Shown here in pieces: positions 1-64,000 of a stretch of 64,000 nt of DNA. Within the stretch, counting starts at the first letter, position 1. Every line of letters starts with the position of its first letter. The notes under the pieces were generated by a model. The model was not told the origin of the DNA, made no database searches, and saw only the letters and a program-made list of their open reading frames with translations. The position numbers and the translations under genes are program-made. Source of the stretch: an uncultured Prevotellaceae bacterium (GTDB lineage Bacteria; Bacteroidota; Bacteroidia; Bacteroidales; Bacteroidaceae); contig ONGG01000012.1 of NCBI GenBank assembly GCA_900317305.1, positions 1 through 64,000 on the forward strand, given 5' to 3'.

Positions 1-492
1 ACCGCTGGCGTTGACCACCGTCAGACCGGCAATCTTGCCTTTCACGAGTTCTGCGGCGTCGCCGATCTTACCGGCGTTGAAGTCCTCGGCCTTCACGGAT
101 GCCACGGCAGAGGTGATGTCGCCCTTGCGCTGGGTGCCGTAACCGATGACCACCACTTCGTTGAGCAATGCGTTGTCTTCCTCGAGCGTCACATTGTTGC
201 CGGCCTTTACCTCCTGCGAGAGGAAACCGATGTAGCTCACCACGAGGGTGGCATTGCGGTTGGAAACATTGAGCGAGTAGTTACCGTCGATATCGGTAAC
301 CGTAGCGTTCTGGGTGCCTTTCTCGACTACCGTGGCTCCGATAATCGGTTCGCCTTTGGCGTCAGTGACAACACCCTTCACTACAACACCTTGCTGAGTG
401 ATCTCGGCAACAGTTGGTGATGTGCTTTCTGCGGCCAGGGCGGTCATCCCACCCGAAACCAGCAGCAGCAAACATAGAAAATGTTTTTTCAT
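1..492 (-). CDS. SusC-type TonB-dependent transporter, N-terminal part (cut by window edge)
   Basis: The first 164 codons of a SusC-type outer-membrane transporter; the rest lies off the left edge. The ATG at 492 opens a signal peptide (about residues 1-21). A carboxypeptidase-regulatory-like beta-sandwich follows (about 35-110, with TDAKGEPIIGATV and TDIDGNYSL), then the TonB box NEVVVIGYG (111-119) and the start of the plug (GKIAGLTVVNASG). SusC proteins import oligosaccharides together with a SusD lipoprotein, expected just outside the window. The start is 43 bases behind the stop of the GH127 gene on the same strand, and that gap has no promoter-like box, so I infer cotranscription from the divergent promoter near 3030. 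Family is certain; substrate is inferred from neighbours. Confidence 0.95.
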   Translation of the reverse strand, partial: MKKHFLCLLLLVSGGMTALAAESTSPTVAEITQQGVVVKGVVTDAKGEPIIGATVVEKGTQNATVTDIDGNYSLNVSNRNATLVVSYIGFLSQEVKAGNNVTLEEDNALLNEVVVIGYGTQRKGDITSAVASVKAEDFNAGKIGDAAELVKGKIAGLTVVNASG

Positions 493-535
493 ACCGATTT
501 TTTTTTAGGTTTGATAAAGTGATACATATTTTAGG

Positions 536-2959
536 TTATTTGTTTACTTTCCATTCGAGCACGCCGCCCGACTCTCCCTGGCGCAACTTGGCCAGGATTT
601 TCAGCCCCGTGGTTCGCACAGGAGCAAAGTCAACGCTGTTGTAGCAATCTTTGCTCACCGTGTAGGGACTGTGGTCGGCCACTTCCTGCCACTCGCCACT
701 GGCGTCCTTGTAGTAGAGCGTCCACGACTCGGGCGTGCGGAAGTTGCCGTCGTAGTGGTCGAAGTCAAGCCAATACACCTGCACGTTCGATACCTCATAC
801 TCCTGGTCGAACTGGTAGGTGATGGCCTCGGTGGTGCCACGCTTCAGCCACCAGTAGTGATAAGGCTTCGAGGTGTCCGACGAGCGCTTGGGCTCCCACT
901 GGTCGTTGGTGCCGCCGGCCCAGGAGTCTACGGGAGCGGTCTCAGGGGCGTCGTTCTGGATGGGACCACGGTTGCAGAACGTCTGTGCCTTCGAGGCGAT
1001 GGTGGGCAGCGGGGTGGCCACGGCCATCGATGGTGTGTTGGCAATCCACACTTCCATCTGCTCGTTGCCACGGTTGTTCCAAGTAGAGTAGGGGATGGCA
1101 CGGAAACGCACATCCTTTACCTCACCGTCGCGCTGCAGCTCCTTCGCATTGCCCTCGAGCACCACCACGCCGTTGAGCAGGCCGGCCTCGTAGTGGGCGC
1201 TGATGGGGGCACTGTCGAGGATATACTTGTTGAACACCTTGTGGTCGGATTGGTCGGTGCCCTCCAGACAGTAGACGATGGGACCGCGCTCAAGGGCCAC
1301 CTTGCCACGGTCGTCCTCGGCATTGTCGTTGGCCACGATGCGGCGAACGTCCATCGGGAAGTCGAGCTCTATCACGTCGCCTTTCTTCCAGGAGCGCGAG
1401 ATGCAGACATAACCATCTTCATTCGCCAAGCCTGCTGCCACACCGTTCACTGTGACGGTGTAGGCAGAGGCGGCTTCGCTATAAGTATAGAGAGAGTTGT
1501 TTGTTGGGGAATCCTTCAGCCAGGAGGGGATGCGGAGGCGGATGGCAAACTTGCCGCCGCCCTTCGTCACCTTGATTTGGATTTTACCATTCCAAGGATA
1601 GTCGGTGGTCTGTTCCAACTCGACGTTGCCAATCCTGGCTTTTCCCTGAGCATAGAGGTTCACGAAGATATCCTTTCCCTGCTGGGCATAGATGTATCCG
1701 GGGATGGAGGCCACGAAGCGGGTGATGTTGCCGGGGCAGCAGGCACAGCCAAACCATTTCTGGCGCTCGTGCTCACCGTCGCTCTCCAGCGGATTGTCGT
1801 AGAAGAATTTGTCGCCACTGAGCGAGACGCCGCTCATCACATTATTATATAACGCGCGCTCGCATACGTCGATGTATTTGCTCTCACCAGTGGCAAGAAA
1901 CATGCGGTAGTTCCAGTACACATTGGCGATGGCGGCGCAGGTCTCGCAGTAGGCAGTGTGGTTGTTCAGCTCATAATTGGGGCCAAAACCCTCGCCCTGC
2001 GGACGGCTGCCTATGCCACCGGTGATGAAGAGTTTCTTCGACGACATGTTCTCCCAGATGCGCTCCAGGGCATCGAAGTAGGCCTTGTCGCCAGTAAGGG
2101 CGGCCACGTCGGCCACACCCGAGTAGAGATATCCGGCACGCACGGCATGGCCCACAATCTCCTGTTGCTGGAGGATGGGCATGTGGTCTTGCGAGTATTC
2201 GCTGGGCTGATGGCCGTCGGTGCAACGGCCTGTCTCCTCTACGAAGTATTTGGCGCCCTCCAGGTATTTCCTGTTGCCTGTTACCTTATAGAGTTTGCAG
2301 AGTGCCATCTCGATGATGGGGTGTCCGCCCGGACGGTGGATCTGTCCTTCGTTGGGGCCAAAGGTTTTGCACACCAGGTCGGCGTTCTTGATGGCCACAT
2401 TGAGGAAATTCTTCTTTCCCGTGGCACGGTAATGGGCCACGGCGCTCTCGATGAGGTGACCTGAGTTGTAGAGCTCGTGCGAGTTGATCTTCTCCCACTT
2501 GTGCGTGCCCCACCAACCACTAAGGCGCGTACATTTGTTAGTGACGCAAGTGGTGAGGTAGCCATCGGCCTCCTGGGCCTTCGCGATAATGGCAATCACG
2601 GAGTCGAGGTAGTGGTCGAGGCGGGCATCGTAGTGCACGGCAAGCGAGTAACTGGCGCCCTCGATTACCTTGTATGGATCGGTGTCGTCGAAGGAGAAGT
2701 CGCCTTTGTGCTCACCTTGGATGAGGCCGGCGGCAAGCGCGAAATTGTCGAAACGGCCGTTCACCTCGCACTCATGGAAGGCAGAGGGGATGCTTACCGT
2801 GCGGTTGGTCTCGATGCGGGGCGACCAGAAACCGTCGCTGAGGTGGACACTGGTGAAGGGAACCTCTTGGATGGGATTCGAAAGACGTGATGGGCGTGAT
2901 GCATTGGCTGTGATGGCCAGCATCATGGCTCCGAAGAGTAATAATACTTTTTTTTCCAT
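536..2959 (-). CDS. GH127 beta-L-arabinofuranosidase, secreted
   Basis: An 807-residue glycoside hydrolase of family GH127 (old DUF1680), which removes beta-linked L-arabinofuranose. A signal peptide covers residues 1-20 (MEKKVLLLFGAMMLAITANA). The helical barrel spans roughly 30-450 and includes the zinc and nucleophile residues expected from Bifidobacterium HypBA1: Glu339 and Cys341 in CETC, and Cys407-Cys408 in WFGCACCPGN, with Cys407 the likely nucleophile. Beta-sandwich domains follow, and residues about 690-807 look like a discoidin-type carbohydrate-binding domain. It is first in a leftward operon with SusC. A second GH127 of exactly the same length lies at 5235-7658 but is clearly divergent in sequence, so the two are probably specialised for different linkages. 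Confidence 0.93.
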   Translation of the reverse strand: MEKKVLLLFGAMMLAITANASRPSRLSNPIQEVPFTSVHLSDGFWSPRIETNRTVSIPSAFHECEVNGRFDNFALAAGLIQGEHKGDFSFDDTDPYKVIEGASYSLAVHYDARLDHYLDSVIAIIAKAQEADGYLTTCVTNKCTRLSGWWGTHKWEKINSHELYNSGHLIESAVAHYRATGKKNFLNVAIKNADLVCKTFGPNEGQIHRPGGHPIIEMALCKLYKVTGNRKYLEGAKYFVEETGRCTDGHQPSEYSQDHMPILQQQEIVGHAVRAGYLYSGVADVAALTGDKAYFDALERIWENMSSKKLFITGGIGSRPQGEGFGPNYELNNHTAYCETCAAIANVYWNYRMFLATGESKYIDVCERALYNNVMSGVSLSGDKFFYDNPLESDGEHERQKWFGCACCPGNITRFVASIPGYIYAQQGKDIFVNLYAQGKARIGNVELEQTTDYPWNGKIQIKVTKGGGKFAIRLRIPSWLKDSPTNNSLYTYSEAASAYTVTVNGVAAGLANEDGYVCISRSWKKGDVIELDFPMDVRRIVANDNAEDDRGKVALERGPIVYCLEGTDQSDHKVFNKYILDSAPISAHYEAGLLNGVVVLEGNAKELQRDGEVKDVRFRAIPYSTWNNRGNEQMEVWIANTPSMAVATPLPTIASKAQTFCNRGPIQNDAPETAPVDSWAGGTNDQWEPKRSSDTSKPYHYWWLKRGTTEAITYQFDQEYEVSNVQVYWLDFDHYDGNFRTPESWTLYYKDASGEWQEVADHSPYTVSKDCYNSVDFAPVRTTGLKILAKLRQGESGGVLEWKVNK

Positions 2960-3024
2960 ACAAACTATGATGTTTGGATTGTTCTTTCGTTAGGTTATTC
3001 TGGGGTCGGGTTAGGTTTCTGGTG

Positions 3025-3032
3025 CAAAATAA
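3025..3032 (-). promoter_or_regulatory. probable -7 box of the GH127-SusC operon
   Basis: On the minus strand this reads TTATTTTG, one mismatch from TAnnTTTG. Support comes from geometry: 28 bases separate it from the nearest TTGGACGAT copy, exactly as for the opposite promoter at 3171. Confidence 0.5.
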
Positions 3033-3060
3033 TGAAAAAAGGCGCAGACGGAGTGCCAAT

Positions 3061-3142
3061 ATCGTCCAAGATGATACAACTATCGTCCAAGCACCTGGAA
3101 ATAATGCATTTTTGGATGATTTTGCTATGGAGTTTGGACGAT
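3061..3142. promoter_or_regulatory. symmetrical cluster of four TTGGAYGAT operator-like motifs
   Basis: Two copies read on the minus strand as TTGGACGAT (3082-3090 and 3061-3069, 21 bases apart). Two read on the plus strand (3112-3120 TTGGATGAT and 3134-3142 TTGGACGAT, 22 bases apart). Each pair is a tandem direct repeat pointing toward its own promoter. The proximal copy ends 28 bases from the -7 box on both sides. Tandem repeats two helical turns apart next to a promoter suit an AraC-type DNA-binding domain, such as that of a hybrid two-component regulator. The regulator itself is not in the window. Confidence 0.7.
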
Positions 3143-3170
3143 TGTTTCATCCGTTTTGGGCGAAAGTAGT

Positions 3171-3178
3171 TATCTTTG
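3171..3178 (+). promoter_or_regulatory. -7 box of the GH97-GH127 operon
   Basis: TATCTTTG matches TAnnTTTG exactly and lies 26 bases before the GH97 ATG. No good TTTG lies 19-21 bases upstream, which fits a promoter needing an activator bound at the adjacent operator repeats. Confidence 0.7.
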
Positions 3179-3204
3179 CGGCAGATATAGAATGCAAGCT
3201 AAAA

Positions 3205-5223
3205 ATGAAAGCCAAACTACTGCTGACACTACCTACCTTACTCTTTTTTCTTGCCCATTCCGTCATGGCCAAGGACTATACGGTGGCATCACCCAACGGC
3301 AGGATCTCAGCCTCGGTAGATGATAACCGGACGCTTACCGTGACCTTCGACGGGAAGGAGGTGGTGAGTGTGGAAACCGATATGGCCATCATAAAGAGGT
3401 ACAACCAAAGGAGCGATGCCACAGCCAACTCTTCTTTCTCTCTTGGTCGTGGCTACCGGTATGCAGGTACCCGTCATGTCGACGACCACATTGTGGCGCC
3501 ATTCTATCGGCAAGCTTCATTCCAGATGTCGGGCAATCAGATGGACTTGCGTCTGGCTGATGGCTTCGGCATGCAGATAAGGGCCTACGACGAGGGGGTG
3601 GCTTACCGGTTCTATACGACTAACAAGAAAATGACTGTCGTGGCCGACGAGACGGCTGACTTCCGTTTCCCCGACGATAGCAAGGCCTGGCTGGCATACT
3701 CTACCAACGACGAGAAACCCTTCGCCATGGCTTTCCAGAACTTCTACGACGCGACCATGCTTGCCGAGGCCAAGGACAAATATGCGTTCCTTCCTGCCAC
3801 AGTGCAGAGTGGCAACGTGAAGGTGACCTTGCTCGAGTCCGACCTGCGGAGTTATCCTGGCATGTTCGTCAAGGCTGGGGGCAACCACCTGAAGGCCGCT
3901 TTCGCCCGATACCCGAAGACCATGGCCTACTACAAATGGCGGGGTATGAGTTATGTGGAGGAAACCGAGAGTTTCATCGCCAAGTCGGAAGGTGCGAGGA
4001 CCTATCCCTGGCGGGTGATGGCCATCACCGACGACGATACGCAGATGCCCGTGAACAACTTGGTATATGGGCTCGCCACCCCCAACCAGATAGGAAGCAC
4101 CGACTGGATAAAACCTGGAAAGGTGGCATGGGATTGGTGGAACGACTGGAACCTGAAAGGAGTTGACTTCGAGGCTGGCATCAATACCCGTACCTATCAG
4201 TATTACATCGACTTTGCCTCCAAGAACCACATTCCGTATGTGGTGCTCGATGAGGGATGGTACGACTCCTCGAAAGGCGACATCATGAACCCCATTGCCG
4301 ACATCGACCTGCAACGACTCATCGACTATGGACGCCAGAAAGGGGTGGATATCGTGCTCTGGACGGTGTTCAATGTGCTCGACGAGCATCTCGACGAGGC
4401 CTGCCGCACTTATGCGGGAATGGGCATCAAGGGATGGAAAGTGGACTTCATGGACCGCAACGACCAGACGGCAGTCGAGATGGCCGAACGACTGGCGAGA
4501 ACCTGTGCCTCCTATCATCTGCTGCTCGACTATCATGGCTTCTATGCGCCCACTGGAATGAGCCGAACCTATCCCAACATCCTCAACTATGAGGGGGTGT
4601 TTGGCATGGAGGAGGCCCGATGGGCGAAGAAAGACACGGATATGCCTGAATACGACGTCACTTTTCCCTTCATACGCATGATGGCCGGAAACGTTGACTT
4701 CACGCCGGGTGCCATGCGCAACGGCACGAAGGAGAACTGGGTGGAATGCTATCAGAACCCGGTGTCAATGGGCACACGATGCCACCAGTTGGCTTGCTAT
4801 GTGGTGCACGACTCTCCTTTCACGATGCTCTGCGACGCACCCACCAACTATGAGCGCGAACAGGATTGCGTGGACCTCATCACCAGCATTCCCGACACTT
4901 TCGACGAGACTAGAATCACACATGGTAAATTAGGTAAATACATCACTGTTGCCCGCCGGGCCGGTAGCGATTGGTACTTGGGTGGGCAAACGAACTGGTA
5001 CGGAAGGGAAGTCACGCTCTCTCTTGACTTCCTTTCCCCAGGCACGTATGAGGCTACGATTGCCACCGACGGCATCAATGCCAACCACAATGCCGAAGAC
5101 TACCTGATTGTCCGTAAACAACTGACTGCCAACGACCAACTCACACTGAAGATGGCCAGCGGTGGTGGCTTCCTCGTGAAACTGGTGAAAAAAGAGGTTC
5201 TATTGACTTCAAAAGCAAAATAA
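3205..5223 (+). CDS. GH97 glycosidase of the retaining (alpha-galactosidase / beta-L-arabinopyranosidase) type
   Basis: A 672-residue periplasmic enzyme of family GH97. The ATG at 3205 opens a clear signal peptide (MKAKLLLTLPTLLFFLAHSVMA); an upstream in-frame ATG at 2974 would translate the promoter and operators and is rejected. Order: N-terminal beta-sandwich, catalytic (beta/alpha)8 barrel from about 290, C-terminal beta domain. In GWKVDFMDR the Asp at 414 matches the nucleophile of the retaining GH97 branch; inverting SusB-type alpha-glucosidases have Gly there. Glu469 or Glu470 in GMEEARW is the likely acid/base. Retaining members act on alpha-galactosides or beta-L-arabinopyranosides. 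With GH127 genes on both sides, arabinopyranose or galactose caps on an arabinose-rich glycan are the likely targets. The next gene starts 11 bases later. Confidence 0.9.
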   Translation: MKAKLLLTLPTLLFFLAHSVMAKDYTVASPNGRISASVDDNRTLTVTFDGKEVVSVETDMAIIKRYNQRSDATANSSFSLGRGYRYAGTRHVDDHIVAPFYRQASFQMSGNQMDLRLADGFGMQIRAYDEGVAYRFYTTNKKMTVVADETADFRFPDDSKAWLAYSTNDEKPFAMAFQNFYDATMLAEAKDKYAFLPATVQSGNVKVTLLESDLRSYPGMFVKAGGNHLKAAFARYPKTMAYYKWRGMSYVEETESFIAKSEGARTYPWRVMAITDDDTQMPVNNLVYGLATPNQIGSTDWIKPGKVAWDWWNDWNLKGVDFEAGINTRTYQYYIDFASKNHIPYVVLDEGWYDSSKGDIMNPIADIDLQRLIDYGRQKGVDIVLWTVFNVLDEHLDEACRTYAGMGIKGWKVDFMDRNDQTAVEMAERLARTCASYHLLLDYHGFYAPTGMSRTYPNILNYEGVFGMEEARWAKKDTDMPEYDVTFPFIRMMAGNVDFTPGAMRNGTKENWVECYQNPVSMGTRCHQLACYVVHDSPFTMLCDAPTNYEREQDCVDLITSIPDTFDETRITHGKLGKYITVARRAGSDWYLGGQTNWYGREVTLSLDFLSPGTYEATIATDGINANHNAEDYLIVRKQLTANDQLTLKMASGGGFLVKLVKKEVLLTSKAK

Positions 5224-5234
5224 CGATTATAACG

Positions 5235-7658
5235 ATGAAAAGACTCCTTACTATCGTGCTGACGGCTATGGTCGTACTGACCGCCACAGCAGCCAAGAAA
5301 CCACAGCAGGTGCATGGCTATCCCATCAATCCCGTGCCCTTCACTGCAGTGAAAGTGAACCAGGCTTCGTTCTGGGGACAACGGCTGGAGGCCAGCCGGA
5401 AGGTGACGATTCCTCTCGCTTTCTCGAAGTGTGAGGAAACCGGGCGTTACACCAACTTCACCAATGCCGCTGCCCATCTGAAAGATCCGTCGAAGACATT
5501 CACCGTGGGCGGACTCTCATTCGACGACACCGACCCCTACAAGACCATCGAGGGTGCCAGCTATATCCTGCAGACTTATCCCGACAAACGGCTCGTGCAG
5601 TATATCGACTCGGTGCTCGACCTCATAGCAGCGGCACAGGAACCCGACGGATATCTCTACACCTCGCGTACGCAGAACCCGCAGAACCCGCACGAGTGGG
5701 CTGGCGACAAGCGATGGAGCAAGGAGGAGGACCTGAGCCACGAACTCTACAACCTCGGCCATATGGTGGAGGCAGCCATCGCCCACTACCAGGCCACGGG
5801 CAGCCGGAAGTTCCTCGACATCGCACAGCGCTATGCCGACTGCGTGTGCCGTGAGGTGGGACCCAATCCAGGACAGGCCTGCGTGGTGCCCGGACATCAG
5901 ATAGCAGAGATGGCACTGGCCAAACTCTATCTCGTGACGGGCGAGAAGAAGTATCTCGACGAAGCCAAGTTCTTCCTCGACTACCGGGGAAAGACCACCA
6001 TCGTGCATGAGTACTCGCAGGCCCACAAACCGGTGGTCGACCAAGACGAGGCCGTGGGACACGCCGTGCGTGCGGCATATATGTATGCCGGCATGGCCGA
6101 CGTGGCGGCACTCACTGGCGACAAAGACTATATCAAGGCCATCGATGCCATCTGGGACAACATCGTCACGAAGAAACTCTACATCACCGGTGGCATAGGG
6201 GCCACTTCCAATGGCGAGGCCTTTGGCGCCAACTACGAGCTGCCCAACATGAGCGCCTATTGTGAGACTTGTGCTGCCATTGGCAATGTCTATGTCAACT
6301 ACCGCCTTTTCCTGCTCCATGGCGATTCGAAATACTACGACGTGCTGGAACGCACGCTTTACAATGGCCTCATCAGCGGCGTGAGCCTCGAGGGCAATGG
6401 TTTCTTCTATCCCAATCCGCTGGAGTCGATGGGACAGCACCAACGACAGGCATGGTTTGGCTGCGCTTGCTGTCCGAGCAACATCTGCCGTTTCATTCCC
6501 TCGCTGCCGGGATATGTGTATGCCGTGAAAGACCGCAATGTCTACGTCAACCTCTTCCTCTCCAATACGGGTGAACTCACTGTAGGGGGCAAGAAGGTGA
6601 GGCTGAGCCAGACCACAGAGTATCCATGGGATGGCGACATCGTGGTGACGGTCGACCAGAATGGGACTGGACTCTTCGATATGAAAATTCGGATTCCGGG
6701 ATGGGTGCGCAACCAGGTGGTGCCCTCCAATCTTTACCAATATAGTGATGGCAAGCGGCTGGGATACCAGGTGCTGGTCAACGGACAGGCTGCTGAGGGA
6801 CAACTGACGGCGGATGGCTACTATACCATCAGCCGCAAGTGGAAGAAAGGCGACAAGGTGCAGGTACACTTCGACATGGAGGCACGCACCGTCAGGGCTA
6901 ACAACAAGGTGGAGGCCGACCGTGGCATGGTGAGCATCGAGCGTGGACCTCTGGTCTATTGCGCCGAGCACCCCGACAACAACTTCGACATCATGGGGGC
7001 ACTCATCAACCAGAACCCGAAATTTGTCCTGGGCAAGGGCGAGATATCGGGAACACCCGTCACCACCCTTACCACCAGCGCGCAGACGCTGAACTTCAAC
7101 GATGCCGGAAGACTGGAGGCACAGGACCAGACATTGAAACTGATTCCTTACTATGCCTGGTGCCACCGCGGCTCAGGGAAAATGCGTGTGTGGCTGCCGC
7201 AAGACCTCAATGCCACCAGTCCGTCGCAACCCGCCACCCTTGCCAGTGAGAGCAAAGTGACCTCGTCGTCAAAAGTGCCGGCACTCTCGTCTATCAACGA
7301 CCGCTTGGTGCCGAAAGACGAGAACGACCGCTCTGTGCCCTATACGCATTGGTGGCCCAAGCAGGCTGGCACAGAATGGCTCTGCTATGAGTTCCCGCAG
7401 GAGTCCACCGTCCAGAGTGCCACCGTCTATTGGTTCGACGATGGACCCTGGGGTGGATGTAGGGTGCCGAAGTCATGGCGTATCCTCTACCAGGACGGGC
7501 AGCAGTGGGTGCCTGTGGAGGGTGCCGATGGTTATCCTACCGACAAGGGGGCTCCTTGCACCGTCAACTTCAATCCTGTCAAGACCAAGGCGCTCCGTCT
7601 GGAGGTGGTGTTGCCCGATGACAATTCGGCAGGACTCTTCGAATGGGTGGTGAGATAA
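5235..7658 (+). CDS. GH127 beta-L-arabinofuranosidase, second copy
   Basis: An 807-residue GH127 enzyme cotranscribed with GH97 (11-base gap). A signal peptide covers residues 1-19 or so (MKRLLTIVLTAMVVLTATA). The catalytic set is present: Glu344 and Cys346 in CETC, Cys412-Cys413 in WFGCACCPSN, with 66 residues between the two Cys clusters, as in the copy at 536-2959. The C-terminal part (about 695-807) again looks like a discoidin-type binding domain (WWPKQAGTEWLCYEF, then VQSATVYWFDDG). Expected product is L-arabinose released from beta-linked arabinofuranosides. Its stop lies 24 bases from that of the convergent TonB receptor gene, with no obvious hairpin between. Confidence 0.93.
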   Translation: MKRLLTIVLTAMVVLTATAAKKPQQVHGYPINPVPFTAVKVNQASFWGQRLEASRKVTIPLAFSKCEETGRYTNFTNAAAHLKDPSKTFTVGGLSFDDTDPYKTIEGASYILQTYPDKRLVQYIDSVLDLIAAAQEPDGYLYTSRTQNPQNPHEWAGDKRWSKEEDLSHELYNLGHMVEAAIAHYQATGSRKFLDIAQRYADCVCREVGPNPGQACVVPGHQIAEMALAKLYLVTGEKKYLDEAKFFLDYRGKTTIVHEYSQAHKPVVDQDEAVGHAVRAAYMYAGMADVAALTGDKDYIKAIDAIWDNIVTKKLYITGGIGATSNGEAFGANYELPNMSAYCETCAAIGNVYVNYRLFLLHGDSKYYDVLERTLYNGLISGVSLEGNGFFYPNPLESMGQHQRQAWFGCACCPSNICRFIPSLPGYVYAVKDRNVYVNLFLSNTGELTVGGKKVRLSQTTEYPWDGDIVVTVDQNGTGLFDMKIRIPGWVRNQVVPSNLYQYSDGKRLGYQVLVNGQAAEGQLTADGYYTISRKWKKGDKVQVHFDMEARTVRANNKVEADRGMVSIERGPLVYCAEHPDNNFDIMGALINQNPKFVLGKGEISGTPVTTLTTSAQTLNFNDAGRLEAQDQTLKLIPYYAWCHRGSGKMRVWLPQDLNATSPSQPATLASESKVTSSSKVPALSSINDRLVPKDENDRSVPYTHWWPKQAGTEWLCYEFPQESTVQSATVYWFDDGPWGGCRVPKSWRILYQDGQQWVPVEGADGYPTDKGAPCTVNFNPVKTKALRLEVVLPDDNSAGLFEWVVR

Positions 7659-7682
7659 CTCTATAGGCCTGCCTTCTTCCCA

Positions 7683-10034
7683 CTATCTGATGATGAGTGG
7701 GAACATCACTTTCAATGAGAAATTCCGGCCCATGTTATAGATGCCGTGGTGGCCCGTCACAGGGTTCACCGCGGCATATTTTAGTCGGCTCAGGTGACTC
7801 TGGTAGGCGCGGTTGGTCAGGTTGTCGCCATTCAGGCTCAGCGAGCACAGGTTGCGGTGACGCCACTTGATGTCGGTGCCCACCGACATATTGAGTAGGG
7901 TATACGAGGGAGTGACGGTCTCGGTGTCGTCGGCCACATAGGCATGGTCTTGCCGCAGGTTGCACTCCAGACCAATTTTCACATAGGTGTTGTTGAGCAC
8001 CCTGCCGTCGCGCACCAGGTCGTAGCTCAGTTCCGATACCCATCGGGTGGCCGGTGTCCGCGGTAGGTAGCGGCGGTCGGCAGGCTGATTCCGCTGGCGG
8101 GCATCCACCATCGACAGGCTGTTCTCGAAGTGCAACCGCTCCACAGGATGGATGTCGAGGGTCAGTTCGCCTCCCAGCAACCGGGCATCGCCCTGCGTGA
8201 ACAGGTAGGTGGGCAAGCCGTCGGTCTCCACTCCTGCCTGTCGGCTGGCGAAGATATAATTGTCGATGAAGTTGGCAAACAGGGCCACCTGTGCCGAGAC
8301 GATGGGCGAGGTGTAGTCCCACCCCAGGTCGGCCTGCCAACTGTATTCGGGCCGTAGATTGGCATTGCCCACCTCATAGCGGAAGGTGCCCTCATGCTCG
8401 CCGTTCGAACCCAGTTCGCTCAGGTTGGGTGCGCGGAATCCACGGGCCAGGTTCAGCCGCAGGTGCATGTTGCTGCCCAGTTCTCTCACAACACCCACAC
8501 TGCCCGATATCGCACGGAAGGTGCGCGAGATGCGGCCGAAGCGGTCTTCAAGGGCGAAGGCGTGTACATGCCGCAGGTCGGTGCGCACACCACCGCTGAT
8601 GTTCCAGCTGTTTGCCTTGTAGCCGGCTGTCACATAACCTCCGATGTCGTTGAGCATATAGTCGGGAATGAGGAATTCCTCGCCCTTGTTCACCGACCGC
8701 TGATACATTCCTCCTATGCCGGCATTGAGCTTCAGCCCGTCGGTGTTCTGCAGTGCGTAGTGCACGTCGTAACTCAGGGTGTGAAGCAGGAAGTCGAGAC
8801 CGCTCTCGTCGGGGGTCTCCAGTTCCTCATACTCTTGTCTGCGGTTGCTCTGGTAGCCCACCTGCAGTTTCAGCGTTCCCTTTCCCACATAAACGGAGTT
8901 GTCGAACATGGCTTTGTAGTGGCGCACATGTTGATAAGGGAATCCGTGTCCATAGGTCTTCAGGTCGTGGCGGGTGGCCACGGCCTCACTCTCCTCGCCG
9001 TCTACGAGTACGGGTTTCACAAACTGGCCTGTCGCCTCGTCGCGCTCACCCTCGGTCATGGTGGGGATGAGGTGGTAGTAGCTCATCTGCAGGTGGCTGT
9101 AGCCCCACTGGCGGTTCAAGCCCACCATGCCGCTCAGTGCCCGCTCGGCAAACTGTGTGCCTAGCACATAGCCGTCGTATTTGTTCTTGTAGGCATGGGC
9201 GGCCTTCTGGCTGAACCGGGCATCCCACACAAAGCCTTTCTGGTTGCCGCCCATGTTCAGCGAGTAAGCCCACAACCCATTGTTGGTCTGGTATTCGGCC
9301 GATGCCGACCCTCTGATTTGTCCATTGGGCAATGACGGGCGACTATGGAAAATCACCACGCCAGCCATGGCATCGGAGCCATAGGTGAGCGATGCCGGAC
9401 CTTTCAGTATCTCTATGCTGTTCACGTTCTGCGCGTCGAGTTCTATGCCATGCTCGTCGCCCCACTGCTGGCCCTCTTGTCTGATACCGTCCACCACGGT
9501 CACGATGCGGTTGTAGCCCAATCCGCGTATCACAGGTTTCGAGATGCCGCTGCCAGTGGTCACCTGTGCCATGCCCGGACGGCGGGCAATGGCGTCGATG
9601 ATGTTGGTCGACGAGGTGTTGAGCAGGTCGCGCTGACTGACGATGGCCACGGGAGTGGGTGAGTCTTTCAGCAACTGGTTGCCGGCGATGCCCGTCACCA
9701 CCACTTCGTTGATCATGGCGTTGCTCTCGCGCATCACAAAGTCAAGTTGGTGCGTGCGGTTCAGGTCCACCTCCCTGATGATGGTCTGGTGCCCCACATA
9801 ACTCACCTGTATGGTCATCGTCTTCTGTGGCAGGTTCTCGAAGAGGTATTGCCCGTTGATATCGGTCACGGTGGTCTGTTTCAGTTCGGCTATATATAGG
9901 GTGACGCCTATTAGCGGCTCGTTGTCCACGGCATCAGTCACCTTGCCGCTGAGGGTGGTCTGATGATGGTTGTTCTCTGCCGTGGCACTCATGGGGATGA
10001 GGGCCATCAGCAGCATGATGAATATGGTAGTCAT
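7683..10034 (-). CDS. TonB-dependent outer-membrane receptor, probably for a metal or metal chelate
   Basis: A 783-residue receptor, shorter than SusC proteins and of the siderophore/vitamin/metal class. Signal peptide about 1-19; carboxypeptidase-regulatory-like domain about 26-110 (SGKVTDAVDNEPLIGVTL); TonB box NEVVVTGI; plug about 125-235 (RPGMAQVTTGSGISKPVIRG, GPASLTYGSDAMAGVV); then a 22-strand-type barrel. There is no SusD partner. The gene upstream on the same strand encodes a His/Cys-rich membrane protein. In other Bacteroidetes such small proteins accompany ZnuD-like receptors, so zinc or copper uptake is the best guess. The ligand cannot be read from the sequence. Confidence 0.85.
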   Translation of the reverse strand: MTTIFIMLLMALIPMSATAENNHHQTTLSGKVTDAVDNEPLIGVTLYIAELKQTTVTDINGQYLFENLPQKTMTIQVSYVGHQTIIREVDLNRTHQLDFVMRESNAMINEVVVTGIAGNQLLKDSPTPVAIVSQRDLLNTSSTNIIDAIARRPGMAQVTTGSGISKPVIRGLGYNRIVTVVDGIRQEGQQWGDEHGIELDAQNVNSIEILKGPASLTYGSDAMAGVVIFHSRPSLPNGQIRGSASAEYQTNNGLWAYSLNMGGNQKGFVWDARFSQKAAHAYKNKYDGYVLGTQFAERALSGMVGLNRQWGYSHLQMSYYHLIPTMTEGERDEATGQFVKPVLVDGEESEAVATRHDLKTYGHGFPYQHVRHYKAMFDNSVYVGKGTLKLQVGYQSNRRQEYEELETPDESGLDFLLHTLSYDVHYALQNTDGLKLNAGIGGMYQRSVNKGEEFLIPDYMLNDIGGYVTAGYKANSWNISGGVRTDLRHVHAFALEDRFGRISRTFRAISGSVGVVRELGSNMHLRLNLARGFRAPNLSELGSNGEHEGTFRYEVGNANLRPEYSWQADLGWDYTSPIVSAQVALFANFIDNYIFASRQAGVETDGLPTYLFTQGDARLLGGELTLDIHPVERLHFENSLSMVDARQRNQPADRRYLPRTPATRWVSELSYDLVRDGRVLNNTYVKIGLECNLRQDHAYVADDTETVTPSYTLLNMSVGTDIKWRHRNLCSLSLNGDNLTNRAYQSHLSRLKYAAVNPVTGHHGIYNMGRNFSLKVMFPLIIR

Positions 10035-10186
10035 GTTTGATGTCTTCGATTTGATGTTTTTTTATGGGTAGGTGCCATGGGTATCCATGGCCATCGACAG
10101 CGTCCTTTCTCCAAAGGGCGTTGACTATTGATGCGGCCAAAATGGGGAAACCCACTTCGGTCAAAGAAATAATGTGTGTGAAAACA

Positions 10187-10534
10187 TCAGGCGAAGGGTG
10201 GTGCCCTGCTCGACCTGTTTCCTGTGAAGCCATTGGCAATGAGTGCTCTCTTCCGTGTGTACAGAGGGGTGCCAATGGCAGAAAAGAGAACAACGGACAA
10301 CAGGATGGCGGCGACGAACGGGAGACTCAGCATCTGGCACAATACGCAGTTGTCTACGCAGAAATCGGCCGATGCCAGATGGCTATGGTGCACATGGTGC
10401 GCGCAGTCTACGCAGTCGGCTCCTGCCGCCATTCCTTGCTCATGCACGTGCACCAGCGAGAACAGCAACATCGGCACAAACACTGCCAGCAGCATCCATG
10501 CAAACCATTTCCTTCTTTGCTCCAGTCTGTTCAT
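10187..10534 (-). CDS. small His/Cys-rich membrane protein, putative metal handling
   Basis: A 115-residue protein starting at the ATG at 10534. The open frame runs on upstream through the 87-base tandem repeat, but that extension only translates repeat DNA and is rejected. One membrane segment lies near residues 10-26 and another near 66-85. Between them are clustered ligands: HVHEQ, CVDCAHHVHHSH, then FCVDNCVLCQMLSLPF. The end is RAPPFA. Short proteins of this pattern (a CVLCQ motif and an RAPP end) occur beside TonB-dependent metal receptors in Bacteroidetes and recall the DUF2946 copper-linked proteins. The receptor gene follows after 152 bases. Its -7 box ends 5 bases before the ATG, so the mRNA may be leaderless. 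Confidence 0.75.
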   Translation of the reverse strand: MNRLEQRRKWFAWMLLAVFVPMLLFSLVHVHEQGMAAGADCVDCAHHVHHSHLASADFCVDNCVLCQMLSLPFVAAILLSVVLFSAIGTPLYTRKRALIANGFTGNRSSRAPPFA

Positions 10535-10539
10535 CGCTG

Positions 10540-10570
10540 CAAAGGTAGTGAAAGCCGAAGACAATGCAAA
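10540..10570 (-). promoter_or_regulatory. promoter inside a repeat unit, drives the His/Cys-rich protein gene
   Basis: On the minus strand TTTG (10567-10570), a 19-base spacer and TACCTTTG (10540-10547) make an exact Bacteroidetes promoter. It is the gene-proximal end of the 87-base repeat array. The two distal units have TTCTTTG at this place and lack the TA. Confidence 0.8.
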
Positions 10571-10794
10571 ACAAAAACCATTTTTGTTTTCATTGTTGAG
10601 GCGCCTCCTACCTTCGCCGCGCAGCGGCAAAGAAGTGAAAGCCGAAGACAATGCAAAACAAAAACCATTTTTGTTTTCATTGTTGAGGCGCCTCCTACCT
10701 TCGCCGCGCAGCGGCAAAGAAGTGAAAACCGAAGACAATGCAAAACAAAAAAGCATTTTTTGTTATCATTGTTGAGGCGCCTCCTACCTTCGCC
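10548..10794 (-). repeat. tandem array of three 87-base hairpin-promoter elements
   Basis: Units begin at 10548, 10635 and 10722 (period 87) and are nearly identical. Each contains an AT-rich inverted repeat (ATGCAAAACAAAAACC against TTTTTGTTTTCAT) and a GC-rich part (GCCGCGCAGCGGC). Read on the minus strand, each ends in GGCTTTCAC followed by a -7-like box. The same architecture occurs at 42151-42403 and 52821-52912. It is not CRISPR: there are no variable spacers. Confidence 0.85.
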
Positions 10795-10836
10795 ACATGA
10801 GGATTATTTGCAAATCTATGGGTAAAAATAGAAACA

Positions 10837-10868
10837 TTTGGAAAATTCACAAAATATTCCTAACTTCG
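10837..10868 (+). promoter_or_regulatory. promoter of the GH5 gene
   Basis: TTTG (10837-10840), 20 bases, then TAACTTCG (10861-10868), one mismatch from TAnnTTTG. It gives a leader of about 130 bases before the GH5 ATG. I see nothing else in 10795-11002. Confidence 0.6.
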
Positions 10869-11002
10869 CAACCGAAACCTCAATGCCGCTAAACGAAAGG
10901 AAAGGGCGGCTACACCAATTTCTCTAATTCATGCCATCGATATGGCTTTTTTGCAAAAGAGCCCTTTGTAAGGACAATAGTCAAATCATACAACCAGAAA
11001 AC

Positions 11003-12682
11003 ATGAAGAAACTTTTACTGCTTGCCGCTATCATGCTTGCCTCGATGGGCAGCTGGGCACAGACTGTGGAGCCCAACAACGAAGGAATGACCCTCAGCGC
11101 ACAGGAATGGACGCGCGACGTGGTGATGGGATGGAACCTCGGCAACTCGCTCGAGTGTCCCTATACCGAGACGGAATGGGGCAACCCCAAGACGACCAAG
11201 GCCATGATCCACGCTGTGGCCGAGGCGGGGTTCAATGCCATCCGTATACCTGTGAGATGGATCAACCATGTGAATAATACCACCGACATGATTGTCAATG
11301 CCGACTGGCTCGCCCGTGTGAAGGAGGTCGTCGACTGGTGCCTCGAAGAGAATATGTATGTCATCATCAACTCCCACCATGAGGAGTGGTACGACCGCAA
11401 CCCCTACTATAGCAAGCAAGAGGAGAACAACCGGATGTTGGCCGCCCTCTGGACCTGCGTAGCCACCTATTTCCGCGATTACGACCAGCGGCTCATCTTC
11501 GCAGGCACCAATGAGACCACCGTCAACTGGGCCGCTCCCACCGCTGAGCAGCAGGCCGTGCAGAACAGCTACAACCAGACTTTCGTCGATGCCGTGCGTG
11601 AGACGGGCGGAAAAAACTACTACCGCAACATTGTGGTGCAGACCTTCGCCTGCAGCCCTTACCACGGACTCAACGGCTTCACTATCCCCACCGACAAGGT
11701 GGAGGGACGCCTGAGCGTGGAGTTCCACTACTACGACCCCTATGAGTATTGTGGCAACTGCACCTATTATTATTGGGGAGAGGCCTATAAGGACAAGGGA
11801 CGTATCCTCGCCAGCAGTACAGAGAAGACTATCACCAACCTCTTCGACCGCATCACCAACACATGGGCGAAGAAAGGATTGGGCGTGGTGATGGGCGAGT
11901 ATGGCGTATCCAACCACTTCACTGAGGATGACAAGCAGACGCAGCAGGAAAACATGCAGTACTACCTGAAATGTGTGGTGAGCGAGGCCCGCCAACATGG
12001 GTTTGCCGCCTTCGCATGGGACAATAATGCCTTCAACAATGGTCCTGAGAATTTCGGCATCTTCAAGCGCTGGCAGAATATGGCCGTGGGCAATACCTAC
12101 TTCCTCAAGGGCATCACCGAGGGTGCCGGTTCCGAATATGTGGAGCCTGTAGGCCCGGGCGACGATGATACAGGCGAGGGCGTGACCTATTGGGAGGGCG
12201 ACGCCGTGCTCGACTGGGGCAACGGACTGCAACTCTCAGTGCCTGGCTCGGTGTTTGAGGAAAAGGGTGCCGATGTGCAGATGGTGCTCTCCTACACACA
12301 GGACTACTCCGACTACGACGACCTGCAACTCTTCTATGGCGACTGGAGCTCGCTGTTGCCATTCATCGTGGGAGACAACAGTTTTACGGGCGACTTCATA
12401 CCCAGCAACTACTATTCTACGGGCACGGGCACCAGCCACACCACTGCTTTCTCGTTTGATGAGGGCACACTGGCTACCGTTCTGCAGAAGGGCATCGTCA
12501 TCCAGGGCCATGGCATACGGCTCAACAAGGTGACCATCACCTCGCCCTCTGGCATCACGCTGACCGAGGCCGACAAGGCTGCGGTCAATGCTCCTGCCTA
12601 TACCCTTGGCGGACAGCGCGTGTCGCAGCCGCTGCCTGGGCATCTCTATATCCAGAATGGAAAGAAATTCATTGCCCGCTGA
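11003..12682 (+). CDS. GH5 endo-beta-glycanase (cellulase-like) with C-terminal binding-like domain
   Basis: A 559-residue secreted enzyme; the ATG at 11003 opens the signal peptide MKKLLLLAAIMLASMGSWA, and the upstream in-frame ATG at 10931 is rejected. The GH5 barrel covers about 25-375: WNLGNSLE, IRIPVRW, INSHHEEW, acid/base Glu171 in AGTNETTV, HYYDP, nucleophile Glu299 in MGEYGVS, and FAWDNN. The acid/base motif has Thr where most GH5 enzymes have Pro (NEP). An acidic linker (GPGDDDTGEG) leads to a beta-rich domain (about 400-520) that may bind carbohydrate. The last 30 residues form the GQRV...YIQNGKKF tail shared with other exported proteins here. The esterase gene follows 36 bases later. 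Confidence 0.88.
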   Translation: MKKLLLLAAIMLASMGSWAQTVEPNNEGMTLSAQEWTRDVVMGWNLGNSLECPYTETEWGNPKTTKAMIHAVAEAGFNAIRIPVRWINHVNNTTDMIVNADWLARVKEVVDWCLEENMYVIINSHHEEWYDRNPYYSKQEENNRMLAALWTCVATYFRDYDQRLIFAGTNETTVNWAAPTAEQQAVQNSYNQTFVDAVRETGGKNYYRNIVVQTFACSPYHGLNGFTIPTDKVEGRLSVEFHYYDPYEYCGNCTYYYWGEAYKDKGRILASSTEKTITNLFDRITNTWAKKGLGVVMGEYGVSNHFTEDDKQTQQENMQYYLKCVVSEARQHGFAAFAWDNNAFNNGPENFGIFKRWQNMAVGNTYFLKGITEGAGSEYVEPVGPGDDDTGEGVTYWEGDAVLDWGNGLQLSVPGSVFEEKGADVQMVLSYTQDYSDYDDLQLFYGDWSSLLPFIVGDNSFTGDFIPSNYYSTGTGTSHTTAFSFDEGTLATVLQKGIVIQGHGIRLNKVTITSPSGITLTEADKAAVNAPAYTLGGQRVSQPLPGHLYIQNGKKFIAR

Positions 12683-12718
12683 CTTCGTCATTGAACCCAA
12701 CCCACAATATCCCCTCGT

Positions 12719-13882
12719 ATGAGAAAAACCATATGGCTCCTCTTGTTGTGGTGCATGGGAATGGTTCCCATCAACGCCCAGAAGAAACCAGTGCAGAAAC
12801 GCGACAAGTTTGAGTACTCGTTCGAACTGCCCGTGTATGTCGAACAGTTGAAGAGAGAACTCACCTATCCGCTGGCATGGGGCAACAGCGACATCAAGGA
12901 CTTCGGTCGCTGGCGCACCGCAGCGCGCAAGAAGGTGTTCGAGTGCATGATGGCTCCGCCACGGCCCGCCGCCGTCTTCGATATGCGCGTGGAGGCCGAG
13001 GAACAGCGCGAGGGCTACAAGGCCCGGAAGATATCATTCAATATCAATGCCTACTCGCGGGTGACGGCCTATCTCCTTGTTCCCGATGGCGATGGACCTT
13101 TCCCCGCCATCAATGCCTTGCACGACCATGGCGCACATCTCTATATCGGCAAGGAGAAGATGATACAGCCGTTTGGCGTGGAGCAGGAGGTGGCCGACGA
13201 TGCCAACGAATGGGCAACACGGCTCTACGACGGACAGTTTGTGGGCGACTACATGGCCAGTCACGGCTATGTGGTGCTCTCCGTAGACGCTCCCCTGTGG
13301 GGTGAGCGCGGACGTGAGGAAGGGGTGGACCGCAGCAAGTACGACATCATCGCCGGAAACATGATGATGCTTGGCCGCGACCTCTGTGCCTTCATGCACT
13401 ATGATGATATCTACGCCACCGACTTTCTGGCCACCCTGCCTTTCGTCGACCGCAATCGCATCGGATGTCTGGGCTGCTCGATGGGGGCCTATAGGTCGTG
13501 GATGCTCGCGGCACTCACCGACCGCATCAAGGCAGCGGCCTCCATCTGCTGGATGGTGACTACCGACGTGCAGATGTCGACCCTCGACAAGAAGAAAGAG
13601 AATGGTGGCTTTGCCAACTGCCTGCCCGGACTGCGGCAGTATCTCGACTACCCGCATATCGCCTCGATGGCATGCCCCAAGCCCATGCTTTTCATCAATG
13701 GGTCGCAAGACCACCTGTTCCCAGTCAGGGGGGTGGAGGCGGCTTTCGGCATCATGCACGATGCCTGGCGCAGCCAGGGTGCCGACGACCGGTTGGAGAC
13801 AGAAATTTGGGATATCCCCCATTCGTGTGGGCTCAAGGCACAGCAACGTATGCTGGAGTTCTTCGACAAGTATCTGAAATAG
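12719..13882 (+). CDS. exported alpha/beta-hydrolase, acetylxylan-esterase-like
   Basis: A 387-residue alpha/beta hydrolase with a signal peptide (residues 1-20, ending PINA). The catalytic triad can be read as Ser254 in GCSMGAY, Asp331 in NGSQDHLF and His368 in IPHSCG. HDHGAHLY near residue 138 probably forms the oxyanion region. The layout is that of the Abhydrolase_7 / acetylxylan esterase group common in Bacteroidetes. It lies 36 bases behind the GH5 gene, so removal of acetyl or similar esters from the polysaccharide the GH5 enzyme cuts is a reasonable inference. A short hairpin without a T-run (13891-13906) follows the stop. Confidence 0.8.
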   Translation: MRKTIWLLLLWCMGMVPINAQKKPVQKRDKFEYSFELPVYVEQLKRELTYPLAWGNSDIKDFGRWRTAARKKVFECMMAPPRPAAVFDMRVEAEEQREGYKARKISFNINAYSRVTAYLLVPDGDGPFPAINALHDHGAHLYIGKEKMIQPFGVEQEVADDANEWATRLYDGQFVGDYMASHGYVVLSVDAPLWGERGREEGVDRSKYDIIAGNMMMLGRDLCAFMHYDDIYATDFLATLPFVDRNRIGCLGCSMGAYRSWMLAALTDRIKAAASICWMVTTDVQMSTLDKKKENGGFANCLPGLRQYLDYPHIASMACPKPMLFINGSQDHLFPVRGVEAAFGIMHDAWRSQGADDRLETEIWDIPHSCGLKAQQRMLEFFDKYLK

Positions 13883-13960
13883 CAGTCGCTACGGATGGCA
13901 ATCCGTGCAATTGTCTGGATTCCGTGAATTTGAATAACAAAAACAATTAGGTTAGAATAA

Positions 13961-14866
13961 ATGAGATATGGTGTGATTGGCACAGGTGCCATAGGCGGTT
14001 TCTATGGCTCCAAGCTCGCCAAGGCGGGCAAGGAGATGCACTTCCTCTTCCATCGTGACTATGAATATGTGTGTGAGCATGGGCTGCAGGTTGACTCCTG
14101 CGATGGCGATTTCCATCTCGACAACGTGAGGGCCTATGCCCAGACTTCCGACATGCCGCAGTGCGATGTGGTGCTGGTGTGCCTCAAGTCGGTGAACAAC
14201 CATCTGCTGGCTTCGCTGCTGCCGCCGCTGCTCCGTCCCGACACGGTGGTGGTGCTCATCCAGAATGGCATAGGCGTGGAGGCCGACGTGCAGAAGATGT
14301 TCCCACAACTGCGGCTGGCGGCCGGACTGGCTTTCATCTGCTCGGCGAAGACTGAGCCAGGACGGGTTTTGCACCAGTGCTATGGCAGTATCAACCTGGC
14401 CAACTACTCATGTGGTGACACCGACGTGCTGGGCACGGTCTTGGCCGACCTTCAAGAGGCGGGCGTGGTGGCCCACCTCGTGGAGTATCACGAGGCGCGT
14501 TGGAAAAAGGCGGTATGGAACATGCCCTTCAATGGCATGACCGTGGCGCTCAACACCTCTACCGACAAATTGCTCTCCAATCCTCACACCCGCCGGCTCA
14601 TCCGTGAACAGATGATGGAGGTGGTGAATGCCGCACGACATATGGGGGTGCACAATATCGATGAGGCGTTTGCCGACTTGATGATAACCACCACCGATGC
14701 CATGGTGCCCTATTCGCCCAGCATGAAACTCGACTACGACTTCCACCGGCCTATGGAGATCGACTATCTCTACTCACGACCCATCAAGGAGGCCAGGGAT
14801 GCCGGGTTCGATATGCCCAAGCTCGCCATGCTCGAGGCCGAACTGAGGTTCCTGTCCGGACAATAA
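13961..14866 (+). CDS. panE: 2-dehydropantoate 2-reductase (ketopantoate reductase family)
   Basis: A 301-residue NADPH-dependent reductase that makes pantoate for coenzyme A. The N-terminal Rossmann motif is GVIGTGAIGGFYG (residues 4-16). Further family features are VCLKSVNN (Lys near 76), IQNGIG (about 100-105), and the helical C-terminal half with the catalytic Lys region EARWKKAVWNMPFNGMT (about 178-194). Length and motifs match PanE/ApbA enzymes. It stands alone, with a strong terminator at 14870-14905 directly behind it. Paralogs of this family can act on other 2-keto acids, so the exact substrate is not proven. Confidence 0.88.
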   Translation: MRYGVIGTGAIGGFYGSKLAKAGKEMHFLFHRDYEYVCEHGLQVDSCDGDFHLDNVRAYAQTSDMPQCDVVLVCLKSVNNHLLASLLPPLLRPDTVVVLIQNGIGVEADVQKMFPQLRLAAGLAFICSAKTEPGRVLHQCYGSINLANYSCGDTDVLGTVLADLQEAGVVAHLVEYHEARWKKAVWNMPFNGMTVALNTSTDKLLSNPHTRRLIREQMMEVVNAARHMGVHNIDEAFADLMITTTDAMVPYSPSMKLDYDFHRPMEIDYLYSRPIKEARDAGFDMPKLAMLEAELRFLSGQ

Positions 14867-14869
14867 ACC

Positions 14870-14905
14870 AAGGCGCCAGCGAGACAATGGTCTCGCTGGC
14901 GCCTT
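14870..14905 (+). terminator. terminator behind panE
   Basis: A perfect 16-base stem (AAGGCGCCAGCGAGAC) with loop AATG and its complement. No long T-run follows, but the stem is strong and lies 3 bases after the stop. Confidence 0.8.
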
Positions 14906-14920
14906 GAATATATTCAGGAA

Positions 14921-14948
14921 AAGAAGCTTCGCATTCGCTCAACTTCTT
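14921..14948. repeat. short dispersed hairpin repeat
   Basis: AAGAAG and CTTCTT enclose TTCGCATTCGCTCAA, followed by a T-run. The same core (TTCGCATTCGCTCAACTT) lies at 47754-47771, right behind another gene. It may also terminate transcription. Confidence 0.55.
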
Positions 14949-14954
14949 TTTGGC

Positions 14955-16076
14955 TTATTTCAGGCTTTTCTGTACTTCCTTGGCATACTCGTCGCCCAGG
15001 ATGGCGGCTTTGTTAATCCACTCGCGGCCCTTGTTCTTGTCGCGCTTCACGCCATGGCCATAGTAGTAGCAGATGCCAAGGCCGGTCATGCCCGATGGGT
15101 TGCCCTGCTGGGCGGCCTGCTCCATCCATTTGGCTGCCTCTTCCAAGTCCTTGGTCACACCCATTCCGTTGTAATACATGTGTCCGATGTTATACTGGGC
15201 CTCGGCATTGCCTTGCTCGGCGGCTTTCAGATACCATTTGGCGGCTTGCTCAAAGTCGCGGTCCACAAACACGCCGTTGTCGTAGTAGCGGCCAAGGGCC
15301 AGCTGGGCGGGAGCGAATCCTTTCTCTGCCGACTTGGTGATATATTCCATCGCTACGAGGTTGTCTTGAATCACTCCCTCGCCTACGGAGTACATACGGC
15401 CCACCTCAAAGAGGGCACGGGTGTCGCCCACTTCGGCCAGGCGGTTGAAATAGCTGAAAGCCTTGGCGGGGTCTTTGTCCACGCCATCACCTTTCAGATA
15501 GCAGTAGCCCAGGTTGTAGATGGCGGCATTGTTGCCTAGGGCGGCAGCTTTCTCCCACCATTTCCTTGCCTCGGCATAGTCAAGGTCCACACCTTTCATC
15601 AGGTAATAGCAAGAGCCCAAATTGAACATTGCGGGAGCATATCCCTTGTCGGCGGCCTTGCGGTACCACTCCACTGCTTTGGGGTAGTTTTTGTCGAAGT
15701 TCTCCCCTCCGGAGTCGTAGAGATGGCCAATGCTGTTCATGGCCGACAGGCTGCCTTTGCTGGCTGCTTTCGTATACCATTTCACGGCCTCGTTCAGGTC
15801 TTTTGCCACGCCATATCCGTTCTCATGGCAGAAGGCGAGGTTGAACTGTGCCTCAATGTCGCCACTCTCGGCGGCACGGGCAAACCATTTCACGGCTTCG
15901 GCATGGTTGGCGCTCACGCCTTTTCCACTGAGCAGGCAGTTGCCCAGCACCACTTGGGCCCTGATGTTGCCTGCCTCGGCATCACGGCGCATGCTGGCGA
16001 TGTCGGCAGCAGTCTGGGCGGTGGTGGCCGAAGCCACGAGGCAGAGCAGGGCTATGGTCAGTTGTCTTATTCTCAT
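14955..16076 (-). CDS. secreted Sel1-repeat (TPR-like) protein
   Basis: A 373-residue protein with a signal peptide (about 1-21, ending TTAQ). About nine Sel1-like repeats of some 36 residues fill the rest (for example NLAFCHENGYGVAKDLNEAV and NIGHMYYNGMGVTKDLEEAA), each a helix pair with the pattern A..LG..Y..G.GV..D...A..W...A. Such solenoids act as protein-protein scaffolds in the periplasm or at the envelope. The minus-strand TATTTTTG at 16141-16148 is a likely -7 box, giving a leader of about 60 bases. Its partner is unknown, and nothing in the neighbourhood identifies one. Confidence 0.88.
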   Translation of the reverse strand: MRIRQLTIALLCLVASATTAQTAADIASMRRDAEAGNIRAQVVLGNCLLSGKGVSANHAEAVKWFARAAESGDIEAQFNLAFCHENGYGVAKDLNEAVKWYTKAASKGSLSAMNSIGHLYDSGGENFDKNYPKAVEWYRKAADKGYAPAMFNLGSCYYLMKGVDLDYAEARKWWEKAAALGNNAAIYNLGYCYLKGDGVDKDPAKAFSYFNRLAEVGDTRALFEVGRMYSVGEGVIQDNLVAMEYITKSAEKGFAPAQLALGRYYDNGVFVDRDFEQAAKWYLKAAEQGNAEAQYNIGHMYYNGMGVTKDLEEAAKWMEQAAQQGNPSGMTGLGICYYYGHGVKRDKNKGREWINKAAILGDEYAKEVQKSLK

Positions 16077-16210
16077 TTTCTATTGTCTTTATATGTCGCC
16101 TCATGCTGTTGTTGGCAGAGGGTCAATGGTTTATCGCTTGCAAAAATAGTCATTTCCTCTCATTTTCTCCTAACCCATAAGGTTATTTTTCCCTAAAAGG
16201 GATGAATCTG

Positions 16211-19200
16211 TCAGAAAACAAACTTACAAGAGGCCGATTTGCCGTTCTTTCCGATGGCGCGGGCCACATAGCAGCCTTTGGCCAACTGGCGGACAGCCAC
16301 CTCGCCATAGCCTCCGCTCATCGGTGCCCTGAGACTCTCAACCAACTGTCCTGAAAGGGTGTAGATATTGATGCCCAGGTCCTCGTCGCCTTCTCCCCTC
16401 ACAACCAGATGATTGGCGGCAAAGCGCAAGGTGAGGGGCTCGTGGTTGTCGGCCAGGGTCGTGGCAATGCCATTGGGGTCGTTCATGAACAGACTGGTAT
16501 AGGTGTTCAGGAAGTTGGACTTCTTGATGGTGGGAATGGTGAGGAGGTAGATGTCTCCGGCACCGTCGGGATAGCGGCCCACGGTGGAGTTGCCGTCATG
16601 GGCGGGGTAGGGCATGCTGTCGGTCCAGCTCATGTCGGCGGCAGAGAGGGTCACAGTGCCTCCGTCGTTGCTCAACTTGAAGTTGGCGTGCAGTTCGTAC
16701 GTGGGCTCTTGCTTGTCGCACCACACCAGCAGGTATCCATGGGCGGGGATGATGGTGCTGGCCGTTCCGTCGCCCTTGGTGATGCGGTATTTCTGGGGGT
16801 TGTCGTTGTCGCTCAGGTACATACCCTCCACGTCGATGGCCTGGTCGGTGGTGTTGTAGAGCTCCACCCAATCGGCTCTCTTGAAGTAGTCGTTGGCAAA
16901 GACGCTGTTGGCGGCGCTCACCTCGTTCACCCTTATGGGGGTGATGCCATGGGCCAGACGGTCGGCGTCGCTCATCGGTTCGAAGCAGGCCACCAGATTG
17001 AAGGAGCCTTGCGGAATATTCACCTCGGGCGAGGTAGAGTAGTATTCGGTCACGGTGCCTGGCGAGGAGATTGCAAGCTCTGCGTCCCAATAGATGTCGG
17101 TAGAGGTGGCGCTGTTGTTGTGCACCTCTACGGCAATGATGTTCTCACCGGCTTGGAAGAGGCTGGCATTGAGCGTCATCTCGCCACTGTCGGGGTTGTT
17201 GGGTGCATAAGAACTTGCCCAGGTGTTGTAGGTCACGTTGCCGCCGGGCATGTTGTAGCGGCCGGCCTCCTTGCCGTTCACATAGATGACGAAGCCATCG
17301 TCTACAGTGAATCCGAGGGTGAAGGTGGTATTGCTTTGGGGAGCCTCGTCAAGAGTCACTTTCTTGCGGAAATAGTAAGTGGGGTATTTGTTGTTGGCAT
17401 TGGAACCGTAGCTGATGGTGGTTTTGAGCCCATCCTTTCCATATCCCAGGGGAGCGCTGCCCGCTTTCCACGACGAGGTGTTGTAGTTGGCGGCTTTCCA
17501 GTTGGTGTTGTCGAGCGAGCCCTTGTCGTAGTAATTCCATGAGGCGCCTTTGTTGAAGAGATATGAGCGCATGGCCGAGCTGTTGGCCCATCCGGTGAAG
17601 GTCTGTCCGGCAGGAGCCACGGCCTTGAGTTTGACAGGTGCGAAGAGGTTGCCGTCGAAATATCCCGTGGGGATGCGGGTGTCGTTGATGTAGAGTTGTG
17701 CACCAGAGGTGGTGCTGCTGATGATGGCCCGTTGCGGTGTGACCGAGGTGAGCCTCATCGGTGCGTAGTTGCGGATGGTATTGGTCATCGTCGACATGCG
17801 TGTGTTGAAATTGCCTTTCAGTTCATTGGCCATGTTCCAAGGGGTGCCGCCTTCCAGTTGCTGCAGGGGATAGGCGCGGGTGGCGAGCGAGTCGATGATC
17901 TCGGCACAGCGCTTGGCCTCGAACACGCTGCCGCCCATCACGCAGTAGGTGTCGGTGAACTGCCGTCTGAACTCGGCGTTTTTGATCAGGTTCATGAAAA
18001 TGGTCACGAATTGTATCTCGGCCCTGATGCTGGTCTGCTTGTCGTAGAGCCAGTTGAAGGTATAGTTGCGCTTGTTGGCGAAATCGATGAAACTGTTCGA
18101 GGTGTTGAAGGCGAAGTCGAGGTCGAACGACACGAAGCGGAACCGCCCTCCCTCGTGCAGGGTATAGCCCTTGATGTTGTTCTGGGGCCAGTCAGTACCA
18201 CCCAGGTAGAGTTGCATGGCCATGTAGTTGATATACTCGTCGATGTCGAGCAGTTCCTTGATCTCGGCGTAGACATCGTCGCTGGCGGCCTGCTTGCTCA
18301 GCTCATAGAGTTGGTTGAAACTATCCTTGGTACCGCATTTCTGCACGTAGGCGGAGTCGGGGTCCATCTCGAAGAGGTCGATTTCCTCATCATCCCATCC
18401 AAAGTTGGCGTAGACAAAGTGCTTGTTGTTGGGCTCGCGCATGTTGAGCATGCCGATATACTTGCCGTTGATGAACTCATGCACGGGCAGGTACGACTGG
18501 GCGTCGATGTCAACACCCGAAGTGAGGATGATGCTCTCGATGGCGGGGTCCTTGAATCGGTTCCAGTTGTCGTTGCCGCCATTGCGTATCTGCAGGGTGC
18601 GGTTGCGCAGGTAGGGCTTTTCGGCGAAGAAGGGATAGTCGAGATGCTTGTTTCCTCCCAGTTCCTTGTCACCTTTTAGTTTGAAGGAGTGGGGCTCCCA
18701 CGCACGGCTCCATCCACCGCACATCTCCAGATTGACGTCCTGGTTGAACACGCCATTGCCATCGGGCAGTATGTAGGCGAAGTTCATCGGGCGTTCCCAA
18801 TCCATGTTCCAGTTGCACTTGGTGTCTTGTCCGCGTCCGGGCTTGCCGTTGCTGCCTCTCACCATCACGCCATGCATGTTGCCGTAGAGGAAGTCGGGGT
18901 CGCCTACTACCGACACCACATGTCCGGTGTAGTTCTTGTCGCGGCGGATAAAAGAACGGGTGACGGCCCGGCTTGGCAAACGGCCATCGGCGAAGAGCCT
19001 GAAACGGTAGCAGGTGGTGCCAGTGACATTGAACTGTCCGGTGGTGCTGCGGTAGCCATTGGTGTTGGTGGGCAGCGTGCCGTCGAGGGTGTATCGCAGG
19101 GTGCAGCCCTCGGGGATGGTGACCGTCACATAGACCGAGCCACTGAAGAGTTGGTCGTTGTGCGACACCACGGGCTCGTCGAGTTGCTGGTCGGCATAGA

Positions 19201-19705
19201 TGGCTCCGTTGTTGCTCGTGCCATGGGTGGGCTGTGCGGTGAACGACCACTCGTCGCCTCCGTCGGTGATACGGGCGTACGATGTGCGGTCGATGGCTTC
19301 AGGATAGCTCTGACTGGCGATGAGCGTGCCGTCGGGCGCGCTGATATAGAGGGTGCCTCCGTCGATGTCGAGTTTGAAGGGTGCGTTGGTGTTCTTCAGG
19401 TTGTTGTTGTCGAACCACACCACTTTATAGCCTCTGGCGGGGATGGTGCCTATGCCAGCGGGTGCCTTCCATTTGGTCAGGTTGGCGGCATCGTCGCTGA
19501 AGAAACATCCGGTGAGGGTCACCTCAGTGTCGCTGGGGTTGTAGAGTTCCACCCATCCGTCGAAGTTGACGGTGGGACTGAAGAACTGGTCGACATTGGC
19601 CGACATGATCTCGTTGATGACGAGCGAGCTCGATGTGGGATTCACCGCTGCCGTTGCAGGCAGACAGCCGATGACGAGTGCGGCGAGGATGGTTTTGAAA
19701 GTCAT
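16211..19705 (-). CDS. large CotH-kinase-like surface protein with two lamin-tail domains
   Basis: A 1164-residue exported protein (signal peptide about 1-19). Order: lamin-tail domain (about 25-165, INEIMSANVDQFF, FDGWVELYNPSD); chitobiase-type C-terminal-like module (about 175-255, CTLRYTLDGTLPT); CotH-like domain (about 260-640) with LPVHEFINGKYIGMLNMREP and the acidic FVSFDLDFAF; a galactose-binding-like module (about 740-880, DDGFVIYVNGKEAGRYN); a second lamin-tail domain (about 925-1050, WVELYNTTDQAIDVEG); and a C-terminal sorting-like tail (YTLSGQLVESLR). CotH kinases phosphorylate spore-coat proteins in Bacillus; in Bacteroidetes the role is unknown. It is followed on the same strand by no close gene; the GH51 gene lies 38 bases upstream, suggesting cotranscription. 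Confidence 0.82.
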   Translation of the reverse strand: MTFKTILAALVIGCLPATAAVNPTSSSLVINEIMSANVDQFFSPTVNFDGWVELYNPSDTEVTLTGCFFSDDAANLTKWKAPAGIGTIPARGYKVVWFDNNNLKNTNAPFKLDIDGGTLYISAPDGTLIASQSYPEAIDRTSYARITDGGDEWSFTAQPTHGTSNNGAIYADQQLDEPVVSHNDQLFSGSVYVTVTIPEGCTLRYTLDGTLPTNTNGYRSTTGQFNVTGTTCYRFRLFADGRLPSRAVTRSFIRRDKNYTGHVVSVVGDPDFLYGNMHGVMVRGSNGKPGRGQDTKCNWNMDWERPMNFAYILPDGNGVFNQDVNLEMCGGWSRAWEPHSFKLKGDKELGGNKHLDYPFFAEKPYLRNRTLQIRNGGNDNWNRFKDPAIESIILTSGVDIDAQSYLPVHEFINGKYIGMLNMREPNNKHFVYANFGWDDEEIDLFEMDPDSAYVQKCGTKDSFNQLYELSKQAASDDVYAEIKELLDIDEYINYMAMQLYLGGTDWPQNNIKGYTLHEGGRFRFVSFDLDFAFNTSNSFIDFANKRNYTFNWLYDKQTSIRAEIQFVTIFMNLIKNAEFRRQFTDTYCVMGGSVFEAKRCAEIIDSLATRAYPLQQLEGGTPWNMANELKGNFNTRMSTMTNTIRNYAPMRLTSVTPQRAIISSTTSGAQLYINDTRIPTGYFDGNLFAPVKLKAVAPAGQTFTGWANSSAMRSYLFNKGASWNYYDKGSLDNTNWKAANYNTSSWKAGSAPLGYGKDGLKTTISYGSNANNKYPTYYFRKKVTLDEAPQSNTTFTLGFTVDDGFVIYVNGKEAGRYNMPGGNVTYNTWASSYAPNNPDSGEMTLNASLFQAGENIIAVEVHNNSATSTDIYWDAELAISSPGTVTEYYSTSPEVNIPQGSFNLVACFEPMSDADRLAHGITPIRVNEVSAANSVFANDYFKRADWVELYNTTDQAIDVEGMYLSDNDNPQKYRITKGDGTASTIIPAHGYLLVWCDKQEPTYELHANFKLSNDGGTVTLSAADMSWTDSMPYPAHDGNSTVGRYPDGAGDIYLLTIPTIKKSNFLNTYTSLFMNDPNGIATTLADNHEPLTLRFAANHLVVRGEGDEDLGINIYTLSGQLVESLRAPMSGGYGEVAVRQLAKGCYVARAIGKNGKSASCKFVF

Positions 19706-19743
19706 ATTGATGGTGATGTGGTCGTTTTTTCTTTATTGCTGGC

Positions 19744-22296
19744 TTACCATTCGAAAACGCGGAAAGAGTAGGGGGGCATCACGATGTTGCCCTTTTGTGC
19801 GCTGCCTTTCTGGCACAGCACTTTCTGGTCTTCTGGCTTGCCATTGAACCCTTCATAACTGAGGTCGTCGGGCAGATTGATGCCTGTGATGCCGATGGTG
19901 AGGGTCACGGGCAGGGCATTGACGAGCCTCAGGTAGTGGCGGCCCGTGCGGCTGTCTTCCACCACGCTGGCCGAGATGCGGCGGCTGATGCCACCGTCGG
20001 CCTCGATGCGCGAGCCGATGTAGTAGTCACCGGCATGAACGGAGAAGAGCCGTTGGGTCTCATAGGCGGGGGTGGGGCGCACCTCGGTGTTGCTGAAGTA
20101 GATCATGTCGGGGTCCCAGTTGTGGTGACCATCCTTCGCCAGCAGAGGGGCGTACGATGTCATCTCCACCACATCGCCGTTGCGCTCTACGTTGCACAGG
20201 TGGATGGCCTCGGCCAGGGCGGTCTCCACATTGGGGCGTTTCACCGACGTGCTGGCGGCCCATTCACCCAGATATACCTTTGGGGCGTTGCGGTCGTAGT
20301 CGTCGTAGTAGTCCTGGTGGTTGATGAACCATCCGGAACTCTCATAGTAGTGCTCGTCTACCAAGTCGATGATGTCCTGGTGCTTCTTGGCGTAGTCCCA
20401 TCCCTCGATGTAGTCGGCCGAGGGGGTGTGGAAGGGGCCTGCTGTGCCACAGACGATGATATTGGGGTATTTCTCCTTGATGGCCTTGCAAATCATCTCG
20501 TAGCGCTCCTCGAAAACAGTGGAGATGATGTCCTCGTTGCCGATGCCCACGTATTTCAGGTTGAAGGGTGCGGGATGACCGGCTTCGGCACGGATTTTCG
20601 CCCATTGACTGGTGGCGGGGTCGCCGTTGGCCCATTCTATCATGTTGAGGATTTCCTGACAGTAGGCGGGCATCTCTTCCATGGGGATGCCGCCCTGCTG
20701 ACCGCCATAGCCGTCGGCATTGGCAGCGGAGTTCTGGCAGGGCACGCCGGCTGCCAGCACGGGCAGTGGCTCGGCCCCGATGTCCTCACAGAACTGGAAG
20801 TACTCGTGGAAGCCCAGGCCGCGGGTCTGGTGGTAGTGCCAGATATTGAAGTCGGGCTTGCGGTCTTGCAGCGGACCTACGGTGTGGTGCCAGTGGTAGA
20901 TGTTGTCGAGGCCTTGGCCGTGACTCATGCACCCGCCTGGGAAGCGCACAAACTTCGGCTTGAGGTCGGCGATGGCCTGGGCGAGGTCTACACGCAGACC
21001 GTTCTTGCGGTTCTTGAAGGTGACCTGGGGGAATAGACTTATCATGTCGACGGCAGCCTTGCCTTTCTTCAGCGACACGATGCGCAGCCTGATGTCGCGG
21101 TTGGCGGGATGCTCATGAAATTTCCCGTCATCGGTGGTGAGCATGGCCTCGTATTGATTCCATCCCTCACCCTGCGACACGATTTTCTTTTCGGCAAGCA
21201 CCTCGCCATTGGTGGTCACAAGTTGCACGCGCCATTGTTTCTTCTTGCAGTCGATGTTGCGCACCCAGAACGAGAAGTCATAGGAGCAGCCGCTCTCTCG
21301 GTCGGCAATGCCGTCCCATCCTTCGTTGACGAGGGTGTCGGTCTCCATTACGGCATAATGGGGGTTATTGGCACTCAGGGGATTGCTGGTCTCTATCTGT
21401 ATCTGACGGTTGGAGTGCCAGGCTGTCGTGGCGTTCCATTCCTTGCGGTCGAGTGGCGAATATTCGAAGTCGCGGTTCTGTATCAGTTCGGCATACAGAC
21501 CGCCGTCGGCGGCGTAGCTGATGTCCTCGAAGAACACGCCGATGAGTTTGTCGCTGATGCGCTTGCGCTCGCTGGGGACTACCGTGAGGGTGGCCTTGGC
21601 CTCTGTGAGGCCACCGAAGTGGGCATTGTCGTCGGTCATGCGCTCGGCGCTCATTTCGGCATCAAGGCGCATCATCTCATGGTGGGTGAGCAACTGGATG
21701 AGCTCGCCTTGGGTGATGTCGAAGATCTTGCCATCGTAGCGTTTCCCGTCAACGGTGGCGGTGTCGCCACCCCAGGCCACGTCGCTGATGCTGCTCTCCT
21801 GGGGCTGTCCGAAGTGGCGGAAGTCGTTGGAGGCTTGCAGGTAATATTTTGAGTCGCCCGAGATGTAGAAAATGTCGAAGGTCTGGTCGTCGCCTTCAAA
21901 CATGATGGGTTTCAGACAGTTGGGCGTAGAGACGCGGGGGTAGTCTTGTGGCCGCCATACGATGAGGTCTTTGCTGTAGGCAGCGGCGAAGCAGGGCGAT
22001 TTGTCGTTCACTTGCCAGATGGCTCGCCAAGTGCCATCGGTGGCACGGAGCACACAGGGGGCGTACATCCGCTTCTCTGCGCCCCACTGTCCGTAGTCAG
22101 AAGCACAGAGCTGTCCTATCTCTATCCATCGTTGTTCGATGTCGAGGTAAGCGGCGTGCAGACCGGCTCGCTCGTTGGGTGAATAAATGAAAATCTCGCG
22201 CGAGATGTTGTCGCCTTCTTCTTGGGCGAGTGTCTCGAGAGGGGCGGCCACCATGGCCAAGGTCATCGCGAAGATGTAAAGGATGCCTTTTCTCAT
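19744..22296 (-). CDS. GH51 alpha-L-arabinofuranosidase with extra N-terminal propeller-like segment
   Basis: An 850-residue exported enzyme (signal peptide about 1-24). Residues about 215-850 are a GH51 arabinofuranosidase: IGVFFEDISYAADGGLYAE, FVRFPGGCMSHG, acid/base Glu588 in GIGNEDI, nucleophile Glu678 in YLGEWAAS, and a C-terminal beta-sandwich. Residues about 30-210 are extra: short strands with WRAIWQVNDKSPCFAAAYS and KDLIVWRPQDYPRV resemble blades of a GH43/GH32-type propeller, too short for a full one. The enzyme should release alpha-linked L-arabinofuranose, complementing the beta-specific GH127 enzymes. A minus-strand TAATTTTG at 22430-22437 is a possible -7 box with a long leader. 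Confidence 0.88.
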   Translation of the reverse strand: MRKGILYIFAMTLAMVAAPLETLAQEEGDNISREIFIYSPNERAGLHAAYLDIEQRWIEIGQLCASDYGQWGAEKRMYAPCVLRATDGTWRAIWQVNDKSPCFAAAYSKDLIVWRPQDYPRVSTPNCLKPIMFEGDDQTFDIFYISGDSKYYLQASNDFRHFGQPQESSISDVAWGGDTATVDGKRYDGKIFDITQGELIQLLTHHEMMRLDAEMSAERMTDDNAHFGGLTEAKATLTVVPSERKRISDKLIGVFFEDISYAADGGLYAELIQNRDFEYSPLDRKEWNATTAWHSNRQIQIETSNPLSANNPHYAVMETDTLVNEGWDGIADRESGCSYDFSFWVRNIDCKKKQWRVQLVTTNGEVLAEKKIVSQGEGWNQYEAMLTTDDGKFHEHPANRDIRLRIVSLKKGKAAVDMISLFPQVTFKNRKNGLRVDLAQAIADLKPKFVRFPGGCMSHGQGLDNIYHWHHTVGPLQDRKPDFNIWHYHQTRGLGFHEYFQFCEDIGAEPLPVLAAGVPCQNSAANADGYGGQQGGIPMEEMPAYCQEILNMIEWANGDPATSQWAKIRAEAGHPAPFNLKYVGIGNEDIISTVFEERYEMICKAIKEKYPNIIVCGTAGPFHTPSADYIEGWDYAKKHQDIIDLVDEHYYESSGWFINHQDYYDDYDRNAPKVYLGEWAASTSVKRPNVETALAEAIHLCNVERNGDVVEMTSYAPLLAKDGHHNWDPDMIYFSNTEVRPTPAYETQRLFSVHAGDYYIGSRIEADGGISRRISASVVEDSRTGRHYLRLVNALPVTLTIGITGINLPDDLSYEGFNGKPEDQKVLCQKGSAQKGNIVMPPYSFRVFEW

Positions 22297-22696
22297 ATTT
22301 GCAAATGTGATTATTCGGATTAAGGTATGGTTGTATGATTAGTCTGCCTGTCAGAATAATTCCCCTTTCTTTGAGAGAGTGCGGGGAAGGTCATCATGAT
22401 GAATTGGGAGTCTTTAAATAAAGATGTTGCAAAATTACGATTTTTTTTCATTATAGATGATGCCTTATCATTAAAAAGTGTAAAAAATACAACTTAATGT
22501 CATGGCGGATATAAATGTCATATTGGTTTTCATGCTCTCATGCCCCAATTGCTAAATGATGTTAAATCGCAAGGCGCTTTGAACCCTACGCATACAAGTA
22601 TGCTTTTTTTTTGTAAATTTGCGATTGTCGACGTCGTGTAACGTTCACAAACAGAGAGAAAAGAAGCAATTACTAACCTAAGATAATAACGATGCT
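22297..22696. other. intergenic region between divergent GH51 and lipoprotein genes
   Basis: It holds a possible minus-strand -7 box (TAATTTTG, 22430-22437). On the plus strand there is a weak hairpin with nine Ts (GCATA-CAAG-TATGC, 22590-22612), then TAAATTTG (22614-22621), a possible -7 box for the lipoprotein gene with no clear -33 box. No reading frame of note. Confidence 0.5.
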
Positions 22697-23227
22697 ATGA
22701 TGAAGTTTTGGTCTTGTTTGCTTTGTGTGGCGGCACTACTTTTCGTATGTGGCTGCCATAGTGGCGAGGGTAATGGTATGGTGGAAGAAGAAAGTTCATC
22801 GATAGACAATTCCCTGTTCGCTTTGCGCAACTTCAGCCATAGTGGATGCAAGAAGAGTATCAGCACCAATCGAGTAGTGGCTGCCCAGAATTATACTCCT
22901 GGCAGGGAGGAATATATAGAATACGAGGGAAGGGAGAGCAACTACATCAACATCAGCCATCTTAACTCCATGTTCAACTGCGGCGTGAGGGAGATAGGCG
23001 TGGAAATCGCTGTCTCCAACGACACCATCCACCTTTCAGAGAAGATGACCGAAGGGAGTATCTTGCGCTGTGGCCACTGTCCTTTTGATGTGATGGTCGA
23101 CGCCGGTCCACTTGCCGATGGTGCCTATACACTGATCGTGGCCAAGGAGGGCCAGGATTATGGAAAGGCCTCCATTGCCTTTTCTCCTACTGCCAAGGGG
23201 AAAGTGCTGCTCGAACCTCTGGAATAG
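22697..23227 (+). CDS. predicted lipoprotein of unknown function
   Basis: A 176-residue protein. The start is ATG ATG at 22697/22700. The signal sequence FWSCLLCVAALLFVCGC ends in a plausible lipobox with the acylated Cys near residue 20. The mature part has several Cys (SHSGCKK, NCGV, RCGHCPFD) and reads as mostly beta strands, ending in an immunoglobulin-like pattern (GPLADGAYTLIVAKEG). I do not recognise a named family. The gene stands alone between GH51 and the PL26-like gene. No function is proposed. Confidence 0.7.
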   Translation: MMKFWSCLLCVAALLFVCGCHSGEGNGMVEEESSSIDNSLFALRNFSHSGCKKSISTNRVVAAQNYTPGREEYIEYEGRESNYINISHLNSMFNCGVREIGVEIAVSNDTIHLSEKMTEGSILRCGHCPFDVMVDAGPLADGAYTLIVAKEGQDYGKASIAFSPTAKGKVLLEPLE

Positions 23228-23586
23228 GTTCGTTATTTAGTTTGTTAGGAGTTCATAATTGACGGAATTTCGGAAGTTCAGTTTTTTAGAATTTCGGGAG
23301 TTCAGACATCTACTGAATCTCCGTCTACTTAGATTCGGAAAGAAAAACCTGCTGGGATCATTTCTGCCTTTCCTCATTTTGTCGTGGATGGTGCACTTGG
23401 CTGTTAGATACAGTAATGTCTGAACTCCTGAACTTCTGTAACTTCTGAACTCCTTTCAACTTACTAATTCAAATTTGTACGATTTGTATCGATTTGTGCC
23501 GTCTTAACATTCCTTAAATCGGGGAATTTGGTTTTCTTCGTTTTTTTTCTTAAAATCGCAAAAATATTTCCCCTTCCCATCAGCAC
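23228..23586. repeat. intergenic region with decayed inverted-repeat element
   Basis: Two 17-base direct repeats (GAATTTCGGAAGTTCAG, 23265-23281; one mismatch in 23289-23305) precede an inverted partner. GGAGTTCAGACAT (23297-23309) is the exact reverse complement of 23416-23428. The right arm (23413-23462) recurs at 26763-26812 with 47 of 50 bases equal. The rest, up to the PL26-like gene, is AT-rich with no clear promoter match. Confidence 0.65.
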
Positions 23587-26500
23587 ATGAGACAAATTGT
23601 ATGTTTGGTCTTTGCTCTGCTCAGCATGGCGGCACAGGCGCAGTCGGCACTCAACAGTCGGCAGTTCAAGAAGTTTTGGTTTGTGGAGTCGGAGTCGCCC
23701 GACTACCGGGTGACGTTTCGTGGCGACACGTGTGAGATGCTTTCTCCCAAGGGCCTTACCCTTTGGCGGAAGCAGCGGATGCACGAGGGGCAGACCGTGG
23801 AGTACGACGCCTGTGTGGTGGACGAGGGAAAGGAGGGCGACCGCCTGAGCGACCTCAACTGCTTCTTCCTGGCCAGCGACCCCCATGCCCGTGACATCTG
23901 GGCAAGGGCGCAGTGGCGCAGCGGCATCTTCGTGCGCTGCTATACGTTGCAGATGTACTATCTCGGCTATGGTGGCAATCACAACACCACAACCCGTTTC
24001 CGCCGATACGATGGCGACGAGGCCGGTGTGGACGATACTGCCCGTAGGCCCGCCATACTGAAGGAGTATACCGATACGGCCCATCTGCTGAGGGCCAACC
24101 ATTGGTATCATGTGAAGATAGAAAGCAAGATGGGCCATACCCGGTTCTTCATCGACGGGGAGTGCATCGTCGACTATTTCGACCCGCAACCCCTTCGCGA
24201 GGGATGGTTCGGCTTCCGCACCACACTGTCGCGTACGCGCATCACCAATTTCAGATGCTACGATACCCCGATGCTGGGCTATGGCTCTACGGGGGTGCCC
24301 CTGCACTGGCTCGACGGCACCCCTCAAGTGGCACAGCCAGTGAGTTTCGGCATACCCTTCGCCCAAGGCGAGGTGCATGATGTGGGCACACTTACGCTGA
24401 ACCACGACATCGCCACCGACACTTGGGTGAACGCCAAGTGGCCCGACGGGTCGGTGAAATGGGCCGGCGTGGCTGCCGTGGTGCCTGGAAATACCGATGA
24501 CCTGAAGGTTGTGAGACGGACAGCGAAAAACAAGGATGGTGCCTTGACCGTGAGCGAAGATGCCGAGCATATCACCGTGCGGACCGGACGGCTCACGGCA
24601 TGGCTCTCGAAGCAGGGCGGAGCACTGTTCGACAGCCTCTCGCTCGATGGCTGTAGGGTGGGGGGCACAGCCTTGCTCACCGCCTCGGCCAATGATGCCG
24701 AATACACCTCATGGGTGAGGAAGATGACCGTGGAGCGTCAGGGCCGTGTGTGTGCCGTGGTCAGGATTGAGGGAGTTCACCGTTCTCCCGACCGCGAGTG
24801 GCTGCCCTTTGTGGTAAGGCTTTATTTCTATGCTGGCAGCGAACAGGTGCGCATGGTGCACACCTTCGTCTACGACGGCGACCAGCAACGCGATATGATC
24901 ACCTCGTTGGGCATAAGGCTGAAAGTGCCGATGCGACAACCCACATACAACAGGCACGTGGCGTTTGCCACCGGAGACGGAGGCGTATGGGCCGAACCCG
25001 TACAGGTGCTCGAGGCCGGCAGCGACCGCTCTCGCCTGCGGGCATTGCAGATGGCTGGCAGCCATATCAGTGCCGACGACATCCCGCCCAGGGCCCGTCC
25101 GATGCTCGCCGACTGGGCACAGTGGGACGGCTATCGGCTCTCCCAACTTACCGACAACTCGTTCTCCATCCGCAAGAGGGCTACCACGGAGAGTCCATGG
25201 CTGGGTACGCTGACGGGTGTGCGTTCTCCCGGATATGCTTTCGTGGGCGACACCCAGGGCGGTCTGGGCGTGGCGCTGAAGGATTTCTGGCAGTCGTATC
25301 CCTCGACCATAGAAGTGAGCAAGGCACGCTCCGATGAGGCCGAGCTGACCTTGTGGCTGTGGAGTCCGGAGGCGGAGCCGATGAACCTCTGCCATTACGA
25401 CACCGTGCCCCATGGTCTGCGCGCCAGCTACGAGGATGTGCAGGAGGGCTTGAGCACGCCCTATGGCATCGCCCGCACCAGTGTGGTGTGGCTCCTCCCG
25501 CAGACAGCCTATGGCGGCAAGGCTCAGGTGGCTGCCGACGCACGCCGGTTGACCGCCGATGCACGGCTGCTTCCCACACCAGAGTATCTATACGAGAAGC
25601 GTGCCTTCGGCATCTGGTCGCTGCCTCAGGGCGACAATGCTGTGGAGCGCCGCCTCAACCAGTACGTTGATTTCTATAAGAACGCCATCGACCAGCAGAA
25701 ATGGTATGGCTTCTGGAACTATGGCGACATGATGCATGCCTACGATGCCGACCGTCACACTTGGCGCTACGATGTGGGAGGCTATGCCTGGGACAACACC
25801 GAACTGGCCACGCCCATGTGGCTATGGTACAACTTCCTGCGCACGGGTAGGGCCGACATCTGGCGAATGGCAGAGGCCATGACACGCCACAACAGCGAGG
25901 TCGACACTTATCACATCGGACCTCTCGCCCCCTTGGGCAGCCGCCATAATGTGAGCCACTGGGGGTGTGGGGCCAAGGAGGCACGCATCAGCCAGGCGGC
26001 CTTCAGCCGGTTCTATTATTACCTCACCACCGACGAGCGTACGGGCGACCTGATGACCGCACAGGTGGATGCCGACACCTTGCTCTATCACCTCGACCCG
26101 ATGAGGTTGGCCGAGCCTCGGGAGCAATACCCGTGCAGCGCGCCGGCACGCCTCCGTGTGGGACCCGACTGGCTCGCCTATGCCGGCAACTGGATGACCG
26201 AATGGGAACGAACAGGCAACCTGAAGTATCGCGACAAGATCTTGGCAGGCATGAGTTCTATTGCCGCTCTGCCCGATGGTGTGTTCACAGGCAACCTGGC
26301 CAAGGGCTACGACCCTGCCACCGGACGGCTGTCGTACGACGGCGACCCCGCGCTGCGCTCCACCAATCATCTGCTCTCTATCATGGGTGGTTTCGAGGTG
26401 ATGAACGAACTGCTGCCGCTGACCGAACCGACACCCTTTGCAGACACCTGGCTCGACCTCGCACGGCGCTACAAGCAGATGGCACTGGAAATCCGGCACA

Positions 26501-26748
26501 ACACATTCCCGGTGCGGCGCCTCGAGGCCTACGCTGCCTGGCACGACCGCGATGCCGCCCGGATGGCCTCCACTTGGCAGGCACTCTGGCGACAGGCCGA
26601 CCATGGCTTGAAACTGCCCGATGCACCCACACGGTTGTTGCCGCCCGATGTGCCCATGCCCCTCGACGAACTACCTGGGCTGAGCACCAACAATGCTGCC
26701 CTCTGGAGCCTTGATGCCATCTATATGCTCGAGGTCATCAATCCTTGA
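23587..26748 (+). CDS. DUF6250-like plus exo-rhamnogalacturonan lyase-like (YetA/RGLX, PL26) protein
   Basis: A 1053-residue secreted protein (signal peptide 1-18, MRQIVCLVFALLSMAAQA). Residues about 20-230 form a lectin-like jelly roll of DUF6250 type (YHVKIESKMGHTRFFIDGE). The rest matches the three-part build of YetA and Penicillium RGLX: a RIFT-like barrel (about 238-330; SFGIPFAQGEV, AKWPDGSVKWAG), a central beta-sandwich, and a C-terminal alpha/alpha toroid (about 690-1050; WYGFWNYGDMMHAYD, GYAWDNTE, HNVSHWGCGAKE). RGLX is an exolytic rhamnogalacturonan lyase, so a pectin-backbone role is plausible and fits the arabinose-releasing enzymes nearby. Activity is not proven: many YetA-like proteins are uncharacterised. 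It is flanked by copies of a dispersed repeat. Confidence 0.78.
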   Translation: MRQIVCLVFALLSMAAQAQSALNSRQFKKFWFVESESPDYRVTFRGDTCEMLSPKGLTLWRKQRMHEGQTVEYDACVVDEGKEGDRLSDLNCFFLASDPHARDIWARAQWRSGIFVRCYTLQMYYLGYGGNHNTTTRFRRYDGDEAGVDDTARRPAILKEYTDTAHLLRANHWYHVKIESKMGHTRFFIDGECIVDYFDPQPLREGWFGFRTTLSRTRITNFRCYDTPMLGYGSTGVPLHWLDGTPQVAQPVSFGIPFAQGEVHDVGTLTLNHDIATDTWVNAKWPDGSVKWAGVAAVVPGNTDDLKVVRRTAKNKDGALTVSEDAEHITVRTGRLTAWLSKQGGALFDSLSLDGCRVGGTALLTASANDAEYTSWVRKMTVERQGRVCAVVRIEGVHRSPDREWLPFVVRLYFYAGSEQVRMVHTFVYDGDQQRDMITSLGIRLKVPMRQPTYNRHVAFATGDGGVWAEPVQVLEAGSDRSRLRALQMAGSHISADDIPPRARPMLADWAQWDGYRLSQLTDNSFSIRKRATTESPWLGTLTGVRSPGYAFVGDTQGGLGVALKDFWQSYPSTIEVSKARSDEAELTLWLWSPEAEPMNLCHYDTVPHGLRASYEDVQEGLSTPYGIARTSVVWLLPQTAYGGKAQVAADARRLTADARLLPTPEYLYEKRAFGIWSLPQGDNAVERRLNQYVDFYKNAIDQQKWYGFWNYGDMMHAYDADRHTWRYDVGGYAWDNTELATPMWLWYNFLRTGRADIWRMAEAMTRHNSEVDTYHIGPLAPLGSRHNVSHWGCGAKEARISQAAFSRFYYYLTTDERTGDLMTAQVDADTLLYHLDPMRLAEPREQYPCSAPARLRVGPDWLAYAGNWMTEWERTGNLKYRDKILAGMSSIAALPDGVFTGNLAKGYDPATGRLSYDGDPALRSTNHLLSIMGGFEVMNELLPLTEPTPFADTWLDLARRYKQMALEIRHNTFPVRRLEAYAAWHDRDAARMASTWQALWRQADHGLKLPDAPTRLLPPDVPMPLDELPGLSTNNAALWSLDAIYMLEVINP

Positions 26749-26762
26749 GGGCTGTTGCTGTG

Positions 26763-26812
26763 GTAATGTCTGAACTCCTGAACTTCTGTAACTCCTGAAC
26801 TTCTATCAACTT
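26763..26812. repeat. second copy of the 50-base repeat flanking the PL26-like gene
   Basis: 47 of 50 bases equal 23413-23462, in direct orientation. It begins 15 bases after the stop of the PL26-like gene. Confidence 0.8.
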
Positions 26813-26887
26813 GCTAAAGTTGAGTATATATTTTCACAACTTTCTATAAAAACAGCCGGAAAATTGTCATTTTTCAATTTTATTGCG

Positions 26888-26895
26888 TATTTTTG
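26888..26895 (+). promoter_or_regulatory. -7 box of the thioesterase-PaaK-ACT operon
   Basis: TATTTTTG fits TAnnTTTG. An ATTG about 21 bases upstream (26863-26866) may serve as a weak -33 element. The ATG follows 27 bases later. Confidence 0.65.
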
Positions 26896-26922
26896 CGGCG
26901 TTTTTATAGAAAAGGGTGATTA

Positions 26923-27333
26923 ATGACTATCAAAGAGTATTTCGAGGGAGACAGGTTTGCCATGGATGCGGGCATCATCATCGACGAGATTGGTGAGGGG
27001 TACGCACGCCTTCACATGACGGTCGACGAACGTCACCTCAATGGTGCCGGATGGTGCCAGGGAGGTGCCATGTTCACTCTGGCCGACCTAGCCTTTGCAT
27101 GTGCCACCAACTCGCATGGCAAAGACACGGTCACGGTGTCGGCCAACATCACCTTGCTGCGTGGTGCGGCACCTGGCACCACGCTCATTGCCGAGGCCCG
27201 CGAGATGTTCGACCATAAGACCTTGCCCTTCGGCGAGGTGAGGATTACCGACGACCAGGGCCAACTGGTGGCCGTGATGACCTCGAGCGGCTATCGCCGC
27301 CACAACGCCCCGCCATTGGGATTCGATAAATAG
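26923..27333 (+). CDS. PaaI-type hotdog-fold thioesterase
   Basis: A 136-residue acyl-CoA thioesterase of the PaaI/YbgC hotdog group. Typical motifs are HLNGAGWCQGGAMFTLADLAFACATN (positions about 39-64, given here only as HLNGAG and GGAMFTLADLA), where Asp of LAD is the likely catalytic acid, and the strand pattern TVSANITLLRGAAPGTTL. In phenylacetate metabolism PaaI clears stalled aryl-CoA esters. Here it precedes a phenylacetate-CoA ligase gene by 66 bases, so it probably hydrolyses the CoA ester that ligase makes, in salvage or in control of arylacetyl-CoA. The role is inferred from this pairing. Confidence 0.85.
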   Translation: MTIKEYFEGDRFAMDAGIIIDEIGEGYARLHMTVDERHLNGAGWCQGGAMFTLADLAFACATNSHGKDTVTVSANITLLRGAAPGTTLIAEAREMFDHKTLPFGEVRITDDQGQLVAVMTSSGYRRHNAPPLGFDK

Positions 27334-27399
27334 TAGTGCCTATTCTTCTTTTCTAGGGGAGACGACCACCCAACCAAGAAAATCAATTTACAAGACATT

Positions 27400-28701
27400 A
27401 TGATTTGGAATAAACACAAAGAATGCATGAGCCGCGACGAGATGCACAACCTGCAGAGCAAGCGGCTTCAGAAACTTGTGGCACTCGTCTACCGCAACGT
27501 GCCCTTCTATCGTGAGAAGATGCAGGCCATGGATCTCAGTCCGGCCGACATCGAGACCATCGAGGACATCGTGAAACTGCCCTTCACCACCAAGCAGGAC
27601 CTGCGCGACAACTATCCCTATGGACTGCAGGCCGCTGCTCCCTCAGAGATTGTGCGTGTGCACGCCTCGTCGGGCACTACGGGCAACCCTACCATCGTGG
27701 GCTACACCCGCCGCGACCTTGAGGTATGGGCCGAGGGTATGGCACGCGCCCTCACGGCCTATGGCGTGAGAAAAGGCGACACATTCTCCGTATCTTATGG
27801 ATATGGTCTCTTCACCGGCGGACTGGGTGCACACTATGGCGTGGAGCGCATCGGTGCTGCCGTGGTGCCGGCTTCTACCGGAAACACCGAGAAGCACCTC
27901 AAGCTCATCAAGGACCTTGGCGTGTCAGGCATCGCCTGTACACCTTCGTATGCCCTCTACCTGGCCGAGACCATGGAACGGATGGGTATCAGGAAAGAGG
28001 ACCTTAACCTGCGTATCGGAGCTTTCGGCGCCGAGCCTTGGACAGAGAACATGCGACAGGAGATTCAAGAGCGACTCGGCGTGAAAGGCTACAACCTCTA
28101 CGGCCTGAGCGAGGTGTGCGGACCGGGCGTGTCGTATGAGTGCGAGGCACAGAATGGGTCGCATATCTGCGAAGACCATTTCTATCCCGAGATCATCAAC
28201 CCCGAGACCTTGCAGCCGCTGCCCCTGGGAGAGACCGGCGAACTGGTGTTCACCACACTCACCAAAGAGGGTATGCCGCTGCTCAGATACCGCACCCGCG
28301 ACCTCTGCACGCTCATGGGCGGCACCTGCTCGTGTGGCCGTACGTCGGTGAGGATGGGAAGGGTGATGGGCCGTTCCGACGATATGCTCATCATCCGAGG
28401 CATCAACGTCTTCCCGTCACAGGTAGAGAGCGTCATCCTCTCCATGGCAGAGTTTGAGCCGAGATACATGATCGTGGTCGACCGCAAGAACAACCTCGAT
28501 ACCATGCAGGTGCAGGTTGAGGTGCGCAAGAACTTCTTCAACGACGACATCGGACAGATGTTCCAGATGCGGAAGGCACTGGCCGACAAACTCAAGAGCG
28601 TCATCTCCATCAAGGCCGACGTGAAACTGATGGAGCCTGGAAGCATCGAGAGAAGCCAGGGTAAGTCGGTGCGCGTGATAGATAAGAGAAACCTGAAATA
28701 A
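27400..28701 (+). CDS. paaK: phenylacetate-CoA ligase (AMP-forming)
   Basis: A 433-residue member of the ANL adenylate-forming superfamily, of usual PaaK length. The P-loop-like motif is HASSGTTGNPTIVGYT (about 85-100). YGLSEVCGPGVSYEC (about 233-247) holds the acyl-binding residues. YRTRDLCTL and GRSDDMLIIRGINVFPSQVE mark the hinge and C-terminal domain, with the catalytic Lys near the end. It converts phenylacetate, or indole- or hydroxyphenylacetate, to CoA esters. In anaerobic Bacteroidetes such genes pair with an ACT protein and are thought to serve arylacetate reuse for aromatic amino acids; indolepyruvate oxidoreductase genes are not in this window. The ACT gene follows after 21 bases. 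Confidence 0.9.
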   Translation: MIWNKHKECMSRDEMHNLQSKRLQKLVALVYRNVPFYREKMQAMDLSPADIETIEDIVKLPFTTKQDLRDNYPYGLQAAAPSEIVRVHASSGTTGNPTIVGYTRRDLEVWAEGMARALTAYGVRKGDTFSVSYGYGLFTGGLGAHYGVERIGAAVVPASTGNTEKHLKLIKDLGVSGIACTPSYALYLAETMERMGIRKEDLNLRIGAFGAEPWTENMRQEIQERLGVKGYNLYGLSEVCGPGVSYECEAQNGSHICEDHFYPEIINPETLQPLPLGETGELVFTTLTKEGMPLLRYRTRDLCTLMGGTCSCGRTSVRMGRVMGRSDDMLIIRGINVFPSQVESVILSMAEFEPRYMIVVDRKNNLDTMQVQVEVRKNFFNDDIGQMFQMRKALADKLKSVISIKADVKLMEPGSIERSQGKSVRVIDKRNLK

Positions 28702-28722
28702 TTCACCCCAAAACCTAAAATC

Positions 28723-29121
28723 ATGACAAAACAAATATCACTGTTCCTTGAGAACAAGAACGGCCGTATCAGCGAGGTGGCAAGAACACTTGGCGAGAAC
28801 GGCATCAATATGAAAGCTTTCTCGATGACCGAGACACCCGACTTCGGCATTCTCCGCATCGTGGTGTCGGACCTGGAAAAAGCAGTGGTGGTGCTCAACG
28901 ACGCCAACTTCGCCGTCTCCATCACCGACGTGGTGTGTATCGAATGCTCCGACCGACCCGGGGCTCTGGCCGACGTGCTCGAATGCCTCGCCTCAGAGGA
29001 TATCGGCATCAACTACATGTATGCTTTCTCGGAGGGCAACTTGGCGAAATTCGTCATCAAACCCAATGATATCGAAAAGTGCGAGGCCGCGCTCAAGAAG
29101 GGCGGCTGCACGATTGTGTAA
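28723..29121 (+). CDS. tandem ACT-domain protein
   Basis: A 132-residue protein made of two ACT domains (residues about 1-65 and 70-132; TKQISLFLENKNGRISEVA, then VVCIECSDRPGALADVLE). ACT domains bind amino acids and usually control an enzyme. Stand-alone ACT proteins next to PaaK are common in Bacteroidetes and archaea, so it probably senses an aromatic or branched amino acid and regulates the ligase. It ends the operon, with a terminator at 29145-29177. Confidence 0.88.
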   Translation: MTKQISLFLENKNGRISEVARTLGENGINMKAFSMTETPDFGILRIVVSDLEKAVVVLNDANFAVSITDVVCIECSDRPGALADVLECLASEDIGINYMYAFSEGNLAKFVIKPNDIEKCEAALKKGGCTIV

Positions 29122-29144
29122 AGGATAGATAAGTGCAATAATTG

Positions 29145-29177
29145 TTGGTGCTCTATGCCAGGGCACCAATTTTTTTT
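29145..29177 (+). terminator. terminator of the PaaK-ACT operon
   Basis: TTGGTGC and GCACCAA form a 7-base stem around an 11-base loop, followed by eight Ts. Confidence 0.85.
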
Positions 29178-29184
29178 GCTCTAA

Positions 29185-29216
29185 TTTGTTTTTATTGCTG
29201 AAAATCATTACTTTTG
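29185..29216 (+). promoter_or_regulatory. promoter of the C10 peptidase gene
   Basis: TTTG (29185-29188), 20 bases, then TACTTTTG (29209-29216): an exact match to the Bacteroidetes promoter. It follows the preceding terminator directly. The ATG is 49 bases downstream. Confidence 0.85.
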
Positions 29217-29265
29217 TTGCCGAAACGGACACATACGTGGAAATACCTAATCGACTTTAGAAAAT

Positions 29266-32200
29266 ATGATGAGAAAACTATTCCTTTCACTTTTGCTTAC
29301 CATGCTTTGCGTGGTAGGCATGGTAGCCAATCCTGTGACCCAGGGACAGGCCCTACAGAAGGCTAGGGCTTTTCTTCAAACCCGCGGAATAACGGCTACA
29401 GCCAATATGAGTATGGTCTACCAAGGCCGGCAGGCCTCGCACCAGCATGGTGCTCCAGCTAAGGACCCATGCTACTATGTGTTCAACAATGGCAATGATG
29501 CCGGATTCGTGATTGTGGCTGGCGACGACTGTGCTGAAGACGTGCTCGGATATGCCGAAAGCGGTTCGTTCGATGCCGACAATATTCCTGAGAATATGCA
29601 GGCATTCCTACAAGGGTATGCCGAGGAGATAGCTATGGCAAGGACTCAGGGCTTAAACAATACGGGTAGTGAGGAAAACGTGGAGGTGGCACGCAAGGTG
29701 GTGGCTCCGCTCATCCAGACTCACTGGAACCAACAAGACCCTTATAATCAGTTGTGCTTCAAACCCGACGGTACCACCAAATGTGTCACTGGGTGTGTGG
29801 CCACAGCCTTGGCACAGGTGATGTATTATCACAAATGGCCTAAAGATGCTACTACTTCCATTCCCCAATACGATTTTAATGATGGCGCCATTGTTTATGC
29901 CTCCCTTCCTGCTACGACATTCGATTGGGGAAAAATGAAGCCCGTATATATCAATACAGGAGAGGATGACGAGGAAGCAGAAACTGCAGTAGCTCAATTG
30001 CTGCTCTACTGTGGACATGCCGTGAAGATGAATTATGGTACGAGCAGTTCGGAAGCCTCGGCAGCTAATATACCTCAAGCACTTAAGGATTATTTCGGCT
30101 ATCCAGGCAATCCCAGTTATATCCTTCGTAGCCAGTATACGGCAGAGGAGTGGGACGAACAGATTTACAGTGAGTTAAAATATGGACGCCCCGTACTTTA
30201 TGGATCTCAGACATCTGGAGGCTCTGGCCACGAGTTTATCCTCGACGGATATGATGGCCACGGTCTCTACCACGTCAATTGGGGATGGGGAGGCCTTTCT
30301 GATGGATATTTCCGTTTGCAGGCCATGAATCCGTCGGCTCAAAGCACAGGAGGTAGTAACGGTTATGGAGGCTACTCCTTGGATCATGATGCTGTGATTG
30401 GTGTGAGCAGTACGGAGATAACTAGCGGTGAATCGTCTAGCGAAGAACCTGCTGAAGAAAATAGTTTCCTGACCACGGTGTCACTCACCGCAAGTGGCGA
30501 CAACCCCTTCAGTTATTCTTCATCTTATGGTTTCCACAATCCATCGGTGACTTACTATTTCACACTTTCAGGCACTCAAAATGTTTTAGACGTCGGTGTT
30601 GGTCTTTATCAAGATGGGATTCTTTTGCAAGAAAGAGTACTTTATCCAGCACAGACAATGACTCTAGGATCAGTCTATAACGTCAGTGGCTCTCTTTTCT
30701 ATGGTCTGGGCACTGATCTGGCTGACGGTGTTTATCAAGTGAAAGGCATCAACCGAGTGCCAGAAACGGATGAATGGTATGTGAATAAAGGCTCCGATCA
30801 GATATATGTCGAATTGACAATCAGCAACGGGCAGGTAACCTATACTAATGTTTCAAAAACTCCAGAGGAACCGCTTGAGAGAGCTCTCGAGGTGACCTCC
30901 ATCGAACAACGCTTTGATACGGCGAATGGTCAGATTAGGGCTTATGTGAAAAACACCGGCGAAACCGACTATTATGGTTCGCTCCATCTGTTCCTCAATG
31001 ATGTCAGGCTTGCCGAAGAGGGCGTACATGTCGGAGTGGGAAAGGAAGATTATGTCGATTTCTTCTTCAGCCTTATCTCTGGAGAAGTGAAGGTAGAGAT
31101 TGCTACTGATTATAATGCTGCCAATGTCATCTACACAGACGAGGCTTTCACTTTGGTTGAGACGAGTCCTGCTTTGCCAGCATTGACAAAAGTAGGTGAT
31201 GTGGAATTGAAGAATATCTCGGGCAGCCAAATGTATGGAGCACTCCTCGATGGAAACGTTACCCTCAAGAACGAGACTGGTGGTGACTTCAATGGGAATC
31301 TCACATTAAAAGTGGATGTATTCTCGAAACGTGAGAATGGTTATATTTATTTTACACCTTACTCGCAAAAGATACCCGTGAGTATGTTGGTTAATGAGAC
31401 CAAGACCATTCCTGTAGCGTGTTCATTGATGACCATAGGCGATGAGTTTAAATATACGTTGACCGACCCCGCCGGAAATGTATTGGGAAATAGTTCATGG
31501 ATCACAATTGTACCTGGCGTGGTGTATTGGAAAGGTACAGGTGAACGCTATGCTGTGGCTCCTACAGACGAAATCACTGTTTCCGAGGATGTGGCAGCTG
31601 TGAGTTTCGAAGATATCGACAATTTCACTGGAGTTACCATCACGCCCAACTCCAACGACAATACCATCTATTACTTCGCACCCAACACTACGACTCCTAC
31701 TTCACTCATTGGAAAGAATGTGGTAAAAGGCTATAATTCGGACAAGATAGCACTTTCTAAAAAAGATGGATTCTATATTCCACAATCGTTCACCGCTTCC
31801 AAAATCAGCTTTTCCTATGTTCCAACCTTAGGCGCTGATGGCAAGAACGGATGGCAGACCATCACGCTGCCCTTCGCTGTGCAAAAAGTAACTTCTGGTG
31901 GAAATGAAGTTGATTGGTATCATGGCAATGACACCTCGGAGGAGAAAGACTTCTGGCTGAGGGAGTTTAAGCAGGTTGCAGGGAATGTGGTGCAATTTGC
32001 CGACGTGGCTGAGTGGATACCCAATGTTCCTTATCTTATCGCCGTGCCTGGCGACCGTTGGGGTGCAGAGTACGATATGACAAATAAGTTGTTGGAATTC
32101 AGTGCCTCTAATGTCCGTGTGGAGCCAACTACGGTGTCAGCAGCTGTGAGTGACAACTATGAATTTGTAGGTGTCACAGGTAATACCACGATTGACAGTG

Positions 32201-32508
32201 AGGTGTATGTGCTCAATGAGAAGGGCAGTTCATTTGTAAAGAAAGAAGGTGCGACACTGAACGGATGTAGTGCCTATTTCACCATCAATAATCCTACTAT
32301 TGAGACTCCTGCTTATCTCAATATCGGCTTCTTTGACACCACTGGCATTTGCATGCCTCACGTAACAGCCGACGACGGCCAGATGGTTGATGTTTATGCT
32401 ATTGACGGCGTGAAGGTAGCCACCGTAAGTGTGAATGGCGGCAAGGTCGACCTGAACCGACTGCCAAAGGGAATCTATATTGTAGAAGGAAAGAAAATAG
32501 TGAGATAA
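29266..32508 (+). CDS. C10 family cysteine peptidase (interpain/streptopain type)
   Basis: A 1080-residue secreted protease precursor. Signal peptide about 1-21; Spi-type propeptide about 22-140 (QALQKARAFLQTRGI, CYYVFNNGNDAGFVIVAGDD); catalytic domain about 145-385 with nucleophile Cys177 in GCVATALAQVMYYH, His322 in GHEFILDGYD and VNWGWGG. About 700 residues of beta-sandwich modules follow, ending in a YAIDGVKV...GIYIVEGKK tail. Relatives are SpeB of Streptococcus and interpain A of Prevotella intermedia, which cut host proteins. The start ATG ATG fits the promoter at 29185. A 59-residue peptide gene follows 2 bases after the stop. Catalytic residues are intact, so it should be active. Confidence 0.92.
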   Translation: MMRKLFLSLLLTMLCVVGMVANPVTQGQALQKARAFLQTRGITATANMSMVYQGRQASHQHGAPAKDPCYYVFNNGNDAGFVIVAGDDCAEDVLGYAESGSFDADNIPENMQAFLQGYAEEIAMARTQGLNNTGSEENVEVARKVVAPLIQTHWNQQDPYNQLCFKPDGTTKCVTGCVATALAQVMYYHKWPKDATTSIPQYDFNDGAIVYASLPATTFDWGKMKPVYINTGEDDEEAETAVAQLLLYCGHAVKMNYGTSSSEASAANIPQALKDYFGYPGNPSYILRSQYTAEEWDEQIYSELKYGRPVLYGSQTSGGSGHEFILDGYDGHGLYHVNWGWGGLSDGYFRLQAMNPSAQSTGGSNGYGGYSLDHDAVIGVSSTEITSGESSSEEPAEENSFLTTVSLTASGDNPFSYSSSYGFHNPSVTYYFTLSGTQNVLDVGVGLYQDGILLQERVLYPAQTMTLGSVYNVSGSLFYGLGTDLADGVYQVKGINRVPETDEWYVNKGSDQIYVELTISNGQVTYTNVSKTPEEPLERALEVTSIEQRFDTANGQIRAYVKNTGETDYYGSLHLFLNDVRLAEEGVHVGVGKEDYVDFFFSLISGEVKVEIATDYNAANVIYTDEAFTLVETSPALPALTKVGDVELKNISGSQMYGALLDGNVTLKNETGGDFNGNLTLKVDVFSKRENGYIYFTPYSQKIPVSMLVNETKTIPVACSLMTIGDEFKYTLTDPAGNVLGNSSWITIVPGVVYWKGTGERYAVAPTDEITVSEDVAAVSFEDIDNFTGVTITPNSNDNTIYYFAPNTTTPTSLIGKNVVKGYNSDKIALSKKDGFYIPQSFTASKISFSYVPTLGADGKNGWQTITLPFAVQKVTSGGNEVDWYHGNDTSEEKDFWLREFKQVAGNVVQFADVAEWIPNVPYLIAVPGDRWGAEYDMTNKLLEFSASNVRVEPTTVSAAVSDNYEFVGVTGNTTIDSEVYVLNEKGSSFVKKEGATLNGCSAYFTINNPTIETPAYLNIGFFDTTGICMPHVTADDGQMVDVYAIDGVKVATVSVNGGKVDLNRLPKGIYIVEGKKIVR

Positions 32509-32510
32509 TT

Positions 32511-32690
32511 ATGAAAAAGCAATATAATAAACCTGTAACAGAACTCGTCGAACTCAACTCGGCAAGTATCATGGTGCCCTACGGAGTTCAGTCGAACCCT
32601 GGCTTTGAAGCCAACAGCAATTTCTTCGACGAGGAAGAAGAGGAACCTTGGGACAAACTCGACAACAGTACGGGCCACGTATGGGATTAA
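32511..32690 (+). CDS. 59-residue acidic peptide, cotranscribed with the C10 peptidase
   Basis: The ATG at 32511 starts 2 bases after the peptidase stop and the frame ends at 32690, 24 bases before a terminator. The product begins MKKQYNKPVTELVELNSASI, continues with a Gly-Pro-Asn stretch, then FFDEEEEEPWDKLDN, and ends VWD. It has no hydrophobic signal segment. The Lys-rich head (MKKxYxKPxxExxEL), the central small-residue part and the acidic Trp-containing tail resemble a class of short unannotated Bacteroidetes proteins. Function is unknown: it may be a peptidase inhibitor or chaperone, a substrate, or a precursor peptide. It is too well placed and structured to be chance. Confidence 0.75.
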   Translation: MKKQYNKPVTELVELNSASIMVPYGVQSNPGFEANSNFFDEEEEEPWDKLDNSTGHVWD

Positions 32691-33019
32691 CCCAGCCCGA
32701 TAATACTCAAACTAAAAAAACGACCCGCCACAAGGTGGGTCGTTTTTTGTTCACAGCAAGGGCTAAATCACTGCTTCTGATAACACTATACACAAACATT
32801 ATGAATCTTGAGGCAAAGTTACGCACTTCGCTCCGTCTATGCAATACCTAAAAATAGGGTTTTGTGCCAATACCAAGAAATGAGGAGGGCATTTTTCTTC
32901 TTTTTTTTACAAATATCACGCACGTTTCAGAATTATTGTGTATTTTTGCTGATGATTCCCATAACCGATACCTGACCTCGGAAAGGGTAAGGAAAATAAC
33001 AATTTAATCGATAAGAAAC
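32691..33019. other. intergenic region with bidirectional terminator and possible minus-strand small RNA
   Basis: It holds a terminator (32714-32749), a minus-strand TAACTTTG (32814-32821) that could start a transcript ending at that terminator, and a plus-strand TATTTTTG (32941-32948), the likely -7 box of the PH-domain operon about 70 bases before its ATG. Confidence 0.6.
32714..32749. terminator. bidirectional terminator
   Basis: Stem CGACCCGCC with GGTGGGTCG (one G-T pair), loop ACAA, seven As on the left and six Ts on the right, so it can stop both the peptidase operon and minus-strand transcription. Confidence 0.9.
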
Positions 33020-33523
33020 ATGTCATATATCACAAAAAACCTGATGGAGGGCGAGCATGTGGTCTGCGAGGCCAAGTTCCACTATATGCTCTATTGGCTG
33101 CCCATGCTGTTGGTACTGGTGGCTGTGGTGTTGCCCTTCCTTTCGATAGGCGAGGATACCTTGAAATATCGCCTTATCTTCAGTGCCGTATTCCTCGTGC
33201 TCGCCGCACTTTGGGCCATCGTCATCAACAATGGTAAGCGCTTCATCCTCACCAACAAGCGCATCATACTCAAGACGGGCATCATACAGCGCGACTCCAA
33301 CGAGCTGATGCTGCGTAAGTGCGAGGGCATCAAGGTGACGCAGAGCATCATGGGACGCCTGCTCAACTACGGCGATGTGATGGTGACCACTGGCGAGGTG
33401 ATCGATACCTTCAAGTATATCTACAACCCCATGGCATTCAGCACCAAGGTGAACGAGCAGATTGACAAGATCAGTACTGCTGCCTCCACACCGGCTTCCG
33501 AAGAGAAACATCTAACCAAATAA
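33020..33523 (+). CDS. bacterial PH-domain membrane protein (YdbS/YdbT-like)
   Basis: A 167-residue membrane protein. Two transmembrane segments lie at about residues 23-43 and 50-70 (YWLPMLLVLVAVVLPFL and IFSAVFLVLAALWAIVI). The PH-like domain is FILTNKRIILKTGIIQRDSNELML (about 75-98, start FILTNKR), followed by GDVMVTTG, as in bPH2 proteins. The function of such proteins is not known; they often sit with membrane-stress genes. It heads a run of four envelope-quality genes and ends 11 bases before the M48 protease gene. Confidence 0.82.
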   Translation: MSYITKNLMEGEHVVCEAKFHYMLYWLPMLLVLVAVVLPFLSIGEDTLKYRLIFSAVFLVLAALWAIVINNGKRFILTNKRIILKTGIIQRDSNELMLRKCEGIKVTQSIMGRLLNYGDVMVTTGEVIDTFKYIYNPMAFSTKVNEQIDKISTAASTPASEEKHLTK

Positions 33524-33534
33524 ACCATAAAATC

Positions 33535-34416
33535 ATGAAAACAAGAAAATACTTGTTGCTGATGGTGGCCGCCCTTATCCTGGCCGCCTGTGGCACCTCC
33601 AGAATCGTGCCAGTGACAGGCCGAAAGCAGTCGGTCTACAGCAATAATGCTGAAATCCTCACGTCGAGTTTTTCTGAATACAAGAACTTCGTGAACACGG
33701 CCAAGCTATCAACCAATGCCAACAACACCGCCATGGTGAAGCGTGTGGGACAGAAACTGGCCGCCGCCGTGGAGACCTACCTCCGCAACAATGGCTATGA
33801 GGCCGAGGTGCAGAACTACAACTGGGAGTTCAACCTTGTGCAAGACAAGCAGGTGAATGCCTTCTGCATGCCTGGCGGAAAAATCGTGGTCTACGAGGGA
33901 CTGTTGCCCGTCACGCAGACCGAGGCGGCTCTTGCCATCGTGCTCGGACATGAGATTGCCCATGCCGTGGCCTACCACTCGTCGGAGCAATACCAGAAAC
34001 AAATCAAGCAGCAGACCATCGGACAGGTGGCCGGCGCCGTGCTCACCAGTGCCGGAATGGGTTCCAACACTGCCTCAACGCTGTCTACCCTCTACGGACT
34101 GGGCTCGCAGATGGCCACGCTCAAGTATTCTCGCGACAATGAGACCGAGGCCGACCATATCGGACTCATCTTCGCTGCCATGGCTGGCTACGACCCCAAC
34201 GAGGCCATTACCTTCTGGCAGCGCATGGCCGCTTCGAGCAACAACTCCACCCCGGCCTTCCTCAGCACCCATCCTACCGATGCCCAGCGCATTGCCCACA
34301 TCAAGAAAATCCTGCCCGAGGCACTGAAGTATTACAACAAGGGCGGCGTGTCTACTTCTACCAGTGGCAAGAAGGCCACCACGCCCAAAACCACGAAAAC
34401 CATCCGAATCAAATAA
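33535..34416 (+). CDS. M48-family metalloprotease lipoprotein
   Basis: A 293-residue lipoprotein: residues 1-19 form a signal with lipobox LAAC. The zinc motif is His139-Glu140-x-x-His143 in GHEIAHAVAYH, and the third ligand Glu lies in NETEADHIGL. This matches the periplasmic BepA/LoiP group, which degrades or refolds outer-membrane proteins. A Thr/Lys-rich C-terminal tail (SGKKATTPKTTKTIRIK) may bind the envelope. It sits between the PH-domain and NfeD genes (gaps 11 and 9 bases), so one operon for membrane quality control is likely. Confidence 0.9.
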   Translation: MKTRKYLLLMVAALILAACGTSRIVPVTGRKQSVYSNNAEILTSSFSEYKNFVNTAKLSTNANNTAMVKRVGQKLAAAVETYLRNNGYEAEVQNYNWEFNLVQDKQVNAFCMPGGKIVVYEGLLPVTQTEAALAIVLGHEIAHAVAYHSSEQYQKQIKQQTIGQVAGAVLTSAGMGSNTASTLSTLYGLGSQMATLKYSRDNETEADHIGLIFAAMAGYDPNEAITFWQRMAASSNNSTPAFLSTHPTDAQRIAHIKKILPEALKYYNKGGVSTSTSGKKATTPKTTKTIRIK

Positions 34417-34425
34417 GCTGAAGAC

Positions 34426-34884
34426 ATGATCGACTATCTCACACAACACGTTTGGCTCATCTGGATCCTGGTTTCCGTGATTTGCCTGATACTGGAACTG
34501 GGGTCGGGCGACCTCTTCATCCTATGCTTTGCTATAGGTGCACTGGGCGCGTCTTTCACTGCCGCCCTCGGACTGGATCTGATTCCACAGCTCATCGTGC
34601 TGGCCATCTGCTCTCTGCTGAGCATCTATTTCATACGGCCTGTGGCGCTGCGCTACCTGCACCGCAACGATGAGAACCGGGTAAGCAATGCCGATGCCCT
34701 AATGGGCCGCATCGGACATGTGTCGCAGACCATCCCTGCTGGCGACTATGGCAGGGTGGCCATCGATGGCGACGACTGGAAGGCTGTGGCTGCCAATGGC
34801 GAACGCATCGAGAAAGGTGCAAAAGTGAAGGTGGTGGGCCGTGAAAGTATCATCATCACCGTAGAAAAAGTAGAAACCCCATAA
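34426..34884 (+). CDS. NfeD-family membrane protein
   Basis: A 152-residue short-form NfeD. Three transmembrane segments lie in residues about 8-70 (VWLIWILVSVICLILELG, FILCFAIGALGASFTAALG, LIVLAICSLLSIYFI), and a C-terminal OB-fold domain covers about 85-150 (GHVSQTIPAGDYGRVAIDGDDWKAV). NfeD proteins partner SPFH proteins in membrane microdomains. The SPFH gene follows directly (11 bases), the expected pair. The start follows the M48 stop by 9 bases. Confidence 0.9.
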   Translation: MIDYLTQHVWLIWILVSVICLILELGSGDLFILCFAIGALGASFTAALGLDLIPQLIVLAICSLLSIYFIRPVALRYLHRNDENRVSNADALMGRIGHVSQTIPAGDYGRVAIDGDDWKAVAANGERIEKGAKVKVVGRESIIITVEKVETP

Positions 34885-34895
34885 ATTATCACATC

Positions 34896-35846
34896 ATGCC
34901 AACATCAATTATCGTATTGATAGCAATCATCGTGTTGCTCATCATCCTGGCCAAGAAAACGTTGGTCATCATCCCTCAGTCGGAAACGAAAATTATCGAG
35001 CGCCTTGGCAAATACCACGCCACGCTTAAACCTGGTATCAATATCATCATCCCGTTCATCGACAGCGCCAAGAACATCATTACCATGAACAGGGGAAGGT
35101 ATGCTTACTCAAGCGTCATCGACCTCAGGGAGCAAGTCTACGACTTCGACAAGCAGAACGTGATTACGAAAGACAATATCCAGATGCAGATCAACGCACT
35201 GCTCTATTTCCAGATCGTCGACCCGTTCAAGGCGGTCTATGAGATCAACAACCTGCCCAACGCTATCGAGAAACTCACACAGACCACCTTGCGTAATATC
35301 ATCGGCGAGATGGAGCTCGACCAGACGCTCACCTCACGCGACACGGTGAACACCAAACTGCGCGCCGTGCTCGATGATGCCACTAACAAATGGGGTATCA
35401 AGGTGAACCGCGTGGAGCTGCAGGATATCACGCCACCGCAAAGTGTGCTCCAGGCTATGGAGAAACAGATGCAGGCCGAACGAAACAAACGTGCCGTCAT
35501 CCTTACCAGCGAGGGACAGAAACAGTCGCAGATTCTTCAGTCGGAGGGCGACAAGGCTGCCACCATCAACCGCGCCGAGGCCCAGAAGCAACAAGCCATC
35601 CTCGAAGCCGAGGGTCTGGCCCAGGCACGCATCCGCAAGGCCGAGGCTGAGGCCATCGCCATCCAGAAAATCACCGAGGCCGTGGGCGACTCCACCAATC
35701 CCGCCAACTACTTGCTTGCACAGAAGTATATCCAGATGATGGAGGAACTGGCAACCGGACAACAGGCAAAGACCGTGTACTTGCCCTACGAGGCCACCAA
35801 CTTGCTGGGTAGCCTTGGTGGTATCAAGGACCTCTTCAAACAGTAA
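34896..35846 (+). CDS. SPFH/band-7 protein (stomatin/QmcA-like)
   Basis: A 316-residue protein with an N-terminal membrane anchor (about 4-20) and an SPFH domain (about 25-190; PQSETKIIERLGKYHATLKPG, IDLREQVYDF, RVELQDITPPQSV). A long Ala/Glu/Gln-rich coiled coil (about 195-270) and the end LLGSLGGIKDLFKQ follow, as in QmcA and paraslipins. It should form ring-like oligomers in the inner membrane with the neighbouring NfeD protein. The epimerase-like gene starts 8 bases after its stop. Confidence 0.92.
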   Translation: MPTSIIVLIAIIVLLIILAKKTLVIIPQSETKIIERLGKYHATLKPGINIIIPFIDSAKNIITMNRGRYAYSSVIDLREQVYDFDKQNVITKDNIQMQINALLYFQIVDPFKAVYEINNLPNAIEKLTQTTLRNIIGEMELDQTLTSRDTVNTKLRAVLDDATNKWGIKVNRVELQDITPPQSVLQAMEKQMQAERNKRAVILTSEGQKQSQILQSEGDKAATINRAEAQKQQAILEAEGLAQARIRKAEAEAIAIQKITEAVGDSTNPANYLLAQKYIQMMEELATGQQAKTVYLPYEATNLLGSLGGIKDLFKQ

Positions 35847-35854
35847 GACAAAGC

Positions 35855-36952
35855 ATGAATATATGTGTGGTAGCGGGCGCACGCCCGAACTTCATCAAGG
35901 TGGCACCCATACTTCGGGCCATCGACAACGCCAGGGCTCAGGGCAAGGACGTGCAGAGCACATTGGTCTATGCCGGCATCGACAGCGATGCCACTCTCGA
36001 GCCTTCGCTTTTCGATGACTTGCAGATGCGCCGGCCCGACGTGTTCCTGGGGGTTGACTGCCAGAGCCTGAACGAACTGACGGGAAGGGTGATGGCCGAG
36101 TTTGAGAATTACCTGCAAAGTCATCCCACCGATGTGGTGATTGTGGTCGACGACCTGGCCTCTACCATGGCGGCGGCTATCGTCACCAAGAAACAAGGGG
36201 TGATGCTGGCCCACCTCGTGGCGGGCACACGGTCGTTTGACATCAAGATGCCAAAGGAAATCAACCGCCTGGTCATCGACGGATTGTCCGACTTGCTCTT
36301 CACGGCAGGCGAGGGCGCCAGCCAGATTGTCTCGCGTGAAGGGGTTCAGCTCTCACAGGTCTATCAGGTGGGCAATATCCTGATGGATACGCTCAGGGCC
36401 AACTATAACCGTCTGCGCCGCCCCGCTGTGCTGGAACAACTGGCACTGGCCGACCAGCAATACCTGGTGTTTACCCTCAACCGTAAGGCACTCATCGCAC
36501 AGGCTGAGAACTTGCGGGGCATGCTCAAAGCCATGCTCACTGCCGCCGCCGGCACACCTATAGTGGCTCCGCTGCGCGGATTGGCCCGCGAGGCGGTCTT
36601 GCGACAGTTGGCCACAATCAATGCACCGCTCGACACCTTCCACCTCATCGACCCATTGCCTTATCTGGAGTTTGGCTATCTCACGGCTCATGCAAAGGGC
36701 ATCATTACCGACTCGGGCAACGTGGCCGAGGAGGCTACCTTCAATGGGGTGCCTTGTGCCACACTCAACAGTTATACCGAGCATATCGAGACCGTGCGCA
36801 CGGGCACCAACGTGCTCGTGGGCGAGGATGCCGGCCGACTGGGCGAGGCCGTGGCCGATATGGTGGCTGGAAAATGGAAGAAAGGAAATATCCCCGATAG
36901 GTGGGACGGCCGCTCGGCAGAGCGCATCGTGCAAATCCTTTTAGGGCTGTAA
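35855..36952 (+). CDS. UDP-GlcNAc 2-epimerase-like protein with altered active site
   Basis: A 365-residue GT-B-fold protein clearly related to WecB/MnaA epimerases: GARPNFIKVAP at the start, VVDDLAST, KEINRLVIDGLSDLLF, VGNILMDTL, TDSGNVAEEA and NGVPCATLN. Key catalytic positions differ. The HVEAG motif is HLVAG (Glu to Val), PEExNR is PKEINR (first Glu to Lys), and the HRREN region is LNRKA (His to Asn). In E. coli WecB these are Glu117, Glu131 and His213. It may therefore bind a UDP-sugar without normal epimerisation. It is the last gene of the SPFH cluster, 8 bases behind it. The family is sure, the activity is doubtful. Confidence 0.8.
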   Translation: MNICVVAGARPNFIKVAPILRAIDNARAQGKDVQSTLVYAGIDSDATLEPSLFDDLQMRRPDVFLGVDCQSLNELTGRVMAEFENYLQSHPTDVVIVVDDLASTMAAAIVTKKQGVMLAHLVAGTRSFDIKMPKEINRLVIDGLSDLLFTAGEGASQIVSREGVQLSQVYQVGNILMDTLRANYNRLRRPAVLEQLALADQQYLVFTLNRKALIAQAENLRGMLKAMLTAAAGTPIVAPLRGLAREAVLRQLATINAPLDTFHLIDPLPYLEFGYLTAHAKGIITDSGNVAEEATFNGVPCATLNSYTEHIETVRTGTNVLVGEDAGRLGEAVADMVAGKWKKGNIPDRWDGRSAERIVQILLGL

Positions 36953-36993
36953 AGCAAGTCGCTTTTCCGGCTCTTGGCAATGTGCCCTCTCCC

Positions 36994-37045
36994 GGACTTT
37001 TGACTTTGTGACCTCCCCTGGACTTTTGACTTTGTGACCTCCCCC
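36994..37045. repeat. 26-base tandem duplication
   Basis: GGACTTTTGACTTTGTGACC plus six further bases, at 36994 and again at 37020, nearly identical. The second copy runs into the large inverted repeat. Confidence 0.8.
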
Positions 37046-37121
37046 AGCCCCTCCTGTAGGAGGGGGGATTGATTAGCGATACTATCTTTCCCCCCTCCTA
37101 CAGGAGGGGCCGGGGGAGGTC
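37036..37121. repeat. GC-rich inverted repeat with 32-base arms
   Basis: Arms 37036-37067 and 37090-37121 are complementary except for one A-C mismatch. Each arm carries an inner palindrome CCTCCTGTAGGAGG (left) or CCTCCTACAGGAGG (right). The 22-base loop is AT-rich. I recall similar dispersed sequences in Bacteroidetes genomes. There is no transposase. It lies between convergent genes and could also stop transcription. Confidence 0.85.
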
Positions 37122-37187
37122 ATAATCGTATCGGATAATACCAAGAGGGCCAACTAACAGGTCATAAAAAGTAAGGAGAGAGCAAAA

Positions 37188-37943
37188 TCACTCTCCATTA
37201 CCCCTATATGGGGGCTGGCTTTTTGTCCAAAGGTCGCGGTAAGGACGCTGGCCTCGCTCCACCGACATCTGGATGCTGAACGAAGGGTTGAAATTGTATT
37301 TCACAGCAGCACCAATCTTGTCGCCCACGGCTCCCATGTCGTAAAGGTAAAAAGGCATGTTGCGACTGCTCACCAACGACTTCTGTGCGTAGAGATAAGC
37401 CTCCCAGTGTTCATCGAACTGATAGCCGAGAACGGCAGTGAGACCGGCGTCGTGCACCGTGTTGTGATTCCAATACACATTGTCGAGATAGCCGCCTACG
37501 GCCAGCGAGAGACGCTTGGTCAGGGGAACGGCGTAAAGAGCGGATATCGACTGAGCGAAACCGGCTCCGCCATGGGCGTGCTTGCCAAACTGGGCAAACA
37601 CCGAGGCGCCAATGCTCACGTTCAGTCCTTGGTGCAGTGAACTCGCCGTCCAACCCTGTAGGCCGAAAGGCATATAGCCAAACGACATCACCCTGCCGCT
37701 GGCATCCATATAGGGCAGATGAAGGGGCAGACTGTCGACTTGTGTGGGGGTGTAGCCTAACCGATTGTCGGGCTGGGCTGAGGCCAGAGGGTCGGCAAAG
37801 ACCGAGGTGGGCGAGGTATAGCCGCTCGTAGGCTCGATATCGTTGATGTCGAGCGGGGTGGCCTGGCGGTGTACGGGCTCTTGGGCCATGGCGCCAAAAC
37901 ACCAGAGCAGGGCTGATATGTAGAGGAGTTTCCTTGTCGTCAT
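37188..37943 (-). CDS. exported protein, probable small outer-membrane beta-barrel, unknown role
   Basis: A 251-residue protein with a signal peptide (1-20, ending FGAMA). After a Pro/Ser-rich stretch (about 22-75), alternating amphipathic strands rich in Gly and Tyr appear (GLQGWTASSLHQGLNVSIGASV, with core GLNVSIGASVFAQ; LSLAVGGYLDNVYW; AYLYAQKSLV; IGAAVKYNFNPSFSIQMSVE). This suggests an 8- to 10-strand barrel. I do not recognise a named family. The -7 box ends 4 bases before the ATG, so a leaderless mRNA is likely. It stands alone. Confidence 0.78.
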   Translation of the reverse strand: MTTRKLLYISALLWCFGAMAQEPVHRQATPLDINDIEPTSGYTSPTSVFADPLASAQPDNRLGYTPTQVDSLPLHLPYMDASGRVMSFGYMPFGLQGWTASSLHQGLNVSIGASVFAQFGKHAHGGAGFAQSISALYAVPLTKRLSLAVGGYLDNVYWNHNTVHDAGLTAVLGYQFDEHWEAYLYAQKSLVSSRNMPFYLYDMGAVGDKIGAAVKYNFNPSFSIQMSVERGQRPYRDLWTKSQPPYRGNGE

Positions 37944-37947
37944 GCTG

Positions 37948-37978
37948 CAAAATTAAGTCTTACAAGCCCAACGGCAAA
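37948..37978 (-). promoter_or_regulatory. promoter directly against the start codon
   Basis: On the minus strand TTTG (37975-37978), 19 bases, TAATTTTG (37948-37955), then CAGC and the ATG. The match to the consensus is exact, and the expected transcription start falls at or next to the ATG. Confidence 0.8.
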
Positions 37979-38018
37979 ATAATTAAAACTTTTTTGTGCT
38001 TCGTTAACGCATGCCAAC

Positions 38019-39287
38019 TTATTGCAGCACGGAGACCAGGCCGAAGATGCCAAGGCCGGTGAGGCTGGCCACACCACCATACATCAGTATCGAACTGAGC
38101 AGGTTGCGCTTCTTGTGCGAAAGTTGGTCGGAGAAGTGGTAGATGGTGTGCGAACGGTAGGTCTCGCCGGGATTGAGTGTGGTAGAAGGAAAGTCGGGCT
38201 GGTTCGGACTGTCGGAGAAGTGCATCGTCTCCAGACAGATGGCGGAGCGCCTGGGGTAGGCAATGCCATTCTTGCCCACCAGAGTGCCGTTCAGACCATT
38301 GGCAGTGTAAACCTGCAGCGAGGGCTCGGTGGTGAACACCGTCAGGCGGCGACCACTCTTGGCATCGTAGACTACGGCTGCCGGACGGGTGATGTCGCCG
38401 GCATGGCGCAGGGCGAAGCCATGGTCATAGCCTTTCGTGATGGCCATCTGCTCGTCGTAGATGTCGATGTCGCTGCCGATGGCCTTGGCGGAGGTGAAGT
38501 CGAACGGCGTGTTCTTCACTTTCATAAACCGTCCGTCCACATTCTTGTCCTTGTCGTAGGTGGCGATGTACTTGCTGTCTACATAGAGCGTATGGGTAAG
38601 AACGGTCGACGAGGGGTCGCCCGAGATGTTGAAGAAAGAGTGGTTGGTTAGGTTCACCACGGTCGACTTGTCGGTGGTGGCCTCATAGGCCACATCGAGG
38701 GCATGATCATAGGTAAGGGTGTAGGTCACCTTCACCGTGAGGGTGCCGGGAAAACCATTCTCGCCATCGGGAGAGACATATTTCAGGCACAACGAACTGT
38801 CGTTACGGGTTACCACGTCCCACACGCGGTCGGAAAATCCGGGACGTCCGCCATGCGAGATATTGCCTCCTCCAGTTTGTTGCAACACATAGGGCACACC
38901 GTTGAGAGCAAAGCGCGCACCTTTGATACGGCCCACATAACGGCCCACCACGCTGCCGAAGTTCTGCTTCTTGTTCACATAGTCATTGATGTTGTCGAAG
39001 CCCAGCACCACGTCGCCCAGATGGCCTTCCTGGTCGGGCACCATCATCGACACCACGCGGGCACCATAGTTGGTGATGCATGCTTCCAAGCCGTTGTTGG
39101 TCAGGGTGTAAAGGGCCGTCTGCTTGCCATCGATGGTGGCGACAAAGCGGTCGGGACGCAATCCCGATAGCGTGGACGAGCCTTGTGCTGCTTGGTCTGA
39201 CGAGTTCGTGCCCAAGTCATCACCCCCGGCGCCCATGATGGTGAGGGGAAGTAGCAATAAAACGGCTGTTATCAGGTGCTTTGTCAT
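38019..39287 (-). CDS. galM: exported aldose 1-epimerase (galactose mutarotase) with C-terminal membrane segment
   Basis: A 422-residue mutarotase that interconverts alpha and beta anomers of galactose, glucose or arabinose. Residues 1-20 are a signal peptide. Family motifs: SHGGRPGFSDRVW (catalytic His), DHGFALR (His), and the acidic LETMHFSDSPNQPDFPS. The enzyme proper ends near 385 (YRSHTIYHFS). It is followed by a basic stretch and a hydrophobic segment (about 397-420, ILMYGGVASLTGLGIFGLVS) that cytosolic or ordinary periplasmic GalM proteins lack. It is probably anchored in the inner membrane facing the periplasm, preparing sugars for import. Alone between two exported-protein genes. Confidence 0.9.
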   Translation of the reverse strand: MTKHLITAVLLLLPLTIMGAGGDDLGTNSSDQAAQGSSTLSGLRPDRFVATIDGKQTALYTLTNNGLEACITNYGARVVSMMVPDQEGHLGDVVLGFDNINDYVNKKQNFGSVVGRYVGRIKGARFALNGVPYVLQQTGGGNISHGGRPGFSDRVWDVVTRNDSSLCLKYVSPDGENGFPGTLTVKVTYTLTYDHALDVAYEATTDKSTVVNLTNHSFFNISGDPSSTVLTHTLYVDSKYIATYDKDKNVDGRFMKVKNTPFDFTSAKAIGSDIDIYDEQMAITKGYDHGFALRHAGDITRPAAVVYDAKSGRRLTVFTTEPSLQVYTANGLNGTLVGKNGIAYPRRSAICLETMHFSDSPNQPDFPSTTLNPGETYRSHTIYHFSDQLSHKKRNLLSSILMYGGVASLTGLGIFGLVSVLQ

Positions 39288-39666
39288 GTCGTTCAGGTCT
39301 TAGTTGTGCTTGTTGTTGATGCGCTTAGCAAAGCAGAACCATGCGGTTCCGCATTCAAAATCCATTTTAACGTTGTAAAATTATAAATTTTATGCTTATT
39401 ATCATTGATGATTTGCTTTTTTTAACATTTCAACAATGCTTGGGAGGCGTTTCTTACGATGACTATTCTGCCTGTTCGGAAGAAAGTGACGTTGGAAGTC
39501 ATAAAAAACTGTAATCATTACTAAAATATTCCATTTTTATCGGGTCAGATTTTGCTTTTCGCCTCCTTAATGGTAATTTTGTCACAATAAATTCTTGCGG
39601 CATGGCCAACATGCCCCTGATGAATGGATAACAATTTCAGAATTCAAAACTTAAGGAAAGGAACTT
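39288..39666. other. AT-rich intergenic region between divergent genes
   Basis: The only clear signal is the promoter at 39551-39581 for the gene at 39667. Upstream it is AT-rich with no reading frame or strong hairpin; no convincing minus-strand promoter for galM is seen. Confidence 0.6.
39551..39581 (+). promoter_or_regulatory. promoter of the 193-residue secreted protein gene
   Basis: TTTG (39551-39554), 19 bases, TAATTTTG (39574-39581): an exact consensus match, about 86 bases before the ATG. Confidence 0.85.
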
Positions 39667-40248
39667 ATGATGAGAAAAATGATGATTCTGATGCTGGCAC
39701 TGACGATGTGCGGCATCTCGGCCAATGCCCAGATGACAAAGAAAGACACGGGCAACGGTCCGTTTAAGGAGCGCGTCTCCAAACTTTGGGACAAGACGAA
39801 GAAAACAGCCACCGATGTGGCTACGGCCATCGGAGACGAAATCTCCAACAGCACTAGTGGGCTGAGGCGCATAGAGGGCAAGTACTATATGAATGTCTAC
39901 GACGTGAACCTCTATAAAGGCGATGACTGCGCCACTTTGCTTGACTTGTGCCGGAAACAATTTACGGCCAAATACCCCACCGTGCCTATCGCATCGTGCG
40001 TCATCCCGCAGACCGACTGGGAAACAACGACAGTGGAGAATGCCGGACAGGTGACGGGATATGTGCAAACCCTCTTCTGCTATATCATCGGCAAGGATGG
40101 CAACGAGGGATTCATCAACGCCAAGTTCGTCTTTGAGCGCAAGAAAGACGTGGGGAAACAGTTGGTGAACAACAACATGAAATGGCCCTTGTGGACACGC
40201 ACCGACGTGATGACCAACCACGTCTACGACCGGCTCACAAGCAAGTGA
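39667..40248 (+). CDS. secreted protein of unknown function
   Basis: A 193-residue protein. The start ATG ATG at 39667/39670 opens a signal peptide ending SANA near residue 21. A charged amphipathic helix follows (ERVSKLWDKTKKTATDVATA, about 35-54). The rest is a compact alpha/beta domain with three Cys (CATLLDLCRKQF, ASCVIP) and no familiar motif. It has its own consensus promoter. A structured region follows the stop (40254-40304). I do not recognise a family and propose no function. Confidence 0.7.
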   Translation: MMRKMMILMLALTMCGISANAQMTKKDTGNGPFKERVSKLWDKTKKTATDVATAIGDEISNSTSGLRRIEGKYYMNVYDVNLYKGDDCATLLDLCRKQFTAKYPTVPIASCVIPQTDWETTTVENAGQVTGYVQTLFCYIIGKDGNEGFINAKFVFERKKDVGKQLVNNNMKWPLWTRTDVMTNHVYDRLTSK

Positions 40249-40253
40249 TGCCG

Positions 40254-40344
40254 ACACACTCTCTCCGCCCTCCCCGCTAGGTGGAGAGCCGATGCAGAGT
40301 GTGTGACATTTTGACACGATAACCTTGGCCCTGGAAACAGGGCC
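40254..40344 (+). terminator. two hairpins between the secreted protein and TPR genes
   Basis: ACACACTCT (40254-40262) pairs with AGAGTGTGT (40296-40304) around a GC-rich inner stem, then ACATTTT follows. A second hairpin, GGCCCTG-GAAA-CAGGGCC (40327-40344), lies 20 bases before the TPR start. The first is a likely terminator; the second may be terminator or leader structure. Confidence 0.6.
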
Positions 40345-40363
40345 TTCAATTATTTCTACAAAA

Positions 40364-41179
40364 ATGGGATTTCTTAAATCATTGTTCGGCGGCAGCGACG
40401 AGAGCCCCGAAGAGAAGAAAAAAAGGGAGGCGGAGCGCGACTTCGACGTGCTGCGCACCGATGGCGTGCGTGCCCTGCGGATGGGTCAGGCCGAGTATGC
40501 GGTGAAATGTTTCGAGAGCGCGCTCGCGCTGAAAGACGACCTTGAGACGCGCGACTACCTCTCGCAGGCGCTCATCAGGGCCGACCGCCTTGGTGAAGCG
40601 CTCGAGCAGTTGCGCATGCTCCACGAGGCCCAGCCCGAAAACGTGCATATCCTCTCGCTCATGGCCCGCGTGGCGTTCATGATGGAGGACTATGGACTGA
40701 TGTCGGAACTTTGCGAAAAGGCGATGCTCCTCGACAAAGACAATGCCGAGATCGTGTCCCTCTATGGTCGCGCCGCTCTTGGCCAACACGACAAAGTGAA
40801 TGCTGTGGCAATGTTCACCAAGGCCATCCTGCTCGATGAGAACCTCGCCGATGCTTACCTCAAACGGGGTGAGGTGCTGCTCGAGATGGGCGACGTGGAG
40901 GGCGCTGCCGAGGATGCCGACTGGCTCATGGAGCGGGTAGAGGGCGTCGACGATGTGCTACTGCTCAAGGCAGGTGTCCTTCAGGCACAGAACAATGATG
41001 TCGCTGCCATCGACGTGCTATCAAAAGCCATCGATGGAAATCCTTTCCTCACCGATGCTTACCGACAGAGAGGTGCTGCCCGTTTGAGACTGGGCGACAA
41101 GGATGGGGCTGCCGAAGACGCTCAGAAGGTGCTCGAACTCAATCCCGAGGAGATGTCCCATCTCAGTGGGAAATTTTAG
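40364..41179 (+). CDS. cytoplasmic TPR protein
   Basis: A 271-residue protein made of tetratricopeptide repeats after a short polar head (MGFLKSLFGGSDESPEEKKK). The ATG at 40364 is preferred over an in-frame ATG at 40325, which would translate through the leader hairpin. About seven TPR units run from residue 30 to the end (ALRMGQAEYAVKCFESALAL, ADAYLKRGEVLLEMGDVEGA). There is no signal peptide. The head resembles that of Bacteroidetes proteins annotated simply as TPR proteins. The partner is unknown. Confidence 0.82.
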   Translation: MGFLKSLFGGSDESPEEKKKREAERDFDVLRTDGVRALRMGQAEYAVKCFESALALKDDLETRDYLSQALIRADRLGEALEQLRMLHEAQPENVHILSLMARVAFMMEDYGLMSELCEKAMLLDKDNAEIVSLYGRAALGQHDKVNAVAMFTKAILLDENLADAYLKRGEVLLEMGDVEGAAEDADWLMERVEGVDDVLLLKAGVLQAQNNDVAAIDVLSKAIDGNPFLTDAYRQRGAARLRLGDKDGAAEDAQKVLELNPEEMSHLSGKF

Positions 41180-41240
41180 GCTTGATGAGTGAGGGCTTTT
41201 TTTATAGCCGGGCTCCTGAAGATTGCTGCTTTTACAAATA

Positions 41241-42128
41241 ATGAGGCATATAGGATACCATCTGTTGGCCATCACCACCATAGCGATATGGGGCGTGACG
41301 TTTGTCAACACGAAAGTGCTGCTGCAACATGGCTTGCAGCCCATGGAGATATTCCTGCTCCGTTTCATCGTGGCCTATCTCTGCATCTGGACCATCTCTC
41401 CACGAAAGGTTCTTTCCCTGTCGTGGAGAGATGAGGGCACTTTTTTTATCCTTGGCCTTCTGGGCGGTACGGTGTATTTCGTGGCGGAGAATACAGCCAT
41501 CGGACTGTCATACGTCAACAACGTGGCATTCATTGTTTGCACAGCACCTCTTCTTACCATGCTCCTTGCCATCCTTTTTGTGAAGGGAATGAAGGCAACG
41601 GTCTTGCTGGTGCTGGGGTCGGCCATGGCATTGGCAGGAGTGGGCATGGTCATTTATAATGGTCATTTCGTACTTCAACTGAATCCCTTGGGCGACGCTT
41701 TGGCCTTGGCCGCTGCTTTGAGTTGGGCGTTCTATAGTCTGGTAATCAAGAAAGTCTCCTCCCGTTACAGTGCCGCTTTCATCACTCGTAAGGTGTTTTT
41801 TTATGGCATCGTCACCGTTCTCCCACTGTTTCTTTTCAAACCTTGGCAATTCCCTCTCAGAGGCCTTCTGCAGCCAACGGTATTTTTCAACTTGTTGTTC
41901 CTTTCTTTGGTGGCCTCCTTCCTTTGTTTCCTATGGTGGAGTGTTGCCGTCAAGAAGTTGGGCGCCATCTCCACCAGCAACTACATTTATCTGAATCCTG
42001 TCACCACGGTGCTGGCCAGTGCGTTGTTTCTGGATGAACCAATGACCTTTATGGCTTATGCGGGCAGTGCACTCATCCTCTTAGGAGTGTTTGTAGCCAA
42101 TCACCAAACTCCAGATCCTGACCAATAA
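41241..42128 (+). CDS. EamA-family (drug/metabolite) transporter
   Basis: A 295-residue inner-membrane protein with ten hydrophobic segments in two EamA repeats (about 5-135 and 145-285). The ATG at 41241 is chosen over an upstream TTG at 41223. Repeat signatures: AIWGVTFVNTKVLL at the start, ENTAIGLSYVNNVAFI in the first half and LGAISTSNYIYLNPVTTVLAS in the second. Members export amino acids, nucleosides or other metabolites; the substrate cannot be read here. The stop is followed directly by the hairpin-promoter repeats. Confidence 0.9.
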   Translation: MRHIGYHLLAITTIAIWGVTFVNTKVLLQHGLQPMEIFLLRFIVAYLCIWTISPRKVLSLSWRDEGTFFILGLLGGTVYFVAENTAIGLSYVNNVAFIVCTAPLLTMLLAILFVKGMKATVLLVLGSAMALAGVGMVIYNGHFVLQLNPLGDALALAAALSWAFYSLVIKKVSSRYSAAFITRKVFFYGIVTVLPLFLFKPWQFPLRGLLQPTVFFNLLFLSLVASFLCFLWWSVAVKKLGAISTSNYIYLNPVTTVLASALFLDEPMTFMAYAGSALILLGVFVANHQTPDPDQ

Positions 42129-42150
42129 TCCGCTTCGAACCACTTCGTGG

Positions 42151-42403
42151 CGAAGATAGGCTGCGCCTCGGCAGTGCAAAGCAAAAAACTTCGTATTTTG
42201 CTTTGCATTGCGCTCGGCTTTCACTATCTTTGCCGCTATCGCGGCGAAGATACTCCCGCTCGAAAGTGCAAAAAAAATTTTGCACTTTCCTCGCTTAATC
42301 GTATTCTTTGCGACTTGGTCGCGAAGACAGGCTGTGCCTCGGCAGTGCAAAGCAAAAAACTTCGTATTTTGCTTTGCATTGCGCTCGGCTTTCACTATCT
42401 TTG
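42151..42403 (+). repeat. array of hairpin-promoter elements upstream of the 42420 gene
   Basis: Two 82-base units, 42151-42232 and 42322-42403, differ at only about two positions. Each holds the inverted repeat GCAAAGCAAAA...TTTTGCTTTGC and ends TTTG-N19-TATCTTTG, an exact promoter. Between them is a diverged relative with a perfect 12-base inverted repeat (GAAAGTGCAAAA, 42262-42289) and a degraded -7 box. The family recurs at 10548-10794 and 52821-52912. Confidence 0.88.
42373..42403 (+). promoter_or_regulatory. promoter of the 42420 gene, supplied by a repeat unit
   Basis: TTTG (42373-42376), 19 bases, TATCTTTG (42396-42403); the ATG follows 16 bases later. An identical promoter in the first unit (42202-42232) points the same way. 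Confidence 0.88.
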
Positions 42404-42419
42404 CAGAAAATTTTTGAAT

Positions 42420-43829
42420 ATGAGGAAATTTTATATTCTTTTCTTTTTGTTGGCACTGACAATGGTTAGTACCAATGCAGATGCGCAAAACGCAGGTTAT
42501 AACAGACTCCAGAATGTGACCACTGGACACGTGGCACAGCTCTCTGGCGGTTTGCGCTTCGCACCCGACGTCACCCTTGAGCAGGCCTATGCCAAGCCTG
42601 GGACCGTGGCCTATGCCGAATTCGACGGACAGAAGGTGACGCAGTTGCGTGCCCAAGGTGTGGATGTGGTCAATACCATCGTTCCGATGATGAAGGGCAT
42701 GCTCCTCCAAATGATCGACCCGGAGACCTTCGCTGCACTCAAGGACTCCGCCTTGGTAAGGGTCGATGCCGTCTTGTCTGGTGCCATGGGCATATTGCTC
42801 AAGAACTATATCAACAACTACTCGTATGAGAATTTCCAGGAGTATGTGGGCAACTTCGACACCAACCTCTATTATACTGCCGTGGATGGTGGATACCAGC
42901 TGTATATCAACACTCCCCCAATCCCATTCAATGCCGGTGACTTCAATTCTTATTTCACCAGCAAAATGAATAGTTTCCTCACGCTATACCGAGGAACTTT
43001 TATGGAGTATGCCAAGACCTATCTCGTGGGCCGGGAGTACCTTACGCCTGTGGTCAACAGCTTTATCAAGAATTTGCAGTTCAGCGACATCCTCTACCTG
43101 CGCGAGATGAATGATGAGACCTACGGCCCCTACTTCGGATTCTCCAATTCGGGCGATTTGAAGAATGCCACCGACGTGGTGTGGGATTTCATTCCGGTCG
43201 ACGACACCAACTACCTGGGTATAGAGGGAACTGTCAAGGATGCCGATGGGAAATGGTGGACTTCGCTCTCTGTGGATTTCGCCTTCCGTGTGCCCGAGGG
43301 CATGAAAGTGTATTATGTGGACAGCGAGGTAGACTATTCGAAGTCGCTCATCCACAGGGTGGAGGTGAAGGATGAGGTGATACCGGCACTCACACCGGTC
43401 ATTCTCCAGCTCAATGGCGAGGATGCAGCCTCCAACAAACTGGCCATCGTCGATGAGTATTATACGGGCAACTATGCCGACAATCAGCTGAGACTGCCTG
43501 TCGACGAGTTTGGATTCATGCTCGGCTTCACGCTTGAGGAACCCGATAGACATTACTGCACACTGGGCATCACCGATGGTAAGGTGGCTCTCAAGGTGAC
43601 CGACCAGACAGAGTTCGGTCCCAACCAACCTTATTATTATCTCTCCAACGACCTTATGACACTGCTCACATCGGGCAGTATGACCCTGGCCGACGATGTG
43701 AGCGGCATCGACCAGCTGGTGGCCGGTACACCCCTCGACAACCAGGTCTACGATTTGCAGGGCCGGCGCGTGGAGAATCCCACCAAGGGCATATATATCG
43801 TCAACGGCAAGAAGGTGCTCTACAAGTAA
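42420..43829 (+). CDS. secreted protein of unknown function with GIYIVNGKKV tail
   Basis: A 469-residue exported protein. The ATG at 42420 starts the signal peptide (MRKFYILFFLLALTMVSTNA); the open frame upstream runs through repeat DNA and is rejected. The mature part starts QNAGYNRLQNVTTGHVAQL and has no motif I can name. A predicted beta-rich half (about 270-430) precedes the C-terminal tail VYDLQGRRVENPTKGIYIVN, then GKKV, which also ends the GH5 and C10 proteins here. The tail suggests export to the surface by a shared route. Transcribed from the repeat-borne promoter 16 bases upstream. Confidence 0.78.
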   Translation: MRKFYILFFLLALTMVSTNADAQNAGYNRLQNVTTGHVAQLSGGLRFAPDVTLEQAYAKPGTVAYAEFDGQKVTQLRAQGVDVVNTIVPMMKGMLLQMIDPETFAALKDSALVRVDAVLSGAMGILLKNYINNYSYENFQEYVGNFDTNLYYTAVDGGYQLYINTPPIPFNAGDFNSYFTSKMNSFLTLYRGTFMEYAKTYLVGREYLTPVVNSFIKNLQFSDILYLREMNDETYGPYFGFSNSGDLKNATDVVWDFIPVDDTNYLGIEGTVKDADGKWWTSLSVDFAFRVPEGMKVYYVDSEVDYSKSLIHRVEVKDEVIPALTPVILQLNGEDAASNKLAIVDEYYTGNYADNQLRLPVDEFGFMLGFTLEEPDRHYCTLGITDGKVALKVTDQTEFGPNQPYYYLSNDLMTLLTSGSMTLADDVSGIDQLVAGTPLDNQVYDLQGRRVENPTKGIYIVNGKKVLYK

Positions 43830-43839
43830 GCACCACCAT

Positions 43840-43891
43840 AATATAAGTTCAGCCCCCATTGAGCATGCTCAGTGGGGGCAGAACTTATATT
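43840..43891. terminator. long palindromic terminator between convergent genes
   Basis: AATATAAGTTC and GAACTTATATT form an 11-base outer stem, GCCCCCA and TGGGGGC a 7-base middle stem, GAGC/GCTC an inner one. It lies between the 42420 gene and pheS and probably serves both. Confidence 0.8.
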
Positions 43892-43916
43892 GGGAAAGGA
43901 TGATTCTGAAACAGGC

Positions 43917-44954
43917 TTAGTTGGCCGACTCAAACTCCCTGAGGAAACGGGTGTCGTTCTCCGAGAACATGCGGAGGTCGCTCACACGATACTTCAGGTT
44001 GGTGATGCGCTCCACACCCACGCCGAAAGCGTAGCCGCTGTATACGGTGCTGTCGATGCCGCACTCCTCGAGCACGTTCGGGTCTACCATGCCGCATCCA
44101 AGTATCTCCACCCAACCAGTGTGCTTGCAGAAACCACAACCCACACCACCGCAGATGTGGCACGAGATGTCCATCTCGGCACTGGGCTCGGTGAACGGGA
44201 AGTAGCTGGGACGAAGGCGGATCTTCGTGTCGGCACCGAAAAGTTCCTGGGCGAACGTGAGAAGCACTTGCTTCAGGTCGGTGAACGACACGTTCTTGTC
44301 GATATACAGTCCCTCAATCTGGTGGAAGAAGCAGTGGGCACGGGCGGTGATGGCCTCGTTGCGATAGACACGACCCGGGCAAATCACACGGATGGGAGGC
44401 TGGGTGATGTCCATCACGCGGGCTTGAACCGAACTGGTGTGGCTGCGGAGGATGATGTTCTTCGTCACGTCGTTGGGATTGGTCTCCACAAAGAAGGTGT
44501 CCTGCATGTCGCGGGCAGGGTGGTCGGCGGCGAAGTTCATCTTCGTGAACACGTGAAGGTCGTCTTCCACCTCAGGACCATCGGCCAGGGTGAATCCCAT
44601 GCGTGAGAAAATGTCGATAATCTCGTTGGTCACAATCGAGATGGGGTGACGCGTGCCAAGGCCGATAGGGTAGGCCGTGCGGGTGAGGTCGATGTCCTCG
44701 TCGGTGGCATCGGCAGTAGCTATCTGCTCGCGAAGGGCATTGATGCGTTCGGTGGCCAACTGCTTCAGCTCATTGATCTTTATGCCAACACTGCGTTTCT
44801 GGTCGGCGGCAACATTGCGGAAGTCGGCCATCAAAGCGGCAATCTCGCCTTTCTTGCTCAGGTATTTCACCCTCAAGGCCTCAATCTCTTCGGCATTGGA
44901 GGCCTTCAGCTCCTTCACGTCTTTCAGGAGTGCGTCTATTTTCTCAAGTAGCAT
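43917..44954 (-). CDS. pheS: phenylalanyl-tRNA synthetase, alpha subunit
   Basis: A 345-residue class II synthetase subunit. An N-terminal coiled coil (about 1-85) binds tRNA. The catalytic core has motif 2 (GRVYRNEAITARAHCFFHQIEGL, key R and E near 205-210; shown in part as YRNEAITARAHCFFHQ) and motif 3 (YAFGVGVERITNLKY near the end). GGVGCGFCKHTGWVEILGCG (about 275-294) is typical of bacterial PheS. With PheT, not in the window, it charges tRNA-Phe. The -7 box TACCTTTG lies at 44978-44985 on the minus strand. Confidence 0.96.
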   Translation of the reverse strand: MLLEKIDALLKDVKELKASNAEEIEALRVKYLSKKGEIAALMADFRNVAADQKRSVGIKINELKQLATERINALREQIATADATDEDIDLTRTAYPIGLGTRHPISIVTNEIIDIFSRMGFTLADGPEVEDDLHVFTKMNFAADHPARDMQDTFFVETNPNDVTKNIILRSHTSSVQARVMDITQPPIRVICPGRVYRNEAITARAHCFFHQIEGLYIDKNVSFTDLKQVLLTFAQELFGADTKIRLRPSYFPFTEPSAEMDISCHICGGVGCGFCKHTGWVEILGCGMVDPNVLEECGIDSTVYSGYAFGVGVERITNLKYRVSDLRMFSENDTRFLREFESAN

Positions 44955-44977
44955 TTCTCTTTGGTTTAAATTTCGTG

Positions 44978-45035
44978 CAAAGGTAATATTTTTCCCTTAA
45001 ATATTAAAATATATCGAAATAAAGTTGTATTTTTG
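44978..45035. promoter_or_regulatory. divergent -7 boxes for pheS and the DUF4348 gene
   Basis: Minus-strand TACCTTTG (44978-44985) serves pheS; plus-strand TATTTTTG (45028-45035) serves the gene at 45073. Neither has a clear TTTG -33 element. Confidence 0.65.
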
Positions 45036-45072
45036 CGCCATTATAAAGCATTCCTGACGCAAGTATGTTTTT

Positions 45073-45951
45073 ATGAAAAAAAGTGCGTTGTTTTTTTTCT
45101 TCTTGTCGTGCTGGCTCATTAGTATGACTTTCGGCTGCAAAGACAAGAAACCAGAGGATATCGTGTCCAACGAACCTGAACCTATAGATACTGTGGCGCC
45201 CGCCGACACATTGGTGATAGCCGACACCGTGCCTGAAGACGCGATGGACAGCCTCATTTCTGCCACGCCAATGCCAAAGGCGGCCGACGAACTCTTCGAC
45301 GATTTCCTCTTCAATTTCACGGCCAACAAAAAGTTGCAGTATGAGCGTGTGAAATTCCCCCTCAAGGTGGTGGAGGGCGACAAGGTGTCGGCCATCGACC
45401 GCAAGGAATGGCAGATGGAGAAATTCTTCATGAAGCAGGAGTTCTATACCCTTATCTTCGACGACGAGAGCCAGTTGGAACTGCCCAAGAAGACCAATCT
45501 CGACAGTGTGGTGGTGGAGAAGATCTACCTGGCACAACAGTCGGTGGAACAGCATATTTTTAACCGGGAGAACGGCCAGTGGATGCTCACCGAGATACAC
45601 CGCAACACCACTTCGCAAAACCCCAACAAGTCGTTCCTGGCTTTCTATGAGAGGTTCGCGTCGGATTCCCTCTTCCAGGTGGAAAGTCTCGACAAGACGG
45701 TGGAGACCATCTTGCCCGACCCCGACGACGACTTCACGATGATAGAAGGTGAGTTCCATCCCGACCAGTGGGAGGAGTTCCGACCGCCAGTGCTGCCCCA
45801 TGAGTTCATCTACAATATTATCTATGGCCAGAAATATACCCACAGCAAGCAGAAACTGTTTGTCGTGAGGGGTATTTCCAATGGTCTGGAGACGGAGATG
45901 ACTTTCCGGCAGATCGACGGGAAATGGAAATTGGTGAAACTCGTCAACTGA
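45073..45951 (+). CDS. DUF4348 lipoprotein
   Basis: A 292-residue lipoprotein (hydrophobic signal 4-21, lipobox ending MTFGC). An acidic Asp/Pro/Thr linker (about 30-65) leads to a Bacteroidetes-specific DUF4348 domain (about 70-292; DELFDDFLFNFTANKKLQYE, then VKFPLKV; FFMKQEFYTLIFDDE; FRQIDGKWKLVKL). The fold resembles NTF2-like domains; the function is unknown. murB starts 7 bases after the stop, so it may share an operon with cell-wall synthesis. Confidence 0.85.
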   Translation: MKKSALFFFFLSCWLISMTFGCKDKKPEDIVSNEPEPIDTVAPADTLVIADTVPEDAMDSLISATPMPKAADELFDDFLFNFTANKKLQYERVKFPLKVVEGDKVSAIDRKEWQMEKFFMKQEFYTLIFDDESQLELPKKTNLDSVVVEKIYLAQQSVEQHIFNRENGQWMLTEIHRNTTSQNPNKSFLAFYERFASDSLFQVESLDKTVETILPDPDDDFTMIEGEFHPDQWEEFRPPVLPHEFIYNIIYGQKYTHSKQKLFVVRGISNGLETEMTFRQIDGKWKLVKLVN

Positions 45952-45958
45952 GATTCCT

Positions 45959-46972
45959 ATGAGAGATATCCTTCATTTCGACTTGTCAAAGCACAACACC
46001 TTTGGCATACATGCTTCTTGTAAAAGGTTCGTGGAGATCGACACTGCCGAGGAGGCGGCTGCCTTCTTCCCATCCCTTCACGATACTGACCATCCTCTTC
46101 TTGTTATCGGCGGTGGAAGCAACCTGCTGCTCACTGCCGACTTCCCCGGAACGGTGGTGCGCTCGGCCATCAAGGGCATCTCGGCCGAGGAACGGGATGG
46201 CAAGGTATGGCTCAGATGTGGGTCGGGAGAGACTTGGGACGACGTGGTGGCGCTCTGCGTGCAACGGGGATGGTATGGTGCCGAGAACCTGTCGCTCATT
46301 CCTGGCGACGTGGGGGCTTCGGCCGTACAGAACATCGGTGCTTATGGCACAGAGGTGAAGGATATTGTAGAACGCATCGAGGCGGTGGATATCAGTACTG
46401 GAGAACGGGTGCAGATTCCTGCCTCTGAGTGCCAGTATGGCTATCGCGACAGCAGGTTCAAGCACGAATGGCATCAGCGCTTCTTCATTACGGCAGTGAC
46501 CTATCGCCTGTCGCTGTCGTTCGAGCCACGGCTCGATTATGGGAATATCCGCGAGATGCTGTCGCAAGAAGGAATTACCCAGCCCACGGCTGCCCAACTG
46601 CGCCAGGTCATCATCGACATCCGCAACGCCAAGCTCCCCGACACGAAGGTGGAGGGAAACGCTGGCAGTTTCTTCGTTAATCCTGTGGTTTCCAGGGAGA
46701 AATACGAACAGTTGGCAGCCAAGTACCCGGGAATGCCTCACTATATGATAGACGATTGCCATGAGAAGATCCCGGCAGGATGGCTCATAGAGCAGTGTGG
46801 ATGGAAAGGCCGCACGCTGGGGCGTGCCGGCGTGCACCACCGACAAGCCTTGGTGCTGGTCAACAAGGGTGGGGCTACAGGCGAGGAGGTGCTTCGCCTC
46901 TGCGAGACCGTGAAAGCCGACGTGAGACGGAAGTTCGGCATAGAAATCCATTCCGAGGTGAATATCATATAG
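45959..46972 (+). CDS. murB: UDP-N-acetylenolpyruvoylglucosamine reductase
   Basis: A 337-residue FAD enzyme that completes UDP-MurNAc in peptidoglycan synthesis. FAD-binding motifs: LLVIGGGSNLLLT (about 44-56) and SLIPGDVGASAVQNIGAYG (about 111-129). The catalytic Ser lies in EGNAGSFFVNP (about 233-243), and AGVHHRQALVLVN and the last Glu region EIHSEVNII complete the C-terminal domain. Length fits the type I enzyme. It follows the DUF4348 gene by 7 bases and precedes the metallo-hydrolase gene by 14. Confidence 0.96.
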   Translation: MRDILHFDLSKHNTFGIHASCKRFVEIDTAEEAAAFFPSLHDTDHPLLVIGGGSNLLLTADFPGTVVRSAIKGISAEERDGKVWLRCGSGETWDDVVALCVQRGWYGAENLSLIPGDVGASAVQNIGAYGTEVKDIVERIEAVDISTGERVQIPASECQYGYRDSRFKHEWHQRFFITAVTYRLSLSFEPRLDYGNIREMLSQEGITQPTAAQLRQVIIDIRNAKLPDTKVEGNAGSFFVNPVVSREKYEQLAAKYPGMPHYMIDDCHEKIPAGWLIEQCGWKGRTLGRAGVHHRQALVLVNKGGATGEEVLRLCETVKADVRRKFGIEIHSEVNII

Positions 46973-46986
46973 CAACTACTCCGCCC

Positions 46987-47751
46987 ATGCGACTCACTTT
47001 TCTTGGAACAGGCACGTCGGGGGGAGTCCCCAGTATCGGGTGTGATTGCGAGGTATGCCGCAGCATCGATCCCCGCGACCATAGGCTGCGCACCTCGGTG
47101 TTGCTCGACACCGACAGCACGAGGGTGCTCATCGATTGCGGACCCGACTTCAGACAGCAAATCCTGCCTTTCGACTTCAAACCCATCGATGGGGTGCTTC
47201 TCACGCATATCCATTACGACCATGTGGGGGGCATCGACGACATCAGGCCTTTCTGCAAGTTCGGGCCTGTGAATGTCTATGCCAATGGGGCAACGGCCGA
47301 AGGGGTGAGGCATAATTTCCCTTATTGTTTTGCCGACCATCTTTATCCGGGTGTGCCCTTGCTCTCGCTGCATGTCATAGAGCCCCATGTGCCCATCCAT
47401 ATTGGCGATCTGACTATAGTCCCCATTGTGGTGATGCATGGAAAAATGCCTATCCTGGGCTTCCGCATAGGAAAACTAGCCTATATCACCGACATGAAGA
47501 CCATCGACGAGAGCGAGATGCCTTATATCGAAGGGGTGGATACACTGGTGGTCAACGCACTGAGAAAGCAGAAAGAGCATCATTCACACCAACTGCTCGA
47601 CGATGCCATTGCCTTCGCACGCCAATTGGGTGCCAGGCAAACCTACATCATCCATACCACGCATCGGATGGGACTGCATGCCCAAACCAACGCGCAACTG
47701 CCCGAAGACATCCAGTTGGCCTACGATGGGTTGCAAATATTCATTGATTGA
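46987..47751 (+). CDS. PhnP-like metallo-beta-lactamase-fold hydrolase
   Basis: A 254-residue hydrolase. The ATG at 46987 is chosen because the product then starts with MRLTFLGTGTSGGVPSIGC, the family start; a longer frame from 46780 overlaps murB and is rejected. The metal motif is THIHYDHVGGID (about 75-86), further ligands lie in VVMHG and HTTHRMGLH, and two Cys (CDCEVCRSID) near the start match the PhnP-type zinc site. These enzymes hydrolyse cyclic phosphodiesters; the substrate here is unknown. Last gene of the murB run. Confidence 0.87.
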   Translation: MRLTFLGTGTSGGVPSIGCDCEVCRSIDPRDHRLRTSVLLDTDSTRVLIDCGPDFRQQILPFDFKPIDGVLLTHIHYDHVGGIDDIRPFCKFGPVNVYANGATAEGVRHNFPYCFADHLYPGVPLLSLHVIEPHVPIHIGDLTIVPIVVMHGKMPILGFRIGKLAYITDMKTIDESEMPYIEGVDTLVVNALRKQKEHHSHQLLDDAIAFARQLGARQTYIIHTTHRMGLHAQTNAQLPEDIQLAYDGLQIFID

Positions 47752-47776
47752 AGTTTCGCATTCGCTCAACTTTTTG
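47750..47776. repeat. second copy of short dispersed repeat
   Basis: TTCGCATTCGCTCAACTT with flanking GAAG and a T-run, equal to the core at 14927-14944. It overlaps the stop of the preceding gene and may act in termination. Confidence 0.55.
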
Positions 47777-47853
47777 TAGTTCAGAAATGCAGACAATAGC
47801 CCGAATTCACCTCTTTGGGCTCATTTCCTTTTCCCCTCATTTCTTTATGGCAC

Positions 47854-47919
47854 AAAAAAATGGAGTACCGCCGTACTCCAACCTTTTGTTAACCTTAAAT
47901 CTAATACTATGAAAAACAC
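47854..47919 (-). ncRNA. candidate small RNA of about 65 bases
   Basis: A consensus minus-strand promoter (47924-47954) predicts a start near 47918. The transcript would end at a textbook terminator: stem TGGAGTAC/GTACTCCA with loop GGCG, then seven Us (47854-47880). In between is an AT-rich 5' part with TTAGATTTAAGGTTAAC. No minus-strand reading frame fits; the plus-strand ATGAAAAACACATGA (47909) codes for four residues only. I recall similar sequence in other Bacteroidales but cannot search. Confidence 0.65.
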
Positions 47920-47923
47920 ATGA

Positions 47924-47954
47924 CAAAAGTATGACAATTTTTTTAATCCTCAAA
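47924..47954 (-). promoter_or_regulatory. promoter of the candidate small RNA
   Basis: Minus strand: TTTG (47951-47954), 19-base spacer, TACTTTTG (47924-47931), an exact consensus match. Confidence 0.8.
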
Positions 47955-48069
47955 ATATTTTACGAAAAAACTTCGATTTGTAACTAATTTTAACGAATTT
48001 GTGATACTTTTTAAGAAAAATGGCTTGATTTCGGGTGATAATTTGTTACTTTTCCCAATTCTGGCCGCC

Positions 48070-48101
48070 AAAAAAGTAAGGGCACCCCGGAAGGTGCCCT
48101 T
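48070..48101 (-). terminator. terminator of the YtxH operon
   Basis: Read leftward: AAGGGCACC, loop TTCCGG, GGTGCCCTT, AC and six Ts. It lies 30 bases past the last stop of the operon. Confidence 0.88.
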
Positions 48102-48130
48102 GTTATTCTTTTCTATTCTATCTCATCTGG

Positions 48131-48442
48131 TTATAAGGAGAAAAGCGCAGATAGAATGTTTTTGCTCTTGCTCTTGCTCTTTGTCTTTACCTTGCGATGG
48201 TTGTTGCCATACTTGTTGTAGAGTTTCCATACCAAGATAAGACCGTCGAAAACCGAGACCCCTGTCGACATGATATTGGCGAAACGATGTGAGGGTAAGT
48301 TACTCTCTTCTTTATGGAACAATGTGTTCCATTGTGTTTTCATAGATTGGTTCTCCGAACGAAGTTCTTTGCGCAACTGGTCTTTCCGTGCGCGTATGTC
48401 GTCGAGTGATTTATATTGTAACAAAGGCTGGTCGGGGGTCAT
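48131..48442 (-). CDS. small protein of the YtxH operon, unknown
   Basis: A 103-residue basic protein. The N-terminal half is helical and charged (DDIRARKDQLRKELRSENQS), then a weakly hydrophobic stretch (about 56-72, FANIMSTGVSVFDGLILVW), and a Lys/Ser-rich tail (KVKTKSKSKSKN). It starts 3 bases after the stop of the holin-like gene, so it is translated in the same operon. It may be a peripheral membrane protein. I do not recognise a family name. Confidence 0.75.
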   Translation of the reverse strand: MTPDQPLLQYKSLDDIRARKDQLRKELRSENQSMKTQWNTLFHKEESNLPSHRFANIMSTGVSVFDGLILVWKLYNKYGNNHRKVKTKSKSKSKNILSALFSL

Positions 48443-48445
48443 GGG

Positions 48446-48796
48446 TCAGTTGTTTAGCAGCAGGTTGGCGAGGAATCTCACGAGGGGCTTCTCCACCCAC
48501 TTGCGACGGTTGATGACAAAGAGGATAAGCAGAAAGAGGTAGATCCCGGCGACAATGCAAAATGCCCACACCGTCCCCGTGTGGGGAGCTAAGGCGTAGG
48601 CAAAGGCAAACGACAAGTAGATGAGCATCATCATCAGCGTGAGCACCACAACCAGTGTCATGGCGGTGAGTGTGAGCAGCCGCACCACCTTCTCGATGAT
48701 GTCAAGCTTCACATACTCCGACTGCACACCGACATAGTGCTTCAACGATTCCGCCAACTGGGCTATCGTCTCAATGTTCTTGTCGCTCGAAATCAT
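48446..48796 (-). CDS. holin-like (YqjE/Phage_holin_3_6-type) membrane protein
   Basis: A 116-residue protein: N-terminal amphipathic helix (about 5-38, YVKLDIIEKVVRLLTL), then two transmembrane segments (about 44-68 and 74-96) and a basic end (NRRKWVEKPLVRFL). Despite the family name it is a chromosomal membrane protein usually found with YtxH and YqjD-like proteins in stress operons; no phage genes are near. It lies 21 bases behind the YtxH gene. Confidence 0.82.
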   Translation of the reverse strand: MISSDKNIETIAQLAESLKHYVGVQSEYVKLDIIEKVVRLLTLTAMTLVVVLTLMMMLIYLSFAFAYALAPHTGTVWAFCIVAGIYLFLLILFVINRRKWVEKPLVRFLANLLLNN

Positions 48797-48817
48797 ATGT
48801 CTGACAGCGTATGGAGA

Positions 48818-49036
48818 TTAGTCGATGGCCTCGGCTGCTGCGTCCTTGATGTCGTCGACAAGGTCTTCCATGTCCTTGCGCGAGATGTTCAGGTTGTGCT
48901 TCTTGCAGAAATCAGAAACGGCGTCGGAAATCTTTGTACGGGTGTCGGTGCCCTTCTCGGGGGCCATGAGCAGACCGATTGCGGCTCCTGCAATAGCGCC
49001 ACCAATGAAAGCGCCGATGTAGCTTAATTGTTTCAT
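48818..49036 (-). CDS. YtxH-domain protein
   Basis: A 72-residue protein with one Gly/Ala-rich membrane segment (about 5-25, YIGAFIGGAIAGAAIGLLMAP) followed by the YtxH signature PEKGTDTR and a charged helical tail (NISRKDMEDLVDDIKDAA). YtxH proteins are general-stress proteins in Bacillus and common in Bacteroidetes. First gene of the three-gene leftward operon; a minus-strand TATATTTG at 49135-49142 is a likely -7 box. Confidence 0.87.
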   Translation of the reverse strand: MKQLSYIGAFIGGAIAGAAIGLLMAPEKGTDTRTKISDAVSDFCKKHNLNISRKDMEDLVDDIKDAAAEAID

Positions 49037-49322
49037 AATAATAAAAAATTTAGTTGTATAATACTATAGTTAATGATTGAGTCGTCCCTTGAAGAGAATG
49101 GCCAAGGGTGCATGCCATTCCCTGTTTCAGATAGCAAATATAGTAAATTTTTCGATAGGTGAACGTTTTGAAATATCATTTTTTGTTAAAAGTGTTGTAT
49201 TTTGTTCATTTAACAAACTTTATAGACTTCTTGCCGCAGTTTTTGAGTGATTTTATGTAATTTCGCACACAAATAGAAATATGTGACTTTTATTTATTCA
49301 ATCATCTATAATTTCAAAACAC

Positions 49323-49820
49323 ATGAAGAAATACTTGATCTTATGTGCAGGATTGTGCATGATCCTGGCACTTGGCAGTTGCAAATCCAAGGAAAGCGCT
49401 TACCGCAAGGCATACGATGCCGCAAATGCCAATGAAGGCAACACTACTACTACAACAACAGGCTACGACGACACACCAGTGGTGACTCCGTTCGTGGAGA
49501 CTCCCGCCACCGCTCCAAGCGTGTCGGACAACTCCGACAATGTGGCCGTGCGCACAGAGCAAAACCTCCAGGTGGTGAGTGGCTCCGGACTCAAGGCCTA
49601 CAGCGTGGTCGTTGGCTCTTTCTCCGTGAAGTCGAATGCCGAGAACCTGGTGCAGCGTCTCCGCGCATCTGGATATGACGCACAGTTGGCATACAACTCC
49701 AACCGCAACATGTACCGCGTCGTGGCTTCCACATTCTCCGACAAGGCGAGCGCCGTACAGAGCCGTACTCGTCTCAGAGACACCTATCCCGACGCTTGGC
49801 TCCTCTACTACGGTTATTAA
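49323..49820 (+). CDS. SPOR-domain lipoprotein
   Basis: A 165-residue lipoprotein (signal 1-20, lipobox ALGSC). A Thr-rich, low-complexity linker covers about 40-80. The SPOR domain is residues about 90-165 (YSVVVGSFSVKSNAENLVQR, then YRVVASTFSDKASAVQSR). SPOR domains bind denuded septal peptidoglycan, so a cell-division or cell-wall role is likely. The yqgF GTG start is 6 bases after the stop, suggesting a shared transcript with yqgF and def. TAATTTCG near 49259 may be its -7 box. Confidence 0.9.
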   Translation: MKKYLILCAGLCMILALGSCKSKESAYRKAYDAANANEGNTTTTTTGYDDTPVVTPFVETPATAPSVSDNSDNVAVRTEQNLQVVSGSGLKAYSVVVGSFSVKSNAENLVQRLRASGYDAQLAYNSNRNMYRVVASTFSDKASAVQSRTRLRDTYPDAWLLYYGY

Positions 49821-49826
49821 TAAGCC

Positions 49827-50243
49827 GTGGCAAGGATCCTTTCTATAGACTACGGAAAGAAACGTACAGGTTTGGCAGTCACCGATCCGCTGCAGATTAT
49901 TGCTGGCGGATTGGCGACTGTTTCTACATATAAACTCTTCGAGTGGCTCGACGCTTATTTCAAGACCGAGCAGGTGGAGAAGATCGTCGTTGGAGAGCCC
50001 AAACAGCCCAATGGACTGCCCAGTGAGAACATGGGGCGGGTGACGGCTTTCGTCAACAAGTTCCGGAAAACCTATCCCGACATTCCCGTCGTCATGGTCG
50101 ACGAGCGTTTCACCTCTGTGCTGGCTCATCGCGCTATGATAGACGGCGGACTGAGGCAGAAAGCCCGTCGCGACAAAGCACTGGTCGATGAGATCAGTGC
50201 TACGATTATATTGCAAAGTTACTTGGAATCAATAAGAAAATGA
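49827..50243 (+). CDS. yqgF: YqgF/RuvX putative Holliday junction resolvase
   Basis: A 138-residue RNase-H-fold nuclease. The start is a GTG at 49827, giving MARILSIDYGKKRTGLAVTD, the usual family start with the first catalytic Asp (Asp8). GEPKQPNG (about 52-59), VDERFTS and the C-terminal DEISATIILQSYL (Asp and Glu) complete the site. It is thought to process 16S rRNA ends or recombination intermediates. It overlaps the def start by 4 bases (ATGA), so translation is coupled. Confidence 0.94.
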   Translation: MARILSIDYGKKRTGLAVTDPLQIIAGGLATVSTYKLFEWLDAYFKTEQVEKIVVGEPKQPNGLPSENMGRVTAFVNKFRKTYPDIPVVMVDERFTSVLAHRAMIDGGLRQKARRDKALVDEISATIILQSYLESIRK

Positions 50244-50803
50244 TTTTACCTATTTATATATATGGACAGCCGGTGCTGCGGAAGGTGGCCAAGGACATTC
50301 CTGAGGATTTCGAGCAGTTGCCCCAACTCATCAACGATATGTTTGTCACGCTCGATGAGTCGGAAGGTATCGGACTGGCCGCGCCCCAGGTGGGCAAGGA
50401 TATCAGGGTGGTGGTCATCGACCTCAATGTGCTCGCCGAGGATATGCCCGAATACAAGGACTTCCGCAAGGCTTTCATCAACCCGCATATCGAGGAGTAC
50501 GACGACAGCGAGACCGACACCATGGAGGAGGGATGCCTCAGCCTGCCGGGCATTCACGAGAAAGTGACTCGCCCCACGAGAATCAGGGTGACCTATGAGG
50601 ATGCCGACCGCAACCACCACGACGAGTGGGTGGATGGCTATCTGGCTCGCGTGATGCAGCATGAGTTCGACCACCTCGACGGCAAGATGTTCATCGACCG
50701 TATCTCGGCTTTCCGCAAACAGATGATCAAGAGCAAACTCAAGGCTCTGCTACAAGGTAGATACCGCTGTGGTTACCGCACCAAGGCGGCTCCTCAGAAA
50801 TAA
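50240..50803 (+). CDS. def: peptide deformylase
   Basis: A 187-residue metalloenzyme that removes the formyl group from new proteins. All three motifs are intact: GIGLAAPQV (about 44-52), EGCLSLPG (Cys ligand) and HEFDHLDG (two His and catalytic Glu). It has a short basic C-terminal tail. It overlaps yqgF by 4 bases; the TPR gene starts 31 bases after its stop. Length is normal for type I enzymes. Confidence 0.96.
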   Translation: MILPIYIYGQPVLRKVAKDIPEDFEQLPQLINDMFVTLDESEGIGLAAPQVGKDIRVVVIDLNVLAEDMPEYKDFRKAFINPHIEEYDDSETDTMEEGCLSLPGIHEKVTRPTRIRVTYEDADRNHHDEWVDGYLARVMQHEFDHLDGKMFIDRISAFRKQMIKSKLKALLQGRYRCGYRTKAAPQK

Positions 50804-50834
50804 GTCTTACTCCCTCAACCCCTTGTCGAATGGT

Positions 50835-52811
50835 ATGATGAGGCGTGTAGTCATATTCATCCTCGCACTTCTTCCACTCATGGCCTCGGCCCAGTTCAAT
50901 GTCGACAGGCTGATCATGAGTGGAAGAAGTGCGCTCTATTATGAGGACTACGTGCTTGCCATACAGCATTTCAACAGGGCCATCGACTCCAAACCCTACC
51001 TCTATGAACCATGGTTCTACAGGGGCGTGGCCAAATTCTATCTCGACGACTTCGCCGGGGCCGAGAAGGATTGTAGCGAGGCTATCGCGCTCAACCCGTA
51101 TGTCTCAGGCATCTATGAACTGCGCGGACTCTGCCGCATCCGACTGAAGAAATTCGAGGGGGCCATCTCCGACTACGACAGGGCGCTCAAAGACAACCCC
51201 TCGGCACAGAACTATTGGTTCAACCGAATGTTGTGCCGACTCGAACTCAAGGACTACGACCAGGTGCACCTTGACCTCGACACCATCATTGGCAAGTGGA
51301 GCAAATTCTCGCGTGCCTACTCGGTGAAGGCAGGGGTGTATCTTATGCAGAAAGACACTACGCAGGCAGCAGTATGGCTCGACAAGGCCCTCGAACTCGA
51401 TCCTTACGATGTGGATATGTGGATGACCAGGGCGAGTATCAGCCTTTCGAAAGGCAACTGGAAGGAGGCCGACGAGCACCTCACCAGGGTGATTCACCTC
51501 AAACCCAAAATGGTGCACAACTACCTCAACCGGGCCATCGCCCGACTCAACACCAATAACCTGCGAGGGGCGATGAGCGACTACGACACCGCCATCGAAC
51601 TCGATCCCGACAATTTCCTCGCCCACTATAACCGCGGACTGCTCAGGGTGCAGGTGGGCGACGACAACCGGGCCATCACCGACTTCGACTATGTCATACG
51701 CATGGAACCCAACAATGTGATGGCCATCTACAACAGGGCCGTGCTCTTGCACAAGATTGGTGACCTGCGTGGGGCCATTCGCGACTACTCCAGGGTTATC
51801 GAGCAGTATCCTAATTTCTGGATCGGGCTGCAGAACAGGGCCGAGTGCTACCGGCGGCTGGGCATGACCAACCAGGCCGAACTCGATGAGTTCCGCATCT
51901 TCAAGGCTCAGATGGACAAGCATATCGGCATCCAGCCACGATGGTCGCAAAGCCAGATCCGACAGACGCGAAAGAAGAGCGAGATCGACATGAGCAAGTA
52001 CAACCAGATTGTGGTCGAGGACGAGGAGAAGGTGGAGCACGAGTATGAGTTGGAGTACGAGAGCGTATACCGTGGAAAGGTGCAGCACCGCAAGGTGGAG
52101 ATCGAGGAGATGCCGATGTATCACCTCTCTTATCTCAGGTATGGGAATATCATCAAGTCGTATCAGGTCTTCGACCCTCTGGTAGAGGATTTCAACCAGA
52201 AAGAGCGGCCACGGCACAAGATTTACCTCACCTGCAACCCCAACTCGCTCAATGAGCAACAGTTGAGGCTGGTGTTCGCTGTCATCGACACCCTCACGGC
52301 CGATTTGCAGAACATGCCGGATATGAAAGCCACAAGATCGCTGCTCTTGCAAAGGGCGGTGGCCTACTCTGTGGTGCAGAACTTCGACGAGGCTATCGAT
52401 GACTTGAACACTTGCCTGAGTATCAACCCCAACGACCCGCTGGCCCTATGGCAGAGGGCTGTGTGCACGGCCCGGCTCAACGAATTGAGTTCGGTGAAGG
52501 CCACTGATACGCAGATCAAGAGTGCTGGTGCCATCGACGACCTCTCCAAGGTATTGGAAGTCGACTCCACCAATGCGTATGTCTACTACGACCGTGGCAA
52601 TCTCTATTTGGCACAAGACGACTACGAACATGCCATTGCCGATTTTACCAAGGCCATCTCGCTCAATACAAACATGGCCGAGGCTTATTACAACCGGGGG
52701 CTCGCGCTTATCCAGACTGGAAAGAAGGCGGAAGGCATCGAGGACCTGAGCCAAGCCGGCGAATTGGGCCTCTACAGTGCCTATGGCATGATCAAGAAAT
52801 ATTCGCAATAG
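50835..52811 (+). CDS. large exported TPR protein
   Basis: A 658-residue protein with a signal peptide after ATG ATG at 50835/50838 (MRRVVIFILALLPLMASA); the in-frame ATG at 50769 inside def is rejected. TPR units fill about 25-360 and 480-650 (IQHFNRAIDSKPYLYEPWFY, YLNRAIARLNTNNLRGAMSD, YYDRGNLYLAQDDYEHAIAD). In between is a charged segment without repeats (about 375-460, KKSEIDMSKYNQIVVEDEEK). Probably a periplasmic or envelope scaffold; the partner is unknown. It follows def closely and precedes the repeat-borne thrS promoter. Confidence 0.87.
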   Translation: MMRRVVIFILALLPLMASAQFNVDRLIMSGRSALYYEDYVLAIQHFNRAIDSKPYLYEPWFYRGVAKFYLDDFAGAEKDCSEAIALNPYVSGIYELRGLCRIRLKKFEGAISDYDRALKDNPSAQNYWFNRMLCRLELKDYDQVHLDLDTIIGKWSKFSRAYSVKAGVYLMQKDTTQAAVWLDKALELDPYDVDMWMTRASISLSKGNWKEADEHLTRVIHLKPKMVHNYLNRAIARLNTNNLRGAMSDYDTAIELDPDNFLAHYNRGLLRVQVGDDNRAITDFDYVIRMEPNNVMAIYNRAVLLHKIGDLRGAIRDYSRVIEQYPNFWIGLQNRAECYRRLGMTNQAELDEFRIFKAQMDKHIGIQPRWSQSQIRQTRKKSEIDMSKYNQIVVEDEEKVEHEYELEYESVYRGKVQHRKVEIEEMPMYHLSYLRYGNIIKSYQVFDPLVEDFNQKERPRHKIYLTCNPNSLNEQQLRLVFAVIDTLTADLQNMPDMKATRSLLLQRAVAYSVVQNFDEAIDDLNTCLSINPNDPLALWQRAVCTARLNELSSVKATDTQIKSAGAIDDLSKVLEVDSTNAYVYYDRGNLYLAQDDYEHAIADFTKAISLNTNMAEAYYNRGLALIQTGKKAEGIEDLSQAGELGLYSAYGMIKKYSQ

Positions 52812-52820
52812 GTGAAAAAC

Positions 52821-52912
52821 GAATCGCGTCGCGAAGCAAGGCTTCACCTCGGGCAAAGGAAACAAAAACTTTGTTTTTTGTTTCGTATTCCGCTCAGTTT
52901 GCACTATCTTTG
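52821..52912 (+). repeat. single hairpin-promoter element upstream of thrS
   Basis: Contains an inverted repeat GAAACAAAAA...TTTTTTGTTTC, then TATTCCGCTCAGTTTGCAC and TATCTTTG (52905-52912). The plan is that of the arrays at 10548 and 42151 with diverged sequence. It begins about 9 bases after the TPR stop. Confidence 0.75.
52905..52912 (+). promoter_or_regulatory. -7 box of thrS, repeat-borne
   Basis: TATCTTTG, with TTTC 20 bases upstream in place of TTTG. The thrS ATG is 41 bases downstream. No T-box or other long leader fits in this space. Confidence 0.75.
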
Positions 52913-52953
52913 CACCCAATTATCTTCATTCACAAATATTTGTTTAATTTGTT

Positions 52954-54918
52954 ATGATAAAAATCACATTCCCCGATGGCACTGTGCGTGAGTTCGAACA
53001 GGGTGTCACCGGTCTTCAAATCGCAGAGAGCATCTCGCCGGCTCTCGCCCGCAACGTTGTATCTTGCGGTGTCAATGGTGAGACAGTGGAACTCAACCGC
53101 CCCATCCTCAGCGATGCCACCATCGCCCTCTATAAATTTGAGGACGAGGAGGGAAAACACACCTTCTGGCACACCAGCGCTCACTTGCTGGCCGAGGCAT
53201 TGCAGGAGTTGTATCCTGGCATTCAGTTCGGATTCGGTCCGGCTGTCGAGAACGGATTCTTCTACGATGTGATGCCCAAAGAGGGTGATGTCATCTCGGA
53301 GAACGACTTCCCGAAGATTGAGGCGAAAATGATGGAACTGGCCAAGAAAAACGAGCCTGTAGTGCGCCATGATATCTCAAAGGCCGATGCCCTGCGTGAG
53401 TTCAAGGCTGCCGGACAGGAGTACAAGTGCGAGCACATCGACCTTGACCTCGAAGACGGTACCATCTCTACCTATACACAGGGTGCCTTCACCGACCTCT
53501 GCCGCGGACCGCACCTCATGTCGACAGGTGCCATCAAGGCCTTGAAAATCACCAGCGCCGCCGGTGCCTTCTGGCGTGGCGATGCCAAACGTGAGCAGAT
53601 GACCCGCATCTATGGCATCTCGTTCCCCAAGAAGAAGATGCTCGACGAGTATCTCCTTATGCTCGAGGAGGCAAAGAAGCGCGACCACCGCAAGATTGGT
53701 AAGGAAATGGAACTCTTCATGTTCTCCGAGCGCGTGGGTAGGGGACTCCCCATCTGGTTGCCTAAAGGCACCGACCTGCGACTCCGCCTGCAGGACATGC
53801 TGCGCAAGATACAGAAGAAGTTTGGTTATCAGGAAGTGATCACACCGCATATCGGAAGCAAGAACCTCTATGTCACTTCGGGCCACTATGCCCATTATGG
53901 CAAAGACTCGTTCCAGCCTATCCATACACCCGAGGAGGACGAGGAGTATATGCTCAAACCCATGAACTGCCCGCACCACTGCGAGGTGTTCGCCATGAAA
54001 CCACGGTCGTATAAGGACCTGCCCCTGCGCATCGCAGAGTTCGGTACCGTCTATCGCTATGAGAAGAGTGGCGAGTTGCACGGACTTACCCGTGTGCGCT
54101 CGTTCACCCAGGACGATGCCCATATCTTCTGCCGTCCCGACCAGGTGAAGGGTGAGTTCCTCCGCGTGATGGACATCATTCAGGCCGTGTTCAAAATCTT
54201 CAACTTCGACAACTTCGAGGCTCAGATCTCTCTCCGCGACCCCAAGGACACCGAGAAATATATCGGTAGCGACGAGGTGTGGCGCGAGAGCGAGCAGGCC
54301 ATCATCGATGCTTGCAAGGAGAAGGGACTCGATGCCAAGATAGAGTATGGAGAGGCCGCTTTCTACGGACCGAAACTCGACTTCATGGTGAAGGACGCCA
54401 TTGGCCGCCGCTGGCAGTTGGGCACCATTCAGGTGGACTACAACCTGCCGCAGCGTTTCAAACTCGAATATGTGGCTGAGGACAACTCCAAGCAGACGCC
54501 CGTGATGGTGCACCGCGCACCCTTCGGTTCGATGGAGCGCTTCACTGCCGTGCTCATCGAGCATACCGCCGGACACTTCCCATTGTGGCTTACCCCCGAC
54601 CAGGTGGCCATACTGCCCATCTCAGAGAAATTCAACGACTACGCCCGCGAGGTGCTGCGCTATTTCGACGAGCAAGGCGTGCGTGCCGTCATCGACGACC
54701 GCAACGAGAAGATTGGACGCAAAATCCGCGACAATGAGCTCAAACGCGTGCCTTATATGGTCATCGTGGGAGAGAAGGAGTCGGCCGAAGGACTCGTTTC
54801 CATGCGCAAGCAGGGTGGCGGCGAGCAGGCTACCATGACGATGCAGGAGTTCGCTGCCCGTGTCAATGCCGAGGTGGCAGAGATGCTCGAGGCTACGAAT
54901 ATCCAGCCCAAAGACTGA
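52954..54918 (+). CDS. thrS: threonyl-tRNA synthetase
   Basis: A 654-residue class II synthetase. Domains: TGS (1-60), editing domain (about 65-240, [12 protein letters not shown] with the HxxxH motif), catalytic core (about 265-540) and anticodon-binding domain (about 545-645). The zinc ligands are Cys339 in MNCPHHC, His390 in DDAHIF and a His near 520 in VHRAPFGS. Motif 2 is [18 protein letters not shown]. All are intact, so it is an active enzyme. Transcribed from the repeat-borne promoter; terminator at 54940. Confidence 0.97.
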
Positions 54919-54939
54919 TGGCTGGTTAGCCAGATACGA

Positions 54940-54977
54940 CAAGGGAGGTGCCGGCAAGGTGCCTCCCTTGTTGCTTC
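54940..54977 (+). terminator. terminator of thrS
   Basis: CAAGGGAGG (54940-54948) pairs with CCTCCCTTG (54962-54970), followed by a T-rich tract. Confidence 0.82.
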
Positions 54978-55071
54978 TTTTTATCCCAGTCTTCCTTTTG
55001 TGTGCCCTGCCAATCCGTTCCCCAAAAGGGAAAAAAGAGCAAAAATAGCCAATAAAAAATTGGGAAATAAT

Positions 55072-55102
55072 TTTGCTAATTACCTAATTTATCGTAACTT
55101 TG
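55072..55102 (+). promoter_or_regulatory. promoter of infC-rpmI-rplT
   Basis: TTTG (55072-55075), 19 bases, TAACTTTG (55095-55102): exact consensus. The predicted leader is only about 20 bases. Confidence 0.88.
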
Positions 55103-55127
55103 CAGCCGCTTATCATAAAAATGTTGA

Positions 55128-55829
55128 ATGAAGAACGACAAAAAGAACAATCAGTACCGAGTTAATGAGCAAATACGCGTGAGAGAAGTGCGTGTCGTCG
55201 GCGACGATGGCGCCGTTGTCATGCCTACCCGTCAGGCCCTCGACCTGGCTCGCCAGAAAGGGGTCGACTTGGTGGAAATCTCACCCAATGCACAGCCACC
55301 GGTTTGTCGTCTCATCGACTACTCCAAGTTCCTCTACCAGCAGAAAAAGCGTGCTAAGGAGATGAAAGCCAAGCAAGTGAAGGTGGAGGTCAAGGAAATC
55401 CGTTTCGGTCCTCAGACTGGCGAGAACGACTACAACTTCAAGCTCAAGCACGCCAAGGAGTTCCTTCTCGATGGCAACAAGGTGCGCGCTTATGTGTTCT
55501 TCCGTGGCCGTTCTATCCTGTTCAAGGAGCAGGGAGAGGTTTTGCTGCTGAGGTTTGCCAACGACCTTGAGGAGTTTGGAAAGGTAGAGCAGATGCCACA
55601 GCTCGAGGGCAAGAAGATGGCCATCTTCATCGCACCAAAGAAAGCGGGCGTGGCAAAGAAGAGCCAGCAGAAGATGGACCGCGAGAAGCGGGAGGCAGAG
55701 GCCAAAGAGGCCGCACGCCAGGCCAAGGAGGCTGAGACAGCCAGTGAGGAGCCTGCAGGTGGCGGACTGCTTGCCAATGCGAGAATCAGCGAGGAGGCCC
55801 TTAAGAAGCTCACAGAAAACAATGACTAA
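55128..55829 (+). CDS. infC: translation initiation factor IF-3 with long C-terminal extension
   Basis: A 233-residue IF-3, some 50 residues longer than usual. N-domain: [17 protein letters not shown] (about 12-28); linker and C-domain: [56 protein letters not shown]. The extension (about 180-233) is Lys/Glu/Ala-rich helix ([20 protein letters not shown]), typical of Bacteroidetes. The start is an ordinary ATG, unlike the rare AUU used for autoregulation in E. coli. An ATG at 55121 in another frame opens a 14-codon frame overlapping the start (55121-55165). First gene of the L35-L20 operon. Confidence 0.95.
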
Positions 55830-55891
55830 AGTGCGTAACGCCGGGTATATGCGTTGCCACTGTATAATAAATAACTAAATACAATAAAAAA

Positions 55892-56089
55892 ATGCCAAAA
55901 GTAAAGACAAACTCCGGTGCCAAGAAGAGATTCCGTTTCACCGGAACTGGTAAGATCAAGAGACATCACGCTTACCACAGTCACATTCTCACGAAGAAGA
56001 CGAAGAAACAAAAACGTAACCTGGTTCATCAGGCAATTGTCGACCGCTCCAACCTCAAGCAGGTGCGCGACTTGCTCTGTCTGCGTTAA
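55892..56089 (+). CDS. rpmI: 50S ribosomal protein L35
   Basis: A 65-residue basic protein starting [20 protein letters not shown], a full match to L35, ending in DLLCLR. It lies 62 bases behind infC and 31 bases before rplT, the usual gene order. It is part of the large ribosomal subunit. Confidence 0.97.
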
Positions 56090-56120
56090 TTGAAGTCAAA
56101 CATTTTAAAGGAAAAAAACT

Positions 56121-56465
56121 ATGCCAAGATCAGTAAACCACGTTGCTTCAAAAGCAAGAAGAACCAGAATCCTCAAGCTCACAAAGGGTTATTTTGGTGC
56201 CCGTAAAAATGTTTGGACCGTTGCCAAAAACACATGGGAGAAAGGTCTTACCTACGCCTATCGTGATCGCCGCAACAAGAAACGTACGTTCCGCTCACTG
56301 TGGATCCAGCGTATCAACGCTGCCGCTCGCCTCAATGGCATGAGCTATTCACAGTTGATGGGTGCGCTCAGCAAGGCTGGTATCGAGATCAACCGCAAGG
56401 TGCTCGCCGACCTCGCTGTCAACAATCCCGAGGCTTTCAAGGCTATCGTCGAAAAAGTGAAGTAA
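56121..56465 (+). CDS. rplT: 50S ribosomal protein L20
   Basis: A 114-residue protein starting [20 protein letters not shown] with the long N-terminal helix and the C-terminal RNA-binding domain ([20 protein letters not shown]). L20 assembles early on 23S rRNA and in many bacteria represses this operon; here the leader before infC looks too short for the known control site. Last gene of the operon, followed by a strong terminator. Confidence 0.97.
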
Positions 56466-56487
56466 ATCGCAGTATTCTGCAAACAAT

Positions 56488-56527
56488 AAGTCGCCGTTGC
56501 TCTTCAGTGAGTAACGGCGACTTTTTT
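56488..56527 (+). terminator. terminator of infC-rpmI-rplT
   Basis: AAGTCGCCGTT (56488-56498) pairs with AACGGCGACTT (56513-56523), followed by a T-run. Confidence 0.9.
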
Positions 56528-56569
56528 GTGGTCTTTCCAATAATTCCAGTTGTTCTGTTCGCTCCCGAT

Positions 56570-58705
56570 TTAGTCATCGATATGCTTCATGCTCAATGCG
56601 ATGCGGTTGCGGCGGTAGTCAATCTCTTTCACGCGCACCTTCACGTGTTGGTGCAGGTGCACCACGTCGTTGGGGTCTTTCACGTAGCGGTTGGCCAACT
56701 GTGAGATATGCACAAGTCCGTCTTGGTGCACGCCGATGTCGACGAAGGCACCGAAGTTGGTGATGTTGGTCACGATGCCTGGAAGCACCATGCCCTCCAC
56801 CAGGTCGTCGATACTCGTCACGTTGGGATCGAACTCAAACTCCTCGATTTGCTCTCGGGGGTCACGGCCGGGTTTCTCGAGCTCGCTCATGATGTCGGTA
56901 AGGGTGGGCATGCCCACGTCACCGCTCACGTAGCGACGGATGTCGATGGCCTGCCGTTTCTGCTTGTCGGCAATCAGTTCGTCCACAGTGCATTGGCAGT
57001 CTTTGGCCATCTGCGCCACGATGGGGTAACTCTCAGGATGTACGGCACTGTTGTCGAGCGGGTTCTTCGCTCCGGGGATGCGGAGGAAACCGGCGCATTG
57101 CTCATAGGCTGAGGGCCCCAGCCGTGGCACTTTCTTCAGTTGAGCCCTGCTGGTGAAGGCACCATGCTCACGGCGGTATTCCACGATGTTTTTCGCCAGG
57201 GTCGGACCCAGTCCGCTCACGTAGGTGAGCAGATGTTGGCTCGCGGTGTTCAGGTTCACGCCCACGGAGTTCACGCAACTCTCCACGGTCAGGTCGAGGC
57301 TGTGTTTCAGTTTGCTTTGGTCCACATCGTGCTGGTATTGTCCCACGCCGATGCTCTTCGGGTCGATTTTCACCAGTTCGGCCAGGGGGTCCATCAGTCG
57401 GCGCCCGATGATCACCGCGCCACGCACTGTCACGTCCTCGTCGGGGAATTCCTCGCGGGCGGTCTTCGAAGCCGAATAGACCGAGGCACCATCCTCGCTC
57501 ACTACGAAGGTTTGCACCTTGTGCTTGAAGTTGAGGTCCTTCACGAATTCAGAGGTCTCGCGGCTGGCTGTACCATTGCCGATGGCGATGGCCTCGATGC
57601 CGTAGTCCTCCACCATCTGCTCCACATGTACGGTGGCCTGCATGCGGTGGTTCACGGGAGGGTGGGGGAAGATGGCCTCATGGTGCAGCAGGTTGCCCTG
57701 TGCGTCGAGGCACACCACCTTGCAGCCGGTACGGAATCCAGGGTCGATGCCCATCACGCGTTTCTGCCCAAGGGGTGCGGCGAGAAGCAGTTGGCGCAGG
57801 TTCTCGGCGAACACCGTGATGGCCTCATCGTCGGCCTTCTCCTTGCTCAGGGCGGCAAACTCTGTCTCTATCGAGGGGCGCAGCAGACGCTTGTAGGCAT
57901 CCTCCACGGCTTCTTCTACCAGGCGGCTGCATGGTCCATGTCCTCTTACATGCTGGCGTTTCAGCCGTGCCACGCAGTCGTCGTCATCGGCACCGATGCT
58001 CACGCGCAGTATGCCCTCGCTCTCTCCGCGCCGCATGGCCAGCAGGCGGTGCGACGAGCAGCGTCTGAGGGGTTCGCTGAAGTCGAAATAGTCGGAATAT
58101 TTGGCGGCCTCGTCGGTCTCGGCCTTGGCTTTCACCACACGCGAGGTGATGACGGCCTCACGACGGAAAGCCAGTCGCATCTGGTTGCGCGACTGCTCGT
58201 TCTCGCTCACCATTTCGGCAATAATGTCCTGGGCACCTTTCAGGGCGGCGTCCACATCGGCCACACCGTCTTTCACAAATCTGCGGGCGGCTACTTGTGG
58301 CTGTGGTTCGCGTTGGAGCAGCAGGATGGTGGCTAGGGGTTCCAGACCTTGCTCACGGGCCACTTGGGCACGGGTACGCCGCTTGGGCCTGTAGGGCAGG
58401 TAGAGATCTTCGAGTACGGTGGGCTCCCAGCATTCCTTGATGCGTTTCTCCAAGTCGTCGGTCAGTTTGCCTTGTTCGCCGATGGTCTTCAGGATGGTCT
58501 CCTTGCGCTTTTCCAGTTCCTTCAGTTTGTCGTAGGCATCAGCTATCTGGCCGATTTGCACTTCGTTCAGGTTGCCGGTGCGCTCTTTGCGGTAACGGGC
58601 GATGAAGGGGATGGTGCAACCCAGGTCGAGCAGTGCGATGGTGTTGTCTACTCCCTCTTCGGGCAGTTGCAGCCGTTGTGCGATTATTTTGGTGATGGTA
58701 TTCAT
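56570..58705 (-). CDS. tex: Tex-family S1 RNA-binding transcription accessory protein
   Basis: A 711-residue Tex protein; ATG at 58705 gives MNTITKIIAQRLQLPEEGVD, the typical start (the frame extends further up to 58765 without support). Parts: Tex N-terminal helical region (about 1-190), YqgF-like domain (about 315-450, VMGIDPGFRTGCKVV, IAIGNGTASRET), helix-hairpin-helix (LTYVSGLGPTLAKNIVEYR), and S1 domain at the end (LPGIVTNITNFGAFVDIGVH). Tex acts in transcription and RNA turnover. The minus-strand TATCTTCG at 58735-58742 is a likely -7 box. All domains intact. Confidence 0.94.
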   Translation of the reverse strand: MNTITKIIAQRLQLPEEGVDNTIALLDLGCTIPFIARYRKERTGNLNEVQIGQIADAYDKLKELEKRKETILKTIGEQGKLTDDLEKRIKECWEPTVLEDLYLPYRPKRRTRAQVAREQGLEPLATILLLQREPQPQVAARRFVKDGVADVDAALKGAQDIIAEMVSENEQSRNQMRLAFRREAVITSRVVKAKAETDEAAKYSDYFDFSEPLRRCSSHRLLAMRRGESEGILRVSIGADDDDCVARLKRQHVRGHGPCSRLVEEAVEDAYKRLLRPSIETEFAALSKEKADDEAITVFAENLRQLLLAAPLGQKRVMGIDPGFRTGCKVVCLDAQGNLLHHEAIFPHPPVNHRMQATVHVEQMVEDYGIEAIAIGNGTASRETSEFVKDLNFKHKVQTFVVSEDGASVYSASKTAREEFPDEDVTVRGAVIIGRRLMDPLAELVKIDPKSIGVGQYQHDVDQSKLKHSLDLTVESCVNSVGVNLNTASQHLLTYVSGLGPTLAKNIVEYRREHGAFTSRAQLKKVPRLGPSAYEQCAGFLRIPGAKNPLDNSAVHPESYPIVAQMAKDCQCTVDELIADKQKRQAIDIRRYVSGDVGMPTLTDIMSELEKPGRDPREQIEEFEFDPNVTSIDDLVEGMVLPGIVTNITNFGAFVDIGVHQDGLVHISQLANRYVKDPNDVVHLHQHVKVRVKEIDYRRNRIALSMKHIDD

Positions 58706-58783
58706 CGTCTTGGTTTGGATTGGTTTTGTTGATGCGAAGATAGCGATTTCCCGCCAAACGGCCAAATGTAGGCCATACGAAAA

Positions 58784-59590
58784 TCATCTTTGGCGGTCGC
58801 GGAGTTCCCAGAAAGCCACGGCAGCCGCTGCCGCCACGTTGAGTGAGTCGACACCATGCTGCATCGGGATACGCACCACATGGTCGGCCTCGTCGATGGT
58901 TTGTTGTGGCAGTCCGTCGCCTTCTGTGCCCATGATGATGGCTAGTCGGGGTATCTCGGCGAGGATGGGATGGTCGATGGGGATGGAGTCGTCGGTGAGT
59001 GCCATTGCTGCGGTCTGGAATCCCATATTGTGCAGTTCACCAGGAAGTTGCGTTATCCAAGTCCAAGGCACGAGAAACACCGACCCCATCGACACTCTTA
59101 CGGCCCGCCGGTTGAGTGGGTCGCACGAGTTGGGGGTGAGCAGCACGGCGTCGATGCCCAGTGCCGCGGCCGACCGGAATATCGCTCCGATGTTGGTGGT
59201 GTCTACCACTCCGTCTATCACCACCACTCTTCTGGCATCCCGGCACACCTCCTCCACGGTGGGGGCCATGGGGCGCCGCATGGCGCAGAGCACGCCTCGT
59301 GTCAGGGTGTATCCAGTGAGAGAGGCGAGCAGTTCTCTGCTGCCCGTGTAGACGGGCATATCGGGGTGAGCGCCGATGATGCTGGCGGCATCGCCGTCGA
59401 TGTGTTTCTGTTCGCACAGTAGGGCCACGGGTTCATAGCCGGCCCCCAGTGCCACGTTGATCACTTTGGGACTTTCGGCGATGAAAATGCCTTTTGTGGG
59501 TTCGATGCGGTTGCGCAGTTGTGCCTCGGTCAGCGTACTGAAAATCTCCACCCCGGGATGTTGGAGTGATGTGATAGGGATAATGGGCAT
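58784..59590 (-). CDS. SPOUT (TrmH/SpoU-type) RNA methyltransferase
   Basis: A 268-residue protein. N-terminal substrate-binding domain (about 1-105, RNRIEPTKGIFIAESPKV) and SpoU methylase domain (about 115-265) with VIDGVVDTTNIGAIFRSAAA, IMGTEGDGLP and IPMQHGVDSLNVAAAAAV, the three motifs of the trefoil knot that binds S-adenosylmethionine. It 2'-O-methylates a ribose in rRNA or tRNA; the site is not clear. Its promoter (TATCTTTG, 59608-59615) appears to come from a partial hairpin-promoter element. tex follows 78 bases downstream. Confidence 0.92.
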   Translation of the reverse strand: MPIIPITSLQHPGVEIFSTLTEAQLRNRIEPTKGIFIAESPKVINVALGAGYEPVALLCEQKHIDGDAASIIGAHPDMPVYTGSRELLASLTGYTLTRGVLCAMRRPMAPTVEEVCRDARRVVVIDGVVDTTNIGAIFRSAAALGIDAVLLTPNSCDPLNRRAVRVSMGSVFLVPWTWITQLPGELHNMGFQTAAMALTDDSIPIDHPILAEIPRLAIIMGTEGDGLPQQTIDEADHVVRIPMQHGVDSLNVAAAAAVAFWELRDRQR

Positions 59591-59607
59591 CTTTTTCTTT
59601 TTGGGAA

Positions 59608-59660
59608 CAAAGATAGTGCAAGGCGAGATCTTGGCCGCGAAGCGGCAGTGTAGTGCAAGA
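59608..59660 (-). promoter_or_regulatory. promoter of the SPOUT methyltransferase, partial repeat element
   Basis: Read on the minus strand: CCGCTTCGCGGCC, then CGCCTTGCAC and TATCTTTG (59608-59615), 18 bases before the ATG. The GCAC-TATCTTTG end and GC-rich part resemble the repeat family; the AT-rich hairpin is absent. Confidence 0.6.
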
Positions 59661-59684
59661 ACCGCGGCCTATTTTGGCCGCGGT
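59661..59684 (-). terminator. terminator of the sigma factor-membrane protein operon
   Basis: ACCGCGGCC and GGCCGCGGT with a 6-base loop. It lies 30 bases past the stop of the membrane protein gene. No T-run follows. Confidence 0.7.
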
Positions 59685-59713
59685 CTGAAGGCATGTTAGA
59701 AAAAAGAGCACTA

Positions 59714-60664
59714 TTATTTCCGCATCTTGTAGAACGACAGGCCAATGGCTGATATAGCGACTGTCGTCAGTAAGGTACTGCCCTTGATCAACTCTGCGAT
59801 ACCCATCAGCGTTGCGATACCCGCAACCGATACAGCGAGCGCAATGGCAATGACGGTCAGAATGACTAAAATCCTGTACGAAATGTTGATTTTCCCCCTT
59901 TGATGCAATATGCCTAATAGGAATATGGCAATTGCCATGATAAATGCCACACCATTGAGGCCTTTCAGCAGACCGAGCCAGCCAGTACCCGCACTGTTGA
60001 TCACGTTCATGGTCGTTCCAACCAGGAAGAGGCTGCCTGCAAGACCAAAGAGGGAATAGCCTATGATGGTGGTCCATTTTCCACCAAGCCTGCGAGGCTT
60101 GCCGGTTGCAGGGTCGATGGCCTGGCCGTTATACTTGAACTTGATCACCAACCAGCGTACAAGAACGGGTATCATAAGGGTCAGGGTCAAGATGATAAAT
60201 ATGAATACCTCACTTCTTGTTCTCCCGATGAACATCTGCAGGAAGAATGCTGTCAGGAAAATGAGTGTTGCGATGCTTCCCCATTTGATGTTCTTCGAGT
60301 ATTGCGACTCTCTTTCCACAAGGGTCTTCAGGTCATAAGAGCCGTAATCCTCCTTCTTTGTCTGCCTTAGGATGACGAACCTGAAAATCAGTGAAGCCAC
60401 CCAATACACACTCAGCAATATGATGCCAAATAGTGTCAGACGGCTATTTGCCCAGGCCCACCACGCCAATACGGGTACAGAGATGAGATTACCCCAAATA
60501 ATAGCCTCCTTGATATTCTTGCGCATATCGGCAAATTTGCGGTACATGGCCTCGCGAATCTGCTCATCCGACACAATCTCTTGGCCATCGAGCCTCTCGT
60601 CCATCAGGATGTATGTGGCTTTCAATTCCTCCAACTCATGGAGCTCTTTCATATTCTCTGACAT
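59714..60664 (-). CDS. multi-pass membrane protein, partner of the ECF sigma factor
   Basis: A 316-residue protein; the ATG at 60664 lies 13 bases behind the sigma-factor stop, and a longer frame from 60754 overlapping that gene is rejected. Residues 1-55 are charged and helical (MSENMKELHELEELKATYIL; EQIREAMYRKFADMRKNIKE). About eight transmembrane segments follow (SVPVLAWWAW; FGIILLSVYWVASLIF; and so on). The soluble N-terminal part next to a sigma gene suggests an anti-sigma or sensor role, but no ZAS zinc motif (HxxxCxxC) is present. Function is inferred from position only. Confidence 0.75.
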   Translation of the reverse strand: MSENMKELHELEELKATYILMDERLDGQEIVSDEQIREAMYRKFADMRKNIKEAIIWGNLISVPVLAWWAWANSRLTLFGIILLSVYWVASLIFRFVILRQTKKEDYGSYDLKTLVERESQYSKNIKWGSIATLIFLTAFFLQMFIGRTRSEVFIFIILTLTLMIPVLVRWLVIKFKYNGQAIDPATGKPRRLGGKWTTIIGYSLFGLAGSLFLVGTTMNVINSAGTGWLGLLKGLNGVAFIMAIAIFLLGILHQRGKINISYRILVILTVIAIALAVSVAGIATLMGIAELIKGSTLLTTVAISAIGLSFYKMRK

Positions 60665-60677
60665 AGCTTTGCGGTTT

Positions 60678-61160
60678 TTAATGGTTTGACATTGATTTGA
60701 GTTGTTCCTTGATGCGGAACAGCCGGCTTGTGACAGCCGAGGTGGAGATGCCAACTATGGCGGCAATCTCATCATAACTCATGCTCTCCAGCCAAAGAAG
60801 AATGATGGCGCGGTCGAACAGTTCAAGGCGGTTGATTCTGTCGTAGAGCATCTTGACCTGCCGCCCAACCTCATTGGATTCACTCAAAACATCCTTGTCG
60901 ATAAGCAGCGGAACGGTTGGTACATTCCGTTTCTTGCCTCGCTCCACTTTGCAGCAGGTGTTCAGGCTGACGCGCCATATCCACGTCTTGAGACTGCTGT
61001 CGCCGCGGAACTTGGCATAGCCTTTCCAGAGGTTGACCAACACTTCCTGGAAGAGGTCATCCACATAAGTGGGATTGTCTGAGAAAAAGTAACATACCGT
61101 ATAGATGGTCTTACGGTACTCTCTGACCAATTTGGTGAATTCTAATTCAATCTCATTCAT
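60678..61160 (-). CDS. ECF-type RNA polymerase sigma factor
   Basis: A 160-residue sigma-70 family protein of ECF type. Region 2 is YRKTIYTVCYFFSDNPTYVDDLFQEVLVNLW (about 14-44; key part DDLFQEVLVNLW). Region 4 holds SYDEIAAIVGISTSAVTSRL (about 128-147), the helix-turn-helix that reads the -35 element. It should switch on an envelope or stress set, held in check by the membrane protein cotranscribed behind it. Confidence 0.92.
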   Translation of the reverse strand: MNEIELEFTKLVREYRKTIYTVCYFFSDNPTYVDDLFQEVLVNLWKGYAKFRGDSSLKTWIWRVSLNTCCKVERGKKRNVPTVPLLIDKDVLSESNEVGRQVKMLYDRINRLELFDRAIILLWLESMSYDEIAAIVGISTSAVTSRLFRIKEQLKSMSNH

Positions 61161-61275
61161 CTTTTTTTGGAGTTAGTTCAAACAGTTAGTACCCCAAATC
61201 GAAAATTCCTTTCGAGAAAAATGATTTTTTTTCAGAAAAAATGTCACTCCATTAAAAATACTTCCATTTATGGCA

Positions 61276-61620
61276 CTAATCCGTCACTACCTCTTTGAAA
61301 TGCTCACCGCCCCACTCAACAAGTGCCATGATGGCAGGCATCAATGACTTGCCCGTTTCCGTCAGCGAGTATTCCACACGGGGTGGAACCTCAGGGAACA
61401 CCTCACGATGGACGAGATGGCTCTGCTCCAACCGTTTCAACGTCTGCGAGAGCATCTTTTGAGAACAGTCAGTCATCAGACGGCGAATCTCATTGAAACG
61501 CAATACACCCGTCTCGCTCCTGTGGAGCATGAAGAGCACCAACATCGACCACTTGTCACCGAAGCGACTCACCACTTGCCTGATGGGACAGGCCAAATAC
61601 TCAGCTTTGATATCTGCCAT
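61276..61620 (-). CDS. HxlR-family transcriptional regulator
   Basis: A 114-residue winged-helix protein; ATG at 61620 gives MADIKAEYLACPIRQVVSRF. The family pattern is CPIRQVVSRFGDKWSMLVL (with the conserved Cys11 that senses oxidants or electrophiles in several members), FNEIRRLM, SQKMLSQTLKRLE and YSLTETGKSLMP. It is divergent from the cupin-macrodomain-sirtuin operon and most likely controls it. A palindrome AGTTATCAAGTAACT lies at 61652-61666 just upstream of its -7 box. Confidence 0.92.
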   Translation of the reverse strand: MADIKAEYLACPIRQVVSRFGDKWSMLVLFMLHRSETGVLRFNEIRRLMTDCSQKMLSQTLKRLEQSHLVHREVFPEVPPRVEYSLTETGKSLMPAIMALVEWGGEHFKEVVTD

Positions 61621-61637
61621 AACCTTGAATTTTTCAA

Positions 61638-61666
61638 CAAAGGTAACCAATAGTTATCAAGTAACT
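61638..61666 (-). promoter_or_regulatory. HxlR gene -7 box with adjacent palindromic operator
   Basis: Minus-strand TACCTTTG (61638-61645) serves the HxlR gene. Next to it AGTTA-TCAAG-TAACT (61652-61666) is a perfect inverted repeat with a 5-base centre. GGTAACTA recurs at 61739-61746, about 45 bases before the cupin promoter. Both may be HxlR sites. Confidence 0.6.
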
Positions 61667-61789
61667 GTTTTGCACTTTGTTAATCTTCGTTAAAGTCGTT
61701 TCCTGACAAGTCCGATGCCTTCACAATTCCTACTTTTTGGTAACTATCCCACCAAAAAGTGCCTTCTTGCAAAGTTGGTTTTTCCATAT

Positions 61790-61797
61790 TACCTTTG
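61790..61797 (+). promoter_or_regulatory. -7 box of the cupin-macrodomain-sirtuin operon
   Basis: TACCTTTG, with a CTTG about 20 bases upstream, 41 bases before the cupin ATG. Confidence 0.75.
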
Positions 61798-61837
61798 CAT
61801 CGTAAAAACAAACAAATAACATTAAAACAATAGAATC

Positions 61838-62293
61838 ATGAGACAGATTGAGACAATTGCAACAGGCAAGAATTTTAGCGCAGTGAGCGTGGGGTTGATG
61901 AACGAGATTATCGAGCATGTGCTGCCGATGGGTCCCGAAGTGACCATCCAGGGCAAGGTGTTTGTTGGACAGGCCGTGGGTGCCACGGGCAGCGAACTGT
62001 CATTCCAGACATTGGTTCCCGGTCAGGACAGCGGTTTCCTGCACACGCATAAGACGCACGAGGAACTGTATATTATCCTTAAAGGTGAAGGCCAGTATCA
62101 AGTAGATGGTGAGATCTTCCCCGTAGGCGAGGGCACCATCATCCGCGTGGCTCCCAATGGCAAGCGTGCGTTGAAGAACACCGGCACTGAGAACATGACG
62201 ATGCTCTGCATCCAGTACAAGGCTAATGCCTTCACCGAGGCCGACAGCCCCATGACCGACGGTGTAATTCTTCAGGAAGAACTGAAATGGTAA
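61838..62293 (+). CDS. cupin-domain protein
   Basis: A 151-residue single-domain cupin. Motif 1 is HTHKTHEELYIILKGEGQY (about 69-87, metal ligands His69, His71, Glu76 or so) and motif 2 is PNGKRALKNTGTENMTMLCI with a changed second-motif His. Such small cupins beside HxlR regulators are usually oxidoreductase- or quercetinase-like stress proteins of unknown substrate. First gene of the operon; it overlaps the macrodomain start by 7 bases, so translation is coupled. Confidence 0.87.
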   Translation: MRQIETIATGKNFSAVSVGLMNEIIEHVLPMGPEVTIQGKVFVGQAVGATGSELSFQTLVPGQDSGFLHTHKTHEELYIILKGEGQYQVDGEIFPVGEGTIIRVAPNGKRALKNTGTENMTMLCIQYKANAFTEADSPMTDGVILQEELKW

Positions 62294-63033
62294 GGGACCG
62301 GCTGGAGAATCTCAAGGAAATCATTCAGTATCTGATGGCTGATTCACATATCAGTCATCAGATACCCCATACATTGGAAGAGCGGAAGACGATGATGCGG
62401 GCACTGATGAACGTTTGGATTCCCAAGCCTATCGATACGGCTTTTCTGACGGCACAAGATGCCGAGTTGCAGATGCAACGCGAGGAAAAAGGCGTGGCGA
62501 CTCCTACCGGCGATGGCTTGCAAATATGGCAAGGCGACATCACCCGCCTGAAAGTGGATGCCATCGTGAACGCCGCCAACGCACAGGCCTTGGGCTGTTG
62601 GTCGCCTCTGCACAACTGCATCGACAATTGCATCCACTCCGCTGCGGGCATCCAACTGCGCAAGGAGTGTGCCGACATCATGCAGGGGCGTCTTCTGGAT
62701 ACGGGCGATGCCATCATCACACAGGGCTATAACCTGCCCGCCAAGCACGTCATCCACACCGTCGGACCGATCATCGAGAGCGGATGGCCTACCGAACATC
62801 AAAAGCAACAGCTGGCCCAATGCTATCGCAGTTGCCTTGACCTGGCTGAGAAGCACCACCTTCAAAGCATAGCTTTCTGCTGCATCTCGACGGGTGTGTT
62901 CCATTTTCCTAATGAGCTTGCGGCAGAGATAGCCGTCAAAACCGTCAAGGAGTATCCTCTACAATCGCTCAAAACCATCGTATTCAATGTTTTCCTCGAC
63001 AAAGACCGTGACATCTACCAACGACTGGTCTGA
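62287..63033 (+). CDS. zinc-dependent macrodomain ADP-ribosyl hydrolase
   Basis: A 248-residue macrodomain protein of the class linked to SirTM sirtuins in Staphylococcus and Streptococcus. Residues 1-75 are a helical N-terminal region. The macrodomain (about 78-245) has WQGDITRLKVDAIVNAANAQ, then GCWSPLHNCIDNCIHSAAG, whose Cys-His-Cys set is the expected zinc site, and HTVGPI and CISTGVFHFP for ADP-ribose binding. It should remove ADP-ribose attached by the sirtuin next to it. It overlaps both neighbours (7 bases with the cupin gene, up to 47 with the sirtuin gene). Confidence 0.9.
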   Translation: MVRDRLENLKEIIQYLMADSHISHQIPHTLEERKTMMRALMNVWIPKPIDTAFLTAQDAELQMQREEKGVATPTGDGLQIWQGDITRLKVDAIVNAANAQALGCWSPLHNCIDNCIHSAAGIQLRKECADIMQGRLLDTGDAIITQGYNLPAKHVIHTVGPIIESGWPTEHQKQQLAQCYRSCLDLAEKHHLQSIAFCCISTGVFHFPNELAAEIAVKTVKEYPLQSLKTIVFNVFLDKDRDIYQRLV

Positions 63034-63856
63034 ACGCATCGCAAAGACCCGTCGACTGATTGCCGAAGCCGACCATGTTATCATCGGGGCGGGGGCAGGA
63101 CTCTCGGCTGCCGCAGGACTGGAATATTCAGGAGAGGTATTCGAACATGAGTTCCGTGAATGGATTCTCCGATACGGCATCACCGACCTCTACAGCTCAT
63201 CATTCTATCCCTTCGAAACGGAGGAGGAGCGCTGGGCATATTGGGCAAAACATATCTGGTTTGCCCGCTATCAGCCAGAGGCGAAGCCGTTCTACAAACA
63301 ACTATTGTCGCTCGTCGAGGACAAAGACTACTTCGTCATCACCACCAATGTGGACGGGCAGTTCGAAAAGGCGGGGTTCAACCCTCACCGCATCTTCGCC
63401 ACACAAGGCGACTATGCCTTTTTCCAACCCGCTGACGGCTCGCCCAAGGAACTGTATCCCAACAAGCAATGGGTGGAACAGGCTCTGCCGGCCATCCACG
63501 ACTGCCGCATACCCACACAGCTGATACCACGTACGCCCGATGGCAAGCCTGTAGCCATGAATCTCCGATGCGATGACACTTTCGTGGAGGACAAGCATTG
63601 GTATGAGCAGGCCGACCGCTACAGTCAGTTTATCGAAAAGTCCTATGACAAACGACTTCTGCTTCTGGAGTTCGGGGTGGGCTTCAACACGCCCATCATC
63701 ATCCGTTTCCCCTTCGAGCGCATGGCAGCACAGTTTCCCCAAACCTCACTGATACGCTTCAACCGCGATTATCCTCAACTGATGATGCCAGCCGCCACCA
63801 ACCACTTCACGGCGTTCACGGAAAGCCTGACGGCAATTCTCCACGACATCCTGTAA
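62987..63856 (+). CDS. class-M-like sirtuin (SirTM), probable protein ADP-ribosyltransferase
   Basis: A 289-residue NAD-dependent sirtuin-fold protein. The NAD motif is IIGAGAGLSAAAGLEYSGE (about 32-50), followed by TTNVDGQFEKAG. In place of the deacetylase His the sequence has Gln140 (FATQGDY), with Asn121 and Arg194 (NLRCDD); this Asn/Gln/Arg set is that of SirTM, which ADP-ribosylates rather than deacylates. The usual four zinc Cys are absent. The ATG at 62987 overlaps the macrodomain gene by 47 bases; a GTG at 63008 is an alternative start. No lipoyl carrier (GcvH-L) or ligase gene is adjacent. Confidence 0.87.
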   Translation: MFSSTKTVTSTNDWSERIAKTRRLIAEADHVIIGAGAGLSAAAGLEYSGEVFEHEFREWILRYGITDLYSSSFYPFETEEERWAYWAKHIWFARYQPEAKPFYKQLLSLVEDKDYFVITTNVDGQFEKAGFNPHRIFATQGDYAFFQPADGSPKELYPNKQWVEQALPAIHDCRIPTQLIPRTPDGKPVAMNLRCDDTFVEDKHWYEQADRYSQFIEKSYDKRLLLLEFGVGFNTPIIIRFPFERMAAQFPQTSLIRFNRDYPQLMMPAATNHFTAFTESLTAILHDIL

Positions 63857-63934
63857 ATAATTTACGCCTGCATTCCCTACATCAATTGTTCTCCTAGGTT
63901 TTTCCCGCCTTTCCGTTAATAAATCCGAATAAAT

Positions 63935-63965
63935 TTTGCTATGTTGCCGTTTTGCAGTATTTTTG
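63935..63965 (+). promoter_or_regulatory. promoter of a gene beyond the right edge
   Basis: TTTG (63935-63938), 19 bases, TATTTTTG (63958-63965): exact consensus. No start codon follows before the window ends, so its gene lies outside. Confidence 0.8.
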
Positions 63966-64000
63966 CATCTTAAACATTCAAAACGACAGCCCCATTGGGG

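Follow-up and report, generated by a model that had tools for sequence, protein, structure and literature searches.

A four-site operator array between divergent glycosidase operons of an uncultured Prevotellaceae bacterium, with a membrane HTCS as its likely regulator

Two divergent, activator-dependent promoters appear to share a single intergenic operator array in the window (the whole stretch of DNA analysed, 64,000 nt, at the end of contig C61), and this array is most likely bound by a membrane hybrid two-component regulator (HTCS) encoded on another contig of the same assembly, C27. The probability of this reading is put at roughly 0.84. A motif scan found exactly four matches to TTGGAYGAT in the window, arranged as first annotated in two tandem pairs, with a period of 21 on the minus strand and 22 on the plus strand. 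The array and the genes on either side of it are as follows.

1..492, minus strand: SusC homologue, first 163 residues, truncated by the contig end (similarity to the SusC of locus L013)
536..2959, minus strand: GH127 beta-L-arabinofuranosidase-like protein, first gene of the minus operon (Pfam)
3025..3032, minus strand: -7 box of the minus promoter, TTATTTTG, 28 bp downstream of the proximal minus copy
3061..3069, minus strand: proximal operator copy of the minus pair, TTGGACGAT
3082..3090, minus strand: distal operator copy of the minus pair, TTGGACGAT, 21 bp from its partner
3091..3111, no strand: the 21 bp separating the two back-to-back pairs, poorly conserved in sequence and near-constant in length
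3112..3120, plus strand: distal operator copy of the plus pair, TTGGATGAT
3134..3142, plus strand: proximal operator copy of the plus pair, TTGGACGAT, 22 bp from its partner
3171..3178, plus strand: -7 box of the plus promoter, TATCTTTG, 28 bp downstream of the proximal plus copy
3208..5223, plus strand: GH97, first gene of the plus operon (Pfam)
5235..7658, plus strand: GH127, second gene of the plus operon (Pfam)

The equal geometry claimed in the initial annotation was recovered, with the proximal copy exactly 28 bp before the -7 box on both strands (3032-3025 and 3171-3178). The -7 consensus of the Bacteroidota primary sigma factor is TAnnTTTG (PMC7366714). Both sites carry the -7 box of a Bacteroidota housekeeping promoter, TATCTTTG on the plus strand as an exact match and TTATTTTG on the minus strand with one mismatch; the proposed plus box therefore stands, and the minus box departs from the consensus at one base. 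As four or more TTGGAYGAT matches arose in 1 of 100 shuffles of the window, their number by itself is no more than mildly unusual. The improbable feature is the geometry of the copies, not the number of 9-mers. An extended consensus, TTTGGAYGATT, had also been put forward and needs a small correction: it matches the plus copies only, and the 9-mer of the relatives is nearer TTRGACKAT. Many arrays, in relatives as at window 3091-3111, tend towards a run rich in A (AAAATA-like) at the centre between the pairs, which could be a bend or another site.

Like HTCS-controlled promoters, the array is located upstream of SusC/SusD or glycosidase operons. The label 'arabinose PUL' is plausible from the presence of GH127, GH43 and GH97, which suggest an arabinose-containing plant glycan, not necessarily arabinan, as the substrate. 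Elsewhere in the window, an alpha-L-arabinofuranosidase gene (19744-22296) adjoins a gene for a CotH kinase domain protein with lamin tail domains (16211-19705), and 29266-32508 encodes a large protein that combines a C10 peptidase domain with a Spi inhibitor domain at its N-terminus.

Within the own genome (G000, a 3.68-Mb assembly), pairs of TGGAYGA with 12-18 bases between them occur four times, two of these being the window pairs; since the backward control gave eight matches, such pairs alone are not rare. An exact pattern with a single fixed spacer had zero matches in this genome, because a step of 21 misfits the plus pair and a tenth letter T misfits the minus pair. The full composite of tandem pair and -7 box, allowing up to three mismatches, gave one own-genome match with a period of 22 and one with a period of 21; these are the two window promoters, and the backward control gave no match there. 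Across 60 genomes, composites with at most two mismatches were found in seven (G000, G009, G020, G022, G024, G054 and G058), the backward controls being given only as totals up to three mismatches. Matches at exactly three mismatches, namely one of period 22 (G010) and several of period 21 (G012, G016, G017, G033, one in G009 and one in G058), were set aside because the backward controls gave 3 and 11 matches, respectively; at this level the genome-wide pattern performs no better than its control.

Conservation is far clearer at orthologous loci. The relatives compared are the best 80 by GH97 match, mostly Prevotella-like rumen and gut genomes, the closest (L012) being 94 % identical. A first scan and an alignment showed the same array at orthologous GH127/GH97 gaps, with orientation and distances unchanged. 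Twenty-four composites from 12 of these loci then served to train a weight matrix, which was applied with a cut-off of at least 22 bits to both strands of the best 80 loci and the window (1,493,645 bases) and returned 108 composites, against none in the reversed sequence. Apart from the two in the window, these composites (106) lie in 52 of the 80 loci; the training loci hold 24 of the 106, and 40 of the 68 non-training loci contain at least one. No composite reached the threshold in the remaining 28 of the best 80 GH97 loci, in two of which (L050, L070) the sequence upstream of GH97 is short or missing, the other 26 having more than 1 kb. Where GH127a and GH97 are divergent (27 loci, including all 12 used for training), both composites are present in 22, the minus composite only in two (L038, L064), and neither at threshold in three (L047, L055, L058). 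Within these 27 relatives the minus -7 box reads TTAYTTTG in 19 of 24 minus composites, and the plus box is TATCTTTG in 17 of 22 plus composites. Conservation of the motif pairs upstream of orthologous operons, on which the initial annotation had staked its interpretation, is therefore the case in most relatives, not in all.

Because the training matrix penalised other distances, a scan with free spacing was run, in which operator pairs only were searched with a period of 15-30 and a -7 box was sought afterwards up to 62 bp downstream. All 90 pairs found had a period of 20, 21 or 22, and the reversed control contained zero pairs. Outside the training loci and the window (64 pairs) periods were likewise 20-22 only, and T[AT]NNTTTG was found exactly 28 bp past the proximal 9-mer in 50, the next commonest distance being 20 (3 of the 64). 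The direct repeat of about 21 bp that characterises HTCS-controlled promoters is thus present, with periods of 21 and 22 in the window. Conservation extends downstream of the 9-mer, giving a repeated unit of approximately TTTRGACKATTTTnncAT, about 18 bp, which is close to the 16-bp sites with a 5-bp spacer of mannan HTCS motifs (PMC3878776). The proximal unit occupies the place of the -33 box. Across 102 composites, TTTG begins 20-26 bases ahead of the -7 box in 4 cases overall and 27-28 bases ahead of it in 9; the TTTG -33 box of a Bacteroidota housekeeping promoter is in general lacking. Such scarcity of TTTG at the -33 place would suit a promoter that depends on an activator.

Of seven Y_Y_Y matches in the own genome, one, at G000:C27:9940-13830, has every domain of an HTCS: Reg_prop, Y_Y_Y, HisKA, HATPase, receiver and HTH_18. 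Contig C27 starts inside SusD (residue 353) and continues on one strand with DUF4859, DUF6055-DUF4859, CotH, DUF6055-GH43 and the HTCS. As the window's contig breaks inside SusC after residue 163 and C27 starts in SusD, the two contigs are probably neighbours and the HTCS gene would belong to the minus operon. The activator had initially been suggested to be the HTCS of the locus; an AraC-type (HTH_18) HTCS is indeed linked to the sites, with its gene on C27, outside the window. Downstream of this gene are a PFL-like gene, approximately 70-100 bp on and on the same strand, and one ORF without a domain scan. Further same-strand ORFs follow the HTCS in the own genome, G020 and G024. The gene ahead of the HTCS on C27 (5920-9885) fuses DUF6055 and GH43, with F5/8C and laminin-G domains, in one 1321-codon open frame.

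The gene order from array to HTCS crosses the inferred contig junction in the own genome and is unbroken in G024 and G020. On a single contig of G024, the minus strand leads away from the array through GH127a, SusC, SusD, DUF4859, orf2 (DUF6055-like), DUF6055 and the HTCS, and GH97-GH127b lie on the opposite side of the array. The array of G020 is identical to that of L013; its minus run is similar to that of G024, with a further composite (L151, position 8997) ahead of the HTCS-bearing part and a GH92-like gene after the HTCS, and its plus side reads GH97-GH43-GH127b. In L025, an orthologue 83 % identical to the C27 HTCS is encoded next to the array and is preceded by a third composite, again with a gap of 28 bp. 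Thus an HTCS gene is part of the same PUL, the full domain set being shown for the own-genome and L025 proteins. Two minus-facing composites stand in series ahead of the GH43-HTCS gene run of L025 (9640-9890); L025 lacks the GH127a-SusC-SusD block that such sites enclose in G020 (L151), and one operator is apparently an orphan.

Site and regulator also co-occur between genomes. HTCS candidates were scored across 60 genomes (10 per genome in most), and among these candidates relatives above 700 bits were found in eight genomes, the seven that carry composites and G023. The co-occurrence of motif and regulator expected of an HTCS-controlled promoter is therefore seen, with all seven composite genomes within the eight best of 60 (P = 2e-8, with cut-offs chosen afterwards). 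The DNA-binding domains of eight site-linked HTCSs (G020, G009, G024, G058, L025, L054, L063 and L065) are 62-76 % identical to that of the C27 HTCS, and those of the four own-genome paralogues compared are 32-39 % identical. The corresponding value for G054, whose site is a weak variant, is 56 %. The comparison omitted the HTCSs of G022 and L037, which are cut by contig ends, and the HTCS-like match on G000:C13. The sites of G058 and G054 are weak, at about 20 bits; in G009 they are either some 19-30 kb away from the HTCS or not on its contig, and G022 likewise has its sites and its HTCS on separate contigs. The G023 relative (L161, G023:C1:40000-56000, at 4548-8147) ends after the receiver, and neither a DNA-binding domain nor operator sites were found in this 16-kb stretch; the missing domain would fit the absence of sites there.

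Six other own-genome Y_Y_Y loci (L093-L098) were checked for similar geometry. One clear 21-bp repeat was seen, in L094 (G000:C63:16000-26000), and nothing stood out in the other five. L094 encodes a Reg_prop/Y_Y_Y/HTH_18 protein without kinase domains (4527-7487), and TTTGTCCACC occurs twice as a 21-bp direct repeat ahead of a minus-strand -7 box, TATCTTTGC, at locus position 4413. This is possibly another operator of the same broad kind. Here the repeated word is approximately 20 bp, not 28, from the box, so the rule of 28 bp may not extend to every regulator, or may depend on how the word is framed.

From the sites, their spacing and conservation, and the HTCS linked to them, we infer the following course of regulation. 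A membrane HTCS combines sensor, kinase, receiver and AraC-type DNA-binding domain in a single chain, and in the presence of its oligosaccharide the C27 protein would bind as head-to-tail dimers, one on each tandem pair. The proximal unit, i.e. the 9-mer and approximately 9 bp beyond it, would cover the -33 place and allow contact with the sigma factor at the -7 box. This would activate a putative single transcript of GH127, SusC, SusD and further genes up to the HTCS on one side, and GH97-GH127 on the other. With its gene probably late in the minus operon, the HTCS would be made from its own operon and positive autoregulation would follow.

A stronger form of this explanation, compatible with it, is that the four sites make up one rigid unit in which back-to-back HTCS dimers touch and the two promoters are switched jointly. 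Steps between the pairs were compared in 37 arrays (the window and 36 loci) in which both composites have the 28-bp gap. The step is 22 in 27 arrays, 23 in three and 45 in two, with 11, 19, 35, 44 and 73 once each. Across the 27 arrays with a step of 22, the 21-bp spacer has a mean pairwise identity of 38 % compared with 26 % after shuffling, and in 17 arrays it holds 0.69 bits per column against approximately 1.65-1.7 in the 9-mers. Spacer length thus seems to be held while spacer sequence drifts. Additionally, in 26 arrays with GH97 directly downstream, the step is common to 53 % of locus pairs and the distance from -7 box to GH97 to 9 %, although the latter was extrapolated from protein alignments and part of its variety is therefore noise. 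Steps of 11, 44 and 45 have been counted in favour of the rigid unit, but those of 19, 35 (L073, with a weak minus site) and 73 speak against it, as do lone unpaired composites (L038, L048, L062, L063 and others). Because most arrays are probably homologous, inheritance accounts for part of the constancy of the step, in comparisons that ignore kinship, and the residual spacer identity may likewise be ancestry. Taken together, joint switching of a rigid unit is a tentative proposal, and a rather unlikely one. No claim is made for helical phasing of the steps of 11, 19, 44, 45 and 73, as independent cases are too few.

It is improbable that a different regulator binds the array, e.g. a free AraC-family protein, a SusR-like protein, a second Reg_prop protein or an arabinose repressor such as AraR, and that the HTCS is linked to the sites only as a member of the PUL. 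Binding to direct repeats of about 21 bp is a general property of AraC-type proteins. In G024 a second Reg_prop protein adjoins the HTCS on the same strand (L156, G024:C1:611500-631000, at 2-928, truncated where the stretch ends) and is a further candidate for the regulator in that genome. Furthermore, AraR and HTCS_Ara-1 jointly control one arabinan operon in B. thetaiotaomicron (PMC3878776). However, the presence of sites tracks both the HTCS and its DNA-binding domain, the boxes of SusR motifs lie 67 or 77 bp apart (PMC3878776), and in the own genome the HTCS on C27 is followed by the PFL-like enzyme and the one unscanned ORF, with no second regulator. Chance or simple-repeat similarity, for which the 9-mer count of the shuffles and the commonness of TGGAYGA pairs might be cited, is refuted by zero reversed-control composites in 1.49 Mb and by sites that are conserved in many species while their spacers have turned over.

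With the C27 HTCS as the preferred regulator, the array offers a portable rule for one HTCS subfamily: the repeated unit, a period of 20-22 bp and 28 bp to the -7 box. Such a rule could predict the regulon of this subfamily in rumen and gut Prevotella-like genomes, and could guide tests of contact between HTCS and the Bacteroidota sigma factor. The split between C61 and C27 also illustrates how the regulator of a PUL can be lost from view at an assembly break.

In Escherichia coli, the I1-I2 sites of AraC at araBAD form a direct repeat of approximately 21 bp with the proximal half-site at the sigma-contact region. AraC itself binds sugar as a free protein of the cytoplasm and also loops DNA. 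The array described here resembles I1-I2 in its repeat of approximately 21 bp and in the position of its proximal site, and differs in that the candidate regulator is a membrane phosphorelay protein acting at a Bacteroidota-type promoter. SusR-like operators are likewise tandem sites upstream of PUL operons, but their box distance of 67 or 77 bp (PMC3878776) is not that of the 21-22 bp repeats seen here, and the array is not of the SusR kind.

The closest known counterparts are the HTCS motifs of Bacteroides, described by Ravcheev et al. 2013 (PMC3878776) as direct repeats of two conserved sites with an average distance of 21 bp, upstream of SusC/SusD and glycosidase operons and proposed to be bound by a dimer on one face of the DNA. 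In the accounts available, HTCS operators are mostly predicted motifs. The passages of PMC3878776 compared here report neither promoter distances nor back-to-back pairs, and its main text does not use the word 'divergent', although the 28-bp distance and the back-to-back step may be visible in the alignments of its Additional file 2. Neither the exact 28-bp rule nor a fixed back-to-back step was found in the available text of PMC3878776, PMC11253607, PMC7366714, PMC10766802 and PMC12125979. That back-to-back HTCS dimers 21 bp apart would act as one cooperative two-way unit, and that the 28-bp distance would define a class of HTCS promoters in Bacteroidota, is a speculative combination with perhaps a small share of the probability. 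The array shares with the Bacteroides motifs the direct repeat of approximately 21 bp, the PUL operons and the AraC-type DNA-binding domain, and differs from those described in these passages of PMC3878776 in being composed of two back-to-back pairs between divergent operons, each exactly 28 bp from its -7 box. The type of switch is thus already known from the HTCS direct repeats of 2013, and what distinguishes the present array is that it is unusually clean and that its likely regulator can be named.
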